Assembly (NCBI RefSeq): GCF_008124835.1
Contig: NZ_VNHW01000001.1
Span: forward strand, 186,001-250,000
Length of the DNA: 64,000 nucleotides
Direction of reading: 5' to 3'
Source of the DNA: Blastococcus xanthinilyticus
GTDB taxonomy: Bacteria > Actinomycetota > Actinomycetes > Mycobacteriales > Geodermatophilaceae
Shown here: positions 1-64,000 of the stretch, piece by piece
Layout of the letters: each line of letters opens with the position of its first letter
Position numbering within the stretch: position 1 is the stretch's first letter
Made by a program: the position numbers and the translations under genes
The notes under the pieces: generated by a model
What the model was told of the DNA's origin: nothing
What the model saw: only the letters and a program-made list of their open reading frames with translations
Database searches by the model: none

Positions 1-46
1 CCTGCTGCGCCGCGGTCAGGACGTCGGTCAGTGCTGCGCGTGCCAC
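1..46 (-). CDS. 5' end of a gene leaving the window, possibly class II aldolase
   Basis: A GTG at 46-44 (minus strand) is preceded at good distance by GAGGAG and opens a frame starting VARAALTDVLTAAQQ that runs off the left edge. Only 15 residues are visible. Class II fructose/tagatose-bisphosphate aldolases often begin with such a stretch, and the divergent neighbours are a PfkB sugar-phosphate kinase and an FGGY kinase, which fits an aldolase. The identification is inference from context and a very short N-terminus; the start codon and ribosome site are what the sequence really shows. Confidence 0.4.
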   Translation of the reverse strand, partial: MARAALTDVLTAAQQ

Positions 47-135
47 GGTGTGCTCCTCGGTTCAGCGGTCCCGCCGGGAGCGTCCGGGGCGGGCTCGGGG
101 CCGCAGGGCGGACCCTGCGCGGCGCGGGGGGCCGC

Positions 136-165
136 TCCGGCCGGGCATGCCGGCGCCCGGCCGGA
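136..165. promoter_or_regulatory. inverted repeat in divergent promoter region
   Basis: Perfect 10-bp arms TCCGGCCGGG and CCCGGCCGGA are separated by 10 bp. The repeat lies in the 189-bp gap between the leftward gene at 46 and the rightward kinase at 236, where a shared operator would be expected. No regulator gene is next to it within the window, and in DNA this rich in G and C such repeats also arise by chance. Confidence 0.3.
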
Positions 166-235
166 ACGTAGCAGTCCGCCGATCCACCCTGCTCTACCGT
201 CCGCCCGCAGCGCCACCAGGCCCAGGAGGAGATCC

Positions 236-1207
236 GTGCACGCACCGCCGGCAGGCCCGACCGTCCACGTCGTCAGCCCGAACCCCGCGCAGGACCGGTT
301 GCAGGTGGTCCCGCGGCTGGTGGCGGGCGAGGTGCACCGCGCCGTCGAGGTGGTCAGCCGGCCGGGCGGCAAGGGCATGATCGTCGCCCGCGGCACCGTC
401 CGGCTGGGCGGCCGGGCCGCGCTGCACGGCTTCGTCGGCGGGTCCGTGGGCGCGCAGATCTCGGCCGGCTGCCGCGAGCTGGGCATCGACGACCGGCACG
501 TGCCGATCGCGGGTGAGACCCGGGTGACCACGGTGATCGTCGACCGCGCCACCGGCGACTCCACCGTCATAAACGAGCCCGGCCCGGAGGTCGGCGCCGG
601 AGAGGTCGACGCCCTGGTCGGGGGCCTCGTGGCCGCGGTGCGCCCCGGCGACCTGGTGGTGTGCACCGGCAGCCTGCCGCGGGGCGCCCCGGCCGAGCTG
701 TACGCGCGCTGCGTGACCGCCCTGCGCGGGCGCGGCGTCCGCACCGTCGTCGACACCTCCGGGCCGGGGCTCGGCTCCGCGATCCGCTCGGGCCCGGACG
801 TGCTCAAGGTGAACGAGGAGGAGCTGCGGGCCGACGGCGGGCTCATCGGCGCCGGTGAGACCGCCGACCTCGACACGCTCATGGCGCGCGCGCTGGCGGC
901 CGGGGTCGGGGCGGTCGTCGTCACCCGGGGTGCCGCGGGCCTCTCCTACCGCTCGGCCGACGAGGGCTGGGACGTGTCCAGCCCCGAAGTGCCGGTGGTC
1001 AACGCGACCGGCTCCGGCGACATGATGCTCGCCGGCTTCGTCACCTCGCTCGCGCGCGGGAACGACCTGCCGACCGCGCTGCGCACCGGGGCGGCGGCCG
1101 GAGCGGCCAACGCCCAGCGGCTGGAGCCGGACCTCGACGGGCGCGACGAGGTCGACGAGCTGGTCGGGTCCGCCGTCGCCACCCCCGTGCCCGGGGTGCG
1201 CCCGTGA
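236..1207 (+). CDS. PfkB-family sugar-phosphate kinase (1-phosphofructokinase / tagatose-6-phosphate kinase type)
   Basis: A 323-residue ribokinase-fold kinase, the usual length for the 1-phosphofructokinase/LacC group, which phosphorylates a sugar phosphate in the cytosol. The first PfkB signature is seen at about residues 43-57 (GGKGMIVARG) and the second at 256-268, with the catalytic-loop GSGD at 259-262 (base Asp262). The GTG start at 236 has AGGAGGA 7 nt upstream; the frame is open further upstream but without family similarity. In this family GGKG is normally followed by a residue and then Asn-Val-Ala; here it reads MIVA, so the substrate may differ from fructose-1-phosphate. The stop overlaps the next kinase by 4 nt. 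Confidence 0.85.
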   Translation: MHAPPAGPTVHVVSPNPAQDRLQVVPRLVAGEVHRAVEVVSRPGGKGMIVARGTVRLGGRAALHGFVGGSVGAQISAGCRELGIDDRHVPIAGETRVTTVIVDRATGDSTVINEPGPEVGAGEVDALVGGLVAAVRPGDLVVCTGSLPRGAPAELYARCVTALRGRGVRTVVDTSGPGLGSAIRSGPDVLKVNEEELRADGGLIGAGETADLDTLMARALAAGVGAVVVTRGAAGLSYRSADEGWDVSSPEVPVVNATGSGDMMLAGFVTSLARGNDLPTALRTGAAAGAANAQRLEPDLDGRDEVDELVGSAVATPVPGVRP

Positions 1208-2589
1208 GCACCGCGTTCCTGGGCATCGACGTCGGCACGACCCGCACCAAGGCGGTCGTCCTGGGGTCGGGGGACGGCGCCCTCCTCGCCGCGGCCGCCG
1301 CCCCGACCCCGCAGGGCGAGGACGACGGCATCGCCGTCCACTCCCCCGCGGCGGTCCGGGCCGTCGCCCTCGACGTCGCCCGGCGGGCCCTCTCCGACGC
1401 CGGTCCCGAGGCCCGCGCCGGGCTGGGCGGCATCGCCGTGACCTCCGTGGGCGAGGAGGCCGTGCTGCTCGACGGCGCGGGCCGGCCGGTCGGCGACGTG
1501 CCCACCTGGTTCTCCGGCGTCGGCTCGGCGCCGGCCCGGGAGCACGCCGCCGAGCTGGACCGCCGCGCCCCGGTCACCGGCCTCCGGCACCCGGAGTACA
1601 CCGTCCACGCGCTCGCCTGGTGGGCCCGCAGCCGGCCGGGCGCGACCCGGGCGGCCGCCACGTTGACCGACCTCGGCAGCTGGCTGCTCTCCTCCCTCGG
1701 CCCCGGCGACCTGGTGATGGACCACTCCCACGCCTCGCGCACGGGCCTGTTCGACGCGCCCACCCGGTCGTGGCGCGCCGAGGCCCTCGACGTGGTGGGC
1801 ACGGGCCACCTCGCCCTCCCCCGCCTCGTGCCCTCGGGCACGGTCATCGGCGAACTGGGCGGCGACCCCGCCGCGGAGCTGGGGATCGCGGCCGGGATCC
1901 CCCTGGTCAGCGGCGGGCACGACCACTTCTGCGGCGCCCTCGCCGCCGGCGCCCGCTCCCCCGGTGACCTGTTCGTCTCCGCGGGGACGTCGGAGGCGCA
2001 CCTGCTGGTCACCGACTGCCTCGACCCGGCCGCGACGGCGGGCAGCGAGGTGGGCTGCTTCGTGACCGACGGCCTGTACTACCTGCACGCGGCGCTGCCG
2101 TCGGGAGCGCTGTACCTGACCTGGACCGGGCTGCTGGGCCTGGACCCCTCCGCCCCCCTCGACGACCTGATCGCCGGCGAGCCGGTGGGCAGCCGGGGCG
2201 TGCGGGGCCGCATCTCCGCCGACCGCCGGCTGACCCTGGACGGCGTTCCGCTCGACGTCGCCCCGGCGACCCTGCTCCGCGCGCTCATGGAGACCACCGC
2301 GGTGGCGTCCCGGGAGCTGACCCGGGACCTCAGCCGGGTCGCCGGCCGGGCGGTGGGCCAGCGGCTGCTGGGCGGCCGGCCGGCCGAGTCGGCCACGTGG
2401 CGGGAGATCCGGGCGGCGATCGGGGAAGGCGCCGCCGCCTTCGTCGACGCGCAGGAGGCCACGGCGCTCGGCGCGGCGCACCTGGCCGTCCGCGCGGTCA
2501 CCGGCCGGCTGCCACCACCGGTCCCCCGCCGCCCCGGCCCGGAGCTGTCGCCGGAACGGCGGCAGGAGTACGGCCGCGCCCTCGGCTGA
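1204..2589 (+). CDS. FGGY-family carbohydrate kinase
   Basis: A 461-residue kinase of the xylulokinase/gluconokinase/glycerol kinase superfamily. The N-terminal phosphate-binding strand is GIDVGTTRTK (residues 7-16), a GGHDHFCGA segment near residue 238 marks the substrate/hinge region, and GGRPAESATW near residue 393 corresponds to the conserved GGG-S-W ADP-binding stretch. The GTG start overlaps the stop of the PfkB gene (GTGA), so the two are translationally coupled. An FGGY kinase, a PfkB kinase and a possible aldolase would together take a sugar or polyol through two phosphorylations and aldol cleavage; the actual substrate cannot be read from the sequence. Confidence 0.85.
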   Translation: MSTAFLGIDVGTTRTKAVVLGSGDGALLAAAAAPTPQGEDDGIAVHSPAAVRAVALDVARRALSDAGPEARAGLGGIAVTSVGEEAVLLDGAGRPVGDVPTWFSGVGSAPAREHAAELDRRAPVTGLRHPEYTVHALAWWARSRPGATRAAATLTDLGSWLLSSLGPGDLVMDHSHASRTGLFDAPTRSWRAEALDVVGTGHLALPRLVPSGTVIGELGGDPAAELGIAAGIPLVSGGHDHFCGALAAGARSPGDLFVSAGTSEAHLLVTDCLDPAATAGSEVGCFVTDGLYYLHAALPSGALYLTWTGLLGLDPSAPLDDLIAGEPVGSRGVRGRISADRRLTLDGVPLDVAPATLLRALMETTAVASRELTRDLSRVAGRAVGQRLLGGRPAESATWREIRAAIGEGAAAFVDAQEATALGAAHLAVRAVTGRLPPPVPRRPGPELSPERRQEYGRALG

Positions 2590-2678
2590 CCGGGGTGTGT
2601 TGACCAGTCGGGCCTGCGCGCCGGCCTGCGGAGGCGCCACCTCTGGCGTGACTCCTTTGGAGCGACCCGCCGGCGTGC

Positions 2679-3200
2679 TCAGACCGTGGGGTCACCCTCG
2701 GGTACCTCGGTCGCCACCACCTCGGCCACCACCGCGTCCTCACCGGACAGCCCCTCGGCCTGCTCGTGCTCGTCGTGGAAGGCCAGCCAGCGCATCCCGA
2801 GGGCCTCGCGCTGCTCGTCGTCGACGGCCTCCTTGAAGGAGGGGAAGAAGTCCGTCTCCTCCTCGGCCATGTGGTCGGCGTTGACCTGGCGCGCGTTGCG
2901 CACGGCCTCCCACCAGTCGTCGCTGCCGACCTCGTGCTGCTCGACGGCGGTTGCGGCGTGCCGGATCTCGTTGTGGTCGTGCACGCCTTCCGCCGTCTCC
3001 TCCTCGCCTCCAGGCGCCTCCTGGGCGAGCAAGGGGTAGAACAGCTCCTCCTCGGCGACGGCGTGCACCTCCAGCTTGGCGTGCAACTCCTCCCATGCGG
3101 CGGCGAGCTCCTGGCCGGACAGGTCGTCGAGCGCGGCGAAGTCCCGCCGGAAGACCTCGTGCTCGGCCAGGACCAGGGCGGTGATCTCGAAGTCGGACAT
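2679..3200 (-). CDS. hemerythrin HHE domain protein
   Basis: A 173-residue, strongly acidic soluble protein with the repeated His/Glu helices of the hemerythrin HHE fold: AEHEVFRRDF near the start, HAKLEVHAVAEEELFYP near 45-60, HDHNEIRHA near 78-86, HMAEEETDFFPSF near 113-125 and a final HDEHEQ. These residues usually bind a di-iron centre; bacterial members sense or store oxygen, NO or iron. The ATG at 3200 was chosen over a GTG three codons upstream because the family begins near SDFEITALVL. It ends convergently with the FGGY kinase. Confidence 0.85.
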   Translation of the reverse strand: MSDFEITALVLAEHEVFRRDFAALDDLSGQELAAAWEELHAKLEVHAVAEEELFYPLLAQEAPGGEEETAEGVHDHNEIRHAATAVEQHEVGSDDWWEAVRNARQVNADHMAEEETDFFPSFKEAVDDEQREALGMRWLAFHDEHEQAEGLSGEDAVVAEVVATEVPEGDPTV

Positions 3201-3272
3201 GCCCTGCACCTACCCGTGCGGCAGGGAGGTAGGCGGGTGAGCGCCACCCGCCCCGGCGGATCGGCTCGGGTA

Positions 3273-3830
3273 TCAGCCACCGGGTCGTCGGTAGCGGAGA
3301 TTGACCTCCTCGAGCGGGCCCCCGTTCACGAACTCCAGCGGAACCGGCGACCCGCCCGGGTTGTCGTACAGCCGCACTCCGTCGCCGAGCAGCACGGGCA
3401 GGACGTGCAGGTCCATCTCGTCGAGCAGGCCGCGCTCGAGGAGCTGTCGGCCGATGCTCGGGGACAGCACCTCGACGTTCTTGCCTCCGGCGGCGCGCCG
3501 CGCGATCTCCACGGCCTCGGCGACGTCACAGCTGAGGAACGTGACCCCTTCCGCGGGCTCGGCGTCCTCGGGGTGGGAGGTGAGCACGAAGACGGGCCCG
3601 CTCCACGCACCGCCGTAGACGGCGCCCGCGTGCGGGAACGCGTCCCATCCGTCGCGACCGCCGAGGACGGCCCCGGTCGTCGCCACGTACTCCTCGATGA
3701 GGCCTGGCCGGTTGGTGGCCTCGGGCATCCAGTCCATGGCGTGACCGGGGCCGGCGACGAAGCCGTCCAGCGACATGGAGAAGTGCCACAGCACCTTGCC
3801 GTCGGCCGTTCGGGGGCTGGTGTCGTGCAT
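3273..3830 (-). CDS. dihydrofolate reductase family protein (RibD C-terminal domain)
   Basis: A 185-residue NADPH-dependent reductase-fold protein of the YwjB/RibD-C type. The N-terminal strand VLWHFSMSLDGFVAGP is typical, as is the central LGGRDGWD turn and the C-terminal ERGLLDEMDLHVLPVLLGDG segment. Members reduce pteridine or flavin precursors or unknown small molecules, and are commonly controlled by an adjacent regulator. The gene is divergent from a TetR gene, and its promoter overlaps one of two matching operators, so repression by that TetR is likely. True substrate unknown. Confidence 0.85.
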   Translation of the reverse strand: MHDTSPRTADGKVLWHFSMSLDGFVAGPGHAMDWMPEATNRPGLIEEYVATTGAVLGGRDGWDAFPHAGAVYGGAWSGPVFVLTSHPEDAEPAEGVTFLSCDVAEAVEIARRAAGGKNVEVLSPSIGRQLLERGLLDEMDLHVLPVLLGDGVRLYDNPGGSPVPLEFVNGGPLEEVNLRYRRPGG

Positions 3831-3850
3831 GGCGTCCTCCTCGGGTCAGT

Positions 3851-3870
3851 GGCGAGTCGCTCGACTCACC
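3851..3870. promoter_or_regulatory. TetR operator, copy 1
   Basis: GGCGAGTC-GCTC-GACTCACC is an 8-4-8 imperfect inverted repeat (core GAGTCG-CT-CGACTC is perfect). It lies just upstream of the dihydrofolate-reductase-like start at 3830. The same half-sites occur again 46 bp to the right (3897-3916), which makes a specific regulator site much more likely than chance. Confidence 0.6.
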
Positions 3871-3876
3871 ACTTCG

Positions 3877-3906
3877 AGGCTAGGGGTCGACACAGAGGCG
3901 AGTCAA
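3877..3906 (-). promoter_or_regulatory. promoter for the dihydrofolate-reductase-like gene
   Basis: Read on the minus strand, TTGACT (3906-3901) is followed after 18 bp by TAGCCT (3882-3877), close to a housekeeping -35/-10 pair. The -35 hexamer lies inside operator copy 2, so a bound repressor would block RNA polymerase. Confidence 0.5.
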
Positions 3907-3916
3907 CCGTCTCACC
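3897..3916. promoter_or_regulatory. TetR operator, copy 2
   Basis: GGCGAGTC-AACC-GTCTCACC repeats the half-sites and 4-bp spacing of copy 1 (3851-3870). Symmetry extends outward: ACAGAGG before and CCTCTGT after. It sits 19 bp before the TetR ATG at 3936 and over the -35 of the divergent gene, as expected for autoregulation and repression of the neighbour. Confidence 0.6.
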
Positions 3917-3935
3917 TCTGTGCGAGACTGGCGGC

Positions 3936-4667
3936 ATGTCCCGCGACCTGACCGAGTACCACCGGCGCGTGGCCGACGAGAACCGTGCGGCGATCCTCGG
4001 CGCCGCCGAGGCGCTCTTCCTCGAGAGCGGCTACGACAGGACGTCGCTGGCCCGTGTCGCCGAGCGCGCCGGCGTGTCCAAGGCGACGCTGTTCAAGCAG
4101 TTTCCGACGAAGGCCGCACTGTTCGAGGCGGTCGTGCTCGCGGTCGGCCCGGCTCCTGGCAGCGAGGTGCCCGCTCCCCCACCCGGCGATCTGCACGCCG
4201 GCCTGCTGGCGCTGGGACGGCAGTACGCCGAGGTGCTCGAGCACCCCCGCACGGCCGAGGTGATGCGACTCCTGGTCGCCGAGGGGGCCCGCTTCCCCGA
4301 GCTGCGCGAGCGGACCTTCGACTTCGGGACGCTCCCCGCCGTGGTCGCCCTCCACCGCTACCTGCGGGCCGAGCGGGACGCGGGATCGGTGCGGGCCGAG
4401 TCCCCCGAGACCGCCTCCGCGCAGTTCCTCGGCATGATCGCGACCGCGATCTTCTGGCCCCGGCTGGTCCACCCCGGCTGGTCGATCGACGACGAGGGCA
4501 GACACCGTGCGATCGAGGAGGCCGTGCGGACGATGATCGCGCGCTACGCCGTCCAGTCGACGAACGGTGCTGGCCTCCCGGCGGATCCCCACTCACCTGA
4601 CCGCTCTGAGTCGCACCGCGACACCGTTGCAGCGGACGGCGAAGAACATCCAGCCGTCATCGGATGA
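3936..4667 (+). CDS. TetR/AcrR-family regulator with run-on C-terminus
   Basis: A 243-residue TetR repressor. The helix-turn-helix covers about residues 15-60 (LARVAERAGVSKATLFKQF), followed by a ligand-binding domain of AefR/YcdC type. The ATG at 3936 is used because upstream frame shows no family similarity. The family-like part ends with ARYAV near residue 206; the last ~37 residues are low-complexity and unlike TetR proteins. A damaged copy of this gene at 21739-21831 has its stop directly after the matching ARYGA, so this gene probably lost its stop codon by fusion to foreign sequence. It overlaps the ROK fragment by 4 nt. Likely represses the divergent reductase through the operators at 3851 and 3897. 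Confidence 0.8.
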   Translation: MSRDLTEYHRRVADENRAAILGAAEALFLESGYDRTSLARVAERAGVSKATLFKQFPTKAALFEAVVLAVGPAPGSEVPAPPPGDLHAGLLALGRQYAEVLEHPRTAEVMRLLVAEGARFPELRERTFDFGTLPAVVALHRYLRAERDAGSVRAESPETASAQFLGMIATAIFWPRLVHPGWSIDDEGRHRAIEEAVRTMIARYAVQSTNGAGLPADPHSPDRSESHRDTVAADGEEHPAVIG

Positions 4668-5308
4668 CCTCGTCGCTGGCAGACGTGGTCGTCGTCCTCA
4701 TCGGACAGTCACTGGGCACGAGCATCTTCACCACTGGGTCCAGCCCGTGGGAGCCGATGCCCACCGCCGGCGAGTGGGGCCACACCGCCGTGGTCGTCGA
4801 AGGCAGACTCTGCCGGTGTGGCGCACGCGGCTGCCTGGAGGACTACGTCGGGGCCGACGCGGTCGTCAAGCGGTACGAGGAACTGCGTGGGCCGGACGGC
4901 GAGGAACCGCAGAACGTCGAAGCCCGGGCCACGGAGTTGCTGGCGGCCGTCGACACCGACCCGGCGGCGGCGGCGGTCGTTCTCGAGGAAGTGGTGCGAT
5001 ACCTGGGCGCCGGCGTCGGCAATCTGGTGGACGTCTTCAGTCCTCGCCGGGTCGTCCTCGGCGGATGGTTCGGCCGGCAGCTGGCCGAGCGCCGGATGAC
5101 CGAGATCATCGAGTTGGCGTCACGCGACGCGTTACGCACCCCCTTCGAGGACGTCGAGGTCGTGCGCGCCGACCTGGGCGTCGACGCGGTCGCGATGGGG
5201 GCGGCGACCCTCCCGGTGGCGCGCTTCCTCTCGTCGGGCGGCCAGCGCGACGCAGCGCGCGGTGGAAGGCCACGCGCGACCGTCGCTGCCGACGAGATCC
5301 AGACCTGA
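4664..5308 (+). pseudogene. 5'-truncated ROK-family regulator/sugar kinase
   Basis: The frame encodes only the C-terminal half of a ROK protein. A degenerate phosphate-binding strand (GQSLGTSIFTTGS) is followed by TAGEWGHT and the zinc-binding CRCGARGCLED motif (about residues 50-60), then the intact C-terminal helices ending in DLGVDAVAMGAATLP. Roughly 130 N-terminal residues expected for a ROK kinase, and a winged-helix domain if it was a repressor, are absent. Its ATG overlaps the TGA of the run-on TetR gene, with no ribosome site. Together this marks a recombination junction near 4560-4664. It might still be translated but should lack kinase activity. Confidence 0.7.
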
Positions 5309-5645
5309 ACCGCCCGACCTGCCGCAGCTGCGCACCGGAGCTGACCCGGTCGACGTGCGGCTTCTGCACGACCACCTCGAACGGGCCGTCCACGCACGCG
5401 GCGGGGCACCGGAGCCCTATCCCGTTCTCACCGAACGGGCCCGCCGATCTGCAAGCAGATGGTCCGCCCTGCGCCGACCCACGCACCCGGGCCGTCTGAG
5501 GCGACCTGGTCCGACCGGTGACCCGACGCCGCAGGACCCATCGGCCGGCCAGAGCATTCCCGACGGGTAGGAACCCTCGTCGCGGCGACTCCTCCTCGGT
5601 CGCCCACTGTCGGACAGCGGCTGCCGAGCCCCTGGCCCCAGCGAC
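5309..5645. other. no recognisable gene
   Basis: The 337 bp between the ROK fragment and the quinone oxidoreductase remnant hold short frames on both strands but none with a recognisable family, ribosome site or consistent codon pattern. Given decayed genes on both sides, this is probably degraded coding DNA. Confidence 0.4.
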
Positions 5646-5826
5646 ATGCGTGCTGTGCAGATCACCCGCGTCGGCGGCCCAGAGGTCCTGGGCGTCGTCG
5701 ACGTCCCCGAGCCGGAGGCCGGTCCCGGCCAAGAGGTCTACGACGTCTCGATCCCCGGCGTGGACTACGCCGACACCCACCGCTAGCTGTCGCCCACTGA
5801 CCTGACCGGCCGACGGACCCCTTCGG
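5646..5826 (+). pseudogene. 5' remnant of an NADPH:quinone oxidoreductase gene (copy 1)
   Basis: From ATG 5646 the frame reads MRAVQITRVGGPEVLGVVDV and continues into PEPEAGPGQEVYDVSIPGVD then YADTHR, typical of the N-terminal GroES-like domain of zinc-independent quinone oxidoreductases. A TAG at 5784-5786 stops it after 46 residues; beyond it the same frame continues LSPTDLTGRRT, so the stop replaces what was probably a CAG. After about 5826 no similarity remains. Related 5' ends occur at 29212 and 34836. Confidence 0.65.
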
Positions 5827-6090
5827 CGACAGAGACCTCCACCCTGCCCACCTGGTCCCGCGGGAACGACAGCACGTCCGGCCGAGGTGCCGCCCTCCGG
5901 GATGCGGATCGCTGGAGGCCCGGAGGGCAGACGGAGGCAGAGCTGTACCGGCTGGGTGCGGCACACCGCGGGCAAGCGCAAGGTGTCGTGACCACGGACG
6001 TTGTCGACTGCCGGCGTGGCGGCTTGATCACGGAGGCCTCCGGAAAGGAGTGGCGGTGCTTGACGTCGCCGTTCCGAACCGGAGGTCTCA

Positions 6091-6283
6091 GTGGGTCACG
6101 CTAATGCCAGCACGACGGTCTCTGCCTGCAGGTTGCTCGTCGATCGCGCCCTGGCCGGTCACCGTCCCGGCGAGGTTGCCAAGCGGTTGGGCGTCAGTCG
6201 GCAGACGGTCTACAAAGGGTGCGCCGCTACCGGGCCGAGGGTGCCGCAGGCCTGGCTGACCGGTCCTCACGGCCACACCGGCT
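6091..6283 (+). mobile_element. IS481-family transposase N-terminal remnant
   Basis: A GTG at 6091 with GGAGG upstream opens VGHANASTTVSACRLLVDRA, then a helix-turn-helix (EVAKRLGVSRQTVYK), matching the start of IS481 transposases. At 6211-6219 one base is missing from the usual tacaagtgggtg; the next frame then gives VRRYRAEGAAGLADRSSRPH, the expected continuation. The rest of the transposase (DDE domain) and the ends of the element are gone, so it cannot move. Confidence 0.75.
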
Positions 6284-6284
6284 G

Positions 6285-6418
6285 GTCGGCGCCCTGGGCC
6301 GGCAGCGCGTCGATCAGCGCGTAGGCACACCGCACAACCCGAAACCGTCGACGGCAAGTGTCGCGCCCTCGCCGATGTCGGCGACCGCCTCCTCGGCGGA
6401 CGCCCTTACCTTGTCCAT
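6285..6418 (-). pseudogene. 5' remnant of succinyl-CoA:3-ketoacid CoA-transferase subunit A
   Basis: ATG 6418 has ACGGAGG upstream and encodes MDKVRASAEEAVADIGEGAT followed by LAVDGFGLCGVP, the N-terminus of the CoA-transferase alpha subunit. A one-base deletion then brings a TGA at 6316-6314, while the shifted frame continues YALIDALPAQGAD as in the family. Similarity ends at about 6285, where the IS481 fragment begins on the other strand. The IS insertion followed by deletion probably destroyed this gene. Confidence 0.75.
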
Positions 6419-6480
6419 GCACGAACCTCCGTTGAGAGAACGAGAACGATGACGGCGGACGGGATCGACGATCCACCGGC

Positions 6481-9400
6481 TCAGCCGATGACGGCGATCA
6501 GGTCGCCGCCTTCGACCTGTTGGACGGGCCCGATGGCCAGGCGCTGCACGGTGCCTGCGACAGGCGCGGTGACGGCAGCCTCCATCTTCATGGCCTCGAT
6601 CGTGGCGATCGACTGCCCGGCGTCGACGCGAGCGCCCTCGACGACCTGGAGCGTCACGACACCGGCGAACGGTGCGGCGACCTGACCGGGATCGTCGCGG
6701 TCGGCCTTCTCAGCAGCCTTGACCTGCGCGTCGACCGAGCGGTCGCGCACGCTGACCGGCCGCAGCTGCCCGTTGAGTGTGCCCATGACCGTGCGCATGC
6801 CCCGCTCGTCGGGGTCGCCGACCGCCTCGATGCCCAGCAGGAGCGTCACCCCGGGCTCGAGGTCGACGGCGTGCTCCGTCCCGGCGCGCAGGCCGTACAG
6901 GAACTGCTCGGTCGGCAGCACCGACACGTCGCCGTACTGCTCCTGGTGGGCGGAGAAGTCGCGGGTGGGCGCCGGGAACAGCAGGCGGTTGAGCGTCTCC
7001 CGTGGCGCCTCTGCCAGGCCGCGGACGTCGTCGTCGGTGAGCTCGGCGGGTGGCCCGGCGGGGCGGCGGCCCTCCAGCGCACGGGCGCGGAATGGCTCCG
7101 GCCAGCCGCCGGGCGGGTCGCCGAGCTCCCCGCGCAGGAAGCCGATCACCGAGTCCGGCAGGTCGTACTTCCCCGGATCCGCCGCGAAGTCCTCCACGGT
7201 CACGCCCGACCCCACGAGCTGCAGCGCCAGGTCGCCGACGACCTTGGACGACGGGGTGACCTTGACCAGCCGGCCGAGCAGCCGGTCGGCGGCGGCGTAG
7301 GCGTCCTCGACCTCCTCGAATCGCTGCCCGAGCCCCAGCGCGATCGCCTGCTGGCGCAGGTTGGACAGCTGCCCGCCGGGGATCTCGTGGGTGTACACCC
7401 GCCCGGTCGGTGCGGGCAGCCCAGACTCGAACGGCGCGTACACCCGCCGCGCCGCCTCCCAGTAGGGCTCCAGGTCGTTCACCGCGGCAAGGTCCAGTCC
7501 GGTGGCCCGCTCCGTGGCGTCCGTGGCGGCGACGATCGCCGACAGCGGCGGCTGGCTCGTCGTACCGGCCATCGAGGCCACCGCGCCGTCGACGGCGTCC
7601 ACCCCCGCCTGCCACGCGGCCATCAGGGTGGCCAGCTGGCCGCCGGCGGTGTCGTGGGTGTGCAGGTGCACGGGCAGCTCGAACCGCTCGCGCAGCGCGG
7701 TGACCAGGCGGGCGGCCGCCGGCGGGCGGAGCAGGCCGGCCATGTCCTTGATCGCCAGCACGTGGGCGCCGGCGCCGACGATCCGCTCGGCCAGCCGCAG
7801 GTAGTAGTCGAGGGTGTACAGATCCTCCCGCGGATCGGAGAGGTCGCCGGTGTAGCAGAGCGCCACCTCGGCCACCGCCGTCCCCGTGCCGCGGACCGCA
7901 TCGATGGCCGGGCGCATCTGCTCGACGTCGTTGAGCGCGTCGAAGATCCGGAACACGTCGATGCCGGTGGTCGCCGCCTCGCGGACGAAGGCCTCGGTGA
8001 CCGCCTCCGGGTAGGGCGTGTAGCCGACGGTGTTGCGTCCCCGGAGCAGCATCTGCAGGCAGACGTTGGGCACCGCCTCCCGGAGGGCTGCCAGCCGGTC
8101 CCACGGGTCCTCGTGCAGGAACCGCAGGGCGACGTCGTAGGTCGCGCCGCCCCACGCCTCGAGGGAGAACAGCTGCGACGTCGTGCGAGCCACGTGCCCG
8201 GCCACGGCGAGCAGGTCCTTGGTGCGCACCCGGGTGGCCAGCAGCGACTGGTGGGCATCGCGAAACGTGGTGTCCGTCACCGCCAGCGCGGTCTGCGTCC
8301 GCAGATCGGCGGCGAAGCGCTCCGGGCCGACGGCGAGCAGCCGCTGCCGGGAGCCGTCCGGCGGTGGGGTGCGCAGGTCGACGGCGGGCAGTTTCGCCAC
8401 CGGGTCGACCAGGTGCGGGGGCTCCCCGTGCGGCCGGTTCACCGTGACGTCGGCCAGGTAGGTCAGCAGTCGGGTGCCGCGGTCGGCGGAGGTCCGCGCG
8501 ACCAGCAGGTGCGGCCGCTGCTCGATGAACGACGTCGTCACCCGGCCGGCGGCGAAGTCCGGGTCGTCGAGCAGCGCCTGCAGGAACGGGATGTTGGTGG
8601 CCACGCCGCGGATGCGGAACTCGGCCACTGCCCGGCGGGCCCGGGCCACCGCGGCGGGGAAGTCGCGGCCGCGGCAGGTCAGCTTGACCAGCATGGAGTC
8701 GAAGTGCGCGCCGACCTCGGCGCCCAGCGAGGGCCCGCCGTCCAGCCGGATCCCGGCTCCGCCCGGGGACCGGTAGGTGGTGATCCGGCCGGTGTCGGGA
8801 CGGAAGCCGTTGGCCGGGTCCTCCGTGGTGATCCGGCACTGCAGCGCTGCGCCGCGCAGCTGGATCGCGTCCTGGGTCAGACCGAGGTCGGGAAGGGTCT
8901 CCCCTGCCGCGATGCGGAGCTGGCTCTGCACCAGGTCGACGTCGGTGACCTCCTCGGTGACCGTGTGCTCCACCTGGATCCGCGGGTTCATCTCGATGAA
9001 GACGTGCCGGCCCTGCCGGTCGAGCAGGAACTCCACCGTCCCGGCGTTGACGTAGCCGATGGCACGGGCGAAGGCGACCGCATCCGCGCACATCCGCTCC
9101 CGCAAACCCTCGTCGAGGTCCGGGGCCGGCGCGAGCTCGACCACCTTCTGGTGACGGCGCTGCACCGAGCAGTCCCGCTCGAACAGGTGCACCACGTTCC
9201 CGGCGCCATCGGCCAGGATCTGCACCTCGATGTGCCTCGGCTCGACGACGGCCTGCTCGAGGAAGACCGTCGGGTCCCCGAACGCCGACTCCGCCTCCCG
9301 CATCGCCGCCTGCACTGCGCCCGACAGCTCCTCCTGCGACTCGACACGACGCATCCCGCGCCCACCGCCGCCGGCAACCGCCTTGACGAACACCGGGAAC

Positions 9401-9855
9401 GGCAGCTGCCCGGCCGAGGCCAGCAGGGTGTCGAGGTCGGCGCTGGGCTCGGTCGAGGCCAGCACGGGCAGGCCGGCCGATCGTGCCGCCGCGATGGCAC
9501 GCGCCTTGTGGCCGGTCAGCTCCAGCACCGATGCCGGCGGCCCCACGAAGGTGATGCCGGCCCGCACGCACGCCTCGGCGAGCTCCGGGTTCTCCGAGAG
9601 GAAGCCGTAGCCGGGGTAGACGGCGTCCGCACCCGACCGCTGCGCGGCGGAGACGACCTCGTCGACCGACAGGTAGGCCCGCACCGGGTGCCCCTCCTCG
9701 CCGATCTGGTAGCTCTCGTCGGCCTTCAGCCGGTGCACGGAGTTGCGGTCCTCCCACGGGAAGACCGCAACCGTGCCCGCGCCCAGTTCGTACGCCGCGC
9801 GGAACGCGCGGACGGCGATCTCCCCGCGATTGGCCACGAGGACCTTGGAGAACAT
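6481..9855 (-). CDS. pyc: pyruvate carboxylase
   Basis: A 1124-residue single-chain pyruvate carboxylase, full length for the family; it makes oxaloacetate from pyruvate, bicarbonate and ATP. The biotin carboxylase domain fills about residues 1-450 (MFSKVLVANRGEIAVRAFRA start, GGGGRGM ATP loop, EMNPRIQVEHTVTEEV), the carboxyltransferase domain about 520-830 (TDTTFRDAHQSLLATR, then KDMAGLLRP and HLHTHDT), the tetramerisation region follows, and the biotinyl domain closes the protein with EAMKMEA (biotin on Lys1090). The ATG at 9855 has GGGAGGC 4-10 nt upstream. A DoxX gene lies 35 bp upstream on the same strand. Lying beside an aromatic-degradation island, it could refill the TCA cycle from pathway pyruvate; that is inference. 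Confidence 0.97.
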   Translation of the reverse strand: MFSKVLVANRGEIAVRAFRAAYELGAGTVAVFPWEDRNSVHRLKADESYQIGEEGHPVRAYLSVDEVVSAAQRSGADAVYPGYGFLSENPELAEACVRAGITFVGPPASVLELTGHKARAIAAARSAGLPVLASTEPSADLDTLLASAGQLPFPVFVKAVAGGGGRGMRRVESQEELSGAVQAAMREAESAFGDPTVFLEQAVVEPRHIEVQILADGAGNVVHLFERDCSVQRRHQKVVELAPAPDLDEGLRERMCADAVAFARAIGYVNAGTVEFLLDRQGRHVFIEMNPRIQVEHTVTEEVTDVDLVQSQLRIAAGETLPDLGLTQDAIQLRGAALQCRITTEDPANGFRPDTGRITTYRSPGGAGIRLDGGPSLGAEVGAHFDSMLVKLTCRGRDFPAAVARARRAVAEFRIRGVATNIPFLQALLDDPDFAAGRVTTSFIEQRPHLLVARTSADRGTRLLTYLADVTVNRPHGEPPHLVDPVAKLPAVDLRTPPPDGSRQRLLAVGPERFAADLRTQTALAVTDTTFRDAHQSLLATRVRTKDLLAVAGHVARTTSQLFSLEAWGGATYDVALRFLHEDPWDRLAALREAVPNVCLQMLLRGRNTVGYTPYPEAVTEAFVREAATTGIDVFRIFDALNDVEQMRPAIDAVRGTGTAVAEVALCYTGDLSDPREDLYTLDYYLRLAERIVGAGAHVLAIKDMAGLLRPPAAARLVTALRERFELPVHLHTHDTAGGQLATLMAAWQAGVDAVDGAVASMAGTTSQPPLSAIVAATDATERATGLDLAAVNDLEPYWEAARRVYAPFESGLPAPTGRVYTHEIPGGQLSNLRQQAIALGLGQRFEEVEDAYAAADRLLGRLVKVTPSSKVVGDLALQLVGSGVTVEDFAADPGKYDLPDSVIGFLRGELGDPPGGWPEPFRARALEGRRPAGPPAELTDDDVRGLAEAPRETLNRLLFPAPTRDFSAHQEQYGDVSVLPTEQFLYGLRAGTEHAVDLEPGVTLLLGIEAVGDPDERGMRTVMGTLNGQLRPVSVRDRSVDAQVKAAEKADRDDPGQVAAPFAGVVTLQVVEGARVDAGQSIATIEAMKMEAAVTAPVAGTVQRLAIGPVQQVEGGDLIAVIG

Positions 9856-9890
9856 GCCGCCTCCCGGCTTCGTCGACCGTCCCGGCCCGG

Positions 9891-10286
9891 TCACGGGCGG
9901 TCGAGGACGGCGAAGAGCAAGCCGCCGATCATCGCGAGGTTCTTGTGGAACTGGATGCGCTGCATCTTGCGGGCGGCCGGGTCCTCGATGGACCAGAAGG
10001 CGTGGCCGGCCAGCGTGGTGGGGACCATCGAGCCGGCGAGTGCCAGCGCCGAGAGCCGCGGCAGCACGCCCAGGGCCAGCAGCGCACCGCCGCCCAGCTG
10101 GACGGCGGCGTTGGCCCGGACGACCAGTTCGTCGTCCGCGGGCATGGGGAGGGCCCGACGCATCAGCGCCAGCGTGGGGCCGGCCTGGTCGACCCGCCCC
10201 CCGGGGGTCCGGAGAGCGTCGGCGCCCAGCAGGGCGTAGGTGGATCCGCTCAGGACACGGGCGAGCGCACGCAAGGGGGTGGGCAC
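9891..10286 (-). CDS. DoxX family membrane protein
   Basis: A 131-residue protein with four likely membrane segments, the usual DoxX size. The GTG at 10286 follows AGGAGCTG at good spacing; the frame is open upstream but without similarity. The segments LGGGALLALGVLPRLSALAL and MIGGLLFAVL, with HAFWSIEDPAARKMQRIQFH between them, are characteristic. DoxX-like proteins have been linked to thiol/redox complexes at the membrane, but most, including this one, have no assigned function. Probably cotranscribed with pyc. Confidence 0.8.
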   Translation of the reverse strand: MPTPLRALARVLSGSTYALLGADALRTPGGRVDQAGPTLALMRRALPMPADDELVVRANAAVQLGGGALLALGVLPRLSALALAGSMVPTTLAGHAFWSIEDPAARKMQRIQFHKNLAMIGGLLFAVLDRP

Positions 10287-10356
10287 GGGGTCAGCTCCTG
10301 GGATAGGCGTCGAGGCGTGGTGGAACAGGTGGAGGGCACGGCACCGACGTGCCCGC

Positions 10357-11067
10357 TCAGGCGACCTCGCTCGAGGACTCGCCCGGGTCGTGCTCGTCGA
10401 CAGCGCAGGTGACCAGCAGACCGGCGGTGTGCTCGATGTGCTCGGCGAGCAGCCGGCCGGCTTCGGCAGGGTTTCGTGCCACCGCTGCGTCGCGCAGCGC
10501 CCGGTGCTCGCCGGCCACGTCCCGATCGGGCTCGTTGCCGAGGGATACCGACCAGCGGCGGTAGAGCTCGGCCTCCTCGCGCAGGCTCGAGGCCATCTCG
10601 AGCAGCCGGCGGTTGCCACACCCCTCCAGCAGCGCCCGGTGGAAGTCGGCGTGCGCGGCCGCCCACTCGTCGCTGAGCTGGTCCTGCTCGTCCGGGATGT
10701 GCAGCGGTGTGCGTTCCAGGAGGTGGTGAGCCGCCATGACGCGGGACTCCCAGGCGAGATCGCCGTCCTCCACCGCGCGACGGAACACCAGCACCTCGAG
10801 GTCGACCCTTGCCGCCGTCAGCTCCCGGAGGTCGCTGTGGGACAGCGGCGTCACGACGAAGCCCTGGTGCGGCTGCACCTGCGCCAGCCCCTGCGACACG
10901 AGGCGGCCGAGCGCCTCGCGGAGGACGCCCGCGCTCACCCCGTACGTCGCGATGAGCTCGGGGAACTTGAGCCGCTGGCCGGGACGCGAGCGCCCGGCGA
11001 GCACCTCGGTGCGCAACCGCGCGTACACCTCGTCCGCCCGCGTTCCGCCGGATCCGCTCTTGGTCAT
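10357..11067 (-). CDS. GntR-family regulator, FadR/FCD subgroup
   Basis: A 236-residue repressor with an N-terminal winged helix (about residues 10-72, including ELIATYGVSAGVLREALGRL) and an all-helical FCD ligand domain (about 80-225) with metal-ligand candidates Asp/His in DFHRALLEGCGN and EHRALRDA. FCD regulators commonly bind carboxylic acids. It is divergent from the fumarylacetoacetate-hydrolase-type gene, and an AT-rich palindrome (11101-11114) lies between them. It most likely controls the catabolic genes to its right. Confidence 0.9.
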   Translation of the reverse strand: MTKSGSGGTRADEVYARLRTEVLAGRSRPGQRLKFPELIATYGVSAGVLREALGRLVSQGLAQVQPHQGFVVTPLSHSDLRELTAARVDLEVLVFRRAVEDGDLAWESRVMAAHHLLERTPLHIPDEQDQLSDEWAAAHADFHRALLEGCGNRRLLEMASSLREEAELYRRWSVSLGNEPDRDVAGEHRALRDAAVARNPAEAGRLLAEHIEHTAGLLVTCAVDEHDPGESSSEVA

Positions 11068-11100
11068 GGGGACAACCTAACTGATTTCTTATCTGGTGCC

Positions 11101-11114
11101 TACTTTCGAAAGTA
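11101..11114. promoter_or_regulatory. palindromic operator candidate for the GntR regulator
   Basis: TACTTTCGAAAGTA is a perfect 14-bp palindrome placed 34 bp upstream of the GntR ATG and about 90 bp before the GTG of the divergent gene. It sits in one of the few AT-rich patches of the window (11075-11115), as expected for a promoter/operator. Confidence 0.55.
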
Positions 11115-11201
11115 GACATCTTGTGGTTCCGTGTGCTCCATCGCACGTGGCGGCGGATCGACCGTCGGAGCCGGTGCGGAACCCGACTGGAGGAGATCCT
11201 C

Positions 11202-12062
11202 GTGCGTATCGCCAACCTCGCCGGCCGCCTGGTCCTGGTCACCGCTGACGGCGGTGCTGCTCTCGATGTCGAGCGCGCCAGTGGGGGCCGGTTCGGTCCC
11301 GACGTCCAGGCCGTCTACGACCGGTGGGCCGAGTTCAGCGAATGGGCCCCGAGCGCCGACCTGTCGGGTGCCGAGCGGTTCGCCGTCACGGACCTGGGTG
11401 CGCCCGCGCCGGCGCCGCGGCAGGTGCTCGCCATCGGGCTGAACTACTCCGAGCACGCCGCCGAGTCCGGCTTCGCCGTGCCCGACGCCCCCACCGTGAT
11501 GTTCACCAAGTGGGCGTCCTGCCTCACCGGCCCGGTCACCACCGTCGAGCTGCCGCCGGGCGGCAACACCGACTGGGAGGTCGAGCTGGTCGCCGTCATC
11601 GGCAGGACCGCCCGCAACATCAGCGAGGACCAGGCCTGGCACCACGTCGCCGGGCTGACCGTCGGACAGGACCTCTCCGAGCGGATCACCCAGACCGCCG
11701 GCCCGTCCCCGCAGTTCAGCCTCGGCAAGTCCCTGCCCGGCTTCGGCCCGATGGGCCCCTGGCTGGCCACCCTCGACGAGCTGGAGAACCCCGACGACCT
11801 GGAGATCGGCTGCGCCATCGACGGCGAGACCGTGCAGAAGGGCCGCACCCGCGACCTGATCTTCTCCGTCCCCGCGATGATCGCCAAGCTCTCGGCCAAG
11901 CTGCCCCTGCTGCCCGGCGACGTGCTGTTCACCGGCACCCCCGCCGGCGTCGGCCTGGGCCGCAACCCCCAGCGCTTCCTGCAGCCCGGCGAGGAACTCG
12001 TCTCCACCATCAGCGGCATCGGCCAGCTGCGCCAGCGTTTCGTCGCCGCGCCTCCCGCCTGA
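11202..12062 (+). CDS. fumarylacetoacetate hydrolase family protein
   Basis: A 286-residue member of the FAH superfamily, which includes acylpyruvate hydrolases, fumarylpyruvate hydrolase and 2-oxo-hepta-dienedioate isomerase/decarboxylases of aromatic catabolism. The C-terminal FAH domain shows LAIGLNYSEHAAESG, MFTKWASCLTGP, the metal-binding DWEVELVAVIG (acidic pair) and the end motif LLPGDVLFTGTPAGVG. The GTG at 11202 follows GGAGATCCTC. First gene of the rightward hydroxylase/Dabb/amidohydrolase run. It probably cleaves or isomerises a ring-opened product; the exact reaction is not determinable. Confidence 0.88.
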   Translation: MRIANLAGRLVLVTADGGAALDVERASGGRFGPDVQAVYDRWAEFSEWAPSADLSGAERFAVTDLGAPAPAPRQVLAIGLNYSEHAAESGFAVPDAPTVMFTKWASCLTGPVTTVELPPGGNTDWEVELVAVIGRTARNISEDQAWHHVAGLTVGQDLSERITQTAGPSPQFSLGKSLPGFGPMGPWLATLDELENPDDLEIGCAIDGETVQKGRTRDLIFSVPAMIAKLSAKLPLLPGDVLFTGTPAGVGLGRNPQRFLQPGEELVSTISGIGQLRQRFVAAPPA

Positions 12063-12145
12063 TCGTCCGTCCGGCCGACCAGAACCACGCACTCCCCCGC
12101 GGCCTCGCGCCGCCCGTCCGTGTTGCGCGAGAACAGGAGAACGCC

Positions 12146-13738
12146 ATGAGCACGGTGCACGACGTCGCCATCGTCGGTTTCGGCCCCGTGGGCCAGATGC
12201 TGGCCCTGCTGCTGGGACGACAGGGACACGATGTCGTCGTCCTGGAACGCCAGCCGGCGCCGTACCCGCGGCCCCGGGCCGTGGTGTTCGACAGCGAGGT
12301 CGGCCGCCTGTTGCAGTCGGCCGGGATCGCCGACCGGCTGCGGGACATCTCTGCGCCGGTGCCCGACCACTACGAGTGGCGCAACGCGGCAGGTGAGGCG
12401 CTGGTCCGGATCGACTGGAGCGGGCCGGGTCCCGGGGGCTGGCCGGTGGTGAGCTTCTTCACCCAGCCGCAGCTGGAAGAGGTCCTGGCGGCGGCGGTGA
12501 CGGAGGTCGACACCGTCCGGGTGCACCGGGGAGCCGAGGTGCGGCAGCTCGTGAACCACCCCGACCACGTCGAGCTGACGTGGAGCGGGCCCACGGTCAA
12601 GGCGCACACCACGCGCGCCCGCTACGTGATCGGCGCGGACGGCGCCAACAGCTTCGTCCGCCAGCACATGCGCACCCGCACCGAGGACCTGGGCTTCTTC
12701 TTCGACTGGCTGATCTGCGACCTCGTCCCGAAGGACGACGAACCGTGGACCGGCCCGATGAACTGGCAGCTCTGCGACCCGGCCCGACCCACCACGCTCG
12801 TCTCGGGCGGTCCCGGGCGCCGGCGCTGGGAGTTCATGCGGCTCCCCGGCGAGACCGTCGAGGAGCTCAACACTCCCGAGACCGCCTGGCGCCTGCTCGA
12901 GCCCTGGGGCCGCACCCCGGAGAACAGCACCCTGGAGCGGCACGTGGTCTACACGTTCCAGGCCCGCTGGGCCGAGCAGTGGAACGAGGGGCGGCTGCTG
13001 CTGGCCGGCGACGCCGCCCACCTCATGCCGCCGTTCGCCGGGCAGGGCATGTGCTCGGGCATCCGCGACGCCGCCAACCTGGCGTGGAAGCTCGACCTGG
13101 TGCTGCGGGACCGTGCTCCCGAGGCACTGCTGGACAGCTACACCGAGGAGCGGCGCGCCCACCTGCAGCACGCCATCCACATGTCCGTCGAGCTCGGCAA
13201 GATCATCTGCGTGCTCGACCCCGAGCTCGCGGCGGAGCGAGACGCCCGCATGATCGCCGGTGGCGCCGACCCCGCCGTCGTGATGCCCGAGCCGCCACCG
13301 AGCGGGCTGAGCGGTGGGATCGTGCACCGCGACGCGGCGGGCGCCCCCTCGCCGGGGGCCGGGGAACTGGGCGAGCAGCACCCCGTCCGGCGCGGTGCGG
13401 ACGAGCGCCTGCTGGACGAGCTGCTCGACGGACCGGGCTTCACCCTGCTCACCGACGGCCTCTCCGCGACCGATCTCAGCGACCCGGCACGGGAGCTGCT
13501 GGCCCGGTGGGACGTCCGGGTCGTCCCGCTCTCCAGCCCGGGGAGCGACGACGGGGACCGCTACGTCGACGTGCACGGCGGCTACCTGCCCGCGATGCGC
13601 GCAGCGGGGCAGGTGGCGATGCTGGTCCGGCCGGACTTCTACCTCTTCGGGCGTGCCGATCGCGACGGGGTCGACCGCCTCCTCGGGGACCTGGACGCCC
13701 AGCTGAGCACGGCCGCGCCGGCCGGCATCACGGGGTAG
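12146..13738 (+). CDS. FAD-dependent aromatic hydroxylase (MhpA/PheA type)
   Basis: A 530-residue class A flavoprotein monooxygenase that hydroxylates an aromatic ring with NAD(P)H and O2. FAD-binding GFGPVGQMLALLLGRQG is at residues 12-28, the DG motif region is YVIGADGANSFVR near 164-176, and GDAAHLMPPFAGQGMCSGIR near 288-307 binds the FAD ribityl/phosphate. The C-terminal ~130 residues look like the thioredoxin-like domain of 3-(3-hydroxyphenyl)propionate hydroxylases. The ATG at 12146 has AGGAGA 5-11 nt upstream. A second, different hydroxylase is encoded at 17241-18938. Confidence 0.9.
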   Translation: MSTVHDVAIVGFGPVGQMLALLLGRQGHDVVVLERQPAPYPRPRAVVFDSEVGRLLQSAGIADRLRDISAPVPDHYEWRNAAGEALVRIDWSGPGPGGWPVVSFFTQPQLEEVLAAAVTEVDTVRVHRGAEVRQLVNHPDHVELTWSGPTVKAHTTRARYVIGADGANSFVRQHMRTRTEDLGFFFDWLICDLVPKDDEPWTGPMNWQLCDPARPTTLVSGGPGRRRWEFMRLPGETVEELNTPETAWRLLEPWGRTPENSTLERHVVYTFQARWAEQWNEGRLLLAGDAAHLMPPFAGQGMCSGIRDAANLAWKLDLVLRDRAPEALLDSYTEERRAHLQHAIHMSVELGKIICVLDPELAAERDARMIAGGADPAVVMPEPPPSGLSGGIVHRDAAGAPSPGAGELGEQHPVRRGADERLLDELLDGPGFTLLTDGLSATDLSDPARELLARWDVRVVPLSSPGSDDGDRYVDVHGGYLPAMRAAGQVAMLVRPDFYLFGRADRDGVDRLLGDLDAQLSTAAPAGITG

Positions 13739-13746
13739 GCGCTGCC

Positions 13747-14046
13747 GTGGCGATCCAGCACCTGGTCACCTTCACCTGGCGGGACGGCACCACCGCCCGC
13801 GACGTCGCGGAGCTCGAGCGCGCCCTGCGGGACCTCGTCGGGACCTTCGGGGGCATCGAGTCCTGCGACATCGGCGTGCCCCGCACGCTGGTGGCATCCC
13901 GGTCCGCCCCCGAGAGCCGAATGCAGTTCGAGGGTGCCGGCCCGACGCCGGCCGCCCCGCACCACCGCCCCGTCGTGGAGGCCGATGACTTCGGCCCCGC
14001 GCAGTGGCGCGCCGCCGTCCTCTCGACCGTGCAGGTGAACTCATGA
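13747..14046 (+). CDS. small Dabb-type (stress-responsive A/B barrel) protein
   Basis: A 99-residue protein starting at GTG 13747, 8 nt after the hydroxylase stop and overlapping the next gene by 4 nt (ATGA), so it belongs to the operon. The first half, IQHLVTFTWRDGTT and then ELERALRDLVGTFGGIESCD, fits the dimeric ferredoxin-like Dabb fold. The middle (about residues 45-75, SRSAPESRMQ onward) does not show the usual second beta-alpha unit, although PHHRPVVEA and the final TVQVNS resemble the family end. The centre may be altered by compensating frameshifts. Role unknown; Dabb-fold enzymes act on cyclic or phenolic intermediates in some pathways. Confidence 0.6.
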   Translation: MAIQHLVTFTWRDGTTARDVAELERALRDLVGTFGGIESCDIGVPRTLVASRSAPESRMQFEGAGPTPAAPHHRPVVEADDFGPAQWRAAVLSTVQVNS

Positions 14047-15026
14047 CGACACCCACCCCCGCCGACCAGTTGATCGACGTGCACGCGCACTTCGTCACCG
14101 ACCGCTACGTGGCCGCCGCACGGGCGGCGGGTCACGAGTTCCCGGACGGCATGGCGGAGTGGCCGAGCTGGGACGTCGGCACGCACCTCGCACTCATGGA
14201 CCGCGCCGGGATCCGGACCTCGGTCCTGTCGATCTCGTCGCCCGGCACGCATTTCGGCGACGACGACGCCGCGCGCGAACTGGCCCGGGAGGTGAACGAG
14301 TTCGCCGCCGGCATCGTGCGCGACCACCCCGGGAGGTTCGGTTCCTTCGCCTCGCTGCCGCTACCCGACGTCGAGGGTTCGCTGGCGGAGCTGGCGTACG
14401 CCCTCGACGTCCTCGGCGCGGACGGCGTGGCAGTGGAGACCAACGCACACGGCACCTACCTGGGTCATCCTGCTCTCGAACCGGTCTGGGCCGAACTCGA
14501 CCGCCGCGGCGCGGTCACCTTCGTCCATCCGACCTCGCCGCCCCGCTGGGAGGCGGTCTCGCTCGGACGGCCACGGCCCATGCTGGAGTTCATCTTCGAC
14601 TCCACCCGCACGGTCGCCGACCTCGCGCTGAGCGGCGTCCTGGCCCGCTACCCCCGGATCCAGTGGGTGTTCACGCACGGAGGCGGCGCACTGCCCCTGC
14701 TCGCAGACCGGATCGAGCTCTTCCGCACCGTGTTCGGCGGCGGCGACCCGGCCGGCGACGACGGAGGCCCGGTGCCCGAACAGCTCCGCCGGCTGTGGTT
14801 CGACATGGCCGGTACGCCGTTCCCGCGGCAGGTCCCGGCCCTGACCGCGGCCTTCGGCGACGAGCACCTGCTGTACGGCAGCGACTGGTGCTGGACGCCC
14901 TTCGACGGCGCCCTCGCGCAGGTCGCCTCGATCGACGCCGCGGAGCAGCCGCCGCGGGACACCTGGCGCGCGCTCACGACCCGCAACGCGACAGGGTTGC
15001 TGCCCCGGCTCGCCCGCGGGGACTGA
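14043..15026 (+). CDS. amidohydrolase of the ACMSD / aromatic decarboxylase family
   Basis: A 327-residue TIM-barrel metalloenzyme. The N-terminal DVHAHF motif (His14, His16), VHPTSPP (His162), FTHGGGALPLLADRIE and the late GSDWCW (metal Asp) are the signatures of the 2-amino-3-carboxymuconate-semialdehyde decarboxylase group, which also holds gamma-resorcylate and 5-carboxyvanillate decarboxylases. It therefore most likely decarboxylates an aromatic acid or ring-opened acid, or hydrolyses a related substrate. Start ATG 14043 overlaps the Dabb stop. It ends at a strong hairpin shared with the convergent gene. Confidence 0.85.
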   Translation: MTTPTPADQLIDVHAHFVTDRYVAAARAAGHEFPDGMAEWPSWDVGTHLALMDRAGIRTSVLSISSPGTHFGDDDAARELAREVNEFAAGIVRDHPGRFGSFASLPLPDVEGSLAELAYALDVLGADGVAVETNAHGTYLGHPALEPVWAELDRRGAVTFVHPTSPPRWEAVSLGRPRPMLEFIFDSTRTVADLALSGVLARYPRIQWVFTHGGGALPLLADRIELFRTVFGGGDPAGDDGGPVPEQLRRLWFDMAGTPFPRQVPALTAAFGDEHLLYGSDWCWTPFDGALAQVASIDAAEQPPRDTWRALTTRNATGLLPRLARGD

Positions 15027-15045
15027 CGCGGGAGGAGCGCGCCCA

Positions 15046-15088
15046 CCGCCGTCGTCCGCCCCGATACCTCAGGGGCGGACGACGGCGG
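15046..15088. terminator. bidirectional hairpin terminator
   Basis: A perfect 17-bp stem (arms 15046-15062 and 15072-15088; core CGTCGTCCGCCCC) with a 9-nt loop sits between the convergent amidohydrolase genes. There is no long T-tract, which is common in high-GC actinomycetes. Confidence 0.8.
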
Positions 15089-15089
15089 G

Positions 15090-16211
15090 CTAGATGCCGG
15101 CCTGGATGCCGGCGCACCACACGGCGCGGACGGCCCGCGTCGCCCGGATGTCGGCCACGGGATCGCCGTCGAGGAGGACCAGGTCGGCCCTGCGGCCGGG
15201 AGCGATCACTCCCCGGTCCGTCAGGCCGAAGTGCTCGGCCGGCAGGACGGTGGCCGCCCGCAGCGCCTCGACGGTCGACAGGCCGGCGTCGACGAGGAGC
15301 TCGAGCTCGCTGTGGAGTGCCACCCCGTGCGGAACGTTGGCCGGCGCGCCGGGATCGAGGTTCGCGTCGGTACCGGCCAGGACGGGCACGCCCTGGCGGT
15401 GCAGCTCGGCGACGGAAGCGCGGGCGCGGACGAAGTCCACCGGCGGCCCCCCCGGTGCGCGGCCGAGGACGTCGGCGACCGCCGACATCATGGTGAGGGT
15501 CGGAACGGCGGCCACTCCCCCGGCGACCATCCGCGCGACCAGGTCGGCGTCCAGCGGCCGGCCGATCGGCACGTGGGTGACGATGTCCACGCCCGCGCTC
15601 ACCGCCATCTCCGTCGCCAGGGGGCTCGTCGCGTGGGCGATCGTGCGCAGCCCCCGGGCTCGGGCCGCGGCGGCCAGCGCGTCGAGCCTCGGCTGGTCCA
15701 GCGCCGCCGGACCCACGAGGGTCGGGTCCTCCACGATGAGCTTGACGTAGTCGACCCCCTCGGCGGCCCGGGCAGCGACGAACGCCTCCGCCTGCTCGGG
15801 CCCCGCGAGGGCCGAGTCGGGCGGATAGCCCATGTGGGTGGTGTGCGGACCGCCCGGCGCGCTGGCCGGGGCCCCGGCGCTGCGGACGTCGGTCCGGCCG
15901 GGCCGGTGCCGCAGCGAGTCGATCAGCGACGGCGGCCAGCTGGCCATGTCCAGCACGGTGGTCACCCCGGCGTCGCGGCTCCGGTCGAGGTCCTCCGGCG
16001 TGCGCACGTGCACGTGGGCGTCGATGAGCCCGGGCAGCAGCGTCCCGCCCGCCCCGTCGACCACGGTGGCGCCGCTGGGGTCGCCGCCGTCGAGGTCGAC
16101 GATCCGGCCGTCCTCGATCACGACGGTGGTGAGGTCGGTCAGCCCCCAGCCGTCGAAGACGCGCACGTTCGTGATCGCCGTACGGCCGGTGCCGCCGTGG
16201 ATCGGATCCAT
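15090..16211 (-). CDS. metal-dependent amidohydrolase (imidazolonepropionase/prolidase-like)
   Basis: A 373-residue amidohydrolase with a small N-terminal beta domain, the LPGLIDAHVHV metal motif (near residues 59-69), YVKLIVEDP (candidate bridging Lys), RTIAHATSP, DIVTHVPIG, and GTDANLDPG (catalytic Asp) near residue 275. It closes with the typical GRRADLVLLDGDPVADI. Such proteins hydrolyse cyclic amides, lactones or peptides in the cytosol; this one may open a lactone or imide in the neighbouring pathway, but the substrate is unknown. Same strand as the extradiol dioxygenase and second hydroxylase and probably cotranscribed with them. Confidence 0.82.
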   Translation of the reverse strand: MDPIHGGTGRTAITNVRVFDGWGLTDLTTVVIEDGRIVDLDGGDPSGATVVDGAGGTLLPGLIDAHVHVRTPEDLDRSRDAGVTTVLDMASWPPSLIDSLRHRPGRTDVRSAGAPASAPGGPHTTHMGYPPDSALAGPEQAEAFVAARAAEGVDYVKLIVEDPTLVGPAALDQPRLDALAAAARARGLRTIAHATSPLATEMAVSAGVDIVTHVPIGRPLDADLVARMVAGGVAAVPTLTMMSAVADVLGRAPGGPPVDFVRARASVAELHRQGVPVLAGTDANLDPGAPANVPHGVALHSELELLVDAGLSTVEALRAATVLPAEHFGLTDRGVIAPGRRADLVLLDGDPVADIRATRAVRAVWCAGIQAGI

Positions 16212-16275
16212 CCTGGTACTCCTCTCGATCGCAACCCGCAGCCGCTGCGTCGGCCGATCGGGCGCAGGGTGCGGG

Positions 16276-17199
16276 TCAGGCGTTGCTGTGGGCGCCGGTC
16301 ATGAGGGCGGCGAGGTCTTCAGGCTTGAGGAAGGACGCCGGCGGCGGCGGGCCCCAGTTGAACAGGCCCTTGGCGCCCTCGAGGATCTCCGGGGTCCAGA
16401 GCTGGTCGTCGACGATGCAGTCCATGTCGGAGTAGTACTCGGAGAAGTTGCCGGCGGGGTCCTTGAGGTACCAGAAGAAGTTGGAGCCGGCGTGGTGGCG
16501 TCCCAGGCCCCACACGTGCCGATCGGGGTCGTCCTCGAGCATGGCCATGGCGCCGCGGCCCACCTCGTCGACGTCGTCGACCTGCCAGGAGGAGTGGTGC
16601 AGGAAGGTGACCGGGGCGCGCAGCACGAGCAGGTTGTGGTGGTCGACCGAGCACCGCATGAACGCGCCTTCGCCCTTGATGACGTCGGACAGCTTGAACC
16701 CGAGGCCCTCGGTGAAGAACGCCTGGGTGACCGCGACGTCGGTGGAGCCGACGACGACGTGGCCGAGCTTGCGCGGCTGGACGCGGTCGGTGCGCAGCAC
16801 GCCCGGCGCGCGGGCGCCGGTGCGCTCGTAGCGGCCCGGGCCGTTGTAGGCGGTGGCCGCCACCGCGTTCTGCTCCACCCGCGGGGCGATCTCGACGGTG
16901 GCGCGCACACCGGTGGCCTTCTCGGTGGCGGTGACGGCGGCCGGGCCCGCGACGGCGCCGATGCCCATGCGGCGCAGGTTGCTGGCGACGCGGGCGATGT
17001 CGTCGGCGTCGTCGGCGCCGACGTGCAGCTCCACCAGCCGGCGGGTCGGTGTCGCGACGATGCGCAGCTGGCGGCCCCCGTCGCGGGTGGCGAACCAGCC
17101 GTCCCCGACCGGGGTGAGCCCGAAGTCGGTGTAGTAGGCGGCGGTCTCCTCGACGTTGGGCACGCCCATGGTGATCGAGGTGAGGCGGTGCAGAGCCAT
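16276..17199 (-). CDS. type I extradiol ring-cleavage dioxygenase (VOC family)
   Basis: A 307-residue two-domain vicinal-oxygen-chelate protein of the 2,3-dihydroxybiphenyl/catechol 2,3-dioxygenase group, which meta-cleaves a catechol with Fe(II) and O2. The C-terminal domain carries the ligands: His147 in KLGHVVVG, His201/202 in FLHHSSW and Glu254 in FSEYYS, in the same order and spacing as BphC (146/210/260). The N-terminal domain lacks them, as usual. It lies between the amidohydrolase and the second hydroxylase on the same strand, so hydroxylation followed by ring cleavage is likely. Confidence 0.9.
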   Translation of the reverse strand: MALHRLTSITMGVPNVEETAAYYTDFGLTPVGDGWFATRDGGRQLRIVATPTRRLVELHVGADDADDIARVASNLRRMGIGAVAGPAAVTATEKATGVRATVEIAPRVEQNAVAATAYNGPGRYERTGARAPGVLRTDRVQPRKLGHVVVGSTDVAVTQAFFTEGLGFKLSDVIKGEGAFMRCSVDHHNLLVLRAPVTFLHHSSWQVDDVDEVGRGAMAMLEDDPDRHVWGLGRHHAGSNFFWYLKDPAGNFSEYYSDMDCIVDDQLWTPEILEGAKGLFNWGPPPPASFLKPEDLAALMTGAHSNA

Positions 17200-17240
17200 G
17201 ACGATGCTTCTCTCGTGGAGGGGGCGGTCGGTCGGGTGGA

Positions 17241-18938
17241 TCAGTCAGCGCGGCTGAGGTGGGCGGCGGACGGCCGGTCGGCGTCCGTCGCGGGGTCGAT
17301 GTGGACCGCGCCTCGGACGTGGTCCAGCAGTGGGCCGGGGTCGGCGGGGAGCTCGTCGTCCCGCCAGGCCACCAGGGCGTCGGGCCGGACGAGCAGGTAG
17401 CGGGCGCCGAAGAGGGCGTGCGCGTCGGGACGGTTCAGCCGGAGCACCTGCAGCGGCAGCCCTCGCCTCGCGGCCGCGGAGCGCCAGGACTCCGACGCCG
17501 GGGATGCGCCGACCTCCAGCAGGGTCAGTCCCGGACCGAGGCGGTCGTACAGCGACTCCCCGGGGGCCGGCCACAGGTGCGGCAACCGCATGCCGGGCGC
17601 GGCCGACGGCCGGTAGACCGAGGTCTCCGACGCAGGTGCGGGACGGTCGTCGGGGACGACGCGGGGGGACTCCGGGCAGCCCGTGCCCAGGACGAAGCCC
17701 GAGGTGTACATCTCCGACGTCTTCGCCCGCCGGACGGCGTCGGCAGCGGCGAGGCGCGCATCGTGTGCGGCGGGCCCGTCACCGTCGAGGTCCGGGCGGG
17801 CCAGTTCCGGCGTCAGCACCGCCATGTTGCGCTCGGCCTCGGCGATGGCCGCAGCGGCCACGGGCCTGCGCTCGGCCTCGTAGGAGTCCAGCAGCTGCTC
17901 ACCACCCCAGCCGGAGAGGTGGGCGGCGAGCTTCCAGCCGAGGTCGACGGCGTCGCCGATACCGGTGTTGGCCCCGAACCCTCCCCAGGGCGGGTTGAGG
18001 TGGGCGGCATCGCCGAGGAGGAAGCAGCGCCCGTCCCGGTAGCGGTCGGCGATGAGCATCCGCGCCGTCCAGGGATCCTGGGAGCGGACCTGGATCGGCA
18101 CGTCCGCGCCGACCATCGTCCGCAGTGCCTGCTCGGTCCACCCCGGCGTCGCGTCCAGGGGTGCACCGATGATGATCGCCCACCAGCTGTCCGCGGTGTC
18201 CAACCGGCCCAGCAGACCGCTGACCTCGGGGTTGAGCACCCAGTACTGCACGGCCCGGCCCTGCGGGTGCCGCTCCCCCAGGCCGGGGGCGTCGAAGACC
18301 GCCTGCAGGTTCGGGATCGCGTGGGTCCGCCCCCCGAGCGGGATGCCCAGGGTGCGGCGCACGCCACTGCGGCCGCCGTCGGCGGCGGCGAGGTACCGAC
18401 CGCGGACGAGCGAACGGTGGCCCTCGGCGTCCTCGACGGTGACGTGCACCGACGTCCCGTCCTGCTCGACGTCCACGACCCGCTCGCCGTACCGGGCGGT
18501 GACGGTGGGACGGTCGGCCAACGTCTCGCGCAGCGCTGCCTCGAGGCGGTACTGAGCCGTCCACTGCGCGGGCTCGGGAAGCTCCGAGCGGGGCACGTCG
18601 GACAGGGCGAACACGCCGTCGAACCGCTCGATCTGGTGCCCGGTGAGGCTGGTGCAGAAGACGGCGGAGTCCGACCAGCCGAACGGCAGCTCCGAGGCGG
18701 CACGGACGGCGTCGGCGATCCCGAGCCGGCGGAAGTGCTCCATCGACCGCGGGTTCACCTGCTTGCACCGCGGGGACGACCTGTCCGGCTCGGTGCGCGG
18801 CTCGATCAGCACGACGTCGATCCCGCGGCTGCCGAGCTCGTGGGCCAGCGTGAGACCGACGGGGCCCCCGCCGACGACGACGACGTCGGTCTCCACGACA
18901 TCGGGGGCCGGCTGTGCGGCTCGGGAGGCTGCGCTCAT
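17241..18938 (-). CDS. FAD-dependent aromatic hydroxylase, second copy
   Basis: A 565-residue class A flavoprotein monooxygenase related to but clearly different from the one at 12146. GGGPVGLTLAHELGSRG binds FAD near residues 22-38, YLAAADGGRSGVRRTLG holds the DG motif, and GDAAHLNPPWGGFGANTGIG the second FAD motif. The C-terminal part resembles the thioredoxin-like domain of phenol hydroxylases. ATG 18938 was chosen because the 92 upstream codons of the open frame show no similarity. Its start is divergent from the IclR gene, which probably regulates it. Confidence 0.9.
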   Translation of the reverse strand: MSAASRAAQPAPDVVETDVVVVGGGPVGLTLAHELGSRGIDVVLIEPRTEPDRSSPRCKQVNPRSMEHFRRLGIADAVRAASELPFGWSDSAVFCTSLTGHQIERFDGVFALSDVPRSELPEPAQWTAQYRLEAALRETLADRPTVTARYGERVVDVEQDGTSVHVTVEDAEGHRSLVRGRYLAAADGGRSGVRRTLGIPLGGRTHAIPNLQAVFDAPGLGERHPQGRAVQYWVLNPEVSGLLGRLDTADSWWAIIIGAPLDATPGWTEQALRTMVGADVPIQVRSQDPWTARMLIADRYRDGRCFLLGDAAHLNPPWGGFGANTGIGDAVDLGWKLAAHLSGWGGEQLLDSYEAERRPVAAAAIAEAERNMAVLTPELARPDLDGDGPAAHDARLAAADAVRRAKTSEMYTSGFVLGTGCPESPRVVPDDRPAPASETSVYRPSAAPGMRLPHLWPAPGESLYDRLGPGLTLLEVGASPASESWRSAAARRGLPLQVLRLNRPDAHALFGARYLLVRPDALVAWRDDELPADPGPLLDHVRGAVHIDPATDADRPSAAHLSRAD

Positions 18939-19008
18939 GCCGGAAGTCTCGGTGGGGTGACGGGGGCCACAACACGGTGGTTTCATCCAGTGGACCGATC
19001 GGGAGGAG

Positions 19009-19815
19009 ATGGCGGTGGCGGGACGACCTGCGGCAGCCGACGGTGCGGCGCCGGGCGAGGCGGTCATCGACCGGGCGCTGCGTCTGCTGGCGGCCTTCGA
19101 GAACCGCGGCGACGCGTTGTCGCTCGCCCAGCTCAGCACCCGGGCCGGGTTGCCGAAGGCGACGACGCTGCGGCTCGCTCGCCGGCTCGCGGCCTGGGGC
19201 GCCCTGGAGCGCACGGGGGACGGCGACTACGTGATCGGCCTGCGACTGCTGGAGGTCGCTTCGCTCTCCCCCCGGGGCCACGGGCTGCGGTCGGCCGCGC
19301 TGCCGTTCATGGAGGACCTGCACCACGCGACCGGACAGCACGTGCTCCTCGCGGTCCGGGACGAGCGGGAGGCCGTCCTGGTCGAACGGTTGTCCGCGCA
19401 CCGGGCGGGACAGGTCCTCTTCCGGGTCGGCGGCCGAATCCCCCTGCACGCCACCGGCGTGGGGCTTGTGCTTCTCGCGTTCGGCCCCCGGGAACTGCAG
19501 GAGGAGGTGATGGCCGGAGATCTGCCGCTGCCGGCGGAGCGGCGCAGCCTGTCCCCCGACGAGCTCCGGCGGACCGTGGCCCGCGTGCGACGGGAAGGCG
19601 TGGCCGTGGCGTCGCTGCAGCACCCCGAGCCGATGTCATCGGTGGCGGCGCCCGTCCTCGACGGCCAGCAGACGGTCATCGCCGCGCTGTCGGTCGTCGC
19701 CCCGACCGCGTCGCTGCAACCGGCGACCATCGCTCCGGCCGTCGTGGCGGTGGCGCGGGCGGTATCCCGCGCTGTTCAGCGCAGCGGTCCGCGCCTACCC
19801 CTGACGTCTGGCTGA
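19009..19815 (+). CDS. IclR-family regulator
   Basis: A 268-residue regulator: winged helix at about residues 18-78 (LAQLSTRAGLPKATTLRLAR) and an IclR effector domain (about 90-255; LHATGVGLVLLAF is diagnostic). IclR proteins typically govern aromatic or acetate pathways and bind pathway intermediates. GGGAGG ends only 2 nt before ATG 19009; a GTG at 19015 in the same frame sits 8 nt after it and is a likely true start, shortening the protein by two residues. Divergent from the second hydroxylase, upstream of the aromatic acid transporter. Confidence 0.9.
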   Translation: MAVAGRPAAADGAAPGEAVIDRALRLLAAFENRGDALSLAQLSTRAGLPKATTLRLARRLAAWGALERTGDGDYVIGLRLLEVASLSPRGHGLRSAALPFMEDLHHATGQHVLLAVRDEREAVLVERLSAHRAGQVLFRVGGRIPLHATGVGLVLLAFGPRELQEEVMAGDLPLPAERRSLSPDELRRTVARVRREGVAVASLQHPEPMSSVAAPVLDGQQTVIAALSVVAPTASLQPATIAPAVVAVARAVSRAVQRSGPRLPLTSG

Positions 19816-19916
19816 CGGCTCGTACCACTGGGTGAAATTGCCCTGGGTGCGCCGGATCACCGCCTCGCACTCTCTCCCCACGCAGTGATCCCGCTCACTC
19901 CTGGAGGAAATCCGTC

Positions 19917-21170
19917 ATGGCCACCGGTACCCCGCAGCACCAACGATCAGGGCCCGTCCTGCTGCTCGGCGTGCTCGTCCTCTTCATCGACGGGTACGAC
20001 CTGTTCATCCTCGGCGCCGTCGGTCCTTCCCTCCTCCAGTACGAGCCCTGGGGCGCCACCCCGGCCACCCTCGGCATGCTGGGCAGCATCACCGCGGTCG
20101 GCGGCGCCCTGGGTGCCGTGGTCGCGGGGTGGGCCGGCGACGTCTACGGCCGCCGGCTGCCGATGATGCTCAGCCTGGCCTGGGTCTCGCTCTGGATGGC
20201 GGCCTCGGCGGTCGCCCCCAGCCTCGGGCTCTTCGCCTTCACGCGCTTCGCCGTCGGCATCGGCCTCGGCGCGCTGATCCCGCTGGTGGTCGCGGTCGTC
20301 ACGGAGGCCGCCCCGTCCACCCGCCGCAGCCTGTGGGTGGGGATCGCGATGACCGGTGTCGCCTTCGGCGGCCTGGGTGCCGCGTTCGCCGCTCGCGCCC
20401 TGCTCGGCTCGGCACCCTTCCAGCAGCTGTTCCTGATCGGCGCGGTCGCCGTCGTGCTGCTCCCGCTCGTCTGGCGCCTGGTCCCCGGGGGTGCCCCGGT
20501 GGTCCACCTGGCGTCCGAGCTCTCGCCCGCGGCCACCGGTAGCCGGGCCGCCCAGCTGCTCGCCCCCGCGAACCGCCGGGCCACCCTGCTCTTCTGGGCC
20601 GCCACCTTCCTCGGCCTCGTCGTCGTCTACGGCGCCAGCACCTTCCTGCCGACGCTCATGGTCAACGCCGGCTACGACCTGAACTCCTCGCTCGAGTTCC
20701 TCATCACGTTCAACGCCGGCGCGATCCTCGGCACCCTGGTCGTGACCGCACTGGCCGACCGTGGCCGTCTCCAGGCCATCACCGTCGGCTGCGCGCTGGT
20801 CGCCGCCGCCGCCTTCCTGGTGCTCTCCACGCCGCAGGCACGCTGGCTGCTGCTGGTCATGGCTGCGGCTGCGGGTCTGGGCGCGCTGGGCACGCAGAAC
20901 CTGGTGAACAGCTACGTGGCCCGCTACCACGAGCCGCGGCTGCGCGGCACGGCGCTGGGCTTCAGCCTGGGCGTCGGACGGCTCGGCGCGATCGCCGGAC
21001 CGCTGTACCTGTCTGCGGTCACCGTCGCGTTCACCTCCCCGAAGGCAGGCTTCTACGCCTTCATCGTGCCCGCGGTGCTCGGGGCGCTCGTCATCTCACT
21101 CATCCCCCGGCAGCGAACCGAGCACTTGGTCCGGGCCGCCCCGGGCGTCGCGGCGCCGGCGTCCATCTGA
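19917..21170 (+). CDS. MFS transporter, aromatic acid:H+ symporter (AAHS) type
   Basis: A 417-residue, twelve-segment permease. FIDGYDLFILGAVGPSLLQ in the first helix is the hallmark of the AAHS group (the DGxD motif), with GWAGDVYGRR as loop 2-3 motif A and a second GTLVVTALADRGRL motif between helices 8 and 9. Relatives import benzoate, hydroxybenzoates, protocatechuate or related acids with protons. ATG 19917 follows GGAGGAAATCCGTC. It should supply the island's substrate. A strong hairpin follows the stop. Confidence 0.9.
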   Translation: MATGTPQHQRSGPVLLLGVLVLFIDGYDLFILGAVGPSLLQYEPWGATPATLGMLGSITAVGGALGAVVAGWAGDVYGRRLPMMLSLAWVSLWMAASAVAPSLGLFAFTRFAVGIGLGALIPLVVAVVTEAAPSTRRSLWVGIAMTGVAFGGLGAAFAARALLGSAPFQQLFLIGAVAVVLLPLVWRLVPGGAPVVHLASELSPAATGSRAAQLLAPANRRATLLFWAATFLGLVVVYGASTFLPTLMVNAGYDLNSSLEFLITFNAGAILGTLVVTALADRGRLQAITVGCALVAAAAFLVLSTPQARWLLLVMAAAAGLGALGTQNLVNSYVARYHEPRLRGTALGFSLGVGRLGAIAGPLYLSAVTVAFTSPKAGFYAFIVPAVLGALVISLIPRQRTEHLVRAAPGVAAPASI

Positions 21171-21190
21171 TCCGCACGGTTCGGGCAACG

Positions 21191-21223
21191 GCCCCTGACC
21201 CGCCGCTCGGCGGGGTCAGGGGC
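21191..21223 (+). terminator. hairpin terminator after the aromatic acid transporter
   Basis: GCCCCTGACCC pairs with GGGTCAGGGGC, with the inner GCCG/CGGC extending the stem past a one-base bulge and a short CTC loop. It begins 20 nt after the transporter stop. Confidence 0.75.
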
Positions 21224-21227
21224 TCGT

Positions 21228-21583
21228 CCGAGCGGTCGTTGACGACGGGCCTGCGCCGGCGGGAGGCGGAGCGACCGGCCGGGGCACCGCTGTGTGCGGG
21301 CACCGGCCGGCACGTGGACCTGATGCTGGCAGAGGCGACCGGGCTCCGACGGCGGCTCGACCAGGAGCCGACCCGCGCGATCCGCGTGCTCACCGATCCG
21401 CCGGGTCCTGTGCAGCCCGGGTGCATCGCGTTCGTCGAGAACCTGCTGCGCCACGACATGGAGGAGTCCGGCCCCGAGTTGACGGTAGAACCGTGGGATC
21501 TCGCGTACGCACTGGTGCGGCTCAACGAGTCGTTCGTCTACGCCGACGTCCTGGCCGCCCGGCTCCCGGACGTCGCCACCGCC
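21228..21583 (+). pseudogene. truncated duplicate of the QsdR-like TetR gene
   Basis: This 356-bp block aligns without gaps to 51776-52131, inside the TetR gene at 51631-52173, with about 18 mismatches counted by eye (near 95% identity). It encodes the ligand domain from RSLTTGLRRREAERPAGAP to LAARLPDVATA but has no helix-turn-helix and no last helix: similarity begins and ends abruptly. Without the DNA-binding part it cannot act as a repressor. Several differences are at first or second codon positions, so it is drifting. Confidence 0.8.
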
Positions 21584-21738
21584 GGCGGGAACTTCGCCGA
21601 CACCCACCACCCGGAGTCTCCAGAGGTAGGTCGCGCCATCGCCTGATCCGCACCGCCCTCCTCCACTCGCCGCCTGCCGCCCGTCCGGAGAGAGTCGGAG
21701 CTCGCTCCCATGGCGTCCTGCGCCGCCTGACCTCCACT

Positions 21739-21831
21739 GTTCCTCGAGAGCGGCTACGACAGGACGTCGCTGGCCCACACCATGCGATCGAGGAGGCCGT
21801 GCGGACGATGGTCGCGCGCTATGGCGCCTGA
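21739..21831 (+). pseudogene. internally deleted copy of the TetR gene at 3936
   Basis: The first ~40 bp repeat part of 4015-4056 (encoding LFLESGYDRTSLA), then jump directly to the equivalent of 4503-4550 (encoding AIEEAVRTMVARY), dropping about 450 bp. It ends with a proper TGA just after GCGCGCTATGGCGCC. This shows the original length of the family member and that the copy at 3936 has lost its stop. It lies 155 bp after the other regulator remnant. Confidence 0.75.
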
Positions 21832-21895
21832 TCGACGTGCGGCGACTCCGCACGGTGGCCCGGGACCGCACGGCGCCCCGGGACACGGACGCGGT

Positions 21896-22336
21896 TCACT
21901 GCGCGGACGAGGAGGACGCCAGACCGTCGGCCATCCTCTGCATCATGCCGCGCATGATGCGGCGCATCAGCCACCCGGTGCCCCGGCGAGCGGTGTAGCT
22001 GCCTGACCACCGGATGACCGTCCCCCCGGACGACGTCTCGTCCAGTTCGATCACCGCGGCGTAGTCGGAGATGAAGGCGCTGCGCACTCCCTCGTAGGCG
22101 AGACGCCGGGGAGGGTCGAGAGCGGTGATGCGCTCGACCGTGACCACCCTGCCGGTGCGGAAGGCCCGGGTGGCACCGACGCCGTCACGGCCATCGGGTG
22201 CCAGCCCCTCGGACTCCTCTAGGACCAGCTCGTCGACGGCCGACCAGCTCGGCCAGCTGGCGGCGTCGAGCAGCAACGACCACAGCTCACGGCGCGGGGC
22301 CGCCGACACTGCTCGCGCGGCATAGGTGAGCACCAC
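21896..22336 (-). CDS. SRPBCC-family (START-like) protein
   Basis: A 146-residue single-domain protein of the polyketide cyclase/dehydrase type: AARAVSAAPRRELWSLLLDA and PSWSAVDELV at the start, then RVVTVERITALDPPRRLAYE and SDYAAVIELDETSSGGTVIR, and a final amphipathic helix (LMRRIMRGMMQRMADGL). The fold makes a hydrophobic cavity for a small lipid-like ligand. The GTG at 22336 follows GGAGCGCC. Divergent from the MMPL transporter. Function unknown. Confidence 0.8.
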   Translation of the reverse strand: MVLTYAARAVSAAPRRELWSLLLDAASWPSWSAVDELVLEESEGLAPDGRDGVGATRAFRTGRVVTVERITALDPPRRLAYEGVRSAFISDYAAVIELDETSSGGTVIRWSGSYTARRGTGWLMRRIMRGMMQRMADGLASSSSAQ

Positions 22337-22549
22337 GGCGCTCCTTCCAGGGGCATGGGACGACGACAGGGCTCACCGAACCACCCGCCGAGCGGTCCGT
22401 CGCCGCCGCAGCTGCCCGCGAAGACCCCGGCGGGCCCGGTTCCCACCTACTGCGATCTGCGTAGCCGAAGCCTGCGTCTGCACGACGACGGGACCCCTGC
22501 CGGGACGCAACGCTGCTCGGGACAACCACGACAGCTGGGGTGCTCCGAC

Positions 22550-24736
22550 ATGGCAGGTCTGCTCGATCGTCTCGGCCGCTTCTCCTTCCGTCGGCGGTGG
22601 TCGGTCGCTGTGCTCTGGGTGCTCGTCCTCGCCGGGGCGGTGACGTCCGCCGTCACGTCCGAGGGGCCGGTGACCACCCTGGCGACGATCCCCGGGATCG
22701 AGTCGCAGGACGCCTTCGACCTCCTCGCGGAGCGCTTCCCGGGCACTCCGGCGGACAGCGCGTCGGCCACCCTGGTCTTCGTCGCTCCCGACGGCGGGTC
22801 GCTGGAGGCGCCGGCGAACCAGGCTGCGGTCGAGGCGGCGCTGGCCACCGTCGCCGACAGCCGGCAGGTGATGCGGGTCGTGCCACCCTCGGCGGGCGCG
22901 AGCATCAGCGCCGACGGCTCGACCGGCTTCGCGTCGGTGAGCTACGACGTGCCGTCGGCGGAGGTCACCGACGAGTCGCGCGCCCTGCTGGAGGCGGCGG
23001 TGGAGCAGGCCCGGGACGACGGGCTGACCGCGGAGATGCGCGGTTCGGCGCTCAGGACCCCGACCAGCATGAGCGCCACCGAGCTCCTCGGGGTCGCCAT
23101 CGCGGCCGTCGTCCTGCTGATGACCTTCGGCTCCCTCGTGGCCGCTGGGCTGCCGCTGGTGACGGCGATCGTCGGGGTGGCCGTCTCGTTCCTCGGCATC
23201 TGGGCACTCGCCGGCCCACTGGGCATGGCGATCACCAGCGGGATGCTCGCGCTGATGCTCGGGCTCGCGGTCGGCATCGACTACGCGATGTTCGTCGTCT
23301 CCCGGTACCAGGAGGAACGGCTCACCGACGACGACGCCGAGACGGCCGCCGGTCGCGCCGTCGGCACCGCCGGATCCGCGGTCGTCTTCGCCGGGACGAC
23401 GGTGGTGATCGCGCTCGCCGGGCTGTTCGTGGTCGGCATCCCGTCGCTGATGAAGATGGGGCTGGCCGCCGCCGGCGCCGTCGTCGTCGCCGTCCTGGTG
23501 GCGCTGACCCTGGTCCCGGCGCTGCTGGGCATGTTCCCGAACCGGGTCCGGTCGCGGGCGCAGCGGCGGGGCGGGCGCACCTCGCCCCGCGTCCCGGTGG
23601 CCCGGACGTGGATGCGGCTGGTGCGCCGCCGCCCCCTCCTGGTCACGGTGGCCGGGGTGGCGGTGCTCGCCGCCGTCGCCGTCCCGGCGCTGTCGTTGCA
23701 GCTGGGCACCCCCGGCGATGCCACGCTGCCGACCACGGCCACCGAGCGCCGGGCCTACGAGCTGCGGGCCGAGGCGTTCGGGCCCGGCTCCAACGGTCCG
23801 CTCACGGTGGTGGTCGACGCGCGCGGCGCCGCAGATCCGGAGACCGCGGTGGCGGCCGCCGCCGACAGCGTCGCGGCCACCGACGGCGTGGTGTCGGTGT
23901 CGACGCCGACCTTCAACCAGCAGGGGGACACCGCCGTCCTCACCGCCGTCCCCACCACCGGGCCGACCGACGAGCGCACCGAGGCGCTGGTGGAGTCGCT
24001 GCGCGCCGACCGCTCGGCCGTGGAGCGCGACCAGGGCGTGAGCTACGAGATCACCGGGACGACGGCGCTCGACATCGACATGGCGCAGAAGACCCAGTCG
24101 GCGCTCGTGCCCTACGTCGCGCTCGTCGTCGGCCTGGCGGTGCTGCTCCTGCTGGTGGTGTTCCGCTCGATCTGGGTGCCGATCAAGGCCGCGGTCGGCT
24201 TCCTGCTCTCCCTGTTCGCCTCGATCGGGGTGATCGTCGCGGTCTTCCAGTGGGGCTGGGCAGGTGATCTGATCGGTGTCGAGCAGACCGGCCCGGTCAT
24301 GAGCCTCATGCCGATCCTCCTGGTGGGGATCGTGTTCGGGCTGGCGATGGACTACGAGGTGTTCCTGGTGTCGCGGATGCGTGAGGCGCACGCGCACGGT
24401 GTGCCGGCCCGGGAGGCCATCGTCACCGGCTTCGGGCAGAGCTCGAAGGTCGTGGTCGCCGCAGCGGTGATCATGGTCGCGGTCTTCGGTGGGTTCGCGG
24501 CGGCCTCGGAACCGCTGATCAAGATGGTGGGTCTCGGGCTGGCCGCAGCGGTCTTCTTCGACGCGTTCGTCGTCCGCCTGACGCTGGTGCCCGCCGTCCT
24601 GCAGCTCCTCGGTGAGCGGGCGTGGGAGCTGCCGCGCTGGCTCGACCGGCTCCTGCCGCACGTCGACGTGGAGGGCACCGCACTGGCTTCCACCCCGACC
24701 GAGGCGCGACCCGACCTGGCGCTGAGCAGCCGCTGA
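22550..24736 (+). CDS. MMPL-family (RND superfamily) transporter
   Basis: A 728-residue membrane protein with the MmpL topology: one N-terminal helix (SVAVLWVLVLAGAVTSAVTS), a periplasmic loop with FDLLAERFPGTPADSASATL, a block of five helices containing GLAVGIDYAMFVVSRYQEE, a second loop, and a second block with GLAMDYEVFLVSRMREAH. The GIDYA and AMDYE pairs carry the proton-relay Asp-Tyr residues. Such transporters export lipids, pigments or drugs. It overlaps the histidine kinase gene by 1 nt (TGATG), so the two-component system probably controls or is coexpressed with it. Confidence 0.93.
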   Translation: MAGLLDRLGRFSFRRRWSVAVLWVLVLAGAVTSAVTSEGPVTTLATIPGIESQDAFDLLAERFPGTPADSASATLVFVAPDGGSLEAPANQAAVEAALATVADSRQVMRVVPPSAGASISADGSTGFASVSYDVPSAEVTDESRALLEAAVEQARDDGLTAEMRGSALRTPTSMSATELLGVAIAAVVLLMTFGSLVAAGLPLVTAIVGVAVSFLGIWALAGPLGMAITSGMLALMLGLAVGIDYAMFVVSRYQEERLTDDDAETAAGRAVGTAGSAVVFAGTTVVIALAGLFVVGIPSLMKMGLAAAGAVVVAVLVALTLVPALLGMFPNRVRSRAQRRGGRTSPRVPVARTWMRLVRRRPLLVTVAGVAVLAAVAVPALSLQLGTPGDATLPTTATERRAYELRAEAFGPGSNGPLTVVVDARGAADPETAVAAAADSVAATDGVVSVSTPTFNQQGDTAVLTAVPTTGPTDERTEALVESLRADRSAVERDQGVSYEITGTTALDIDMAQKTQSALVPYVALVVGLAVLLLLVVFRSIWVPIKAAVGFLLSLFASIGVIVAVFQWGWAGDLIGVEQTGPVMSLMPILLVGIVFGLAMDYEVFLVSRMREAHAHGVPAREAIVTGFGQSSKVVVAAAVIMVAVFGGFAAASEPLIKMVGLGLAAAVFFDAFVVRLTLVPAVLQLLGERAWELPRWLDRLLPHVDVEGTALASTPTEARPDLALSSR

Positions 24737-25899
24737 TGAGCACCGGCCGGATCGGGGTGCGGAACGCGGCGGCCGCGCTCGTGGCGTTCCTCTTCGCCGC
24801 CCTCGGTGCCAGCATCGGCACCCAGGGGATCATCGGTCCGGCCGTGCTCGTGCCCGGCGTGCTGCTCAGCCTGGTCGCCAGCGGCGCGCTGCTCCTCGCC
24901 GCCCGGTGGCCGCGCGCCGCGACGGCCGTCGCGATCTGCTGCGAGACCGCCGCGTGCGCGCTCGGCTACCTGCCGACGCCGCTGCTGCTGGCCCCGCTGA
25001 TCGGCTGCCTGTACTGGCTCGCGGTCGTCGGGTCGGTGCGGGCGGTCGCCTGGTGGACCGGGTCCGCGGTGGCCGCGGTGATCCTGGGCGGCCTGACGGA
25101 CACGCCCACCGGGGGCTCGCTGGTGCTGCGCACCGTCGGCGTCGCGCTGTGGCTGCTGCCGGCGGTGTTCGCCGGCCGGACGGCCCAGGCCCAGCGGTCC
25201 TACCTCGACGTGGTCCGGGCCCGCGCCGAGGACGCCGAGCGCAGCCGGGACGACGAGGTCCGGCACCGGGTGGGCGAGGAGCGACTGCGCATCGCGCGGG
25301 AGCTGCACGACGTCGTCGCCCACCACCTCACCGTGGCCCACGCGCAGGCCGGCACCGCGGAGCACCTGCTGGAGCGGCGTCCCGAGCAGGCCCGGGAGCT
25401 GCTGGCCGGGCTCGGCGTCTCCACGTCGGCGGCGCTCCAGGAGCTCAAGGCCACCGTGGCGGTGCTGCGCACCTCCGACGACGACCCCCCGGTGGACACC
25501 GTGCCGGCACCGGGGCTCGACCAGCTCGACGAACTGGTCGAGCCCTGCCGGGCGGCCGGCATCGACGTCACGGTGGTCCGCGAGGGATCGCCGGCGCGCC
25601 TGCCCCGGCTGGTCGACGTCACCGCCCACCGGGTCGTCCAGGAGGCCCTGACCAACGTCACCAAGCACGCGGTCCGGCCGTCCGTGACGATCACCGTGCG
25701 CCGCACCGAGGACGCCTTCTGCGTCCACGTCGAGAACACCGGGGTCCGACCCGGGCCGGCGGGATCGGGCTACGGGCTGATCGGGATGCGCGAACGCGCG
25801 CTCGCGCTGGACGGCACGGTGGTGGCCGGCCCGGTCGGGTCCGAGCGGTACGCCGTGACCTTCACCGTCCCGCTGGAGCCCTGGGAGGGACCCCGATGA
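24736..25899 (+). CDS. two-component sensor histidine kinase (NarL-type, HisKA_3)
   Basis: A 387-residue kinase with five or six predicted membrane segments in residues 10-150 and no sizeable extracellular domain, so it probably senses membrane state. The dimerisation/phosphoacceptor helix has ERLRIARELHDVVAHHLTVA with His191; the ATPase domain ends with GSGYGLIGMRERALALDGTV. This is the architecture of LiaS/DesK-like kinases. The ATG overlaps the MMPL stop, and its own stop overlaps the response regulator start (ATGA). Confidence 0.93.
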   Translation: MSTGRIGVRNAAAALVAFLFAALGASIGTQGIIGPAVLVPGVLLSLVASGALLLAARWPRAATAVAICCETAACALGYLPTPLLLAPLIGCLYWLAVVGSVRAVAWWTGSAVAAVILGGLTDTPTGGSLVLRTVGVALWLLPAVFAGRTAQAQRSYLDVVRARAEDAERSRDDEVRHRVGEERLRIARELHDVVAHHLTVAHAQAGTAEHLLERRPEQARELLAGLGVSTSAALQELKATVAVLRTSDDDPPVDTVPAPGLDQLDELVEPCRAAGIDVTVVREGSPARLPRLVDVTAHRVVQEALTNVTKHAVRPSVTITVRRTEDAFCVHVENTGVRPGPAGSGYGLIGMRERALALDGTVVAGPVGSERYAVTFTVPLEPWEGPR

Positions 25900-26558
25900 T
25901 CCGGGTGCTGCTCGCGGACGACCAGGCGCTGCTGCGCTCGACGTTCAGCATGCTGATCGACTCCGAGGACGACCTGACGGTCGTCGCGGAGGCCGCCAAC
26001 GGCGCGGAGGCGGTCGATCTCGCCCAGCGGCACCGTCCGGACGTCGTCCTGATGGACATCCGGATGCCGGTCCTGGACGGGCTGGCCGCGACCCGGCAGA
26101 TCTGCTCCGACCCCGGCCTGGCCGGCACGCGGGTGCTGATCCTGACCACCTTCGAGTCCGACGAGCACGTGGCGCACGCGCTCCGGGCCGGGGCGAGCGG
26201 CTTCCTGGGCAAGGACGTCTCGCCCGCCGGTCTGCTCGACGGCATCCGGACCGTCGTAGGTGGAGAGGCGCTGCTCTCGCCGGCCGCCACCCGGGTGCTG
26301 GTGAACCGCTTCCTCGCGAGCCCCGACGGCATCGGCGACCTGCCGCGCGGGCTGCTCCCGTCGCTGACCGACCGCGAGCGGGAGATCACCGGCCTGGCCG
26401 CGCACGGCCTGTCCAACCAGCAGATCGCCGAGCGGCTGGTCGTGAGCCCCCTGACGGTCCGCACCCACGTGCAACGGGCGATGACGAAGCTGGGCGCGCG
26501 CGACCGGGCGCAGCTGGTCGTCATCGCCTACCAGGAGGGGCTGGTACGTACTGCCTGA
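25896..26558 (+). CDS. response regulator, NarL/LuxR type
   Basis: A 220-residue regulator. The receiver domain has the acidic pocket ADDQ (residues 7-10), phosphoacceptor Asp54 in VLMDIRMPVLDG and the conserved Lys in FLGKDVSP. The LuxR helix-turn-helix is at about 150-212 (LTDREREITGLAAHGLSNQQ onward, with SPLTVRTHVQRAMTKLGARD). Translationally coupled to its cognate kinase; likely target is the MMPL operon itself. It ends 6 bp before the stop of the convergent TRIC gene. Confidence 0.93.
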   Translation: MIRVLLADDQALLRSTFSMLIDSEDDLTVVAEAANGAEAVDLAQRHRPDVVLMDIRMPVLDGLAATRQICSDPGLAGTRVLILTTFESDEHVAHALRAGASGFLGKDVSPAGLLDGIRTVVGGEALLSPAATRVLVNRFLASPDGIGDLPRGLLPSLTDREREITGLAAHGLSNQQIAERLVVSPLTVRTHVQRAMTKLGARDRAQLVVIAYQEGLVRTA

Positions 26559-26564
26559 CGGGGG

Positions 26565-27122
26565 TCACGGCTCGGTCGTCGTGGCTGCTCCACGATGCCT
26601 GCGCGAGGTCCACCCGCACGTCGTCGCCGCGGTGCAGCACGGGGGTGGATTCCTCGCAGAACCGTGCGAGACCGCGTAGAGCTCGGAGTCCGGGCGGAAC
26701 AGCGCCGGGGTCTCGCGCGCCAGCACGTCGCGGAGGACGCCGCCGCCAACGGCGGTCGTCACCCCGAGCAGCGCGGCCGCCACGGGCGCGAGCCCGGCGT
26801 CGAGCGCCTTCTCGGTCCCCGCGACGCAGAAGAGGCCCAGGCCCGCCGCGTCGAAGACGAGCAGTGGTCTGCCGAGCCGCCCGAGCCAGGGGTGGGCGAC
26901 GGACGTGACCGCGGCCGCCGTCAGGGCCACGACCAGGTACTGCCACCCGGTGAACGCCGGAGGTGGCGTGTCACCGAGCACGACGTCGCGGACGATGCCG
27001 CCGCCGAGAGCGGTGATCACCGCGAGGAACGCGATGCCCACGACGTCGAAGTCCCGGCCGATCGCGGTCAGCGCGCCGGAGACCGCGAAGGCGAAGACGC
27101 CGACCAGCTCCAGAACCTGCAT
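26565..27122 (-). CDS. TRIC-type cation channel protein with damaged C-terminus
   Basis: A 185-residue product. The first ~160 residues are a standard YicG/TRIC protein: a duplicated three-helix unit with GVFAFAVSGALTAIG, ALGGGIVRDVVLGDTPPPAF and again TAVGGGVLRDVLARETPALF; the glycine-rich GGGxxRD motifs line the K+-permeable pore. After FRPDSELYAV the frame gives an unrelated tail (SHGSARNPPPCC...). A different frame continues with LHRGDDVRVDLA, the expected family sequence, so an indel plus deletion near 26640-26665 removed the seventh helix. Probably a recent pseudogene or impaired channel. Confidence 0.75.
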   Translation of the reverse strand: MQVLELVGVFAFAVSGALTAIGRDFDVVGIAFLAVITALGGGIVRDVVLGDTPPPAFTGWQYLVVALTAAAVTSVAHPWLGRLGRPLLVFDAAGLGLFCVAGTEKALDAGLAPVAAALLGVTTAVGGGVLRDVLARETPALFRPDSELYAVSHGSARNPPPCCTAATTCGWTSRRHRGAATTTEP

Positions 27123-27193
27123 GGGAGTTCCCGGTCCGGTGCCGGGCCGCTCCACCCGGGAGGCGGAGCGGTCCGGCCGACGGGGCCCGTGGA

Positions 27194-28279
27194 TCAGGCG
27201 GCCGTCGCGCGGGCGGCCTCGTCGATGAGGCGGGCGACGACGTCGGGCCGGGAGACGGTCACGGCATGGGAGGCGTCGACCTCGACGGCGTGCGACGACG
27301 CCCGCTCCGCCATGAACCGCTGCGCGTCCGCCGGGACGGCGAGGTCCTGGAGCGTGACGAGGGTCCAGGACGGGATCGTCCTCCAGGCCGCCTTCGTCGC
27401 TTTGTCCGCCAGCGCATCGCCGATGATGGGCCGCTGGGTGACGGCCATCAGCTCGGCGACGTCCGCCGGCACGTCCGCGGCGAAGATCGGCCGGAACTTC
27501 TCCTGCTCGATGTAGAGGTCGTCGACCGTCTGCGCGTCCGGGCGGCGGACGGGCACGGGGCGCAGGGCCGAGCCGAGCTCGTTGCCGGGGAACTTCCCGG
27601 CCAGCTCGCCGGTGCTCTCCCCCTCGTCGAGCAGGAAGCTGGCGACGAACACCAGCGCCTTCACCCGCGGGTGCCCGTCGGCGGCCTCGCTCATGACGCT
27701 GCCGCCGTAGGAGTGGCCGGCGAGGACGATCGGTCCGTCCACGGTGTCCAGGACGTCGCGCAGGAACTGCGCATCACCGTCCAGGGAGCGCAGCGGGTTG
27801 GCCACCGCGATCGCCGGATAGCCGTCCCGCCGCAGCTGGGCGACCACGCCGTTCCAGCTCGACGAGTCGGCGAAGGCCCCGTGCACGAGCACCACCGTGG
27901 GCTTGCCCGTGCGGGCCTCGGCCTCGGACGGCGCGATGACGAGCTCCTCGATGGAGTCGCCGTCCATCGCGAACCGGTAGCGGAGGTCGACGACGCCACC
28001 GGGGAAGTCGCCCTCCAGGTGCTTCGTGGCGACCCAGTGCCCGTCGCCGGTGCGCTGCGCACCGACGAGGGTGCTGGTGTACGTGTACTCGGCTCCGGCC
28101 TTGGCCAGGAAGCGGCGGAGCTCCTCGGTCCCGCGGTAGGTCACGCCGTCGTCGACGACCACGGCGGTGGGCGTGAAGGCGCGCAGCGCGGTGTCCGCGT
28201 CGCCGGCGTCGTGCGCCGCCAGGTAGCTGCGGATCGGGGCCGGGAGCTGGTCGGGCTGGATGGTGTCCGGGATGGTCAT
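27194..28279 (-). CDS. NTF2/SnoaL-like domain fused to an alpha/beta hydrolase
   Basis: A 361-residue two-domain protein. Residues 12-115 form a SnoaL/NTF2-like domain (IRSYLAAHDAGDADTALRAF); residues 126-361 form an alpha/beta hydrolase of the pyrethroid/AB-hydrolase type with VVLVHGAFADSSSWNG (oxyanion loop), the nucleophile Ser190 in AGHSYGGSV, and a final DASHAVTVSRP His. Either domain is common alone; the fusion suggests the N-terminal pocket delivers or senses the hydrolase substrate. Divergent from a MerR regulator with a promoter of MerR geometry between them. Substrate unknown. Confidence 0.85.
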   Translation of the reverse strand: MTIPDTIQPDQLPAPIRSYLAAHDAGDADTALRAFTPTAVVVDDGVTYRGTEELRRFLAKAGAEYTYTSTLVGAQRTGDGHWVATKHLEGDFPGGVVDLRYRFAMDGDSIEELVIAPSEAEARTGKPTVVLVHGAFADSSSWNGVVAQLRRDGYPAIAVANPLRSLDGDAQFLRDVLDTVDGPIVLAGHSYGGSVMSEAADGHPRVKALVFVASFLLDEGESTGELAGKFPGNELGSALRPVPVRRPDAQTVDDLYIEQEKFRPIFAADVPADVAELMAVTQRPIIGDALADKATKAAWRTIPSWTLVTLQDLAVPADAQRFMAERASSHAVEVDASHAVTVSRPDVVARLIDEAARATAA

Positions 28280-28320
28280 GGCCCCACGGTGCGGCCTGCC
28301 GGCGCGGGAGGGTCAAGCGC

Positions 28321-28351
28321 TGGACCCTCCCCCGGGGAGAGGGTGCACAGT
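28321..28351 (+). promoter_or_regulatory. MerR-type promoter/operator with 19-bp spacer
   Basis: TGGACC (28321-28326) and CACAGT (28346-28351) are 19 bp apart, the over-long spacing that MerR activators correct by twisting DNA. The spacer holds a dyad with arms ACCCTC and GAGGGT (28324-28344). It precedes the MerR ATG by 7 bp, implying a nearly leaderless transcript and autoregulation; the divergent hydrolase may be controlled from the same site. Confidence 0.55.
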
Positions 28352-28357
28352 GCACGC

Positions 28358-29155
28358 ATGCTGGCGATCGGTGAGTTCTCCCGGCTGACCCACCTCAGCG
28401 TGCGCACGCTGCGCCGCTACCACGACGCCGGCCTGCTCGAGCCCGCGACCGTGGACCCCGCGAGCGGTTACCGCTACTACAGCGCGGAGCAGATCCCGAC
28501 CGCCCAGGTCATCCACCGGCTCCGCGAGCTCGACGTCCCGCTCCCCGACGTGCAGCGGATCCTGCGCTCACCCGACCCGCGCACCCGCGCCGGCCTGGTC
28601 GCCGACCACCTGCGGCGGCTCGAGTCCGAGCTGGACCGCACCCGCGGCGCGGTGGCGTCGCTGCGCCGGCTGCTCCGGCCGGAGCCGGCCCCGTTGGACG
28701 TCGAGCTGCGCGCGGTCCCGGCGACGACGGTGGCCGCGGTCGAGGACGACGTGGCGCACGAAGAGGTGCTCGGCTGGTACGCCGGCGCCATGGCCGAGCT
28801 GGACGCCGTCGTCCGCGAGCCCACCGGTCCCCCGGGCGGGCTCTACGACAACGCGCTGTTCGAGGAGGGCCGCGGGCGCCTGCTCGTGTACCGGCCGACG
28901 GCGGAACCGCCGCGCAGCGGCCGGGTGCATCCGGTCACCCTGCCCAGCGTGGAGCTGGCGGTCACCACCCACGCCGGGGAGCACGACGACATCGACGTCA
29001 CCTACGGCGAGCTCGGCACCTGGGTGGTGGGCAACGCGCTCGCCGTCGCCGGCCCTGTTCGCGAGACCTACCTCGTCGGCCCACGGGACACCCCCGACCC
29101 GGCCGCCTGGCGCACCGAGATCGGCTGGCCCGTCTTCCGGATGGCCCCGCGCTGA
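28358..29155 (+). CDS. MerR-family regulator with GyrI-like effector domain
   Basis: A 265-residue regulator: winged helix at residues 1-70 (IGEFSRLTHLSVRTLRRYHD, then SGYRYYSAEQIP), a dimerisation helix about 75-115, and a C-terminal GyrI/BltR-like drug-binding domain about 120-265 that lacks metal-binding cysteines. This is the layout of BmrR/TipA-type multidrug sensors. No good ribosome site; the ATG is 7 bp after the predicted -10, so translation may be leaderless. Likely regulates itself and the divergent fusion hydrolase. Confidence 0.88.
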   Translation: MLAIGEFSRLTHLSVRTLRRYHDAGLLEPATVDPASGYRYYSAEQIPTAQVIHRLRELDVPLPDVQRILRSPDPRTRAGLVADHLRRLESELDRTRGAVASLRRLLRPEPAPLDVELRAVPATTVAAVEDDVAHEEVLGWYAGAMAELDAVVREPTGPPGGLYDNALFEEGRGRLLVYRPTAEPPRSGRVHPVTLPSVELAVTTHAGEHDDIDVTYGELGTWVVGNALAVAGPVRETYLVGPRDTPDPAAWRTEIGWPVFRMAPR

Positions 29156-29211
29156 GTGGTCCGCCTGTCCGGCCCTGGTGCTCCCGGCGGTCGAGGCCAT
29201 GGCCGCGCAGC

Positions 29212-29370
29212 ATGCGAACCGTGCAGATCAACCCCATCGGCGGCCCAGAAGTCCTCGACGTCGTCGACACCCCCGAGCCGGAGGCCGTTCCGGCCAGCAG
29301 CTCTACGCCGTCTCCACCGCCGGGATGGACCACGCCGACACCCACCTCCGGCTGTCGGCCGACTGGACAG
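29212..29370 (+). pseudogene. 5' remnant of an NADPH:quinone oxidoreductase gene (copy 2)
   Basis: ATG 29212 starts MRTVQINPIGGPEVLDVVDT then PEPEA; a one-base loss near 29287 shifts the frame, and the shifted frame continues GQQLYAVSTAGMDHADTHLR and LSADWTADQ. Similarity stops at about 29370, 25 bp before the convergent MFS stop. Nucleotide similarity to copy 1 (5646-5826) is obvious over the whole length, with different disabling mutations. Confidence 0.65.
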
Positions 29371-29394
29371 CGGATCAGCAGCACGAGCGGGCCC

Positions 29395-30612
29395 TCAACC
29401 CAGGCGGCGCAGGGCCACCAGCACTCCGGCACCCGCGATCGATGCGGCACCACCGACCAGCAGCGGCGATCCGGCCGAGATGCCGTCGACGAGCACCCCA
29501 CCGACAGCCGCGCCGATGGCGATGGCGACGTTGCAGACCGTCACGATGAGCCCACCGATCTGCTCGAGGCGCGTCGGCTCGATCCTGGCGCCCCAGCTCA
29601 GCACCGTCGTCGGCACGCCTCCGAAGCCGAAGCCCCAGAGCACGGCTGCGGCGAACAGGCCGACGACCGAACCGCCGACGGCCAGCAGGGCCAGCATCCC
29701 GATCCCGAGCACAGCCGGGAACAGGAGCAGCCCGACCTGCGGCGCACGGTCGGCCACCGGGCCGCTCAGCGCCGTGCCGAGGAAGGCGGCGAGGCCGAAC
29801 ACGAGGAACAGCAGGGCCAGGCCGCCGGAGTCGATCCCGGACATGCTCTCCACGGCGGGCCGGATGTAGGTGAAGCCGCTGAAGTGACCGCCGAAGACCA
29901 GCAGGACCGCGAGCAGACCGAACAGCACCACGCCGGAGCGCAGGACCGACCCCAGCGCCCGGACTCCGCTCGCCGCCGTGGGAGCGACGCTCGGCAGCGT
30001 TGCCGCCTGCACGGCCAGCGCGACCACGGCGACACCGGCGCCGAGCACGAACACGCCCCGCCAGCCCCAGACCCCGCCCAGCCAGGCGCCGAGCGGGACG
30101 GCTGCGACGGTTGCGGCCGCCACGCCGGAGTTGATGACGGTCAGGGCGCGTCCGACATGATCGGGGGGCACGAGGTGCGCGGCCATCGAGGTGGCCAGCG
30201 CCCAGAACCCGCCGAGGGCGACGCCCAGCAGCAGCCGCGCGGACAGCAGCACGACCAGATTCGGCGCGACCGCGACGATGAGGTTCGAGATCGCCGCGAG
30301 AAGCGTCAGCCCGATCATGACGCGGCGCCGGTCGGCACGCGGCAGGACCACCGAGATGAACAGCGCAGACAGCGCGGCGGCGAACGCGGTGACGCTGACC
30401 GCCTGTCCCGCCGCACCGGCCGACACGCGAAGGTCCTCCGCCATGCGCGGCAGCAGACTGGCCGGGAGGAACTCCGACATGACGATCGCGAGGATCCCGA
30501 GACTCAGCGACACGACGCCGCCCCAGGACGGGCGCTCCGCCGTCGCGCCGGTCCGGCCCGTCGCTGCGTGGGGGCCGGCCGCGGGATGCCCGAGGTGCTC
30601 GCACGTGCTCAC
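29395..30612 (-). CDS. MFS transporter (DHA1/AraJ-like)
   Basis: A 405-residue, twelve-segment permease: ILAIVMSEFLPASLLPRMAE in helix 1, VVLPRADRRRVMIGLTLLAA as motif A region, LLLGVALGGFWALATSMAAH in helix 4, and VLWGFGFGGVPTTVLSWGAR near the C-terminus, all as in sugar/drug efflux proteins of the AraJ/YdhP group. Its GTG start (30612) overlaps the upstream SDR stop by 4 nt, so both are made together. Substrate not predictable; the pairing with a reductase suggests export or detoxification. Confidence 0.88.
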   Translation of the reverse strand: MSTCEHLGHPAAGPHAATGRTGATAERPSWGGVVSLSLGILAIVMSEFLPASLLPRMAEDLRVSAGAAGQAVSVTAFAAALSALFISVVLPRADRRRVMIGLTLLAAISNLIVAVAPNLVVLLSARLLLGVALGGFWALATSMAAHLVPPDHVGRALTVINSGVAAATVAAVPLGAWLGGVWGWRGVFVLGAGVAVVALAVQAATLPSVAPTAASGVRALGSVLRSGVVLFGLLAVLLVFGGHFSGFTYIRPAVESMSGIDSGGLALLFLVFGLAAFLGTALSGPVADRAPQVGLLLFPAVLGIGMLALLAVGGSVVGLFAAAVLWGFGFGGVPTTVLSWGARIEPTRLEQIGGLIVTVCNVAIAIGAAVGGVLVDGISAGSPLLVGGAASIAGAGVLVALRRLG

Positions 30613-31292
30613 CACGGCAGTTCCCCGGCCTCGTCCTGCAAGGTTCCCGTCGGGCGGTTTCGGTCCAGGGCGGCCAGACGCACGACGACCCGGGCACTCT
30701 CCTCGACCGGTCGCCCGATCCCGAAGGCGGCGGTCATGTCGGTGGCGGTGGTGCCCGGCTCGAGGGCGTTGAACGTGATGTCGGGGTGGGCCTTGGCGTA
30801 CTGCACCGTGAGCATGGTGGCTGCGGCCTTGGACGCCGAGTACAGCACGAGCGGCAGACCGAACTCCGGCCGCTCCGGGTTGGTGACCGCCCAGAACGAC
30901 CCGGCGCTGCTGGAGATGACGACGACGTTCGGATTCGACGACCGGCGGAGCAGGGGCAGCGCCGCCTCCGTGACGCGCACGATCCCCACCGCGTTCGTGT
31001 CGAAGGAGCGCAGCGCCGCCGGGCCGTCGAGGCCGGTCTCCAGGACGCCGGCGTTGTGCACGAGGACGTCGAGGTGGCCCTCGGCTTCGTCGATGGCCGC
31101 GAGAGCGCTGCCCACGGAGGCGTCGTCGGTGACGTCGAGCTGGACGGAGCGCGCTCCGATCTCCGCGGCGGCCTTCCCGCCACGCTCGATGTCCCGGGCG
31201 CCGATGTAGACGGTGTGCCCCAGCTCCACGAGCTGTCTGGCGGTCTCGAACCCGATGCCCTTGTTGGCGCCGGTGATCAGGGTGACGGTCAT
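30609..31292 (-). CDS. SDR-family oxidoreductase
   Basis: A 227-residue classical-type short-chain dehydrogenase: cofactor motif TGANKGIG (residues 7-14), DVLVHNAG, VVISSSAG and the catalytic YSASKAA (Tyr-x3-Lys) near residue 151. It resembles plant/fungal carbonyl reductase-like SDRs. Divergent from an XRE regulator and translationally coupled to the MFS gene, so probably a small stress-inducible unit. Confidence 0.88.
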   Translation of the reverse strand: MTVTLITGANKGIGFETARQLVELGHTVYIGARDIERGGKAAAEIGARSVQLDVTDDASVGSALAAIDEAEGHLDVLVHNAGVLETGLDGPAALRSFDTNAVGIVRVTEAALPLLRRSSNPNVVVISSSAGSFWAVTNPERPEFGLPLVLYSASKAAATMLTVQYAKAHPDITFNALEPGTTATDMTAAFGIGRPVEESARVVVRLAALDRNRPTGTLQDEAGELPW

Positions 31293-31431
31293 CGTGTCCT
31301 CTCGAAATGGTCGGCCCGGACAGGCCGTTGTGGACGCTATGAACCGGGAGACGAGTCACCCAGAGCCCTCCGCAGCCCGGGGTGCGACAGGGCCCCCGCT
31401 GAGCGGTCGACGGCGGCCTACGGTCGCTGGC

Positions 31432-32289
31432 GTGGACGAGTCGACGAATCCCCTCGGGGCGTTTCTGCGTGCCCGGCGCGAGCTGGTGACGCCCCAGCGG
31501 GCAGGCATCCCGAACGCCGGTGTGCGGCGGGTGCCGGGGCTGCGGCGCGAGGAGGTCGCGCTGCTCGCGGGCATCAGTGCCGACTACTACCTGCGACTGG
31601 AACGGGGCCGCGACCGTCACCCGTCCCTGCAGGTGCTCGAGTCCATCGCCCGCGTGCTACAGCTCGACGACGACCATTTCGCGCACCTGCTGACGCTGGT
31701 CGCCGACGTCCCCCGGCAGCGGAAGCGCCGGCCGCGCAAGGAGGCCCCACCGGCCGGAGTGCTCAAGTTCCTGGCTTCCCTCGCCCAGCCCGCCTTCATC
31801 GAGGACCGGTACTTCGACATCCTCGCCTCGAACAGCCTGGCCGTCGCGCTCTCACCCGGGCTCGCCGTCGGGGGCAACCAGCTGCGCGACATGTTCCTGG
31901 ATCCGGCCGAGCAGGCGCTCCACCCGGAGTGGGAGAACGTCACGGAATGCTTCATGGCGAATCTCCGGCAGGCCGTCGGCACCGACGTCGATGATCCCCG
32001 CTTCATCGAGCTCACCGGCGAGCTCTCGTTGGCGAGTCCGCGGTTCCGGCAGCTCTGGGCCCGGCACGAGGTTCGTGGGCAGCGCGGAACGCCGATCCGG
32101 CTCGATCACCCGCAGGTCGGCGAGCTGACCCTCAACCGGGAGCGGCTCGCCATCAACGGCACCCAGGGCCTCATGCTCGTCGTGTACCACCCGGACGCCG
32201 GTTCGGATGCCGAGGACAAGCTGTCGCTCCTGGCCGCCGCCGCCCTGCCGACCGCGCGCACACGACACGAAGTCCCGAGCCGGCCGTGA
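31432..32289 (+). CDS. XRE-family regulator with MmyB-like ligand domain
   Basis: A 285-residue regulator of the actinobacterial type: N-terminal helix-turn-helix (about residues 5-72; RRVPGLRREEVALLAGISAD then YYLRLERG) and a C-terminal PAS-like MmyB domain with FDILASNSLAVALSP and the conserved QLWARHEVR. GTG 31432 fits the family N-terminus; an in-frame ATG at 31339 would add 31 low-complexity residues and neither has a ribosome site. Its stop overlaps the next gene by 4 nt. Likely represses the divergent SDR-MFS pair. Confidence 0.85.
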   Translation: MDESTNPLGAFLRARRELVTPQRAGIPNAGVRRVPGLRREEVALLAGISADYYLRLERGRDRHPSLQVLESIARVLQLDDDHFAHLLTLVADVPRQRKRRPRKEAPPAGVLKFLASLAQPAFIEDRYFDILASNSLAVALSPGLAVGGNQLRDMFLDPAEQALHPEWENVTECFMANLRQAVGTDVDDPRFIELTGELSLASPRFRQLWARHEVRGQRGTPIRLDHPQVGELTLNRERLAINGTQGLMLVVYHPDAGSDAEDKLSLLAAAALPTARTRHEVPSRP

Positions 32290-32942
32290 CGACGATCGGG
32301 ATCATCGGCGCGGGCGAGGTCGGGAGCCAGCTGGCCCGTGCGGCGGTCGTCCACGGGTACGAGGTGGTCCTCGCCAACTCCCGGGGGCCGGAGACCCTCA
32401 GGGACCTCGTGGCCGAGCTCGGCCCGTCCGTGCGGGCCGCCCATGCAGCGGAGGCTGCCGCGGCCGGGGACTTCGCGGTGCTCGCCTTCCCCTACCGACC
32501 CGTGGACGACCTGCCCGTGCGGGAGCTCGCGGGGAAGATCGTGCTGGACACGAACAACTACATGGTCTGGCGCGACGGGCACCATCCGGTGATCGATTCG
32601 GGCGAGAAGACGGTGCACGAGCTGCGCCAGGAGCAGCTCCCGACGTCGAGGATCGCCAAGGCGTTCACCCACATCCAGGCGCCGAGCCTCTTCCGGTTCG
32701 CCCGGCCGGCCGACTCCCCCGACCGCATGGCGCTCGCCGTCTCGAGCGACCACCGCGAGGCCGTCGAGCTGGTGACGCGGCTGTACGACCAGTTCGGCTT
32801 CGACACCGTGGACAACAGCCCACTGAGCGAGTCCTGGCGCTCGGCCCCCGGCACGCCCATGTGGCACTTCCACGACACGGGGCAGAGCCGTGAGCAACTG
32901 GTCCTCAACCTGAGCCGAGCCACACGCCCCACCGCCCGCTGA
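32286..32942 (+). CDS. NAD(P)-binding F420-dependent-reductase-like protein
   Basis: A 218-residue Rossmann protein of the F420H2:NADP oxidoreductase-like group (COG2085): IGIIGAGEVGSQLARAAVVH at the start, LANSRGPETL for the cofactor 2'-phosphate side, VLDTNNYMVWRD and KAFTHIQAPSLF. Such proteins are often annotated as predicted dinucleotide-binding enzymes without a known substrate. GTG 32286 overlaps the regulator stop (GTGA), so it is in the XRE operon. Confidence 0.82.
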   Translation: MTTIGIIGAGEVGSQLARAAVVHGYEVVLANSRGPETLRDLVAELGPSVRAAHAAEAAAAGDFAVLAFPYRPVDDLPVRELAGKIVLDTNNYMVWRDGHHPVIDSGEKTVHELRQEQLPTSRIAKAFTHIQAPSLFRFARPADSPDRMALAVSSDHREAVELVTRLYDQFGFDTVDNSPLSESWRSAPGTPMWHFHDTGQSREQLVLNLSRATRPTAR

Positions 32943-33022
32943 CGGGCGCGCCGCCGAGCAGCCCGTCCGCATCAGCCTGCCATCAGCGGGTGCCCCGTCC
33001 CATCACGGCGCCGGCACAGGGC

Positions 33023-33811
33023 TCAGCCCGACCGGGGCCCGGAACGTCGGACGCCGTGCGGGTCGAGGTGGTTGAGGGTCGCGACGACGTGGTCGTAGTC
33101 GCCGCGCGCTTCGCCGTACCGGAGGAACTTCACGTTCTCCACCTGGATCTCCCGTGCGTCCGGCTGGGTGCGGATCAGCTCGGTGACCTCGTCCACGAAG
33201 TCGGCCAGGGGCATGGCGAACTCGCTCTCCTCCTGCCCGGGCAGCAGCGCGGTGCGCACCGACGGCGGCTCCAGCTCGACCACGGCCACGCTCGTTCCCG
33301 ACAGCTGGAGCCGGAGGGACTCGCTGAGCATGTGGATGGCGGCCTTCGTGGCGTTGTAGCTGGGCGTGATCCGGAGCGGAGCGAACGCCAGTCCGGAGGA
33401 GACCGTCATGATCGTCGCGTCGGGCCGGGAGCGCAGGTGCTCGATGAACGCGCCGATGAGGCGGATCGGACCGAGCAGGTTGGTCGTGACCGTCTCCTCG
33501 GCCGAGGCCAGGAACCCGCTGGGCGTCGTCCAGTCCTCGACGCGCATGATCCCGGCCATCGTGACCAGCACGTCGAGGTCCGGGTGCTCGGCCGTGACCT
33601 GGGCAGCGGCGCGCTGGATGCTCCCCGGGTCGGTGGTGTCGATCTGGACGGCGTGCAGACCGGGGTGCTCGGCCGTGATCTGCTCCAGCAGCGCGGTGCG
33701 CCGCCCGCCGACGATGACCGTGTTGCCCTCGTCGTGCAGCCGCAGCGCCAGGGCCAGGCCGATGCCGCTGGTCGCGCCAGGGATGAAGACGGTGTTGCCT
33801 GCGATGTCCAT
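33023..33811 (-). CDS. SDR-family oxidoreductase (DltE-like)
   Basis: A 262-residue short-chain dehydrogenase: GATSGIGLALALRLHDEGNT near residues 11-29, DVLVTMAGIMR replacing the usual NNAG, TVSSGLAFAP and the catalytic YNATKAAIHM (Tyr-x3-Lys). The family (COG3967) is commonly found under an adjacent XRE or TetR regulator, as here. Divergent from the second XRE gene. Confidence 0.87.
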   Translation of the reverse strand: MDIAGNTVFIPGATSGIGLALALRLHDEGNTVIVGGRRTALLEQITAEHPGLHAVQIDTTDPGSIQRAAAQVTAEHPDLDVLVTMAGIMRVEDWTTPSGFLASAEETVTTNLLGPIRLIGAFIEHLRSRPDATIMTVSSGLAFAPLRITPSYNATKAAIHMLSESLRLQLSGTSVAVVELEPPSVRTALLPGQEESEFAMPLADFVDEVTELIRTQPDAREIQVENVKFLRYGEARGDYDHVVATLNHLDPHGVRRSGPRSG

Positions 33812-33912
33812 GGCCTGAGCGTTCGCCGGGTCGGGCCGCCGTGGCAGAGCGCGGTGATCGGGGGATCGCCGGTCCCTGGCTGCCCCGGGCGCGGAGGGGC
33901 AACACTGGTCGG

Positions 33913-34761
33913 GTGAACCGGGACGACCTGGCCGACTTCCTCGTCCGGCGCCGCAGCGGCCTCCAGCCCGCGGACGTGGGGCTCAGCGCGGGCCCGCGCC
34001 GACGCACCCCGGGGTTGCGACGGGAGGAGGTCGCGCAGCTCGCCGCGATGTCCACCGACTACTACACGCGTCTGGAGCAGCGGCGCGGACCTCAGCCGAG
34101 CACCCAGATGCTCGCCTCGCTCGCCCGGGCGCTCCGGCTGACCGCGGAGGAGCGCGCCTACCTCTACCGGGTCGCCGGGCACGATGCCCCCGACCGGGTC
34201 GGCGGAAGCGACCACGTCGCTCCGGCGCTGCTGCGCGTCCTCGACCGGCTCACCGACACCCCGGCGCTCATCCTGTCCGCGCTGGGCGAAACGCTCGTGC
34301 AGAACGACCCGGCCCGCGCCCTGTTCGGCGACGTCGGCCACCTGACCGGGCTGGAGCGCAGCGGCATCTACCGGTGGTTCGTGCACCCTGACAGGGAACG
34401 GACGCTCTACCCGGAGGACGACCGCGACCGGCAGAGCCGCGCCCAGGTGGCCTCCCTGCGTGCGGCGTACGGGTCGATGGGAGCGGCCTCCCGAGCCGCT
34501 GAGCTGGTCCGGGTGCTCACCCGGACCAGCTCGGAGTTCGCGCGGCTCTGGGACGCCCACGAGGTGGGCCGTCGGTTCGAGGATCACAAGGTCCTCGTGC
34601 ACCCCGAGGTCGGCCCCATCGAGGTCGACTGCCAGGCGCTGTTCACCGAGGACGAGTCCCAGGTGCTGCTCGTGCTCACCGCTCCTCCGGGAACCGAAGC
34701 CGCGGGCAGGCTCGCGCTCCTCGCCGTCGTGGGCACCCAGGCCTTCGCGGCGGGACACTAG
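33913..34761 (+). CDS. XRE-family regulator with MmyB-like ligand domain, second copy
   Basis: A 282-residue regulator with the same layout as the one at 31432: helix-turn-helix with RRTPGLRREEVAQLAAMSTD then YYTRLEQRRG, and a MmyB domain with ILSALGETLVQNDPARALF and ARLWDAHEVGRRF. GTG 33913 is the family-consistent start; no clear ribosome site, so it may be leaderless. Divergent from the SDR at 33811, which it probably represses. Confidence 0.87.
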   Translation: MNRDDLADFLVRRRSGLQPADVGLSAGPRRRTPGLRREEVAQLAAMSTDYYTRLEQRRGPQPSTQMLASLARALRLTAEERAYLYRVAGHDAPDRVGGSDHVAPALLRVLDRLTDTPALILSALGETLVQNDPARALFGDVGHLTGLERSGIYRWFVHPDRERTLYPEDDRDRQSRAQVASLRAAYGSMGAASRAAELVRVLTRTSSEFARLWDAHEVGRRFEDHKVLVHPEVGPIEVDCQALFTEDESQVLLVLTAPPGTEAAGRLALLAVVGTQAFAAGH

Positions 34762-34835
34762 GCAGGGCCACCCCGGGGACCGGCATGGTCGGCAGCGCCG
34801 ATCCGGCCCCGGGAACGCGCCCTGCTCCCACCGGC

Positions 34836-34877
34836 ATGCGCGCCGTGCGGATCACCCGCTCCGGCGGCGCGCACCTC
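34836..34877 (+). pseudogene. short 5' remnant of a quinone oxidoreductase gene (copy 3)
   Basis: ATG 34836 begins MRAVRITRSGGAHL, matching the first ~12 residues of copies 1 and 2 (5646, 29212) at protein and DNA level, including the preceding ccgGC before ATG. After that similarity is lost. The piece lies in the 150-bp gap between convergent genes. Short, so chance resemblance cannot be excluded. Confidence 0.4.
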
Positions 34878-34911
34878 ACCCGGGGGGTGCCGGTACGGCA
34901 CGTCGCCGCGC

Positions 34912-35994
34912 TCAGCACCCGTCGGTGGCATCGGCCGCTCGTGCGCGGAACCGCGGCCGGACCTGCACCTCGGTGCCGGTGAGCAGGTCCTGGGGGGCCC
35001 GGTTGTCCCGCCGGACGGCCACGGTCCCGATGACCGTCACGACGAGGCCGATGAAGGCGACCAGCGGCGCCACGACGACGAGCCCGGGCAGCTCCGCGGC
35101 CCGAGCGCCGGTCCACCGCGAGAAGGCCGTGGTCGCGAACCACGCGCCCGAGATGAGGACCCCGCGCAGGATCAGGGCGGAGCGCGCGGCGGGACGCCCG
35201 TCGCGCCGCACCACCGCCGCTCGCACCAGGTGCTGCCCAGGGGTGGCGCCGCCCGTGAGGACCGGGACGGCGACGAAGACGAACAGCAGGACGACGCCCG
35301 CACCCACCAGCCCGCTCTCCCCGAGGAGGCCGGCGAGGAGGGCGGCGAGGAGGAAGTCGGCCGCCGCCGCCGTCGCCCGGCGCAGCGGACCGGAGCGACC
35401 CGAGCGCTCGACCACGTGGCCGGGTCGCGGGAGGAGGACGACCGCAGGCGCCAGGAGAGCTCCGACGAGTGCGCCGGAGACGTTGGTCAGCACGTCGTCG
35501 ACGTCGAGGACGCGGTAGGCGCAGTCGTACAGTCCGAAGACGCCCGTGCCCTGCACCGCTTCGATCAGCGCGGACGACGCCAGCGCGGCGAGGAGCACCC
35601 GGTGCAGCGGCCACCGGAAGGAGCGCCGGAGCAGCACGCCCCCGGGGACGAACATGGCGACGTTGTAGAGCAGCTGGAACAGCGCGGGGCTGGACAGCAC
35701 GGAGTGCCCGTCCGCCAGGTCGGCTCGCACGGCCCCGACGAAGGCGAGCGGGTCGACGTTCCTCCCGGCGCAGACCACGTCCCCCGGGGTCGGCAACGGG
35801 AGCAGGGTCAGCGCGACGACGACGACGGCGTAGACGACGAGGAGGTAGATGCCGGCGGTACGGCCACGGTCGACCGCGCCGAGACGTCGGTACTGCACGG
35901 CCAGCACCGGGACGGCCAGCACGGCCAGTGCGAGAAGCGCGAGGACAGCACCCAGGCCCAGCTGGCCCAGGAAGGCGTCGAGCACGGTCAGCAC
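34912..35994 (-). CDS. VanZ-like and RDD domain membrane protein
   Basis: A 360-residue protein with about seven membrane helices. The N-terminal half is VanZ-like: AGIYLLVVYAVVVVALTLLP, PLAFVGAVRADL, FQLLYNVAMFVPGGVLLRRS and VDDVLTNVSGALVGALL. The C-terminal half is an RDD domain with FLLAALLAGLLGESG and TPGQHLVRAAVVRRDGRPA. VanZ domains are linked to teicoplanin resistance and cell-wall biology; RDD domains are of unknown transport function. The GTG at 35994 has no good ribosome site. Probably transcribed with the YdcF gene upstream. Confidence 0.82.
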   Translation of the reverse strand: MLTVLDAFLGQLGLGAVLALLALAVLAVPVLAVQYRRLGAVDRGRTAGIYLLVVYAVVVVALTLLPLPTPGDVVCAGRNVDPLAFVGAVRADLADGHSVLSSPALFQLLYNVAMFVPGGVLLRRSFRWPLHRVLLAALASSALIEAVQGTGVFGLYDCAYRVLDVDDVLTNVSGALVGALLAPAVVLLPRPGHVVERSGRSGPLRRATAAAADFLLAALLAGLLGESGLVGAGVVLLFVFVAVPVLTGGATPGQHLVRAAVVRRDGRPAARSALILRGVLISGAWFATTAFSRWTGARAAELPGLVVVAPLVAFIGLVVTVIGTVAVRRDNRAPQDLLTGTEVQVRPRFRARAADATDGC

Positions 35995-36088
35995 GTCGCG
36001 TTCGCCCGTCGGCCGTCCCGCCCATCAGCAGGCCGGGAACCCGGCGCCGGCCCGGCCGTGGGCGGCGACGACGCGCTCACGGCGGCGG

Positions 36089-37129
36089 TCATGCAGCAGC
36101 CAGCGAGAGCCAGGCGAGCCCCGACATGCCCAGCACCACCAGGACGGAGAGCACCAGCAGGAAACGCTGCTCGATCATCACCGCGACGAACTCGCGCAGG
36201 TAGGCGCTCGGCCAGTAGTAGAGCGCGGTCGGACCGCCCACCGCCTGGGCGTCGATCCCCAGCTTGCGCGCGAGCAGCGCCGCGCGGGGAGCGTGGTAGT
36301 CGCTGGTCACGACGAGGTAGGGCTGGCGCACCCCCCGCTGCTCCAGCAGCCGTGCGCTGTAGCGGAGGTTCTCCTCCGTGGTGCGCGCCTCGTCCTCGAC
36401 GAGGATGTCCTCGGCGGCGACCCCGTGGCCGCGCAGCCACTCGGCCATGGCCACTCCTTCCGCGCGCGATTCGTCACCACCCCGGCCGCCGGTGGGGACG
36501 ATCGGTATCCGCCCGGACCGTGCGTGGACGGCGTCGATGGCGCGACGGAGCCGGCCGGCGAGCAACGGGGGGACCTGCCCGTCCACCAGACCGGCGCCGA
36601 GCACGATCACCGCATGGGCCTCGGCCCGCCGGGCGAGCCGGGCGTACAGCAGGGTCTGCGTGGCGAAGACCAGGAACAGCAGGCCGGCGCAGGCCTGCGC
36701 GGTCAGGAGCCCCACTGCCAGCGCGCCGGTCAGGGGGTTCTCGTGCCGGAGCAGGGTGACCAGGACGGCCGGGAGGCCGATCAACGCCAGTCCCGCCAGC
36801 AGCGACAGCGCATTGCCCAGCGACCGGCGCTCGCGGCGCAGCACGACGACGCCGTCCAGGAGCAGCAACAGCGGCAGCAGGGCGAGCCCGAGCACGACCC
36901 CTACCCCCACCACTCCCGAGACGACGTCCTCGATGGTCCGCAGCACCGACGAGTGCGAGGCCGCCACGGCCACGAAGCCCAGCAGGTAGTGGACCGCGAG
37001 AACCGCCAGGACGCCGTTGCGGAGAGCCCGTGCGTCCCTGTGCAGTGACCAGACCAGGGCTCCACCCACGAGGAGGGCCCCGACCAGCGCCACGAGCAGA
37101 TGCGTGGGGAACGAGGCCCCGGCGTCCAC
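36089..37129 (-). CDS. YdcF/DUF218-family membrane protein
   Basis: A 346-residue protein: about six membrane helices in residues 1-165, then a cytoplasmic or extracytoplasmic DUF218 domain (about 168-315) with AVIVLGAGLVDGQVPPLLAG, PTGGRGGDESRAEGVAMAEW, ARTTEENLRYS and VTSDYHAPRA, and a last helix at the C-terminus. Relatives include SanA/ElyC, needed for envelope integrity and lipid-carrier recycling. GTG 37129 is the likely start, since further upstream the frame overlaps the divergent gene's leader. Together with VanZ-RDD it suggests an envelope locus. Confidence 0.85.
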   Translation of the reverse strand: MDAGASFPTHLLVALVGALLVGGALVWSLHRDARALRNGVLAVLAVHYLLGFVAVAASHSSVLRTIEDVVSGVVGVGVVLGLALLPLLLLLDGVVVLRRERRSLGNALSLLAGLALIGLPAVLVTLLRHENPLTGALAVGLLTAQACAGLLFLVFATQTLLYARLARRAEAHAVIVLGAGLVDGQVPPLLAGRLRRAIDAVHARSGRIPIVPTGGRGGDESRAEGVAMAEWLRGHGVAAEDILVEDEARTTEENLRYSARLLEQRGVRQPYLVVTSDYHAPRAALLARKLGIDAQAVGGPTALYYWPSAYLREFVAVMIEQRFLLVLSVLVVLGMSGLAWLSLAAA

Positions 37130-37226
37130 GAGCCCGACCCAACCACGTGCGGCGCAACGGCAGGTGTCCGGACCGCGACGACCTCCGGCCGGGCCTGCCC
37201 GGGAAGGGCTCGATACGGTGCCGGTC

Positions 37227-39023
37227 ATGCCGGCCTCGACGCCATACCGCCGCGCGAGCCGCCGGGTGCGGGCGCTGCCCGGGATCCTGTCGCACGCGCC
37301 CCGGTGGGTGCTCCTCGCTGCCGGGGCGGCGACCACGGCGCTGGGCCTCCTCCTCGCCGTGCGGCCGCTCAGCTCGCTGACCGTCCTGGGCGTGTACATC
37401 GGCCTGAGCTGCGTCATCTCCGGCGTGGGCGACCTCGTGGCGCGCCGCGAGGATGCCGGGTGGCGGCCGCTCGTCTCCGGCATCGGCTGGGTCCTGGCCG
37501 GCCTGGCCGTCCTGGCCTGGCTCGGCCGGAGCCTCCAGCTCCTCGGACCGTCCGTAGCCGTCCTGCTGATGGCCAGCGGCGCCGTGCGGCTGCTCGGCCT
37601 GCGCCGCGGTCCGACCGCCGGCCGGATGCTCTCCGGCGCGTTCGGCCTGTCGGAGATCGCCTTCGGGCTCGTCGCGCTCGCCTGGCCCGACGCCACCCTG
37701 CTCGTCGTCGCGCTCCTGTTCGGGGTGCGCACCGCCGGCTTCGGCCTGGCCCTGCTCTGGCGGGGAGCCGGGACGCGGCGCCGGGCGCCGGCCGGGTCCC
37801 CCGGCACCACCCGCGGCGGGTCCGCCGTGCGCTGGGTGGCGGCCGGCGTCGTGCTGCTCGTGGCGAGCACCGCCCTGGTCGTGAGCCACCAGTTCCGGCA
37901 GGGCATCCCCGTGCTCGACGACTTCTACGACGCACCGGACGTCGTCCCGGACGAGCCCGGGCAGCTGCTGCGCGCCGAACCGTACGTCGGCGAGCTCCCG
38001 CCGGGGCTCACGGCGCAGCGCATCCTGTACACCACGACCGCCGACGAGGGGATTCCCGGCCTGGCGAGCGCGGTGGTCGCGGTGCCGGCGGAGGCGACGG
38101 AGCGGCCGGTCCCGCTGATCGCCTGGGCCCACGGCACCGTCGGCGTCGCCCGGGCCTGCGCGCCCAGCCTGGGTCGCTACGCCATCACTCCGGAGGGCAT
38201 GCCCGCCATGGACGCCCTGGCCCGCAACGGCTGGGGCATGGTCGCCACCGACTACATCGGGCAGGGCACGGAAGGCGACTTCCCCTACCTGATCGGGCAG
38301 GGCGAGGGGCGCTCGGTCCTGGACGCCGTCCGGGCCGCGCACCAGCTGGAGGGCCTCGACCTCGCCCCGGAGACGGTGATCTGGGGGCACTCGCAGGGCG
38401 GCCACGCCGCCCTGTGGGCCGGTCAGCTCGCGCCCACGTACGCGCCGGACGTCGACGTCGTGGGGATCGCCGCGCTCTCCGCGGCGAGCGATCCGGAGGC
38501 CCTGGCGGAGATCGTCACCGCCAACCCCGGCGTCCTGGGAGCGAGCCTCGGCATCTCGTTCGTGGTGGCCGCCTACAGCCGGTGGTACCCGGACGTCTCC
38601 CTCGACGACGTCGAGCCGGCGGCGCGCACCCTCGTGCAGGAGGCGGCCGCGCGCTGCACCAGCGAGCCCGGCACCCTCGTCACCGTCCTCACCGGGGTCG
38701 CGATCTCCCGGGACACGCCGATCCTCCGCGGAGACCCGACGACGGGGGCGATCGGCCGGCGACTGCGCGAGAACATCCCGCTCGGCCCGTGGCCCGCACC
38801 GCTGTTCCTCGCCCAGGGCACCGCCGACGAGGTCATCGTGGCCCGGTTGCAGGACGAGTACGCGGCCCGGCTGTGCGCCGCCGGGCGACCCCTGCGCTAC
38901 ACGCAGTACCCGGGCAGGACGCACATGGGCGTGCTCGAACCGGACTCCCCCCTGAACGCCGATCTGGAGGAGTGGACGCAGGACCGGCTCGCCGGCCTGC
39001 CGCAGGCCGACACCTGCGCGTGA
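37227..39023 (+). CDS. HdeD-like membrane domain fused to a lipase/alpha-beta hydrolase
   Basis: A 598-residue fusion. Residues 25-180 hold six hydrophobic helices of the HdeD/DUF308 type (ALGLLLAVRPLSSLTVLGVY), residues 202-222 another membrane helix, and residues 265-598 an alpha/beta hydrolase of the secreted LIP lipase group: PLIAWAHGTVGVARACAPS, the nucleophile Ser389 in IWGHSQGGHAALW, FLAQGTADEVI (Asp) and PGRTHMGVLE (His). After the last helix the hydrolase should face outside, so it is a membrane-anchored esterase. An in-frame GTG at 37218 is an alternative start. Confidence 0.85.
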   Translation: MPASTPYRRASRRVRALPGILSHAPRWVLLAAGAATTALGLLLAVRPLSSLTVLGVYIGLSCVISGVGDLVARREDAGWRPLVSGIGWVLAGLAVLAWLGRSLQLLGPSVAVLLMASGAVRLLGLRRGPTAGRMLSGAFGLSEIAFGLVALAWPDATLLVVALLFGVRTAGFGLALLWRGAGTRRRAPAGSPGTTRGGSAVRWVAAGVVLLVASTALVVSHQFRQGIPVLDDFYDAPDVVPDEPGQLLRAEPYVGELPPGLTAQRILYTTTADEGIPGLASAVVAVPAEATERPVPLIAWAHGTVGVARACAPSLGRYAITPEGMPAMDALARNGWGMVATDYIGQGTEGDFPYLIGQGEGRSVLDAVRAAHQLEGLDLAPETVIWGHSQGGHAALWAGQLAPTYAPDVDVVGIAALSAASDPEALAEIVTANPGVLGASLGISFVVAAYSRWYPDVSLDDVEPAARTLVQEAAARCTSEPGTLVTVLTGVAISRDTPILRGDPTTGAIGRRLRENIPLGPWPAPLFLAQGTADEVIVARLQDEYAARLCAAGRPLRYTQYPGRTHMGVLEPDSPLNADLEEWTQDRLAGLPQADTCA

Positions 39024-39180
39024 CCGACCCCCGCACCTGGTGACCGGCTGTCGGCCAACTGACGTCGTCGCGCGCCGAAGGGTGGGCCGGTCACGGGGCG
39101 CCTCCCCCGGTCGGCAGCTGATGGCGTGACCGCTGCTCAGCCGGACGCTGATCGCTCCCGCCGGCCGCGTCCGCTGTCGG

Positions 39181-39571
39181 TTACCCGCCGACCAACTGCC
39201 CCGGCGCATCGCCGCGCAGTCGGGCGATCTCGGCGCGGGAATGCTCGACCTCAGCCCTGTCGGCACCGTCGGCGCTCGCGAGGTCGTGATCGAGGTTGCG
39301 CGCTGCGCGGAGCACGTGCTCGGCCCGGCGCCGCCCCATCCCGTTCTCGTGGCTCCGGACGAAGCCACGGACCTCCTTCTTCGGCGTCCGCTCGAGGCGG
39401 TCAGCTCGGCTTCGGTCAGCACGCCGGTGGCGACCTCGGGAGCGAGCAGGTCCCGCAGCCAGCCGCGCTCCCGGCCGCCGGGCCGCCGGCCGGCCGCAGC
39501 GCGATGTACGGGGCCACCACCGCGGCCACGGTGATGCCCACGATGTACGCATAGACGAAGCCGGTACCTAG
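39181..39571 (-). pseudogene. frameshifted remnant of a membrane protein (PrsW-like protease tail?)
   Basis: Reading leftward, one frame gives a membrane helix (GFVYAYIVGITVAAVVAPYI, then ALRPAGG), a second frame gives GWLRDLLAPEVATGVLTEAE and a third gives TPKKEVRGFVRSHENG with a regular helical tail ending APGQLVGG and a stop at 39181. The three pieces make one continuous family-like C-terminus only if two frameshifts are assumed. The tail resembles cytoplasmic ends of actinobacterial PrsW-type proteases, but that naming is tentative. No start or N-terminal part remains. Confidence 0.4.
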
Positions 39572-39665
39572 GCCTGCGCTCCCCCGATCCCCACCCGCGC
39601 GACCGCCACGGCCTGCACCCACGGCGCACCGCCGGACCCTGCGACGACGACCGGGAGTCCTCGGC

Positions 39666-40277
39666 TCACATGCCGAACGACGACTGCGCGAGCCACCAGC
39701 GCGCGTGCTCCAGGAGGCGCTCGGGCGAGAAGCGGTCAGGATCGGTGAGGACCAGCCGCGCGTACTCGTCCGAGATGGCCGAGAGCAGGTGCGCGGTCAG
39801 CTCCGCGTCGCCGACCGCGCTGCCGCTCAGACCTCCCTCGACCGCCACGGCCAACTGCCGCAGGACCGTCCTGCGTCCCCGCGCGATCCGTCGGCCGAGC
39901 AGTTCTGGCGCGCCCTCGGGGGGCATCAGCACCAGTCGCCAGGTCCGCGGGTGGTCGCGCACAGCGGTGAGGAAGGCCGCAAGACCCCTCAGGAGAATGT
40001 CCGAGGCGGCGCCGGAGCCCAGGTCGGTCGGCGTCGTCGGCGTCACCTGCTCCTGCGCCTGGGACATCTCGCGGTCGACGACGGCCTCCAGCAGCGCCTG
40101 CAGGTCGTCGAAGTGCTGGTAGATCACCGCGCGGGTGACTCCTGCCCGCTGCGCGACCGCCTCGATGGACACCGCGTGGAAGCTCTGCTCGACGGCCAGC
40201 TGGGCCGTGACGAGAAGGAGTTGCTCTCGGCGCGCGGGTGCCCGCATCCGCCGGGCCGCACCGGTTGCGGTGGTCAC
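39666..40277 (-). CDS. TetR-family regulator
   Basis: A 203-residue repressor with helix-turn-helix at about residues 18-62 (EAVAQRAGVTRAVIYQHFDD) and a variable all-helical ligand domain. GTG 40277 is the upstream start; an internal ATG ten codons later (40247) is possible. A 10-5-10 inverted repeat lies between it and the divergent SnoaL-like gene, so it probably represses itself and the catabolic genes to its right. Confidence 0.87.
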   Translation of the reverse strand: MTTATGAARRMRAPARREQLLLVTAQLAVEQSFHAVSIEAVAQRAGVTRAVIYQHFDDLQALLEAVVDREMSQAQEQVTPTTPTDLGSGAASDILLRGLAAFLTAVRDHPRTWRLVLMPPEGAPELLGRRIARGRRTVLRQLAVAVEGGLSGSAVGDAELTAHLLSAISDEYARLVLTDPDRFSPERLLEHARWWLAQSSFGM

Positions 40278-40293
40278 GCCGGAAGGCTAACTT

Positions 40294-40318
40294 ACGGTTG
40301 CGTAACTAACGCAACCGT
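40294..40318. promoter_or_regulatory. TetR operator between divergent genes
   Basis: Perfect arms ACGGTTGCGT and ACGCAACCGT are separated by AACTA. The site lies 17 bp upstream of the TetR start and 67 bp upstream of the SnoaL-like ATG. The flanks TTACGG/CCGTTA are AT-richer than the surroundings, consistent with overlapping promoters. Confidence 0.65.
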
Positions 40319-40384
40319 TACTTGACGATGCTCCTCGGTCACTCACGAAGCGGTCGGGCAAGGCATTGGAACGGAGTGGTCACC

Positions 40385-41011
40385 ATGGTCAAGATCGGCG
40401 ACATCACCCTCGACATCACGCAGCAGAACGTGGCCGTCGAACGCGCGCTGGCGCAGACGGACAACCCGCGGCATCGCTACCTGCTGCAGGTCTACCTCCG
40501 CCACCGGTACCTCGAGTCGGCCGGCCGCTGGGAGGAGATCCTCGACCCCCAGCTGACCGTCGACGTGCCGCACTACCGGTTCAGCCTCGCCGGCCGCCCG
40601 CACTTAGAGCTGCACGGCAAGGAGCAGGTCGGCGCCCTGTACAAGCACTGGACCGACACCGACCAGGCCGTCTTCTACGTGTCGGACGAGCAGGTCGCGG
40701 TGGGCGATCACATCGTGATGGGGCGAGGGATCAGCTGGCAGCAGACGATCGGGTCCGAGATCCCCGCCGACGCCGGGATCGACGTCGACCCTCAAGCGAT
40801 GTACTTGTCGAAGTCGGCCATCACCATGATCTGGCCCTACGACGACCGCGGCCTCCTGCTGGGCGAGGACGTCTGGGAGTTCGACCCCTCGGTGCGCGAG
40901 TACTTCGAGCTCGACCCGGCCGACGTGCTGACGGCCGAGCAGGCCGGGGAGCTGCTCGCCCCCTACATCGAGCCGATCCCGGCCTTCGACGACACCATGC
41001 TCCCCCGGTGA
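40385..41011 (+). CDS. SnoaL/NTF2-like protein
   Basis: A 208-residue soluble protein with an NTF2-like cone fold: RHRYLLQVYLRHRYLESAGR helix, EEILDPQLTVDVPHYRF, the strand EQVAVGDHIVMGRGISWQQ and a C-terminal extension with VWEFDPSVREYFELDPADVL. GGAG sits 8 nt before ATG 40385. First gene of a rightward pair with an alcohol dehydrogenase under a TetR operator. Such proteins may be cyclases, dehydratases or binding proteins; nothing in the sequence identifies the reaction. Confidence 0.75.
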   Translation: MVKIGDITLDITQQNVAVERALAQTDNPRHRYLLQVYLRHRYLESAGRWEEILDPQLTVDVPHYRFSLAGRPHLELHGKEQVGALYKHWTDTDQAVFYVSDEQVAVGDHIVMGRGISWQQTIGSEIPADAGIDVDPQAMYLSKSAITMIWPYDDRGLLLGEDVWEFDPSVREYFELDPADVLTAEQAGELLAPYIEPIPAFDDTMLPR

Positions 41012-41025
41012 GGAATGACGACACG

Positions 41026-42207
41026 ATGAGAGCCGTCGTCTGCCACGAGACGAAGCTCGAGGTCGCCGAGGTCCCGGCACCGCGGCCGGCGAAGGGCCAG
41101 GTGCTGCTCGACGTCCTCAGCTGCGGCATCTGCGGATCGGATCTGCACGCCCGCGTCCACGCCGACCAGCAGGCCGACGCGCTGGCCGAGGTCGGCTACG
41201 ACGGCGCCATGCGGACCGGCCAGCGCGTCGTCATGGGCCACGAGTTCGTCGGTCGGGTCGCCGCCTACGGGCCGGGGTGCGCGGAGAAGATCCCGGTCGG
41301 CTCGACGGTGGTGGCGCTGCCGCTGGCGCGTGCCGGTGAGGACGTGCACGCCATCGGCATCTCCGCCTCTGCCCCCGGCGCCTACGCCGAGCAGGTCGTC
41401 GTCGAGGAAGCGATGATGATCCCGGTGCCCGACGGTCTCGCCCCCGAGGTCGCCGTGCTCACCGAGCCGATGGCGATCGGCTACCACGCCGTCCGGCGGG
41501 GCGAGGTCGGCAAGGACGACGTCGCGATCGTGATCGGCTGCGGCCCTGTCGGGCTCGCGATCATCGGCATGCTCAAGGCGCAGGGCGTCCGCACCGTCGT
41601 CGCCAGCGACCTCTCCCCCGGTCGGCGGGCGCTCGCGACGACGTTCGGCGCCGACGTCGTCGTCGACCCGCGCGAGACCTCGCCCTACGAGGCGGCCGGC
41701 GACCGCGGGTTCCTGACCGGCGTGGCGGCCAGGGTGAAGCTGGGCCTCGGTGCCATGCAGAAGCTCCGCCCCCTCCCTGTGCCGTGGCACGTCGTCTGGC
41801 GGGTGCTGGACAGGGCCGGCAAGACCGCGCCCGCGCGCCCGGTCGTCTTCGAGTGCGTCGGCGTCCCCGGCATGCTCGACGGCGTCATCACGCAGGCACC
41901 GCTCAGCTCGCGCGTCGTCGTGGCCGGGGTGTGCATGGTGCCCGACTCCATCCGCCCCACGATCGCCGTCAACAAGGAGATCGACCTGCGGTTCGTCGTC
42001 GGCTACTCACCCCTGGAGTTCCGCGACACCCTGCACATGATCGCTCGTGGCAAGGTCGACCCACGGCCGATGGTGACCGGCACGGTGGGGCTCGACGGGG
42101 TCGGCAACGCCTTCGACGCGCTCGGTGACCCGGAGGCGCACGCCAAGATCCTCATCGACCCCCGGAGCTCGGCGACCTCTCCTCAGCAGCCTGCCGTTCC
42201 ACGGTAG
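41026..42207 (+). CDS. zinc-dependent medium-chain alcohol dehydrogenase
   Basis: A 393-residue MDR enzyme: catalytic zinc ligands Cys36 (or Cys33) and the GHE motif (His72, Glu73), proton-relay region SDLHAR, and NAD-binding GCGPVGLAIIGML near residue 168. The four-cysteine lobe that binds structural zinc in classical alcohol dehydrogenases is missing: the GPGCAEKIPVGSTVVALPLA stretch leads straight to YAEQVVV. An insert of about 45 residues around 218-262 (RVKLGLGAMQKL...) lies in the cofactor domain. Probably oxidises a secondary alcohol. 14 nt after the SnoaL-like gene. Confidence 0.88.
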   Translation: MRAVVCHETKLEVAEVPAPRPAKGQVLLDVLSCGICGSDLHARVHADQQADALAEVGYDGAMRTGQRVVMGHEFVGRVAAYGPGCAEKIPVGSTVVALPLARAGEDVHAIGISASAPGAYAEQVVVEEAMMIPVPDGLAPEVAVLTEPMAIGYHAVRRGEVGKDDVAIVIGCGPVGLAIIGMLKAQGVRTVVASDLSPGRRALATTFGADVVVDPRETSPYEAAGDRGFLTGVAARVKLGLGAMQKLRPLPVPWHVVWRVLDRAGKTAPARPVVFECVGVPGMLDGVITQAPLSSRVVVAGVCMVPDSIRPTIAVNKEIDLRFVVGYSPLEFRDTLHMIARGKVDPRPMVTGTVGLDGVGNAFDALGDPEAHAKILIDPRSSATSPQQPAVPR

Positions 42208-42219
42208 CCACGAACTCGC

Positions 42220-42260
42220 CCATCTGCGGCGCCGTTCCCGGGGGACGGCGCCGCAGGTGG
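42220..42260. terminator. bidirectional hairpin terminator
   Basis: CTGCGGCGCCGT (42224-42235) pairs perfectly with ACGGCGCCGCAG (42245-42256) around a 9-nt loop, and CCA/TGG flanks extend the stem past one T:G pair. It separates the alcohol dehydrogenase from the convergent ABC operon. Confidence 0.8.
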
Positions 42261-42293
42261 CGCAGAGGTCTTCCCGCAGGGCGGAGCTGCCGG

Positions 42294-43340
42294 CTACGAC
42301 GACGACGCGGCGGTAGACCGCTCGTCGAGGGAGGCAGGCGCCTCGGGAGCGTCGACGGGGAAGTGACAGGCGATGAAGTGGTCGGGGCCGATCTCGCGGA
42401 CCAGCGGCTCCTCGGCGGCGCACCGTTCCTGCGCCTTGGGGCAGCGGGTCCGGAAGCGGCACCCGGATGGCGGGTCGATCGGTGACGGCACGTCGCCCTC
42501 GAGCGGCGCCGAGGGCGCCCGGGCCTCCGGATCCGGTCGAGGGACCGAAGCCAGCAGCGCATTCGTGTACGGGTGCGCCGGCCGCGCGTAGACGGCGTCG
42601 GCCGTGCCCACCTCGCAGATCTTGCCGAGGTACATGACGGCCACGCGGTCGCTGATGTTCTTGACCACGGCGAGATCGTGGGCGATGAACAGCATGGTCA
42701 GCCCGTACCGGGCCTTCATGTCCTCGAGCAGGTTGAGGATCTGCGCCTGCACCGAGACGTCGAGCGCCGAGACCGGCTCGTCGCAGATCAGCACGTCCGG
42801 ATCCAGGACCAGCGACCGGGCGATGCAGATGCGCTGGCACTGCCCGCCGGAGAACTGGTGGGCGCGGCGGTCACCCGACGTCTCCGGGTCCAGCCCCACC
42901 GCGTCGAGGAGTTCGTCGACGCGCTTGCGGCTCTCGGCGGCATCGGCGTCCGGGCGCCAGATCGACAGCCCCTCGCCGATGATGTCCCGCACCTTGCGCC
43001 GCGGGTTCAGCGACGAGATCGGGTCCTGGAAGATCATCTGCAGCTGCGTGCGGGTCCGCCGCAACGCCTCACCCGACAACCCGGTCAAGTCGGCTCCCCG
43101 CAGCCGGACCGAGCCACCGGTCGGCCGGGGCACCTGCATGACGGCCCGCCCGGTCGTCGACTTGCCGCAGCCGGACTCGCCGACCAGGCCCAGGGTCTCT
43201 CCTTCGGCGAGGTCGAAGCTGACGCTGGAGACGGCGTGCACCTTGCGACCACCGCCGAGGGGGAACTCGACGACGAGATCCTCCACGGACAGCACGATGT
43301 CCTCGCGATCACGCAGGTGCGCGGTGCCGCTGCCGGCCAT
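42294..43340 (-). CDS. oligopeptide-type ABC importer ATP-binding protein (OppF/DppF type)
   Basis: A 348-residue ATPase: Walker A GESGCGKSTTGRAV near residues 55-68, Q-loop in MIFQDPISSLNPR, signature HQFSGGQCQRICIAR, Walker B VLICDEPVSALDV, and the C-terminal OppD/F cysteine cluster (CRFRTRCPKAQERC) that binds an iron-sulfur cluster in relatives. The signature has GGQCQR rather than the usual GGQRQR. Last gene of a five-gene leftward operon; its ATG overlaps the preceding stop. Confidence 0.92.
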   Translation of the reverse strand: MAGSGTAHLRDREDIVLSVEDLVVEFPLGGGRKVHAVSSVSFDLAEGETLGLVGESGCGKSTTGRAVMQVPRPTGGSVRLRGADLTGLSGEALRRTRTQLQMIFQDPISSLNPRRKVRDIIGEGLSIWRPDADAAESRKRVDELLDAVGLDPETSGDRRAHQFSGGQCQRICIARSLVLDPDVLICDEPVSALDVSVQAQILNLLEDMKARYGLTMLFIAHDLAVVKNISDRVAVMYLGKICEVGTADAVYARPAHPYTNALLASVPRPDPEARAPSAPLEGDVPSPIDPPSGCRFRTRCPKAQERCAAEEPLVREIGPDHFIACHFPVDAPEAPASLDERSTAASSS

Positions 43341-44461
43341 CAGGCGCTCGCCTTCGTCAGGGTGCTCATGTCGATGCCGGCAGCGGTGCGGCCGGCGCGC
43401 GCGTTGCGCTGTCGTGCCTCGTCCCCGGCGGGCGTGCCGACGGGGAAGAAACAGCGGAACTCGTGCCGGGGCTCGTCGTCGGTGAACAGGGGTGGATTCT
43501 CCTCCAGGCAGCGGGGCTGGGCGTTGGCGCAGCGGGGAGCGAAGCGGCACCCGACCGGCAGCTTGGCGAGGTCCGGCGGCCGCCCCGGGATCGCGTCCAG
43601 CCGGGTGTGGCTGGGGTTCTCGATGCGCGGGATCGAGCGCATCAGCGCCTCGGTGTAGGGGTGGCGCATCGACCGGAACAACGTGCGCGTCGGGGCCTTC
43701 TCGACGATCTGGCCCGCGTACATGACCGCGATCTCGTCGGTCCGGTTGGCCACGACGCCGAGGTCGTGGGTGACCAGGACCATGCTCATGTGGCGTTCCT
43801 GCTGCTGGCGCGCCAGGAGGTCGAGGATCTGCGCCTGGACGGTCACGTCGAGCGCCGTCGTCGGCTCGTCGGCGAGCAGCAGCTTCGGGCTGCACGACAG
43901 GGCGATGGCGATGGTGACGCGCTGGCGCATCCCACCGGAGAGCTGGTGCGGGTACTCCGCCAACCGGCGTTCGGGTGCTGGGATGCCCACCGAGCGCAGC
44001 AGGTCCACCGCCTGGACCTGAGCCTCCTTGCGGCCGAGGTCGAGATGCTCGCGCAGCGCCTCGGTGATCTGCCGGCCGATCTTCACGACCGGGTTGAGCG
44101 AGGTCATCGGATCCTGGAAGACCATCGCCAGCTGCGGGCCCCAGTACTCGCGCATCTGCTTGTTCGTCAGCGCCCGCAGATCACGCTCCTCGAAGAGGAT
44201 CTCGCCGTCGGCCGGTAGCGCGGCCCGCTTGGGCAGCAGGTTCATCACCGACCGGGAGAGCACGGTCTTCCCCGACCCCGACTCGCCGACGATCCCGAGC
44301 GTGCGCCCCCGGTCGACGGCGATCGAGACGCCGTCGACGGCCCGCACGATCCCGCGCGGGGTATCGAAAAGGGTGTGCAGGTCCCGGACCTCGAGCAGCG
44401 GCCCGCCACCCTCCGGGCCCCCGGGCCGGGATGCACTCCCGGCGGCAGCGATGGGGGTCAC
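43340..44461 (-). CDS. oligopeptide-type ABC importer ATP-binding protein (OppD/DppD type)
   Basis: A 373-residue ATPase: Walker [22 protein letters not shown]-loop [13 protein letters not shown], signature [20 protein letters not shown], Walker [21 protein letters not shown], and a C-terminal cysteine motif [14 protein letters not shown]. With the second ATPase it forms the heterodimeric motor. GTG 44461 overlaps the permease stop (GTGA) and its own stop overlaps the next ATG. Confidence 0.92.
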
Positions 44462-45441
44462 AGGTTCGCCTCCCGGACGTCGAACCGGCTGCGGAGGACG
44501 TCGCCGACGAAGTTCAGCGACAGCACGGTCAGGAACATGACCACCGACGGGATCAGGGCGATGTGGGCATCGCTGTCCAGGTAGCGCCGACCTTCGGCGA
44601 TCATCGACCCCCACGTCGCAGCCGGCGCCTGGACGCTCAGACCCAGGAAGGCCAGCGAGCCCTCCAGGACGATGACCACGCCGAGAGCGATCAGCCCGAA
44701 GGCGGCCACCGGGAGGATGACGTTGGGCATGATCTCCCGGAACAGGATCCGCCGTGTCCGGGCGCCCAGCAGGCCGGCGGCGAGCACGTACTCGCGCTGG
44801 CTCACCGCCAGCGTCGTGGCCCGTGCCACCCGCGCGTAGAAGGGGATGGACACGAAGGCGATCACCGCGGTGATCGCAGTCAGGCTCTGGCCGACGAAGG
44901 CGACGAGGGCGAGCAGCAGCACCAGGGCCGGGAAGGCCAGGATGACGTCGACCGCAGCCATGACCACCGTCTCGATCCTGCCGCGAAAGTAGCCGACGAC
45001 CATGCCCAGCGTCCCGCCGACCACGATGCCGGTGACGACCGCCGCGATGCTGATGATCAGGGACACGCGCGCCCCGTACGCGAGCCGGGAGGCGATGTCG
45101 CGGCCGAGGCCGTCGGTGCCCAGCAGGTGGCCGGCGGTGAACGGCGGAGCCTGCCGGTTGGGGATGTCGATGGCGTCCGGTCCCGGGATCGGCAGCCAGG
45201 GTGCGGTGATCGCGACGACCACCACGAGGACGAGCCAGGCCAGGCACGAGTAGAACAGCACGCCCGCCTTCCGGCGGCGCCGGCGCTGAGCCGGCTCCGG
45301 CGAGGGCTCCGTGGTCGCGGCGGCGTTGCCGAACTGGCCGGCCTGCAGCTCCGCCGCCGACGTGGCCGACGAGGTCGCCTGCTCGCTGTCGGCTCCGACG
45401 AGCCTGCCGGGGCGGTTCGGGGCCGGCTCAGGCGCGGGCAC
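44458..45441 (-). CDS. oligopeptide-type ABC importer permease (OppC/DppC type)
   Basis: A 327-residue permease with a long charged cytoplasmic N-terminus (about 58 residues), then six helices. HLLGTDGLGRDIASRLAYGA is the diagnostic OppC N-terminal motif; the ATPase-contact loop is QREYVLAAGLLGARTRRIL (EAA-type). It overlaps the other permease by 14 nt. Confidence 0.92.
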   Translation of the reverse strand: MPAPEPAPNRPGRLVGADSEQATSSATSAAELQAGQFGNAAATTEPSPEPAQRRRRRKAGVLFYSCLAWLVLVVVVAITAPWLPIPGPDAIDIPNRQAPPFTAGHLLGTDGLGRDIASRLAYGARVSLIISIAAVVTGIVVGGTLGMVVGYFRGRIETVVMAAVDVILAFPALVLLLALVAFVGQSLTAITAVIAFVSIPFYARVARATTLAVSQREYVLAAGLLGARTRRILFREIMPNVILPVAAFGLIALGVVIVLEGSLAFLGLSVQAPAATWGSMIAEGRRYLDSDAHIALIPSVVMFLTVLSLNFVGDVLRSRFDVREANL

Positions 45442-46393
45442 GGGCGGCTCCCGATCGGATGCGCGGGTCGAGGAACGTGTAGAGCACGTCGACGACGAAG
45501 TTGACCACCACGAACGTCACGGCCAGCAGCAGCACGACGCCCTGCACCATCAGGAGGTCGCGGCTGTTGATCGCGTCGAACAGCAGCCGGCCCACCCCCG
45601 GCAGCGCGAAGATCGTCTCGATGATGACCGTCCCGCTCAGCAACGTGCCGACCTGCAGGCCTGCCACGGTCAGCAGGGAGAAGGACGACGGGCGCAGTGC
45701 ATGCCGGAAGAGGATGCGCGAGGTCGGCAACCCCTTGGCGCGAGCCAGCAGGACGTGGTCCTCCTGCAGCGTGGCGATCATATCGGTGCGCAGCAGCCGG
45801 GTGAACACCGCGATGTTGCTCACCGACAGCGCCAGGGCCGGCAGGAACACCGCCCGGAGGTTGTCGCCGAGGCCGTCGGACAGCCGGCTCCACCCGGTGG
45901 CCGGGAAGAGGCCCAGCCCGACGGAGAAGGCGGCGATGAGGATGAGCGCGAAGATGAAGTTCGGCAGGGCCAGCAAGCCGAACGTGGCGCCGGTGACGGT
46001 GCGGTCGAAGCGCCCACCGGAACGGTAGGCGCTGAACACGCCGAGCGGGACAGCGACCACCAGCGCCAGTACCAGCGAGACCCCCATCAGCTCGAGGGTC
46101 ACCGGCAAGCGTTCCAGGATGGCCCCGGTGACCTCCTGCCGAGTGATGTACGACATGCCGAGATCACCCTGCACGGCATCACCGAGCCACGCGAGGTAGC
46201 GCACCGGCAGAGGCTGGTCCAACCCGAGGTCGGCACGGACGGCGGCGATCGCCTCCGCGGATGCCGCCCCGCCGCCGAGGACCAGCAGGGCGGGATCCCC
46301 GGGGAGGAGGCTGAGCAGCAGGTAGGTGAGCAACGACACCGCCAGCAGCACCGGTATCAAGGTCAGCAACTTCTTGGCGATGAGTCCACCCAC
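45428..46393 (-). CDS. oligopeptide-type ABC importer permease (OppB/DppB type)
   Basis: A 321-residue permease: KKLLTLIPVLLAVSLLTYLL first helix, LLPGDPALLVLGG, VRADLGLDQPLPVRYLAWLG and GDLGMSYITRQEV are the OppB family landmarks, with ARAKGLPTSRILFRHALRPS as the ATPase-contact loop. GTG 46393 start. Second gene of the operon after the binding protein. Confidence 0.92.
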   Translation of the reverse strand: MGGLIAKKLLTLIPVLLAVSLLTYLLLSLLPGDPALLVLGGGAASAEAIAAVRADLGLDQPLPVRYLAWLGDAVQGDLGMSYITRQEVTGAILERLPVTLELMGVSLVLALVVAVPLGVFSAYRSGGRFDRTVTGATFGLLALPNFIFALILIAAFSVGLGLFPATGWSRLSDGLGDNLRAVFLPALALSVSNIAVFTRLLRTDMIATLQEDHVLLARAKGLPTSRILFRHALRPSSFSLLTVAGLQVGTLLSGTVIIETIFALPGVGRLLFDAINSRDLLMVQGVVLLLAVTFVVVNFVVDVLYTFLDPRIRSGAARARA

Positions 46394-46444
46394 GGTGTGC
46401 GCTCCGTCTCCTTCCCCGGGGATTCGTTAAGGGCTCCCTGTCGA

Positions 46445-48193
46445 TCACTCGGCGAGCCAAACCTGGCCCCACATCGTGCTACCGCCCTGGAAGAGCCCGA
46501 GGCCCACGCCGTCGGCGCCGCCGGGGAGCTGCCAGTCCGAGAGGTTCTGCACCGCCGGGTCGACACCGAATGCCGCGACCGTCGAGGAGACCCAGAGGAC
46601 CGGCACGTTCTCGGCCAGCTCGAGGCCGATCTCCTCCACCGCCGCTCGACGCGCCTCCTCGTCGGTGGTGGTGGCGAGCACGGCCAGCTGCTCGTCGAGA
46701 GTTTCGCTGGTGTAGTTGGTGAAGTTCAGCGGCTGCAGCGGCACCGGACCGAACTCGTTCTTGAGGATGTTGAACGGGTCACCCTCGGCGCTCGTCCGCC
46801 AGCAGTTCGCCAGGTAGTCGCCGGCGAATGCCGGGTCCGACGCCGGCGACCCCACCGCGTTCCCGATGTGCGTAGCCTGGTCCACCGAGTTGACGGCCAC
46901 CTCGACCCCGATGTTGCTCCAGAACGCCTGATAGGCCTGGGCCAGCTCGGTCAGGCTCGGGTCGGGCTGGCAGTTGTACTGGACCGTGACGGGCTCGCCG
47001 GCGGCCTTGCCGTCCGAGCGCTCGGGGTCGTCGATGTACTCCTGCAGGAGTTCGGTGGCCCGCTCCGGGTCGTACGCGGGATAGGCCTCGGCGACCGCTT
47101 CCGAGTAGTAGGGGCTGTCCTCGGTGAAGAACTGCGTCCTCGGCTCGGTGATCCCGGTCCCGCCCAGCACCTCGATCAGCTGCTCCCGGTCGGCCGCGTG
47201 CGCCAGTGCCTGCCGCACCCGGACGTCGTCCAGTGGTGCCGCGAGGGTGTTGAGGATGGTGGTGCCGCCGTTGTTCCCGAGGAACGTGTGGAGTGCGATC
47301 TCGCCGTCGGCCGCGGCGTCCTGCGCCTGGCCGACGATGCTCTCCCGCAGCGTCTGGAAGGCATCCACGTCACCGGAGAGCATGCTCTGGAGGCGGGAGT
47401 CCTCGTCCGGGATCGGCCGGAAGACGATCTCGTCTAGGTAGGGGCCGAGCCCGAGGTCCGTCCCCCAGTAGCTCTCGTTCGCCGTGACGGTCAGCCGGTC
47501 GTCGCGCACCCAGCTCTCGAACACGAAGGGCCCGGTGCCCACCGGCTCGGCGTTCGCCTCCTCGGGACCGAGCGCGGAGAAGTTCTCCATGGAGAACGGC
47601 ATGCCGGCCGTGGTGGTCAGCAGCGCGGGGAACGCGGCGTTCGGCCGGGCCAGGTCGTACCGGACGGTGAGCGGGTCCACCGCAGCGACGCTGGCCACCT
47701 CGGAGAGCACGCCCGCCAGGTTCGAGGTCGGCTCTTTGAGCACCGCCACGTTCTGGGCGACGACATCGGCGGTCAGTGCGCTGCCGTCGTGGAAGGTGAC
47801 GCCCTCGCGGAGGGTGAACGTCCAGGCGGTGAAGTCCTCGTTGGGCTCGAAGGACTCGGCGAGGTAGGGCTCGAAGGAACCTTCACCGGTCCCGATGACC
47901 AACGGGTCGTAGATGGAGTACATGACGTTGAAGCCCGGGGCGGACGGGGCGCTGATCCCCGGCTGCCAGCCGTTCGTCTCGCCTTCGAGGGCGACGGTGA
48001 GACTGCCGCCCTGCTGCGGTTCTCCCTGGGGCTCCGGGTTGGCCCCCGGGTCGACGGCTTCGGCGCCGTCGCCCGACCCGCTCGGGTCGTCGCCGCCGCT
48101 GCACGCGGAGGTGGCCAGGGCGAGCGCTGCCAGCGCCGCGCCCACGCGGACGGCCGCCCCCGTCCGTCGCCGCCTGTTCGTCCGGTACGTCAC
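46445..48193 (-). CDS. extracellular substrate-binding lipoprotein (family 5)
   Basis: A 582-residue solute-binding protein of the Opp/Dpp/nickel family. The N-terminus has an Arg-rich n-region, a hydrophobic stretch and a lipobox ending TSAC with the lipid Cys31, followed by an acidic Ser/Gly linker. Mature features include YDPLVIGTGEGSFEPYLAES, FTLREGVTFHDGSALTADVV, GTGPFVFESWVRDD and DVRVRQALAHAADREQLIEV, all typical. Ligand may be a peptide or another small polar compound; the flanking catabolic genes hint at a pathway substrate. First gene of the importer operon. Confidence 0.92.
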   Translation of the reverse strand: MTYRTNRRRRTGAAVRVGAALAALALATSACSGGDDPSGSGDGAEAVDPGANPEPQGEPQQGGSLTVALEGETNGWQPGISAPSAPGFNVMYSIYDPLVIGTGEGSFEPYLAESFEPNEDFTAWTFTLREGVTFHDGSALTADVVAQNVAVLKEPTSNLAGVLSEVASVAAVDPLTVRYDLARPNAAFPALLTTTAGMPFSMENFSALGPEEANAEPVGTGPFVFESWVRDDRLTVTANESYWGTDLGLGPYLDEIVFRPIPDEDSRLQSMLSGDVDAFQTLRESIVGQAQDAAADGEIALHTFLGNNGGTTILNTLAAPLDDVRVRQALAHAADREQLIEVLGGTGITEPRTQFFTEDSPYYSEAVAEAYPAYDPERATELLQEYIDDPERSDGKAAGEPVTVQYNCQPDPSLTELAQAYQAFWSNIGVEVAVNSVDQATHIGNAVGSPASDPAFAGDYLANCWRTSAEGDPFNILKNEFGPVPLQPLNFTNYTSETLDEQLAVLATTTDEEARRAAVEEIGLELAENVPVLWVSSTVAAFGVDPAVQNLSDWQLPGGADGVGLGLFQGGSTMWGQVWLAE

Positions 48194-48391
48194 ATGCCTC
48201 TCCCTGCTGCTGAGTGGTGCGGGTGGACACCGTCGCCGGTCGCCGGCCCGTCACGCGTCTGTGAGCCAGACCACGTGTGTAACAGTCGACAGAGACGCTA
48301 CGCAACGTTCTGCGAAGTCGTAACCTGGTCGAGACCTGGGACGCCCGGGGGGCCGGTCGGACGCAGCCCGACCGGCCCCGGTGGCACGCGG

Positions 48392-49909
48392 TTACGGACG
48401 AGACGTCGCGCCGGCCGTGGCACCCGAGCGCCTCAGCTCGAGAGCAGGGTCGGCCAGCACGTCACCGAAGAGCTCGGCGTCCTTGGCGTAGTGGTTCTGC
48501 AGCTGCCACGGCGCCTGGTCGCCCTGCAGGAAGAGCTCGGAGCGAGCCCGCTCGAAGTAGCCCGACTGCATGTCGATGAAGGGCCGCGTGGCCATCGGGG
48601 TGTCCGGCAGCTGCGGCGTGACGGTCGTGAAGCCGTGCGTGCGCATGTGGTGCACCAGGCGGCTCACGAAGGACGAGACGCGATCGACCTTGAGCGTCCA
48701 GGAGGCGTTCGTGTAGCCGATCGCGAAGGCCATGTTCGGCACGCCGTCGAGCATCATCCCCTTGTAGGCGACGCGTTCGGGAAGGCGCACCCGCTCCCCA
48801 TCGACCGTGAAGGGGATCCCGCCCAGGGGCACCAGGTTCAGTCCGGTGGCGGCGACGACCACGTCGGCCTCGAGTTCCCGCCCCGACCGCAGCCGCAGCC
48901 CGGTGGGGGTGAACGACTCGATGTGGTCGGTGACGACGTCGGCCCTGCCTGCCTTGATGGAGGCGAAGAAGTCGCCGTCGGGCACCAGGCACATCCGCTG
49001 GTCCCAAGGGTCGTAGCTGGGCGTGAAGTGCGTGTCGACGTCGTAGCCCGCCGGCAGCAGCTTGACGGCCTGCGTGCGGATGCGCGCCTTCATCAGCTCG
49101 GGCCGCTTGCGGGAGAGCTGGTAGATGGCGGTCGACATCTTGATGTTCTTCCAGCGGATCGCCCGGTAGGCGCGGTCGGTGCGCAGCAGCTTGCGCAGCA
49201 GGCCGTCGATCGGGTCCCTGCCCGGCAGGGGCATCACGTAGGACGGCGACCGCTGCAGCATGGTGACGTGGTCGGCGCCGGCCTCAGCCATGGCGGGGAC
49301 CAGCGTCACCGCCGTGGCGCCGCTGCCGATCACGACGGCCCGCTTCCCGGTGAGGTCGAGGTCCTCGGGCCAGTGCTGCGCGTGCACGAACGTCCCGCCG
49401 AAGTCCTCCCGGGCCGGCCAGTCCGGCGTGTAGCCCTGGTCGTAGCGGTAGTAGCCCGAGCACATGTAGAGGAACTGGCAGGTCCACGTCGTGCGCTCGC
49501 CCGTGTCGGGGTTCTCGACCGCGACCGACCAGCGGGCCTGCTCGCCGGACCACTCGGCGGCCACGGCCCGCGAGCGGTAGCGGATGTGCTGGTCGACGCC
49601 GAACTGCCTGGCCGTGTCGCGCAGGTACTCCAGGATGTCGGGGCCGGAAGCGATCGCCTCCGCGCGCGGCCACGGGGCGAAGTCGAAGCCGAGCGTGAAC
49701 ATGTCCGAGTCCGACCGGATGCCGGGGTAGCGGAACTGGTCCCAGGTCCCCCCACTGGCCTCGCGCGCCTCGAGGACCACGTAGGACGTACCCGGCGCCT
49801 CCTCCTGCAGGTGGACGGCTGCACCGATGCCCGAGAGGCCGGCGCCCACGATCAGCACGTCGACGTGCTGGGTCCCGGGCTCGGGGGCGGGGGCGGGGGA
49901 CGTGGTCAT
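48392..49909 (-). CDS. FAD-containing monooxygenase, Baeyer-Villiger type
   Basis: A 505-residue class B flavoprotein monooxygenase. The first FAD motif is GAGLSG (residues 22-27), the Baeyer-Villiger/FMO fingerprint FxGxxxHxxxWP is FGGTFVHAQHWP (170-181), and the NADPH motif is GSGATA (195-200). The C-terminus shows ATGLNLVPLGG. Such enzymes insert oxygen next to a ketone to form an ester or lactone, or oxidise heteroatoms. AGGAGCTCC precedes ATG 49909, and a good promoter lies at 49967-49995. Divergent from the aldehyde dehydrogenase. Confidence 0.9.
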   Translation of the reverse strand: MTTSPAPAPEPGTQHVDVLIVGAGLSGIGAAVHLQEEAPGTSYVVLEAREASGGTWDQFRYPGIRSDSDMFTLGFDFAPWPRAEAIASGPDILEYLRDTARQFGVDQHIRYRSRAVAAEWSGEQARWSVAVENPDTGERTTWTCQFLYMCSGYYRYDQGYTPDWPAREDFGGTFVHAQHWPEDLDLTGKRAVVIGSGATAVTLVPAMAEAGADHVTMLQRSPSYVMPLPGRDPIDGLLRKLLRTDRAYRAIRWKNIKMSTAIYQLSRKRPELMKARIRTQAVKLLPAGYDVDTHFTPSYDPWDQRMCLVPDGDFFASIKAGRADVVTDHIESFTPTGLRLRSGRELEADVVVAATGLNLVPLGGIPFTVDGERVRLPERVAYKGMMLDGVPNMAFAIGYTNASWTLKVDRVSSFVSRLVHHMRTHGFTTVTPQLPDTPMATRPFIDMQSGYFERARSELFLQGDQAPWQLQNHYAKDAELFGDVLADPALELRRSGATAGATSRP

Positions 49910-49966
49910 GGAGCTCCTCGCGCAATGGTCGTCGGGGCGTCCGACGGGGATGTGCAACGAGTCACG

Positions 49967-49995
49967 AATATGTATCGTCCGGCGTGCTGGAGCAA
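49967..49995 (-). promoter_or_regulatory. promoter for the Baeyer-Villiger-type monooxygenase gene
   Basis: On the minus strand TTGCTC (49995-49990) and CATATT (49972-49967) are 17 bp apart. The gap is the AT-richest point of the region (gtcacgaatatgtatcg) and lies between divergent genes, so a shared operator is likely here. Confidence 0.5.
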
Positions 49996-50051
49996 CCCCC
50001 GACCGCGCCCCGGCAGTTCGTGGCCGGTGACCGCCGTCCCGAGGAGGAGCC

Positions 50052-51551
50052 ATGAGTCCGCTCGCCACCCCGCTCGTCACCCCGCCCAGCCACCCGGACG
50101 TCGACGACGGTCGTGCGATCAGCGAGCTGCACCGGCTCCACGACGTGCAGCGCCGCGCGTTCCTCGCCGACCCGTACCCGAGCGCGGAGGAGCGCACGGG
50201 CCATCTCACGGTGCTCGCCGGCATGGTCCTCGGGCACCGCGAGGAGATCCGCGCGGCGATGAGCGCCGACTTCGGGGCGCACCCCGACCTGTTCACCGAC
50301 CTGGTCGAGGTGCTGGGCGTGGCCGGCCGTGCGGCGTACGCGATCGAGCACCTCGACGAGTGGATGGCCGAGGAAGAGCGCCACACCGAGCCGGCGCTCT
50401 ACGGCACCGCGCGTGCGGGCGTCCGGTACCAGCCGAAGGGTGTCGTCGGGAACATCGTCCCCTGGAACTTCCCCTTCGACCTCTCGGTGGGGCCGCTGGT
50501 GGAGATGCTGGCCGCGGGCAACCGCGCGATCATCAAGCCGTCGGACTACACGCCGGCCTGCGCGGAGCTGCTGCAGCGGATGATCGCCGAGACCTTCCCC
50601 GAGGAGCGGGTGGCGGTGGTGGCCGGCGGCCTGGCGCTGGCCAAGGAGTTCCCGACGCTGCGGTGGGACCACCTCCTCTACACCGGGAGCCCGGCGATCG
50701 GGCGGGAGATCGCCCGCGCCGCCGCGGAGAACCTGGTGCCGGTGACCCTGGAGCTCGGCGGCAAGTGCCCGGCGATCCTGGCCGACGACAGCGTCGACGC
50801 GACGAGCGTTCGCGAGGTCGTCGGCACGAAGCTGATCAAGAACGGGCAGATGTGCATCTCGGTCGACTACGCGCTGGTGCCGCGGGCGAAGCTCGAGGAC
50901 TTCGTCAGGCACGCGGAGGGGTACGTGTCCGAGCAGCTGCCCGGCTACGCGATGTCGACCGACTGCACCGGGATGATCACCGAGCGGCACCTCGAGCGGA
51001 TCGAGGCCATGCTCGACGAGGCGCGGGCGGCCGGTGCCCGGATCGTCACCCTGGGCGGCGAGGGCGACCGTGCCGGTCGGCGGCTGCCGCTGTCGCTGGT
51101 GGTCGACCCGCCGAAGGGCCTGCGCATCATGCAGGAGGAGATCTTCGGCCCGATCCTGCCCGTGGTCCCCTACGACGACCTGGACGACGCGCTGGCCGAG
51201 CTGAACGCGGGCGAGCGCCCACTGGGCCTGTACGTCTACTCCAAGGACGAGCGGCTGGCAGGCGACGTGCTGCGCAGGACCACGTCCGGTGGGGCGTGCG
51301 TCAACGTGTGCGCCAGCCAGGGTGCGCTGCCCTCCCTCGGCTTCGGCGGGATCGGGCAGAGCGGCTACGGCCGCCACCACGGCGTCGAAGGCTTCCGGGA
51401 GTTCTCCAACCCGCGGGGCGTGGTCGTCCGGGGCACGGGGGACATGATCGACGCCTTTCTCCCCCCTTACGGCCCGGCCGCGCAGGCTATCGTCGACAGC
51501 GTGATCGGCGGCGAGCAGGCTCCTAAGGCAACCGCACCCGGGAGCGTCTGA
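50052..51551 (+). CDS. aldehyde dehydrogenase (coniferyl-aldehyde dehydrogenase group)
   Basis: A 499-residue NAD(P)-dependent aldehyde dehydrogenase. PWNFP (residues 137-141) supplies the oxyanion Asn139, LELGGK holds the general base Glu234, and GQMCIS the nucleophile Cys268. Several features (VVGNIVPWNFPFDLSVGPLV, IVPWN start of the cofactor fold and the short C-terminus) match the CalB group acting on aromatic or long aldehydes. ATG 50052 follows GAGGAGGAGCC. The stop sits directly before the TetR-type regulator, suggesting cotranscription. Confidence 0.92.
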   Translation: MSPLATPLVTPPSHPDVDDGRAISELHRLHDVQRRAFLADPYPSAEERTGHLTVLAGMVLGHREEIRAAMSADFGAHPDLFTDLVEVLGVAGRAAYAIEHLDEWMAEEERHTEPALYGTARAGVRYQPKGVVGNIVPWNFPFDLSVGPLVEMLAAGNRAIIKPSDYTPACAELLQRMIAETFPEERVAVVAGGLALAKEFPTLRWDHLLYTGSPAIGREIARAAAENLVPVTLELGGKCPAILADDSVDATSVREVVGTKLIKNGQMCISVDYALVPRAKLEDFVRHAEGYVSEQLPGYAMSTDCTGMITERHLERIEAMLDEARAAGARIVTLGGEGDRAGRRLPLSLVVDPPKGLRIMQEEIFGPILPVVPYDDLDDALAELNAGERPLGLYVYSKDERLAGDVLRRTTSGGACVNVCASQGALPSLGFGGIGQSGYGRHHGVEGFREFSNPRGVVVRGTGDMIDAFLPPYGPAAQAIVDSVIGGEQAPKATAPGSV

Positions 51552-51630
51552 CCTGGACACCACGAGCACGCCCGGCACCGTCTCGTTCCCGGGTCCTCCC
51601 GAGCCGTTCGTCGGACGGCCCGCGCGCGCC

Positions 51631-52173
51631 GTGGAACTCGCAGCCCGGTGGGTCAGCGCCGGTCGTCGGCTGGACATGCAGGGACTGGCCGACGAGATCG
51701 GCATCTCCCGCGTGACGCTCTTCCGGTGGGTCGGCAGCCGCGAGGACCTCCTCGGGCGGGTCCTGTGGCTGCTCACCGAGCGGTCGTTGACGACGGGCCT
51801 GCGCCGGTGGGAGGCGGAGCGACCGGCCGGGGCACCGCTGTGTGCGGGCACCGGCCGTCACGTCAACCTGATTCTGGCAGAGGCGACCGGGCTCCGACGG
51901 CTGCTCGACCAGGAGCCGACCCTCGCGATCCGCGTGCTCACCGATCCGCGGGGGCCTGTGCAACCCGGGTGCATCGCCTTCGTCGAGAAACTGCTGCGCC
52001 GCGACATGGAGGAGTCCGGCCTCGAGTTGACGGTGGCACCGGGGGATCTCGCGTACGCGCTGGTGCGGCTCAACGAGTCGTTCGTCTACGCCGACGTCCT
52101 GGCCGCCCGGCTCCCGGACGTCGCCACCGCCACTCGGTTGCAGGAGGCCCTTATCCTAGGGAGCAGCCGCTGA
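51631..52173 (+). CDS. QsdR-like TetR-family regulator
   Basis: From GTG 51631 the product has 180 residues: helix-turn-helix at about 1-48 (QGLADEIGISRVTLFRWVGS), then the QsdR-type ligand domain (residues 50-175). The same frame is open back to 51505, and the conserved-looking run FPGPPEPFVGRPARA lies upstream of the GTG, so the real start may be the CTG at 51553, two bases after the aldehyde dehydrogenase TGA; helix 1 would otherwise be cut. A 356-bp copy of its ligand domain exists at 21228-21583. Probably regulates the aldehyde dehydrogenase and monooxygenase genes. Confidence 0.8.
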   Translation: MELAARWVSAGRRLDMQGLADEIGISRVTLFRWVGSREDLLGRVLWLLTERSLTTGLRRWEAERPAGAPLCAGTGRHVNLILAEATGLRRLLDQEPTLAIRVLTDPRGPVQPGCIAFVEKLLRRDMEESGLELTVAPGDLAYALVRLNESFVYADVLAARLPDVATATRLQEALILGSSR

Positions 52174-52401
52174 GTCGTCGTACGCTCGGGTCAACACGGA
52201 ATCGCCCCGCTGCCCAGTCTCAGCCTGTCCGGGGTCGTCACCGCATCGGGTCCCTGTGGCCCTATCGCGACCGCCGCCGACATCGTCGTGGCCCCGCGAC
52301 GCTCGCCGAACTCGCAGGAACGCCTCGACCACCGGCTTGTGAAGCGGCCGAAGCCCTTCGCACCATGCTCACGGACCCACATCATCGGAGGGAGCACCCG
52401 G

Positions 52402-52911
52402 ATGGCCTCCAAGGACAGCAAGCCTCCACGACTGCGACAGAAGGACCAGAAGCCGCCAAGCACCGGGCAGGATGAGCGGTCGACTCTGCTGGGCTTCCTC
52501 GACTACCTTCGCGACGCAATCGCCGCGAAGCTCGAGGGAGCCCCGGAGCCCGAAGCCCGTACGGCAGGAGTGCCGTCGGGCACGACCCTCCTCGGGCTGG
52601 TCAAGCACGTGACGGCTGTTGAGCGGTTCCTCTTCCTGGGCGAGGACGCCAAGAGCTGGCCCAAGACGTTCCAGCCTTCTGCGGAGGACACGCTCGACGG
52701 CGTGCTCGCCGGATACCGGGAGGCGGTGCGGCAGGCGAACGAGCGCATTCTCGCCTGCACCGACCTAACCCTGCCCGCCGCTGACTCGCCGACCCGTGGA
52801 TCGTCTCCGTCCATGAGATGGGCTCTCATCCACATGATCGAGGAAACCGGCCGGCACGCCGGGCACGCTGACATCCTGCGCGAACAGATCGACGGCGCCA
52901 CCGGACGCTGA
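52402..52911 (+). CDS. DinB / DUF664 family protein
   Basis: A 169-residue four-helix-bundle protein. The family body begins at RSTLLGFLDYLRDAIAAKLE; metal-ligand histidines are expected in LVKHVTAVERFLF and HMIEETGRHAGHADILREQI. The Lys/Pro-rich first 30 residues (SKPPRLRQKDQKPP) are unusual. DUF664 members include mycothiol-dependent transferases or damage-inducible proteins without known activity. ATG 52402 follows GGAGGGAGCACCCGG. Confidence 0.83.
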   Translation: MASKDSKPPRLRQKDQKPPSTGQDERSTLLGFLDYLRDAIAAKLEGAPEPEARTAGVPSGTTLLGLVKHVTAVERFLFLGEDAKSWPKTFQPSAEDTLDGVLAGYREAVRQANERILACTDLTLPAADSPTRGSSPSMRWALIHMIEETGRHAGHADILREQIDGATGR

Positions 52912-53217
52912 CCCTGCAGACGTGCAGAAGCCTGGTCGCTGCTGCCGCAACCATGACTTGCCATGCCACAGCGGCTGTTCGCTGTCACGAGCTCCGTTGT
53001 CTTCGAGGCGCCTGGCGCTTCAGCTGAATCCAAAGCTCAGCAGGGGCGGGAGGGCTGTAGCACTGGAAGAGGGGGCTTCTAGCGGTGGACGCCGGCTCTA
53101 CGGTCCCGGGGGGTCTCCAGTCGTCGAGACGGTGAGCCGGGGGTCAGCCAGCGGCCGACGACGCGGAGCGGCACGGTGAAGGGCGGCGCGGGTGCCGGCC
53201 ACGCGGATCGCCCACAG
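52912..53217. other. no recognisable gene
   Basis: The 306 bp between the convergent DinB gene and the decayed SDR gene contain no frame with family similarity, ribosome site or clear hairpin. Base composition is less GC-rich than average at 52920-53090, suggesting non-coding or degraded DNA. Confidence 0.4.
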
Positions 53218-53984
53218 CTACGGCGAGCTGGCTCCGGACAGATCTCGGAGCCGGTCGAGGAGGTGGTCCTGCAGCGCGCGGTGGTGCGCCGAGGGGTGCA
53301 GGTCCGCCGGCTGCTGGTGGTAGCGGCACCGGCCCGAGCGCCGCGCCTCCGCGTCGTCGCTACCGGCGAGCCACGACTGGGTCACCCGCGCCAGCTCCAT
53401 GCCGTCCGGACCGCCGGGGCCGCCGATGCGCGTCGGCACCCAACCCGGGTTCACTGCGTTGACCACGACGTCTGGCCAGCGCAACGCCACCGCGAAGCCG
53501 AGCAGCACGTCGTGCAGCTGGGAGTCGCAGTACGCCTGACCTCCGTTCCAGCGGCGCGCTGCCCACTGCACGCCCTGCAGGCTCAGGTCCCCCACGAGGT
53601 GCATGCCGAGCTGAGGTGGACCAGTCGCTCGGGCCTGTCCATGAGCGCGGTCAGCGTGTACGGGCGAGCACGTTGACCGCCCACAGTTGGGCCAGCCCAT
53701 CGGCCGTCTCGACCCGCCGGGGTTCCCGGTAGCCGATGCCCACGTCGTGACGACCCCGGTGAACGGCCCCGCCCTGTTCGCCTGCTTCGCGACGTCGCGC
53801 GCGGCGTCCACGGTCGACGGTCCCCCGGGACCACGTCGGCGACCTGCGGCAGCATGCGCCGCGCGTCCTCCGCCCGGCGTTCGGTTCTGGCGTGCAGCAT
53901 CACCTCGTGCCCCTGCTGAGCCAGCAGCTGCCCGGCGCCCAGGCCGAGCCCGTCCGACGAACCGGTGATGAACACCCGCGCCAT
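53218..53984 (-). pseudogene. frameshifted SDR-family dehydrogenase
   Basis: ATG 53984, with AGAGGAGGA upstream, starts MARVFITGSSDGLGLGAGQL and runs normally for about 54 residues. A one-base loss near 53825 (GGGGACC lacking a base) shifts it; the next frame gives STVDAARDVAKQANRAGPFT, a later one AVN-like PYTLTALMDRPERLVHLSSA, and the last one QWAARRWNGGQAYCDSQLHD (catalytic Tyr-x3 with Gln in place of Lys) to DRLRDLSGASSP. At least three frame changes and a lost catalytic Lys show the gene is dead. Confidence 0.8.
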
Positions 53985-54010
53985 CTCGTCCTCCTCTGGT
54001 CCTGCCGTGG

Positions 54011-54918
54011 TCACCCGGTCGAGGGCCTGGTGTAGTGACCTGCCTCCAGGTCGGCCAGCAGGCCGGGGTGGGTCGGCTCCCACCCGAGGGAGCAGCGCGT
54101 GACGGTGCTCGACGCGGGGACGTCGAGCCCCGCGACGAACGAGATTCAGCCGAAGTGTTCGGCCGCGTCCTCAGCGGTGACGCTGCGGACCGGACCGGCA
54201 CGTCGAGGTGGCGGCCGATGGCGTCGGCGATGTCGGTGAACGGGACGCCCTCCTCGGCGGTGGCGTGCAGGCGGGAGCCGGCGGGGGCGCCTTCCAGCGC
54301 GAGGCGGAACAGGTGCGCGGCGTCGAGGCGGTGCACCGCAGGCCACCGGTTGGCCCCGTCGCCGACGAAGGCGGAGGTGCCCCGCTCGCGCGCGATGCCG
54401 ACCAGTGTGGGGAGGAACCCGTGGTCGCCCTCCCCGTGGACGGTCGGGGGCAGGCGCACCGCGGACGAGCGCACGCCGCGCCCGGCCATGGCCAGGACGA
54501 CCGCCTCGGTGTGCGCCCGCGGTCCCGCACCGGGGTCGGGGGCGTCCGCCTCGCTCGACACCCGGCCTGTGGTCACGACCCCGGCGACGCCGGAGGCGAT
54601 GACCAGGGGCCGGTCGGTGCCCTCCAGTGCGCCGCCCAGCGCCCGAACGGCGAGCAGGTCGGTCCGGGCGGCGGCGGGCAAGTCGGTGAAGTCGTGGATG
54701 AACGCCGTGTGGACGACGCCGTCGGCCGCGGCAGCGGCGGCGCGCAGGCCGTCGAGGTCGTCGAGCGCACCGCGCAGAGCGGTGGCCCCAACAGACTCCA
54801 GGGCGGCCGCGGCGGTGCCCGAGCGGGCGAGGCCGACGACCTCGTGCCCGGCAGCGAGGCACTCAGCCACGACGGCGGATCCGATGTAGCCGGTCGCACC
54901 GGTGATGAACACGCGCAT
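54011..54918 (-). pseudogene. broken NAD-dependent epimerase/dehydratase-family gene
   Basis: ATG 54918 begins MRVFITGATGYIGSAVVAEC and gives about 240 good residues of an extended SDR of the NAD(P)-binding/reductase type (GVVHTAFIHDFTDL, VHRLDAAHLFRLALEG). At 54187-54196 the pentamer GGACC is tandemly duplicated, shifting the frame. The correct frame then continues VRSVTAEDAAEHFG, meets a TGA at 54148-54146 where the family has Trp (TGG), and goes on ISFVAGLDVPASS and GWEPTHPGLLADLEAGHY to a stop at 54011. Two independent lesions near the 3' end. Confidence 0.8.
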
Positions 54919-55000
54919 GGGGAGGGCTCCTCCGTCGATCGATCTGGTCGTGGGAACACGATCGCCGGGGACGCCGGTGGGCCGGCATCCCCGGCGCTGC

Positions 55001-56476
55001 TCAGCTCGGGGATGCCGCGGTCCCGAGCGGCCGCGGCTCGCCGGCCACGGCGGTGATCACCGGCGTCCCGGGCTCGTGCCGCCGGCGCAGCCCGCTCAAG
55101 CAGACCGCCAGGGCCAGCAGCGCTACGGCGACCGCCGCGGTGACGCCCGAGCGGTAGGCGCCTGCGCCCGTCCCGGCGGCGGCGAACACCGAGGCCACGA
55201 CGCCAAGGACCACCCCGCCACCGATCTGGAAGGACGCGGTGAACAGGCCGGAGGCGAGGCCCTGCTCGTCGGGGCGCGCGCCGGCGACGGCGCTGATGTT
55301 GGCCGCGGGGAAGCACATGGCGTAGCCGACGCCGATGATCGTGGACCCGACGCCGAAGACCAGCGCGTTGTCCAGGGTGCCCAGCGCGAGGGTCGAGGCG
55401 GTGCCCACGACCATCAGCACCATCCCCGCCGACGCGATGGGCCACGCGCCGTACCGGGTGACCCGGCCGGCCCACCACCCCGCGGTGAGCATCACCAGCA
55501 GCCCACCGGGCGCGAACACCAGGCCCACCTCGATGGGCGACCACCCGTGCTCGTTCTGCAGGTAGAGCGTGGCGAGGAACTGCCAGGCCACGTAGCTGCC
55601 CTGCAGGAGGAAGATCGCACCGTTACCGCGGGACAGCCCGGCCCGGCCGAAGATCGCCAGGGGCACCAGCGGGACCCGGCGCGAGCGCTCGATGGCGACG
55701 AAGGCGGCCAGCAGGGCGACCGCCGCCACCAGGACCCCGACGGTGGGGCCATCACCCCAGCCGCTCTCCGCCGTCCGGCTGACGCCGTACACCAGCGTCA
55801 GCAGGGCAGCGGTGACGACGACGGCGCCGAGCACGTCGACCCGCTGCCTCTCCCCGCGTCCTGCGGTGGCCGCCGGGCGGGGGATGACGCGCACGGCGGC
55901 GACGAGCAGCACCACGGCGAGGGTGGCCGGCACGAAGAGCACGAGCCGCCAGCTGGCCGCCGCGAGCACCCCGCCGAGAACCAGGCCGGAGGTGAAGCCG
56001 ACGGCCGAGACCGAGATGTACGTACCCAGCGCCTTGGCCCGGGCATGCTCGTCGGCGAAGGTGTGCAGGAGGATGGCCAGGGCGGCCGGTGCGGTGAAGG
56101 CCGCGGTCACGCCCTTGACCAGCCGGGCGGCGATGAGGACCTCGCCGGAGGTGGCCAGCCCACCGACGACGCTGGCGACCACGAAGACGGCCAGGGCGGC
56201 CAGCAGCAGCTTGCGGCGGTCGAAGAGGTCGGCCAGCCGGCCACCGAGCAGCAGCAGGCCGCCGTACCCCAGCACGTAGGCGGTGATGATCCACTGCAGA
56301 CTGCCGGGCGGCATGTCCAGGTCCTGCTGGATCTCGGGCAGGGCGGGGCCCATCGACGCGACGTCGAAGGCATCGATGAACTGCACTCCGCACAGCACGA
56401 CCAGCAGCAGGCTCGTGGCCGCGGCGTGGCGGTTCGTGGTGGTGGTCGGCGCACGGCCGACCTGGTCCTGACTCAT
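55001..56476 (-). CDS. MFS transporter, DHA2/EmrB-QacA type
   Basis: A 491-residue permease with about fourteen helices. VQFIDAFDVASMGPALPEIQ in helix 1, GGRLADLFDRRKLLLAALAV as motif A, and LVKGVTAAFTAPAALAILLH in helix 4 are typical of drug:H+ antiporter-2 proteins. ATG 56476. It lies 24 bp downstream of a CocE-type hydrolase on the same strand, so hydrolysis and export or import of a compound are probably coupled, under the divergent LysR regulator. Confidence 0.9.
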   Translation of the reverse strand: MSQDQVGRAPTTTTNRHAAATSLLLVVLCGVQFIDAFDVASMGPALPEIQQDLDMPPGSLQWIITAYVLGYGGLLLLGGRLADLFDRRKLLLAALAVFVVASVVGGLATSGEVLIAARLVKGVTAAFTAPAALAILLHTFADEHARAKALGTYISVSAVGFTSGLVLGGVLAAASWRLVLFVPATLAVVLLVAAVRVIPRPAATAGRGERQRVDVLGAVVVTAALLTLVYGVSRTAESGWGDGPTVGVLVAAVALLAAFVAIERSRRVPLVPLAIFGRAGLSRGNGAIFLLQGSYVAWQFLATLYLQNEHGWSPIEVGLVFAPGGLLVMLTAGWWAGRVTRYGAWPIASAGMVLMVVGTASTLALGTLDNALVFGVGSTIIGVGYAMCFPAANISAVAGARPDEQGLASGLFTASFQIGGGVVLGVVASVFAAAGTGAGAYRSGVTAAVAVALLALAVCLSGLRRRHEPGTPVITAVAGEPRPLGTAASPS

Positions 56477-56500
56477 GGCGTTCTCCAGTTCTCGATGCGG

Positions 56501-58234
56501 TCAGCGGGTGATCAGCGGCAGGACCAGCCGGCTGGGGTGGTCCGGCCCGTGCAGCACCCGGTTGGTGGCCACGACCGCCTGGTCCAGGGACTCCTCGGCG
56601 ATGACGCCACCGGTGTTGGTGTTGCGGTCGTAGCGGGGGAAGTTGCTGCTGGAGATCTCGAGACCGACGCGGTGGCCGGGCAGGAACACGTTGGAGGTCA
56701 CCGACAGGTCGACCGTCACCTCGTAGACCCGTCCGGGCGCGAGCAGCTCCGGGGCGGCCAGCGAGTTGCGGTACCGCATCCGGGCGATCCCGTCGGTCAG
56801 GTAGATCGACCGGCCGTCGGGGAAGACGTCCACCAACTTGCCGGTGACGTCGGTGTCGAGCGCCGAGGAGGCCACGTGCAGCACCAGGGAGATCGGCCCG
56901 GTCACCTCGAGCGGCTCGATCAGCACCGGGGTGGTGAAGAGCAGGACGTCGTCCCGGGCCTCGACGTCGCGCTGGTCCACCGGGCCGACGGCATTGAGCG
57001 TGCCGGGCGCGATGAGGCGCCCGCCACGGCTGGGCACCGGGTCCGCCGGGTCGTAGGTGAACACGTCCGTGGCGTTCTCCCCGGGGCCGTCGGGCGACAG
57101 TCCCCCGTCCTCGGCGTCGGTGCCGGCCCGACCCGAGCCGGTCAGGTGGAAGTCGGTGTACCGCGTGTCGGGCAGAGGCCAGTCCTGCTCGTCGCGCCAC
57201 TGGTCGATGCCCATCACGAAGATCCGCACCGGCGCGGTGCCCTCGAGGGCGTCCGTGCGTCCGCGCAGGTGGCGGTCGAAGAACGCCAGGTGCACGCCGG
57301 TGAGGTCGGCGGCCAGGATGTCGGCGCCGGAGCCGAACTGCCGGTCGAAGTAGGCGCCGGTGTAGCCGGTGTGGTCCCAGGGACCCATCACCAGGCGCTG
57401 GCCTGCGCGGGCCTCGGCGCTGCCCGCCTCGCGCCGCATCCGGGTGTAGGTGGACGTCGTGGCGCCGGCGAAGACGTCGAACCAGCCCCCCACGTTCAGA
57501 GCCGGTGCGGTCACCTGATCCGCCTGGTCGGAGATGGACAGGTCCTGCCAGAACCGATCGCGATCCGGGTGGCGCAGCATCTGCCCGAACCACGGGGCCG
57601 GGCCGACCAGCGCCGGGTGGTCGCTGGTGGGCATCGCGGCGAGGCGGGACGGCAGGGCGTCCAGCGCCCCGGCCACCTCCAGCAACGTGTCCGGAGGGCC
57701 GGTGCCGGCGGCCAGCGCCCGCTGCGCCCCGAAGAGCCCCATGAGGGTCGACCACCACAGGGACATGTGCAGCGAGAGCGCGCCGCCGTCGGAGTACCAG
57801 GGCGCCGTGTAGTGGTCGCTGGTCGTGACGGTCGGGGCGATGGCCTGCAGTCCGGCCGGCGACTCCGACGCCGTGGCCCACTGTGCCCAGCCGAGGGCCG
57901 AGGCCCCGAAGGTGCCGATGGTGCCGTCGGACCAGGGCTGGGTCCGCAGCCAGGCGAGCGTGTCGTTCCCGTCGTGCGCATCGTCCGACATCGGCGCGAA
58001 CACTCCGCCGGAGCGGCCCGTGCCGCGGGAATCCTGCCACGCCACGGCGTAGCCGGCCTCGACCAACCGCGGGACGTCGATGGCGTTTGCCAGGAGGTTG
58101 GGGAAGTCCTTGGCGTACGGGGTGCGCACCACAAGCGTCGGGGCGGGCCCGCCCTCGGGGAGCCACAGGTCCGTGGCCAGGGTCTCGCCGTCCCGCATCT
58201 CGACCATGACGTCCTTCTCGACCCGGTAGCTCAT
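56501..58234 (-). CDS. CocE/NonD-family hydrolase
   Basis: A 577-residue X-Pro dipeptidyl-peptidase (S15)-like hydrolase, as in cocaine esterase and glutaryl-7-ACA acylase. DLWLPEGG, AVAWQDSRGTGRSGG (oxyanion Tyr/Asp region), the nucleophile Ser112 in GTFGASALGW, WDHTGYTG (His region) and the C-terminal jelly-roll (GHRVGLEISSSNFPRYDRN) are all present. No signal peptide, so cytosolic. GGGAGGACCCGCG precedes ATG 58234. Divergent from a LysR regulator that probably controls it. Confidence 0.9.
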   Translation of the reverse strand: MSYRVEKDVMVEMRDGETLATDLWLPEGGPAPTLVVRTPYAKDFPNLLANAIDVPRLVEAGYAVAWQDSRGTGRSGGVFAPMSDDAHDGNDTLAWLRTQPWSDGTIGTFGASALGWAQWATASESPAGLQAIAPTVTTSDHYTAPWYSDGGALSLHMSLWWSTLMGLFGAQRALAAGTGPPDTLLEVAGALDALPSRLAAMPTSDHPALVGPAPWFGQMLRHPDRDRFWQDLSISDQADQVTAPALNVGGWFDVFAGATTSTYTRMRREAGSAEARAGQRLVMGPWDHTGYTGAYFDRQFGSGADILAADLTGVHLAFFDRHLRGRTDALEGTAPVRIFVMGIDQWRDEQDWPLPDTRYTDFHLTGSGRAGTDAEDGGLSPDGPGENATDVFTYDPADPVPSRGGRLIAPGTLNAVGPVDQRDVEARDDVLLFTTPVLIEPLEVTGPISLVLHVASSALDTDVTGKLVDVFPDGRSIYLTDGIARMRYRNSLAAPELLAPGRVYEVTVDLSVTSNVFLPGHRVGLEISSSNFPRYDRNTNTGGVIAEESLDQAVVATNRVLHGPDHPSRLVLPLITR

Positions 58235-58351
58235 CGCGGGTCCTCCCTCGCTGGTGCGGCGGTGGACCACCGCCGGCTGCGCGATCGACGCTAGGAGCGG
58301 TGCGGACGGGCCGTCCAAGACCTGTTCTGCACTCGGCCATGTCGTAGGCGC

Positions 58352-59284
58352 ATGGCTCCTGCGTACCGTCGAGCTGTGCCGGATTCGTCGTCCCCGCTGC
58401 CCGACCTGGACCTGCGTCTCGTGCGGTACTTCACGGCGGTCGCCGAACACCAGAACTTCAGTCGCGCTGCCGACGCCCTGCACCTCGCGCAGCCCTCGCT
58501 GAGCCGGCAGATCCAACACCTCGAACGGGTCGTCGGTGCCCGCCTGCTGGAGCGCACCCCGCGCGGGAGCCGCCTCACCGCAGCCGGGGAGGCGTTCCTG
58601 CTACAGGCGCAGGAGCTGCTGCGGTCCGCGGACCGGGCGACGGCGCACGCCCGCGCGGCGGCCGAGCCCACCACACTCACCGTCGGGTACATCGGCAACC
58701 TCAGCGTGACGCCCGCCGTCCTGGAGCTGCGCCGCCGGCACCCCGAGGCCGACGTCCGCACCGAGTACCTGCTGTGGCACGAGCCGCACGCGGCGCTGCT
58801 CGACCACCGCGTGGACGTGGCACTCGCACGGCCGCCCTTCCCGGACGACACGCTCGACGTCACCGTCCTCTACGAGGAGCCGCGGGTGCTCGTCGTCCCG
58901 GTCGGCCACCGGCTCGCGGGCCGGGCGTCGGTGACGCTCGCAGACTTCGCGGACGAACCGCTGGTGCGTTTCTCGGAGGCGAGGTGGGACGCGTTCTGGC
59001 GGATCGACCCGCGCCCCGACGGGCGGCCGGCGCCGGACGGTCCGCTCGTCGAGGAGACCATGCAACGGTTCGAGCTCGTCGCCAGCGGGCAGGCGCTGTC
59101 CATCGCTCCCCCCGGCGCCCCGAGCACCTGGTTCCGCGAGGACCTGACGTCGGTGCCGATCGCGGGGATCGCGCCGACCCAGGTCGTCATCGCCACCCGG
59201 CCCGGGGACCGGGTACCGCGGGTCCGGGAGTTCCGCGACATCGCCGTCCACCGGCTCACCGCCCGGAGGACTCCCCCGCCCTGA
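58352..59284 (+). CDS. LysR-family regulator
   Basis: A 310-residue regulator with winged helix at about residues 20-80 (LVRYFTAVAEHQNFSRAADA, QPSLSRQIQHLERVVG) and a periplasmic-binding-protein-like effector domain from about residue 105 (LTVGYIGNLSVTPAVL). ATG 58352 has no ribosome site; GTG 58376 in the same frame is an equally plausible start and is closer to the family N-terminus. Divergent from the CocE-MFS operon. Confidence 0.88.
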   Translation: MAPAYRRAVPDSSSPLPDLDLRLVRYFTAVAEHQNFSRAADALHLAQPSLSRQIQHLERVVGARLLERTPRGSRLTAAGEAFLLQAQELLRSADRATAHARAAAEPTTLTVGYIGNLSVTPAVLELRRRHPEADVRTEYLLWHEPHAALLDHRVDVALARPPFPDDTLDVTVLYEEPRVLVVPVGHRLAGRASVTLADFADEPLVRFSEARWDAFWRIDPRPDGRPAPDGPLVEETMQRFELVASGQALSIAPPGAPSTWFREDLTSVPIAGIAPTQVVIATRPGDRVPRVREFRDIAVHRLTARRTPPP

Positions 59285-59350
59285 CCGGCCGTGCGCCGCT
59301 GGGGTGTGCGACCCCGGCGACCTGCTCCGCTTCCGTGGCGCGGAAAGGGT

Positions 59351-60205
59351 TCAGCGGGCCACGCCGGCGGCCTTCTCGTCCTGTTGGGCGCCGTCGACGT
59401 CGGTGGAGAAGGTGGTTTGCCGCTGGGCCTCGTAGCCGGCCAACCGGTCGCTGAGGGCGGCGCTGACCATCCGGTAGGCGTCCGACCCGAGCAGCAGCCG
59501 GCGCGGCGGCGCGTCGGCGTCCGCGGCCACGATCATCACCGCGACCACCTTGGCCTGGTCGCCGGGCATGGTGTCGACCGGGATGGTGCCCCGGGCCATG
59601 CCGGGGTGGTCGGCGTAGGCCGGGTGCACCGGGGTGCGCTCGGCGGCGTCGTAGAACGACGTCCGGATCATCCCGGGCTCCACCAGGGTCGTCCTGATGC
59701 CGAACGGCTCCACCTCACCGGCAAGGGCCTCGTAGAAGCCCTCGATGCCCCACTTGGTGGCGTGGTAGAGCGAGAACGACGGGAAACCGATGTGCGCGCC
59801 CATGCTCGAGACCTGCATCAGCAACCCGCTCCGCTGGGCCCGCAGGTGCGGCAGGGCGGCACGGGCCAGCTGGATCGACGCGGTCAGGTTGGTGGCGACC
59901 TGCCGGTCGATCTGCTCGTCGGTGAGCTCCTCGGCCGCCCCGAACACCCCGTAACCGGCGTTGGAAACCACGATGTCGACGCGACCGAGGTCGGCGAAGG
60001 CGGCGTCGACGACGGTACGCAGCTGCGCGGTGTCGGTGACGTCGAGGGCGCCGACCCACAGCCGTTCGCCGTAGGTCCGCGCCAGGTCCGCGAGCTGGTC
60101 GGGGCGGCGCAGCGTGGCGGCGACGCGGTCGCCGCGGGCGAGCAGCTGCTCGGTGAGCTCGCGGCCGAAGCCGCGCGAGGCGCCGGTGATGAACCAGGTC
60201 TTCAT
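59351..60205 (-). CDS. SDR-family oxidoreductase
   Basis: A 284-residue classical SDR: TGASRGFGRELTEQLLARGD at the start, VSNAGYGVFGAAEE (NAG motif), QVSSMGAH (Ser) and the catalytic YHATKWGIEG (Tyr-x3-Lys). The C-terminal ~85 residues are longer than minimal SDRs, as in the ketoreductase-like COG0300 group. Divergent from a LysR gene, typical of an inducible detoxifying reductase. Confidence 0.9.
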   Translation of the reverse strand: MKTWFITGASRGFGRELTEQLLARGDRVAATLRRPDQLADLARTYGERLWVGALDVTDTAQLRTVVDAAFADLGRVDIVVSNAGYGVFGAAEELTDEQIDRQVATNLTASIQLARAALPHLRAQRSGLLMQVSSMGAHIGFPSFSLYHATKWGIEGFYEALAGEVEPFGIRTTLVEPGMIRTSFYDAAERTPVHPAYADHPGMARGTIPVDTMPGDQAKVVAVMIVAADADAPPRRLLLGSDAYRMVSAALSDRLAGYEAQRQTTFSTDVDGAQQDEKAAGVAR

Positions 60206-60340
60206 GACGATCGCTCCAGGTGCTGCCGGGGCACTCCTCTGCGTCCCGGGCTGCCTCCATTGAGCCCTCGGGTTCGTGACGCATCAACGGCGAACGCGGG
60301 TACGGTCGACAGGCCGACCCTGTCGATCGTGGAGGTGGTC

Positions 60341-61285
60341 GTGGAACTGCGGCAGCTCGCGTACGCCTTGGCGGTGGCCGAGGAGCTGCACTTCGGCCGG
60401 GCCGCCGCGCGCATGCGGGTGAGCCAGCAGTCGGTGAGCGAGCAGGTCCGCAGGCTGGAGCGGGAGCTGGGGGCGGCGCTGTTCGTCCGGACCAGCCGGC
60501 GGGTGGCCCTGACCGCGGTCGGCGAGGCCTTCCTCCCGGAGGCCAGGCGCGCGGTCCGGGCGGCGCAGCGGGCACGGGACGTCGGCCGCAGAGCGGCTCA
60601 GGGCCTGGGTCGGGAGCTGCGCGTCGGATACGCCGAGGACCTCGGCCCGCGGCTGTTCCAGCTGACCGGGCCGGCCCTGGCCGGCGAGCGCGTCCACGTG
60701 ACTCCGGTGCCGATGCGCACACCCGAGCAGCTCGCCGAGTTGCGCGAGCAGCGCCTCGACCTCGCCTTCGGCTGGGCCCCTCCCCCGGCGCCGGACCTGG
60801 AGGACCTGCTGGTCACGCGGGAACCGCTGGTCGCGGCGATGGCAGCGGACCACCCGCTCGTCGGTGCCGGGCCGTTCGACCCACGCGCGTTGTCCGGTCG
60901 GCCCCTGGTGGTGGTCCAACGTGCCGTGAACCCCTGGCTGCACGACGCCATCCTCCGACAACTGCACGATCGGGGTGCCACCGTCACCGTCACCGCCGAG
61001 CACTCCACCATCGACCAGGTCCTGCCGCTCGTGCTGTCATCGGCAGCAGTCGGTGTGACGACGGCGAGCGCGGCGGCGAGCCGTTCGCATCCCGGGGTGG
61101 TCTACCGCCCGTTCACCGCTCCGAGCCCCACCGTCGACCACCGGCTGGTCTGGCGCCGGGACACCGGCAACCGGGCCGTGACGACGTTCGTCGACGTCGC
61201 GCGCCGATTGCGCGACTCCGGCGCCTTCCTGCCCGCCGAACTGCCGACCGGGCTCCCGCTGCCGGCGGCTCCTGGCGCGCGGTGA
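60341..61285 (+). CDS. LysR-family regulator
   Basis: A 314-residue regulator: winged helix at residues 1-65 (LRQLAYALAVAEELHFGRAA, RVSQQSVSEQVRRLERELGA) and effector domain from about 88 (LRVGYAEDLGPRLFQL). GTG 60341 has GGAGG 5 nt upstream; GTGs at 60329 and 60335 are in frame but would overlap that site. Probably regulates the divergent SDR at 60205. Confidence 0.9.
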   Translation: MELRQLAYALAVAEELHFGRAAARMRVSQQSVSEQVRRLERELGAALFVRTSRRVALTAVGEAFLPEARRAVRAAQRARDVGRRAAQGLGRELRVGYAEDLGPRLFQLTGPALAGERVHVTPVPMRTPEQLAELREQRLDLAFGWAPPPAPDLEDLLVTREPLVAAMAADHPLVGAGPFDPRALSGRPLVVVQRAVNPWLHDAILRQLHDRGATVTVTAEHSTIDQVLPLVLSSAAVGVTTASAAASRSHPGVVYRPFTAPSPTVDHRLVWRRDTGNRAVTTFVDVARRLRDSGAFLPAELPTGLPLPAAPGAR

Positions 61286-61822
61286 CCGCGCCCGGCCGTC
61301 GGTGCCGGTCGGACGGTAGACGGTGGGGACACCGGTCCTGCACCGCGACCGGGCCGGTCGCAGGAGGAGCCGGCCGCCGCATGGACCACCACGTCGTGCG
61401 ACAACCCCTCAGCCGGTACGCCGACCCGTGCAAGCGTCCCGTTCCGGTGAGCTGTGCGCTACGGGGCCGAGGGGGCAGCAGAAGGAGGCGGAACCGCTGG
61501 TCGCTCACCGGCAGCGTCCCGCGCGGTCGGTCAGGCGGGCACGAAGGGTCGTTCGGCACCTGCCCCGTCCCCTCGTCGTCGGGCCGAGCGGTTGCCTGCC
61601 GCTCTCGACGGGAACAGCGGCGCCGCCCTCACCGCGCCGACGGAGGACTGCGCCCGGGAGCGGCGGATGGCCGATGCGGTGGCTGGTGTGGCGGAGGCGG
61701 GGCAGGCCTGGCGCGGTGGGCGCAGGCCCGTACCGGACCGATCCCCCGGAGCCGCTCGACACCAACGCGTGGACGCGTCCCTCCCGGACGCACCTCGGGT
61801 CCCCGAGAGGAACCGCGCGGCA
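61286..61822. other. no recognisable gene
   Basis: The 537 bp between the LysR gene and the convergent NAD(P)-binding gene contain several long frames on both strands, but all are Arg/Gly/Pro-rich and none has a family match, a sensible start or continuity with neighbours. Likely degraded coding DNA or spacer. Confidence 0.4.
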
Positions 61823-62464
61823 TCAGCGGGCGGCGGCCACGACGACCTCACCCGCGTGGCCGTCACCGGTCGCCAGGTCCAGCATCACCGCGGCGACGTC
61901 AGCGCGGGAGATGCGCCCCGGCAGCACTCCACCGCGGTAGGCCGCGACCGGCACGGTTCGAGCCGTGCCGGAGGCCTCGCCGTCCTTGAGGATCGGAGCG
62001 TGCACGCTGACCGCACCCGCGGGCAGGACGAGCTCGTCGGCGGCCTCCTTGTCCGTCAGCTCACTCCTGAGCATCAGCTTCATCGCCGTGGACCACACCG
62101 GTCCCGCGGCGCCGCGCGACCTGCCCGAGCCCAGGGCGCTGAGCCACACGGTGCGGGGCACCACCAGGGCCGTGCCGTTCCCACTCACCACTCCGGCACC
62201 CGCGGCCAGGATGCCGGGCCGGCCACCTCGCGCGGTGCCCAGCCCGCTGACCAGCGCGTCACTCCCCGTGGCGAGCCGCCCGAGGGTGCCGGCGGCCCCG
62301 TTCGCGGTGACGTCCAGCTCGGCGACCTCGGCGCCGCGCCGGCGCAGGTCCTCGACGGCGCCGGGATTGCGGACCAGGGCCAACACGCGGTGGCCCCGGT
62401 CCAGGGCCTGCGTGGTCAGCTGGCGCCCGGTGGGTCCCGAAGCGGCGAGCACGGTGATGTCCAT
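61823..62464 (-). CDS. NAD(P)H-binding atypical SDR
   Basis: A 213-residue protein of the NmrA/biliverdin-reductase-like NAD(P)-binding group: MDITVLAASGPTGRQLTTQA (motif close to GATGxxG, here ASGPTG), LDRGHRVLALVRNPG and WLSALGSGRSRGAAG. These proteins lack the Tyr-x3-Lys pair and act as reductases or redox sensors. Divergent from a MarR regulator with clear operator-like repeats between them. Confidence 0.87.
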   Translation of the reverse strand: MDITVLAASGPTGRQLTTQALDRGHRVLALVRNPGAVEDLRRRGAEVAELDVTANGAAGTLGRLATGSDALVSGLGTARGGRPGILAAGAGVVSGNGTALVVPRTVWLSALGSGRSRGAAGPVWSTAMKLMLRSELTDKEAADELVLPAGAVSVHAPILKDGEASGTARTVPVAAYRGGVLPGRISRADVAAVMLDLATGDGHAGEVVVAAAR

Positions 62465-62480
62465 GACTGCTCCTCGTCTC

Positions 62481-62553
62481 TGGTCGAAGCTCCTCCCCGG
62501 ATGGTCGAAGCTTCAAGTGTCAACGTAGTCCGGCATCACTTGAACCGTCAACT
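62481..62553. promoter_or_regulatory. MarR-controlled divergent promoter region
   Basis: The gap holds several related elements: TGGTCGAAGC at 62481 and again at 62502 (21 bp apart); TTCAAGTG (62512-62519) inverted as CACTTGAA (62537-62544); and ACTTGA-ACCG-TCAACT (62538-62553), a near-perfect MarR-type palindrome. On the minus strand TTGACG (62551-62546) and TACGTT (62527-62522), 18 bp apart, could be the promoter of the NAD(P)-binding gene and overlap these repeats. Confidence 0.6.
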
Positions 62554-62571
62554 CAGAGTTATGCTGGCGAC

Positions 62572-63066
62572 GTGACGACCGACCACGGCACCCCGCCCGA
62601 CACGAGCACCGGCCCGGCTCTCGGGTTCACTCGGGCCGAGGCCTCGGCATGGATGGGGCTGCTGCGGGTGGCCACCCGCCTGCCGGCCGCTCTGGACACC
62701 CAGATGCGCGGCGAGGTGGACCTCACGTGCATGGAGTTCTACGTCTTGGCCTTTCTGGACGCCGCACCGGACGCGACCCTGCCGCTGAAGGCCATCGCCG
62801 ACGAGGCGCACGTGACCCTCTCGCGCCTCTCGCACGTGGTCGCCCGCCTGGAGGCCGCCGGCATGCTGGACAAGCGCACCGCACCGGACAACGGGCGTGT
62901 CCGGCTCGCCACCCTCACCGACGACGGCAGGCGCCTGGTCCGGCGCGGCGGTCCCGCGCACGAGCACTTCGTCCGCGCCACCGTGCTGGCCGGGCTGACC
63001 GCGGCCGACCTGGACCACCTCACTCGGCTGATGGCGGTGATCGCCGACCGGCTGGCGAACACGTAG
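62572..63066 (+). CDS. MarR-family regulator
   Basis: A 164-residue winged-helix repressor: helix 1 from about residue 20, recognition region LKAIADEAHVTLSRLSHVVA, then the wing with GMLDKRTAPDNGRVRLATLT and a C-terminal dimerisation helix. GTG 62572 lies 19 bp after the palindrome. Expected to repress itself and the divergent NAD(P)-binding gene, possibly responding to oxidants or phenolics as many MarR proteins do. Confidence 0.9.
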   Translation: MTTDHGTPPDTSTGPALGFTRAEASAWMGLLRVATRLPAALDTQMRGEVDLTCMEFYVLAFLDAAPDATLPLKAIADEAHVTLSRLSHVVARLEAAGMLDKRTAPDNGRVRLATLTDDGRRLVRRGGPAHEHFVRATVLAGLTAADLDHLTRLMAVIADRLANT

Positions 63067-63151
63067 TCCCGGCGCCGTCCCGCCGCTCGTGCCCCGTCCC
63101 CGGGCGCGGAGCAGACCAGGGACGGCCGACTCGCGGAGGGAGCTACGTGCA

Positions 63152-63189
63152 CCGACCGCCCCCCGCAGGAACGCGGGCGGGGCGGTCGG
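63152..63189. terminator. hairpin terminator between convergent genes
   Basis: CCGACCGCC (63152-63160) pairs with GGCGGTCGG (63181-63189), and the inner CCCCGC/GCGGG runs extend the stem around AGGAAC. It serves the MarR gene and the convergent ABC permease gene. Confidence 0.7.
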
Positions 63190-63205
63190 GCAGTGGCGGG
63201 CGGGG

Positions 63206-64000
63206 TCAGATCGGGCGCCGCTTCAGGGCGACGGCGGCGGCGAGGACCGGGATCACCACCCAGGCGGCGAACACGACGGCGCCGGTGGTGGTGCTGAGCA
63301 GCTCCGGCCCGGGCGTCACGCTGGTGAAGGAGCTCGCGGCGTTGGAGGGCAGGTAGGGCAGGACGCTGTCCTGGATGCTGGACGGCAGCAGCAACGCGCC
63401 GAGCCCGGGCACGAGGAACAGCACGGCGAACAGTGCCGAGATCGCCGTTGCGGTGCCCCGCAGCAGGGCGCCGAAGGCGAGGCCGATCACGGCGATACCG
63501 GCGAGGTAGAGGCCGCTGCCCAGGACCGCGCGCAGGACACCGGGGTCGCCCAGCGACGTGGTGGCGGTACCGCCGGCGTCGAGGAGTGCCTGCCCGGCCA
63601 CGAAGGTGACCATCGAGGTGACCACCATGACCGGGACGGCGACGGCGCTGAGCACCACCACCTTGGCCCAGAGCACCGGCAACCGCGCGGGGACCATCAT
63701 CATCGTCGTGCGGATCGTCCCGGTGGCGTACTCCGCCGTGATGGCCATGACGCCCAGCACCGCGATGATCAGCGGAGCTAGCATCAGGCCGGACATCACG
63801 ATGGACGTGGGATCCCCGGCGCCCGGGCCGTCGCCGGCATCGGCCGGTTGAGCGAGCAGGCCACCGGTGAACGCCGCCGCAGCGAGGCCCACGAAGAGCA
63901 GGACTCCCGCGGCGGAGAACAGCGTGGTCTTGCTGCTGCGCACCGAGCGGAGCTTCACCCATTCTGAGCGCACCACGCCCGCGAACCTGGCCGGCTGATC
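63206..64000 (-). CDS. ABC-2 type transporter permease (start beyond the window)
   Basis: At least 264 residues with six membrane helices: VRSEWVKLRSVRSSK is the usual cytoplasmic start, followed by VLLFVGLAAAAFTGG, APLIIAVLGVMAITAEYATG (the conserved TAEYxTGTIR loop), TMVTF-like helix, GIAVIGLAFGALLRGT and a last helix FAAWVVIPVLAAAVAL. The frame continues past 63976 to the right edge as DQPARFAG, which looks like the normal extension before VVRSEW, so the gene begins outside. The partner ATPase is expected just beyond the edge. Substrate unknown (drug or bacteriocin exporters are common). Confidence 0.85.
   Translation of the reverse strand, partial: DQPARFAGVVRSEWVKLRSVRSSKTTLFSAAGVLLFVGLAAAAFTGGLLAQPADAGDGPGAGDPTSIVMSGLMLAPLIIAVLGVMAITAEYATGTIRTTMMMVPARLPVLWAKVVVLSAVAVPVMVVTSMVTFVAGQALLDAGGTATTSLGDPGVLRAVLGSGLYLAGIAVIGLAFGALLRGTATAISALFAVLFLVPGLGALLLPSSIQDSVLPYLPSNAASSFTSVTPGPELLSTTTGAVVFAAWVVIPVLAAAVALKRRPI

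Follow-up and report, generated by a model that had tools for sequence, protein, structure and literature searches.

A putative island for the catabolism of a phenolic compound in Blastococcus xanthinilyticus, centred on an extradiol dioxygenase and a FAH-family hydrolase

Gene content and extent of the island

The window (the whole 64,000-nucleotide stretch of B. xanthinilyticus DNA that was analysed) carries the following genes and features, given with strand and, where a model or relative was decisive, the score.

6320..6418, minus strand: remnant of the N-terminal part of a CoA-transferase (3-oxoacid type, subunit A; it matches the corresponding subunit in EDO locus L012 at 64% identity)
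6481..9894, minus strand: pyruvate carboxylase, start uncertain, co-directional with GntR (TIGR01235, 1411 bits, cut-off 1114)
9891..10331, minus strand: DoxX-family membrane protein, start approximate (PF07681, 38.9 bits, cut-off 23.6)
10357..11067, minus strand: GntR/FCD regulator, divergent from FAH (PF00392, PF07729)
11097..11118, no strand: candidate GntR operator, a palindrome of 22 bases that surrounds CTACTTTCGAAAGTAG (11100–11115) and has a single mismatched pair
11202..12062, plus strand: FAH, a FAH-family hydrolase whose proposed substrate is a 2,4-dioxo acid (PF01557, 213 bits)
12146..13738, plus strand: HydA, class A FAD hydroxylase of the MhpA-like subfamily (NF004829, 588 bits, cut-off 390)
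13747..14046, plus strand: near-orphan ORF, coding-like, possibly a diverged or half Dabb domain
14043..15026, plus strand: Amidohydro_2 (ACMSD-type) protein, possible decarboxylase (PF04909, 99.6 bits)
15090..16211, minus strand: AH1, Amidohydro_1 hydrolase (PF01979, 77 bits)
16276..17199, minus strand: EDO, two-domain type I extradiol ring-cleavage dioxygenase, 307 residues (PF00903)
17241..18938, minus strand: HydB, the other class A FAD hydroxylase, of the PRK06126 type (NF004780, 563 bits, cut-off 445)
19009..19815, plus strand: IclR regulator, divergent from HydB (PF01614, PF09339)
19917..21170, plus strand: MFS importer, aromatic-acid type by resemblance (TIGR00895 and MhpT models)

Coding-type codon-position GC was seen in all confirmed ORFs of the island, and the genes are a real set, probably for the breakdown of a ring-shaped natural compound. 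A preliminary description had listed two different FAD hydroxylases, a type I extradiol dioxygenase, a FAH-type hydrolase, an ACMSD-type decarboxylase, a second amidohydrolase, a Dabb protein, an importer, and GntR and IclR regulators; apart from the Dabb call, this content was recovered at the same positions with the models given above. The limits proposed for the island, 10357..21170, proved too short: 6320–10331 probably belongs to it as well, and its start probably lies near 6320, because the truncated CoA-transferase lies after the pyruvate carboxylase of the window.

FAH begins with GTG, preceded by GGAGGAG, and its residues Asp-124, Glu-126, and Glu-128 were invariant in 64 of 64 sequences. 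Its best matches among solved structures were 6v77 ("putative HpcE", 345 bits) and the L-2,4-diketo-3-deoxyrhamnonate hydrolase 8gsr (166 bits). The candidate operator palindrome in the gap between GntR and FAH occurs once in the window, against 0.01 occurrences expected, and TTTCGAAA was found in 14 of 18 other divergent GntR–FAH gaps. For EDO, alignment with solved relatives assigned His-147, His-201, and Glu-254 to the 2-His-1-carboxylate metal site, and all three were invariant in 88 of 88 sequences; no tested activity was found for this exact family.

Two amidohydrolase-fold proteins lie between the dioxygenase and the hydroxylase HydA. The Amidohydro_2 protein contains the motifs DVHAHF, FTHGGG, and GSDWC, which we take to be the metal-binding HxH, His, and Asp. 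Its solved-structure relatives include many decarboxylases, together with hydrolases and a hydratase, and the top relative is an unnamed metal-dependent hydrolase; the fold assigned to it earlier stands, with decarboxylation as a possible role suggested by sequence. AH1 shows the motifs DAHVHV, YVKLI, IAHATS, VTHVP, and AGTDAN. The ORF at 13747–14046, which overlaps the next gene by ATGA, reached only 15.2 bits with the Pfam Dabb model (cut-off 25), over residues 3–44, so that its designation as a Dabb protein was not upheld; one homologue was found, at 82%. IclR scored 122 bits with the PcaR/PcaU model, under the cut-off of 285. The importer had been called an AAHS carrier; it is an MFS protein whose best models are AAHS (TIGR00895), with 204 bits against a curated cut-off of 418.6, and MhpT, with 162 against 410, so that neither cut-off was reached.

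At the left end, the CoA-transferase relic consists of 33 matching residues, one further codon, and then a stop; with PF01144 it scored 22.6 bits, just below the cut-off of 23. An overlapping ORF (6219–6452) matches the IS481-type zipper model at 23.3 bits, above the cut-off of 22.2. Elsewhere in the genome, two matches exceeded the AACS cut-off and two the SCOT-A cut-off. The adjoining pyruvate carboxylase is the sole full-length match in the genome, and its position may be a coincidence for this reason. In Modestobacter lapidis (L003), the gene immediately after EDO encodes a pyruvate carboxylase 84% identical to it, and one that is 76% identical is present in Gordonia asplenii (L079), in both cases full-length and on the EDO strand; among 37 control stretches, one gave a partial match (47%, biotin-carboxylase part).

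The FAH–EDO pair in other actinobacteria

To place the two core genes in context, 79 loci closest to the window EDO were kept from 308 candidate stretches; some of them are near-copies. Genes were counted by tblastn, as the gene caller had misread some ORFs (window FAH and HydA, for example), and the counts depend on bit-score thresholds of our own choosing and on the best match per locus. Neighbors were scored within 8 kb of EDO, a distance that exceeds the end of the locus in 17 of the 79. In the EDO tree, each label is the best match anywhere in the locus, and "none" was treated as a label.

A FAH gene lies directly upstream of EDO on the same strand in 67 of the 79 loci, and FAH is missing from nine, with Streptomyces clavuligerus (L093) having EDO and no FAH. 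Neither gene was found in any of 20 random stretches; the combination is not random, and the pair is found again and again in soil actinobacteria of different genera. Identity to the window proteins was 66–85% for EDO (79 loci) and 45–82% for FAH (the 70 loci having it), falling as low as 58 and 38%, respectively, in plasmid loci. The window is an outlier: the homologous pair is present in the cluster, with FAH and EDO on opposite strands and 4.2 kb apart. In the plasmid records that were examined, the two proteins carry no more specific names than "VOC family protein" and "fumarylacetoacetate hydrolase family protein," and no paper on the pair was among the matches listed in the open-access literature. 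At an E value of 1e-80, EDO was present in at least 4 of 112 family genomes, including this one (up to 20 candidates were scored per genome, making this a lower bound).

Four hydroxylase types alternate beside the FAH–EDO core. At least one type was seen within 8 kb in 62 loci and none of the four in 17. HydA-like genes (42–68% identity) occur this close to EDO in 17 of the 79 loci, for the most part immediately downstream, and HydB-like genes in 15, of which 14 were at 40–47% identity and one at 65%. Close relatives of the window hydroxylases were few. HydA (E value of 1e-150) was detected in at least 1 of 112 family genomes, with 13 candidates scored per genome, and in at least 2 of 394 class genomes, where the second copy adjoins FAH and EDO; HydB (E value of 1e-160) was detected in at least 1 of 394. 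The class surveys scored 3 candidates per genome, so that these counts, each of which includes the source genome, are lower bounds.

The remaining neighbors were scored in the same way. Of the 79 loci, 24 have a GntR relative within 8 kb of EDO, 6 have an AH1 relative near the core, and 4 a relative of the Amidohydro_2 protein. The association of this last protein with the core is loose: among 17 loci found through it, EDO was present in none and FAH and a CoA-transferase in one each. At an E value of 1e-80 it was detected in at least 18 of 394 class genomes (5 candidates scored per genome, a lower bound), namely the source genome and 17 others lacking EDO in the stretch taken. A gene for a CoA-transferase or acetoacetate–CoA ligase accompanies EDO within 8 kb in 14 of the 79 loci and was absent from all 20 random stretches; the other 65 loci had no 3-oxo-acid-activating gene at the thresholds chosen. 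Acetoacetate–CoA ligase occurs in five of eight opened plasmid loci, and in L019 a single-strand cluster unites a hydroxylase, both amidohydrolase kinds, a CoA-transferase, FAH, and EDO.

A proposed route and its alternatives

We hold with moderate confidence that the island serves the catabolism of a phenolic, most likely resorcinol-type, compound, which would be cleaved by EDO and then by FAH to pyruvate and a 3-oxo acid. Our best guess for the substrate is an alkylresorcinol or resorcylate, for example a 5-alkylresorcinol or its carboxylate (of the orcinol/orsellinate kind). We infer this substrate, the regiochemistry, the bond cut by FAH, and all activities, as well as what AH1, the Amidohydro_2 protein, and the orphan ORF would do. 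Following uptake by the MFS carrier as the first step, the amidohydrolases would strip a carboxyl or acyl/amide group where needed, and HydA and/or HydB would hydroxylate the ring to one with three oxygens. Extradiol cleavage by EDO would give a 2,4,6-trioxo-type acid, and hydrolysis of this by the FAH-type enzyme would give pyruvate and a 3-oxo acid; the apparent structural kinship of FAH with a 2,4-diketo-acid hydrolase argues for this reading, as does the linkage, in a minority of loci, of genes that fit these products. The 3-oxo acid would be activated by a CoA-transferase or acetoacetate–CoA ligase, here probably in trans because the local CoA-transferase is truncated, and pyruvate could feed the adjoining pyruvate carboxylase. 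The TTTCGAAA palindrome may be the site at which GntR regulates the FAH operon, and the EDO operon may be under IclR. That the genes are catabolic, and that the last two steps follow in this order, had already been suggested in the preliminary description; both points are favored by the adjacency of FAH and EDO in 67 of 79 loci and by the hcdABC system discussed below.

The distribution of the core suggests a broader, tentative reading, in which a fixed, mobile FAH–EDO funnel in actinobacteria converts varied tri-oxygenated rings to pyruvate and a side-chain 3-oxo acid, while hydroxylases and carboxyl-removing enzymes are swapped. If so, the swapped enzymes would match natural phenolics (alkylresorcinols and lichen or fungal orsellinates), and the window would be a re-assembled Geodermatophilaceae case with two hydroxylases and a lost CoA-transferase.

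It is unlikely, though worth weighing first among the alternatives, that the hydroxylases instead produce a substituted hydroquinone, which EDO opens to a 4,6-dioxo acid that the FAH-type enzyme cleaves. A group D monooxygenase lies within 8 kb of EDO in 21 of the 79 loci, and ipp-like gene kinds occur together with the EDO family of the window in a Pseudonocardia plasmid locus (L090). MhpA-type hydroxylases, however, usually hydroxylate ortho, and IppB is a one-domain, 23.4-kDa protein (84% to BphC2), whereas EDO has 307 residues and two domains. The hydroquinone route may occur in the ipp cluster for 2-isopropylphenol, but the authors of the ipp report propose another downstream route, and its available text describes no assay of the FAH-family protein or the synthetase (PMC12442392).

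An ordinary catechol meta-cleavage, with its lower pathway located elsewhere or missing, would account for a type I extradiol dioxygenase with an intact metal site and for an MhpA-like hydroxylase, but we consider it improbable. The absence of an aldolase and an acylating aldehyde dehydrogenase, remarked on earlier for the island, extends by cut-off to the genome, which is listed as 100% complete. For 4-hydroxy-2-oxovalerate aldolase (TIGR03217), no genomic match exceeded the cut-off (best 53.7 versus 286 bits), which was passed by four of four comparison genomes and by none of 14 built-in controls (E. coli included). Acylating acetaldehyde dehydrogenase was likewise not found over its cut-off, a weak negative since none of the 14 controls passed it. 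The hcdABC report also describes HcdC as ignoring catechol ring-fission products (PMC6222606). In the resorcinol-type route, the lack of hydratase, aldolase, and dehydrogenase would be accounted for if, owing to a third oxygen on the ring, cleavage yields a 2,4-dioxo acid that FAH hydrolyzes.

Degradation of a flavonoid or isoflavone A-ring of the Fde/Ifc kind is very unlikely: in such pathways, too, the A-ring is acted on first by a FAD hydroxylase and then by a glyoxalase-type dioxygenase, but, compared by description, they employ cupin-family proteins and an α/β hydrolase, fumarylacetoacetate is never mentioned in the available text, and IfcA homologues are reported there from Proteobacteria (PMC11069340). 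There is just as little reason to expect an antibiotic or secondary-metabolite tailoring or detoxification cluster; the nearest solved structure to HydB is the biosynthetic enzyme RebC (276 bits) and the list for HydA includes polyketide oxygenases, but against this stands the linkage to a ring-cleaving enzyme, to FAH, to the activation of 3-oxo acids, and to an importer resembling aromatic-acid carriers, and no biosynthetic core enzyme was found among the island ORFs examined. The proximity of HydA-like and HydB-like genes to EDO in 17 and 15 of the 79 loci likewise speaks, indirectly, against hydroxylases of an antibiotic-modifying kind.

Four further systems were set aside, each on the portion of its report that was available. 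The breakdown of riboflavin and lumichrome likewise yields acetoacetate and pyruvate in the end, but it employs P450, xanthine-oxidase, and Rieske enzymes and a 46-kDa dioxygenase, and its FAH-like LumV had no essential role (PMC12746152). In the 4-hydroxypyridine kpi cluster, the ring is opened by an amidohydrolase-family protein (PMC7356986). Fumarylacetoacetate is absent from the text seen for the alkylphenol aph islands of Rhodococcus (PMC6710988) and for a biphenyl/flavone cluster (PMC8552027).

Relation to known systems

The earlier view that the combination matches no known pathway was too strong: hcdABC combines enzymes of these three core kinds, and the chemistry of the orcinol pathway is the same. 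In Pseudomonas putida ORC, orcinol is hydroxylated to 2,3,5-trihydroxytoluene, which extradiol cleavage converts to 2,4,6-trioxoheptanoate, with hydrolysis to acids; this chemistry is that proposed for the window. The E. coli mhp pathway for 3-hydroxyphenylpropionate has, like the window, an MhpA-like hydroxylase, an MhpT-like importer, and an IclR-type regulator, and its dioxygenase belongs to another class than EDO. The island differs from it in having no MhpC/E/F equivalents and a FAH-type hydrolase instead.

The experimental precedent is hcdABC of Pseudomonas mandelii 7HK4, whose substrate is 3-(2,4-dihydroxyphenyl)propionate (PMC6222606; GenBank MH346032–MH346034). According to that report, HcdC, a member of the FAH family, did not act on the ring-fission products of plain catechols, and the trihydroxyphenyl-derived product disappeared in its presence; HcdB accepted many plain catechols and not 1,2,4-benzenetriol, which counts against the route proposed here (PMC6222606). 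The window likewise holds a class A FAD hydroxylase, a type I extradiol dioxygenase, and a FAH-family hydrolase together, a likeness of enzyme kind; the hcdABC operon, as described there, involves a third ring oxygen and lacks a hydratase and aldolase. It is one operon with one hydroxylase, whereas the window has FAH and EDO on opposite strands and two hydroxylases. The proposed split differs too: the hcdABC authors suggest another bond cut, to succinate and an acetopyruvate-type acid (products not identified), in place of the pyruvate and 3-oxo acid proposed here (PMC6222606).

In the ipp cluster of Rhodococcus sp. D-6, the induced genes given in the available text include a group D monooxygenase, a flavin reductase, and a RibB-like protein, together with an extradiol dioxygenase, a FAH-family protein, and an acetoacetyl–CoA synthetase (PMC12442392). 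A flavin hydroxylase, an extradiol dioxygenase, and a FAH-family protein are common to ipp and the window; unlike the window, ipp has a one-domain dioxygenase that cleaves a hydroquinone, and a two-component hydroxylase.

If the product logic proposed here is right, a single assay would be enough to assign a role to many genes at once, and it would be clear how such bacteria can live on natural phenolics while lacking the lower part of the classical meta pathway. Among the actinobacterial loci, plasmid L091 of Streptomyces sp. NBC_00015 carries GntR, FAH, EDO, HydA, and an acetoacetate–CoA ligase. It differs from the window in that its core pair is adjacent on one strand, the ligase is present, and no second hydroxylase appears in the stretch shown; its GntR, FAH, EDO, and HydA are homologous to those of the window.

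Conservation of the FAH–EDO core and exchange of its hydroxylases

A pattern scan of 84,980 species genomes returned 308 stretches encoding a relative of the island's type I extradiol dioxygenase (EDO, 16276–17199, − strand). Counts below refer to the best 79 loci, which are those closest to the window's EDO (66–85% identical) and include near-copies; count thresholds were chosen by us, and in 17 of the 79 the locus ended less than 8 kb from EDO. A gene for the FAH-family hydrolase (FAH, 11202–12062, + strand) lay within 8 kb of EDO in 70 loci, 67 of which have it as the immediate upstream neighbor of EDO in the same orientation; it was not found in the other 9 of the 79. This FAH–EDO pair, the core, is conserved among the loci; its arrangement in the window, where the two genes lie on opposite strands with 4.2 kb between them, is not. 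Across 20 stretches of 19 kb taken arbitrarily from related genomes, core, hydroxylase and 3-oxo-acid genes all stayed below threshold. A diverged core (EDO 58%, FAH 38%) is carried by Rhodococcus jostii RHA1 pRHL2, where genes for an enoyl-CoA hydratase, an SDR, and a thiolase come after it in place of a 3-oxo-acid ligase. Streptomyces clavuligerus accounts for 16 of 26 plasmid records at 60–80% identity; the one examined (L093) has an EDO-family member (69%) with neither FAH nor hydroxylase in the stretch shown.

At least one of four kinds of hydroxylase was found at this distance or less from EDO (8 kb) in 62 of the 79 loci, and two kinds in four loci. Within 8 kb of EDO, relatives of HydA (MhpA-like FAD hydroxylase, 12146–13738, + strand) occurred in 17 loci (14 at 58–68% identity, three at 42–46%), relatives of HydB (second class A FAD hydroxylase, 17241–18938, − strand) in 15 (40–47% identity in 14, 65% in the remaining one), another class A type in 13, and a group D two-component hydroxylase in 21. 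FAH, EDO, HydA, HydB, and MFS importer genes are consecutive in Actinomadura sp. OS1-43, which is a precedent for two hydroxylases beside this core.

In a tree of 88 EDO sequences, the window's EDO pairs with that of Modestobacter lapidis (support 100/94). Other Geodermatophilaceae lie nearby, with group D hydroxylases in two loci (L004 and L005) and none at threshold in a third (L006). Hydroxylase labels, with "none" counted as a label, change 29 times on this tree, against a possible minimum of 5 and a mean of 54 for shuffled labels; the core is therefore partly tied to its hydroxylase, yet the partner is often swapped. The window's FAH (76–82%) and EDO (80–85%) are of the family type. The best core-adjacent relatives of HydA sit in other families (up to 68% identity), and no other of 112 family genomes gave a HydA match at E 1e-150 among the matches listed (at most 13 candidates scored per genome).

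Gene content, limits, and regulation of the island

All genes that the preliminary description placed in 10357–21170 are present; its Dabb label for one of them did not hold. The open reading frame concerned (13747–14046, + strand) is coding-like, with 99 residues and a Dabb-like first half, but scored 15.2 bits against the Dabb model (cut-off 25), over residues 3–44 only. It is a near-orphan, with a single homologue (82% identical) found among 5.8 billion proteins. The type I metal site is intact in EDO, its residues being identical in all 88 sequences compared, and FAH starts at 11202 with a GTG codon just preceded by GGAGGAG. Beyond the island lie a Polyketide_cyc2 (SRPBCC) protein (21896–22336, − strand) and an alpha/beta hydrolase whose N-terminal domain is SnoaL-like (27194–28279, − strand); the window also encodes a family 5 solute-binding protein (46445–48193, − strand) and an aldehyde dehydrogenase (50052–51551, + strand).

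The island probably reaches left of the GntR regulator gene (10357–11067, − strand), where the following features were observed.

Features to the left of the GntR gene
Downstream of GntR, − strand (as GntR): DoxX gene
6481–9894, − strand: pyruvate carboxylase (TIGR01235, 1411 bits; cut-off 1114)
6320–6418, − strand: CoA-transferase A subunit relic, first 34 codons then a stop, 62 bases past the pyruvate carboxylase
6219–6452: IS481-type transposase relic, beside the CoA-transferase relic

A CoA-transferase cut off after 34 codons beside an IS481-type relic suggests that the island lost its own CoA-transferase; in L047 and L066, CoA-transferase genes follow GntR co-directionally. Full-length pyruvate carboxylase genes stand beside the core in 2 of 79 loci: in M. 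lapidis (L003) an 84% identical one begins ~130 bases past the EDO match, whereas Gordonia asplenii (L079) has FAH, EDO, hydroxylase, and pyruvate carboxylase genes all pointing the same way. Control stretches gave a partial 47% match in 1 of 37. Judged from this gene neighborhood, the pyruvate carboxylase likely belongs to the island, and no more than likely because it is the genome's only full copy.

In the gap between GntR and the divergent FAH lies a candidate operator, a palindrome of 22 bases that has a single mismatched pair and the central motif TTTCGAAA. This motif is present in 14 of 18 other divergent GntR–FAH gaps (missing from L059, L060, L091, and L094), with no second occurrence in the window; the window's gap between HydB and the divergent IclR regulator gene (19009–19815, + strand) yielded no comparable palindrome.

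The ACMSD-type Amidohydro_2 protein (14043–15026, + strand) and the Amidohydro_1 hydrolase AH1 (15090–16211, − strand) look like optional front-end enzymes: of the 79 loci, four encode the former close to the core and six the latter. Mycolicibacter heraklionensis encodes a group D hydroxylase, AH1, an Amidohydro_2 protein (more distant at 161 bits, and excluded from the four), CoA-transferase, FAH, and EDO on one strand. On Pseudonocardia plasmid pBCI1-2, both amidohydrolase genes adjoin that for acetoacetate-CoA ligase, with FAH and EDO in the same region. An independent search with the Amidohydro_2 protein found 17 loci, with EDO in none, FAH in one, and CoA-transferase in one.

Proposed fate of the ring-fission product

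No 4-hydroxy-2-oxovalerate aldolase exceeded the cut-off in the genome, which is listed as 100% complete (best 53.7 versus 286 bits); with this profile, 14 standard control genomes fell below the cut-off and all four added EDO-locus genomes above it. Acylating acetaldehyde dehydrogenase was not found in the genome either, a weak result since zero control genomes reached that cut-off. Two matches over the AACS cut-off and two over the SCOT-A cut-off were obtained in the genome. Fourteen of the 79 loci had a gene for 3-oxoacid CoA-transferase or acetoacetate-CoA ligase no more than 8 kb from EDO, and the ligase was found in five of eight plasmid loci examined among 40 listed (L087, L088, L090, L091, and L092), overlapping the EDO end by 11 bases in L087 and L088. 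The solved-structure relatives of FAH include a hydrolase of 2,4-diketo acids. These observations are consistent with ring fission to a 2,4-dioxo acid, which would then be cleaved to pyruvate and a 3-oxo acid. As 3-oxo-acid genes are missing from most loci, we infer these products from a minority of clusters, family chemistry, and one imperfect precedent.

Comparison with known pathways

The orcinol pathway is counted among the known relatives. The FAH–EDO module of actinobacteria is apparently undescribed in a largely open-access literature collection, where no description was found in the abstract starts of the matches listed. The main rival to triol cleavage is a hydroquinone route as in the ipp cluster, which resembles the island in make-up; the ipp dioxygenase, however, is a one-domain enzyme acting on a hydroquinone (PMC12442392).

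The closest tested case is hcdABC of P. mandelii. There, an FAD ipso-hydroxylation gives a 2,3,5-trihydroxyphenyl compound ahead of type I extradiol cleavage, and an extract with the FAH-family HcdC left plain catechol ring-fission products undecolourised (PMC6222606). Against a strict parallel with the island stand the many plain catechols taken by HcdB and the split into succinate and an acetopyruvate-type acid that its authors suggest for products they did not identify (PMC6222606).
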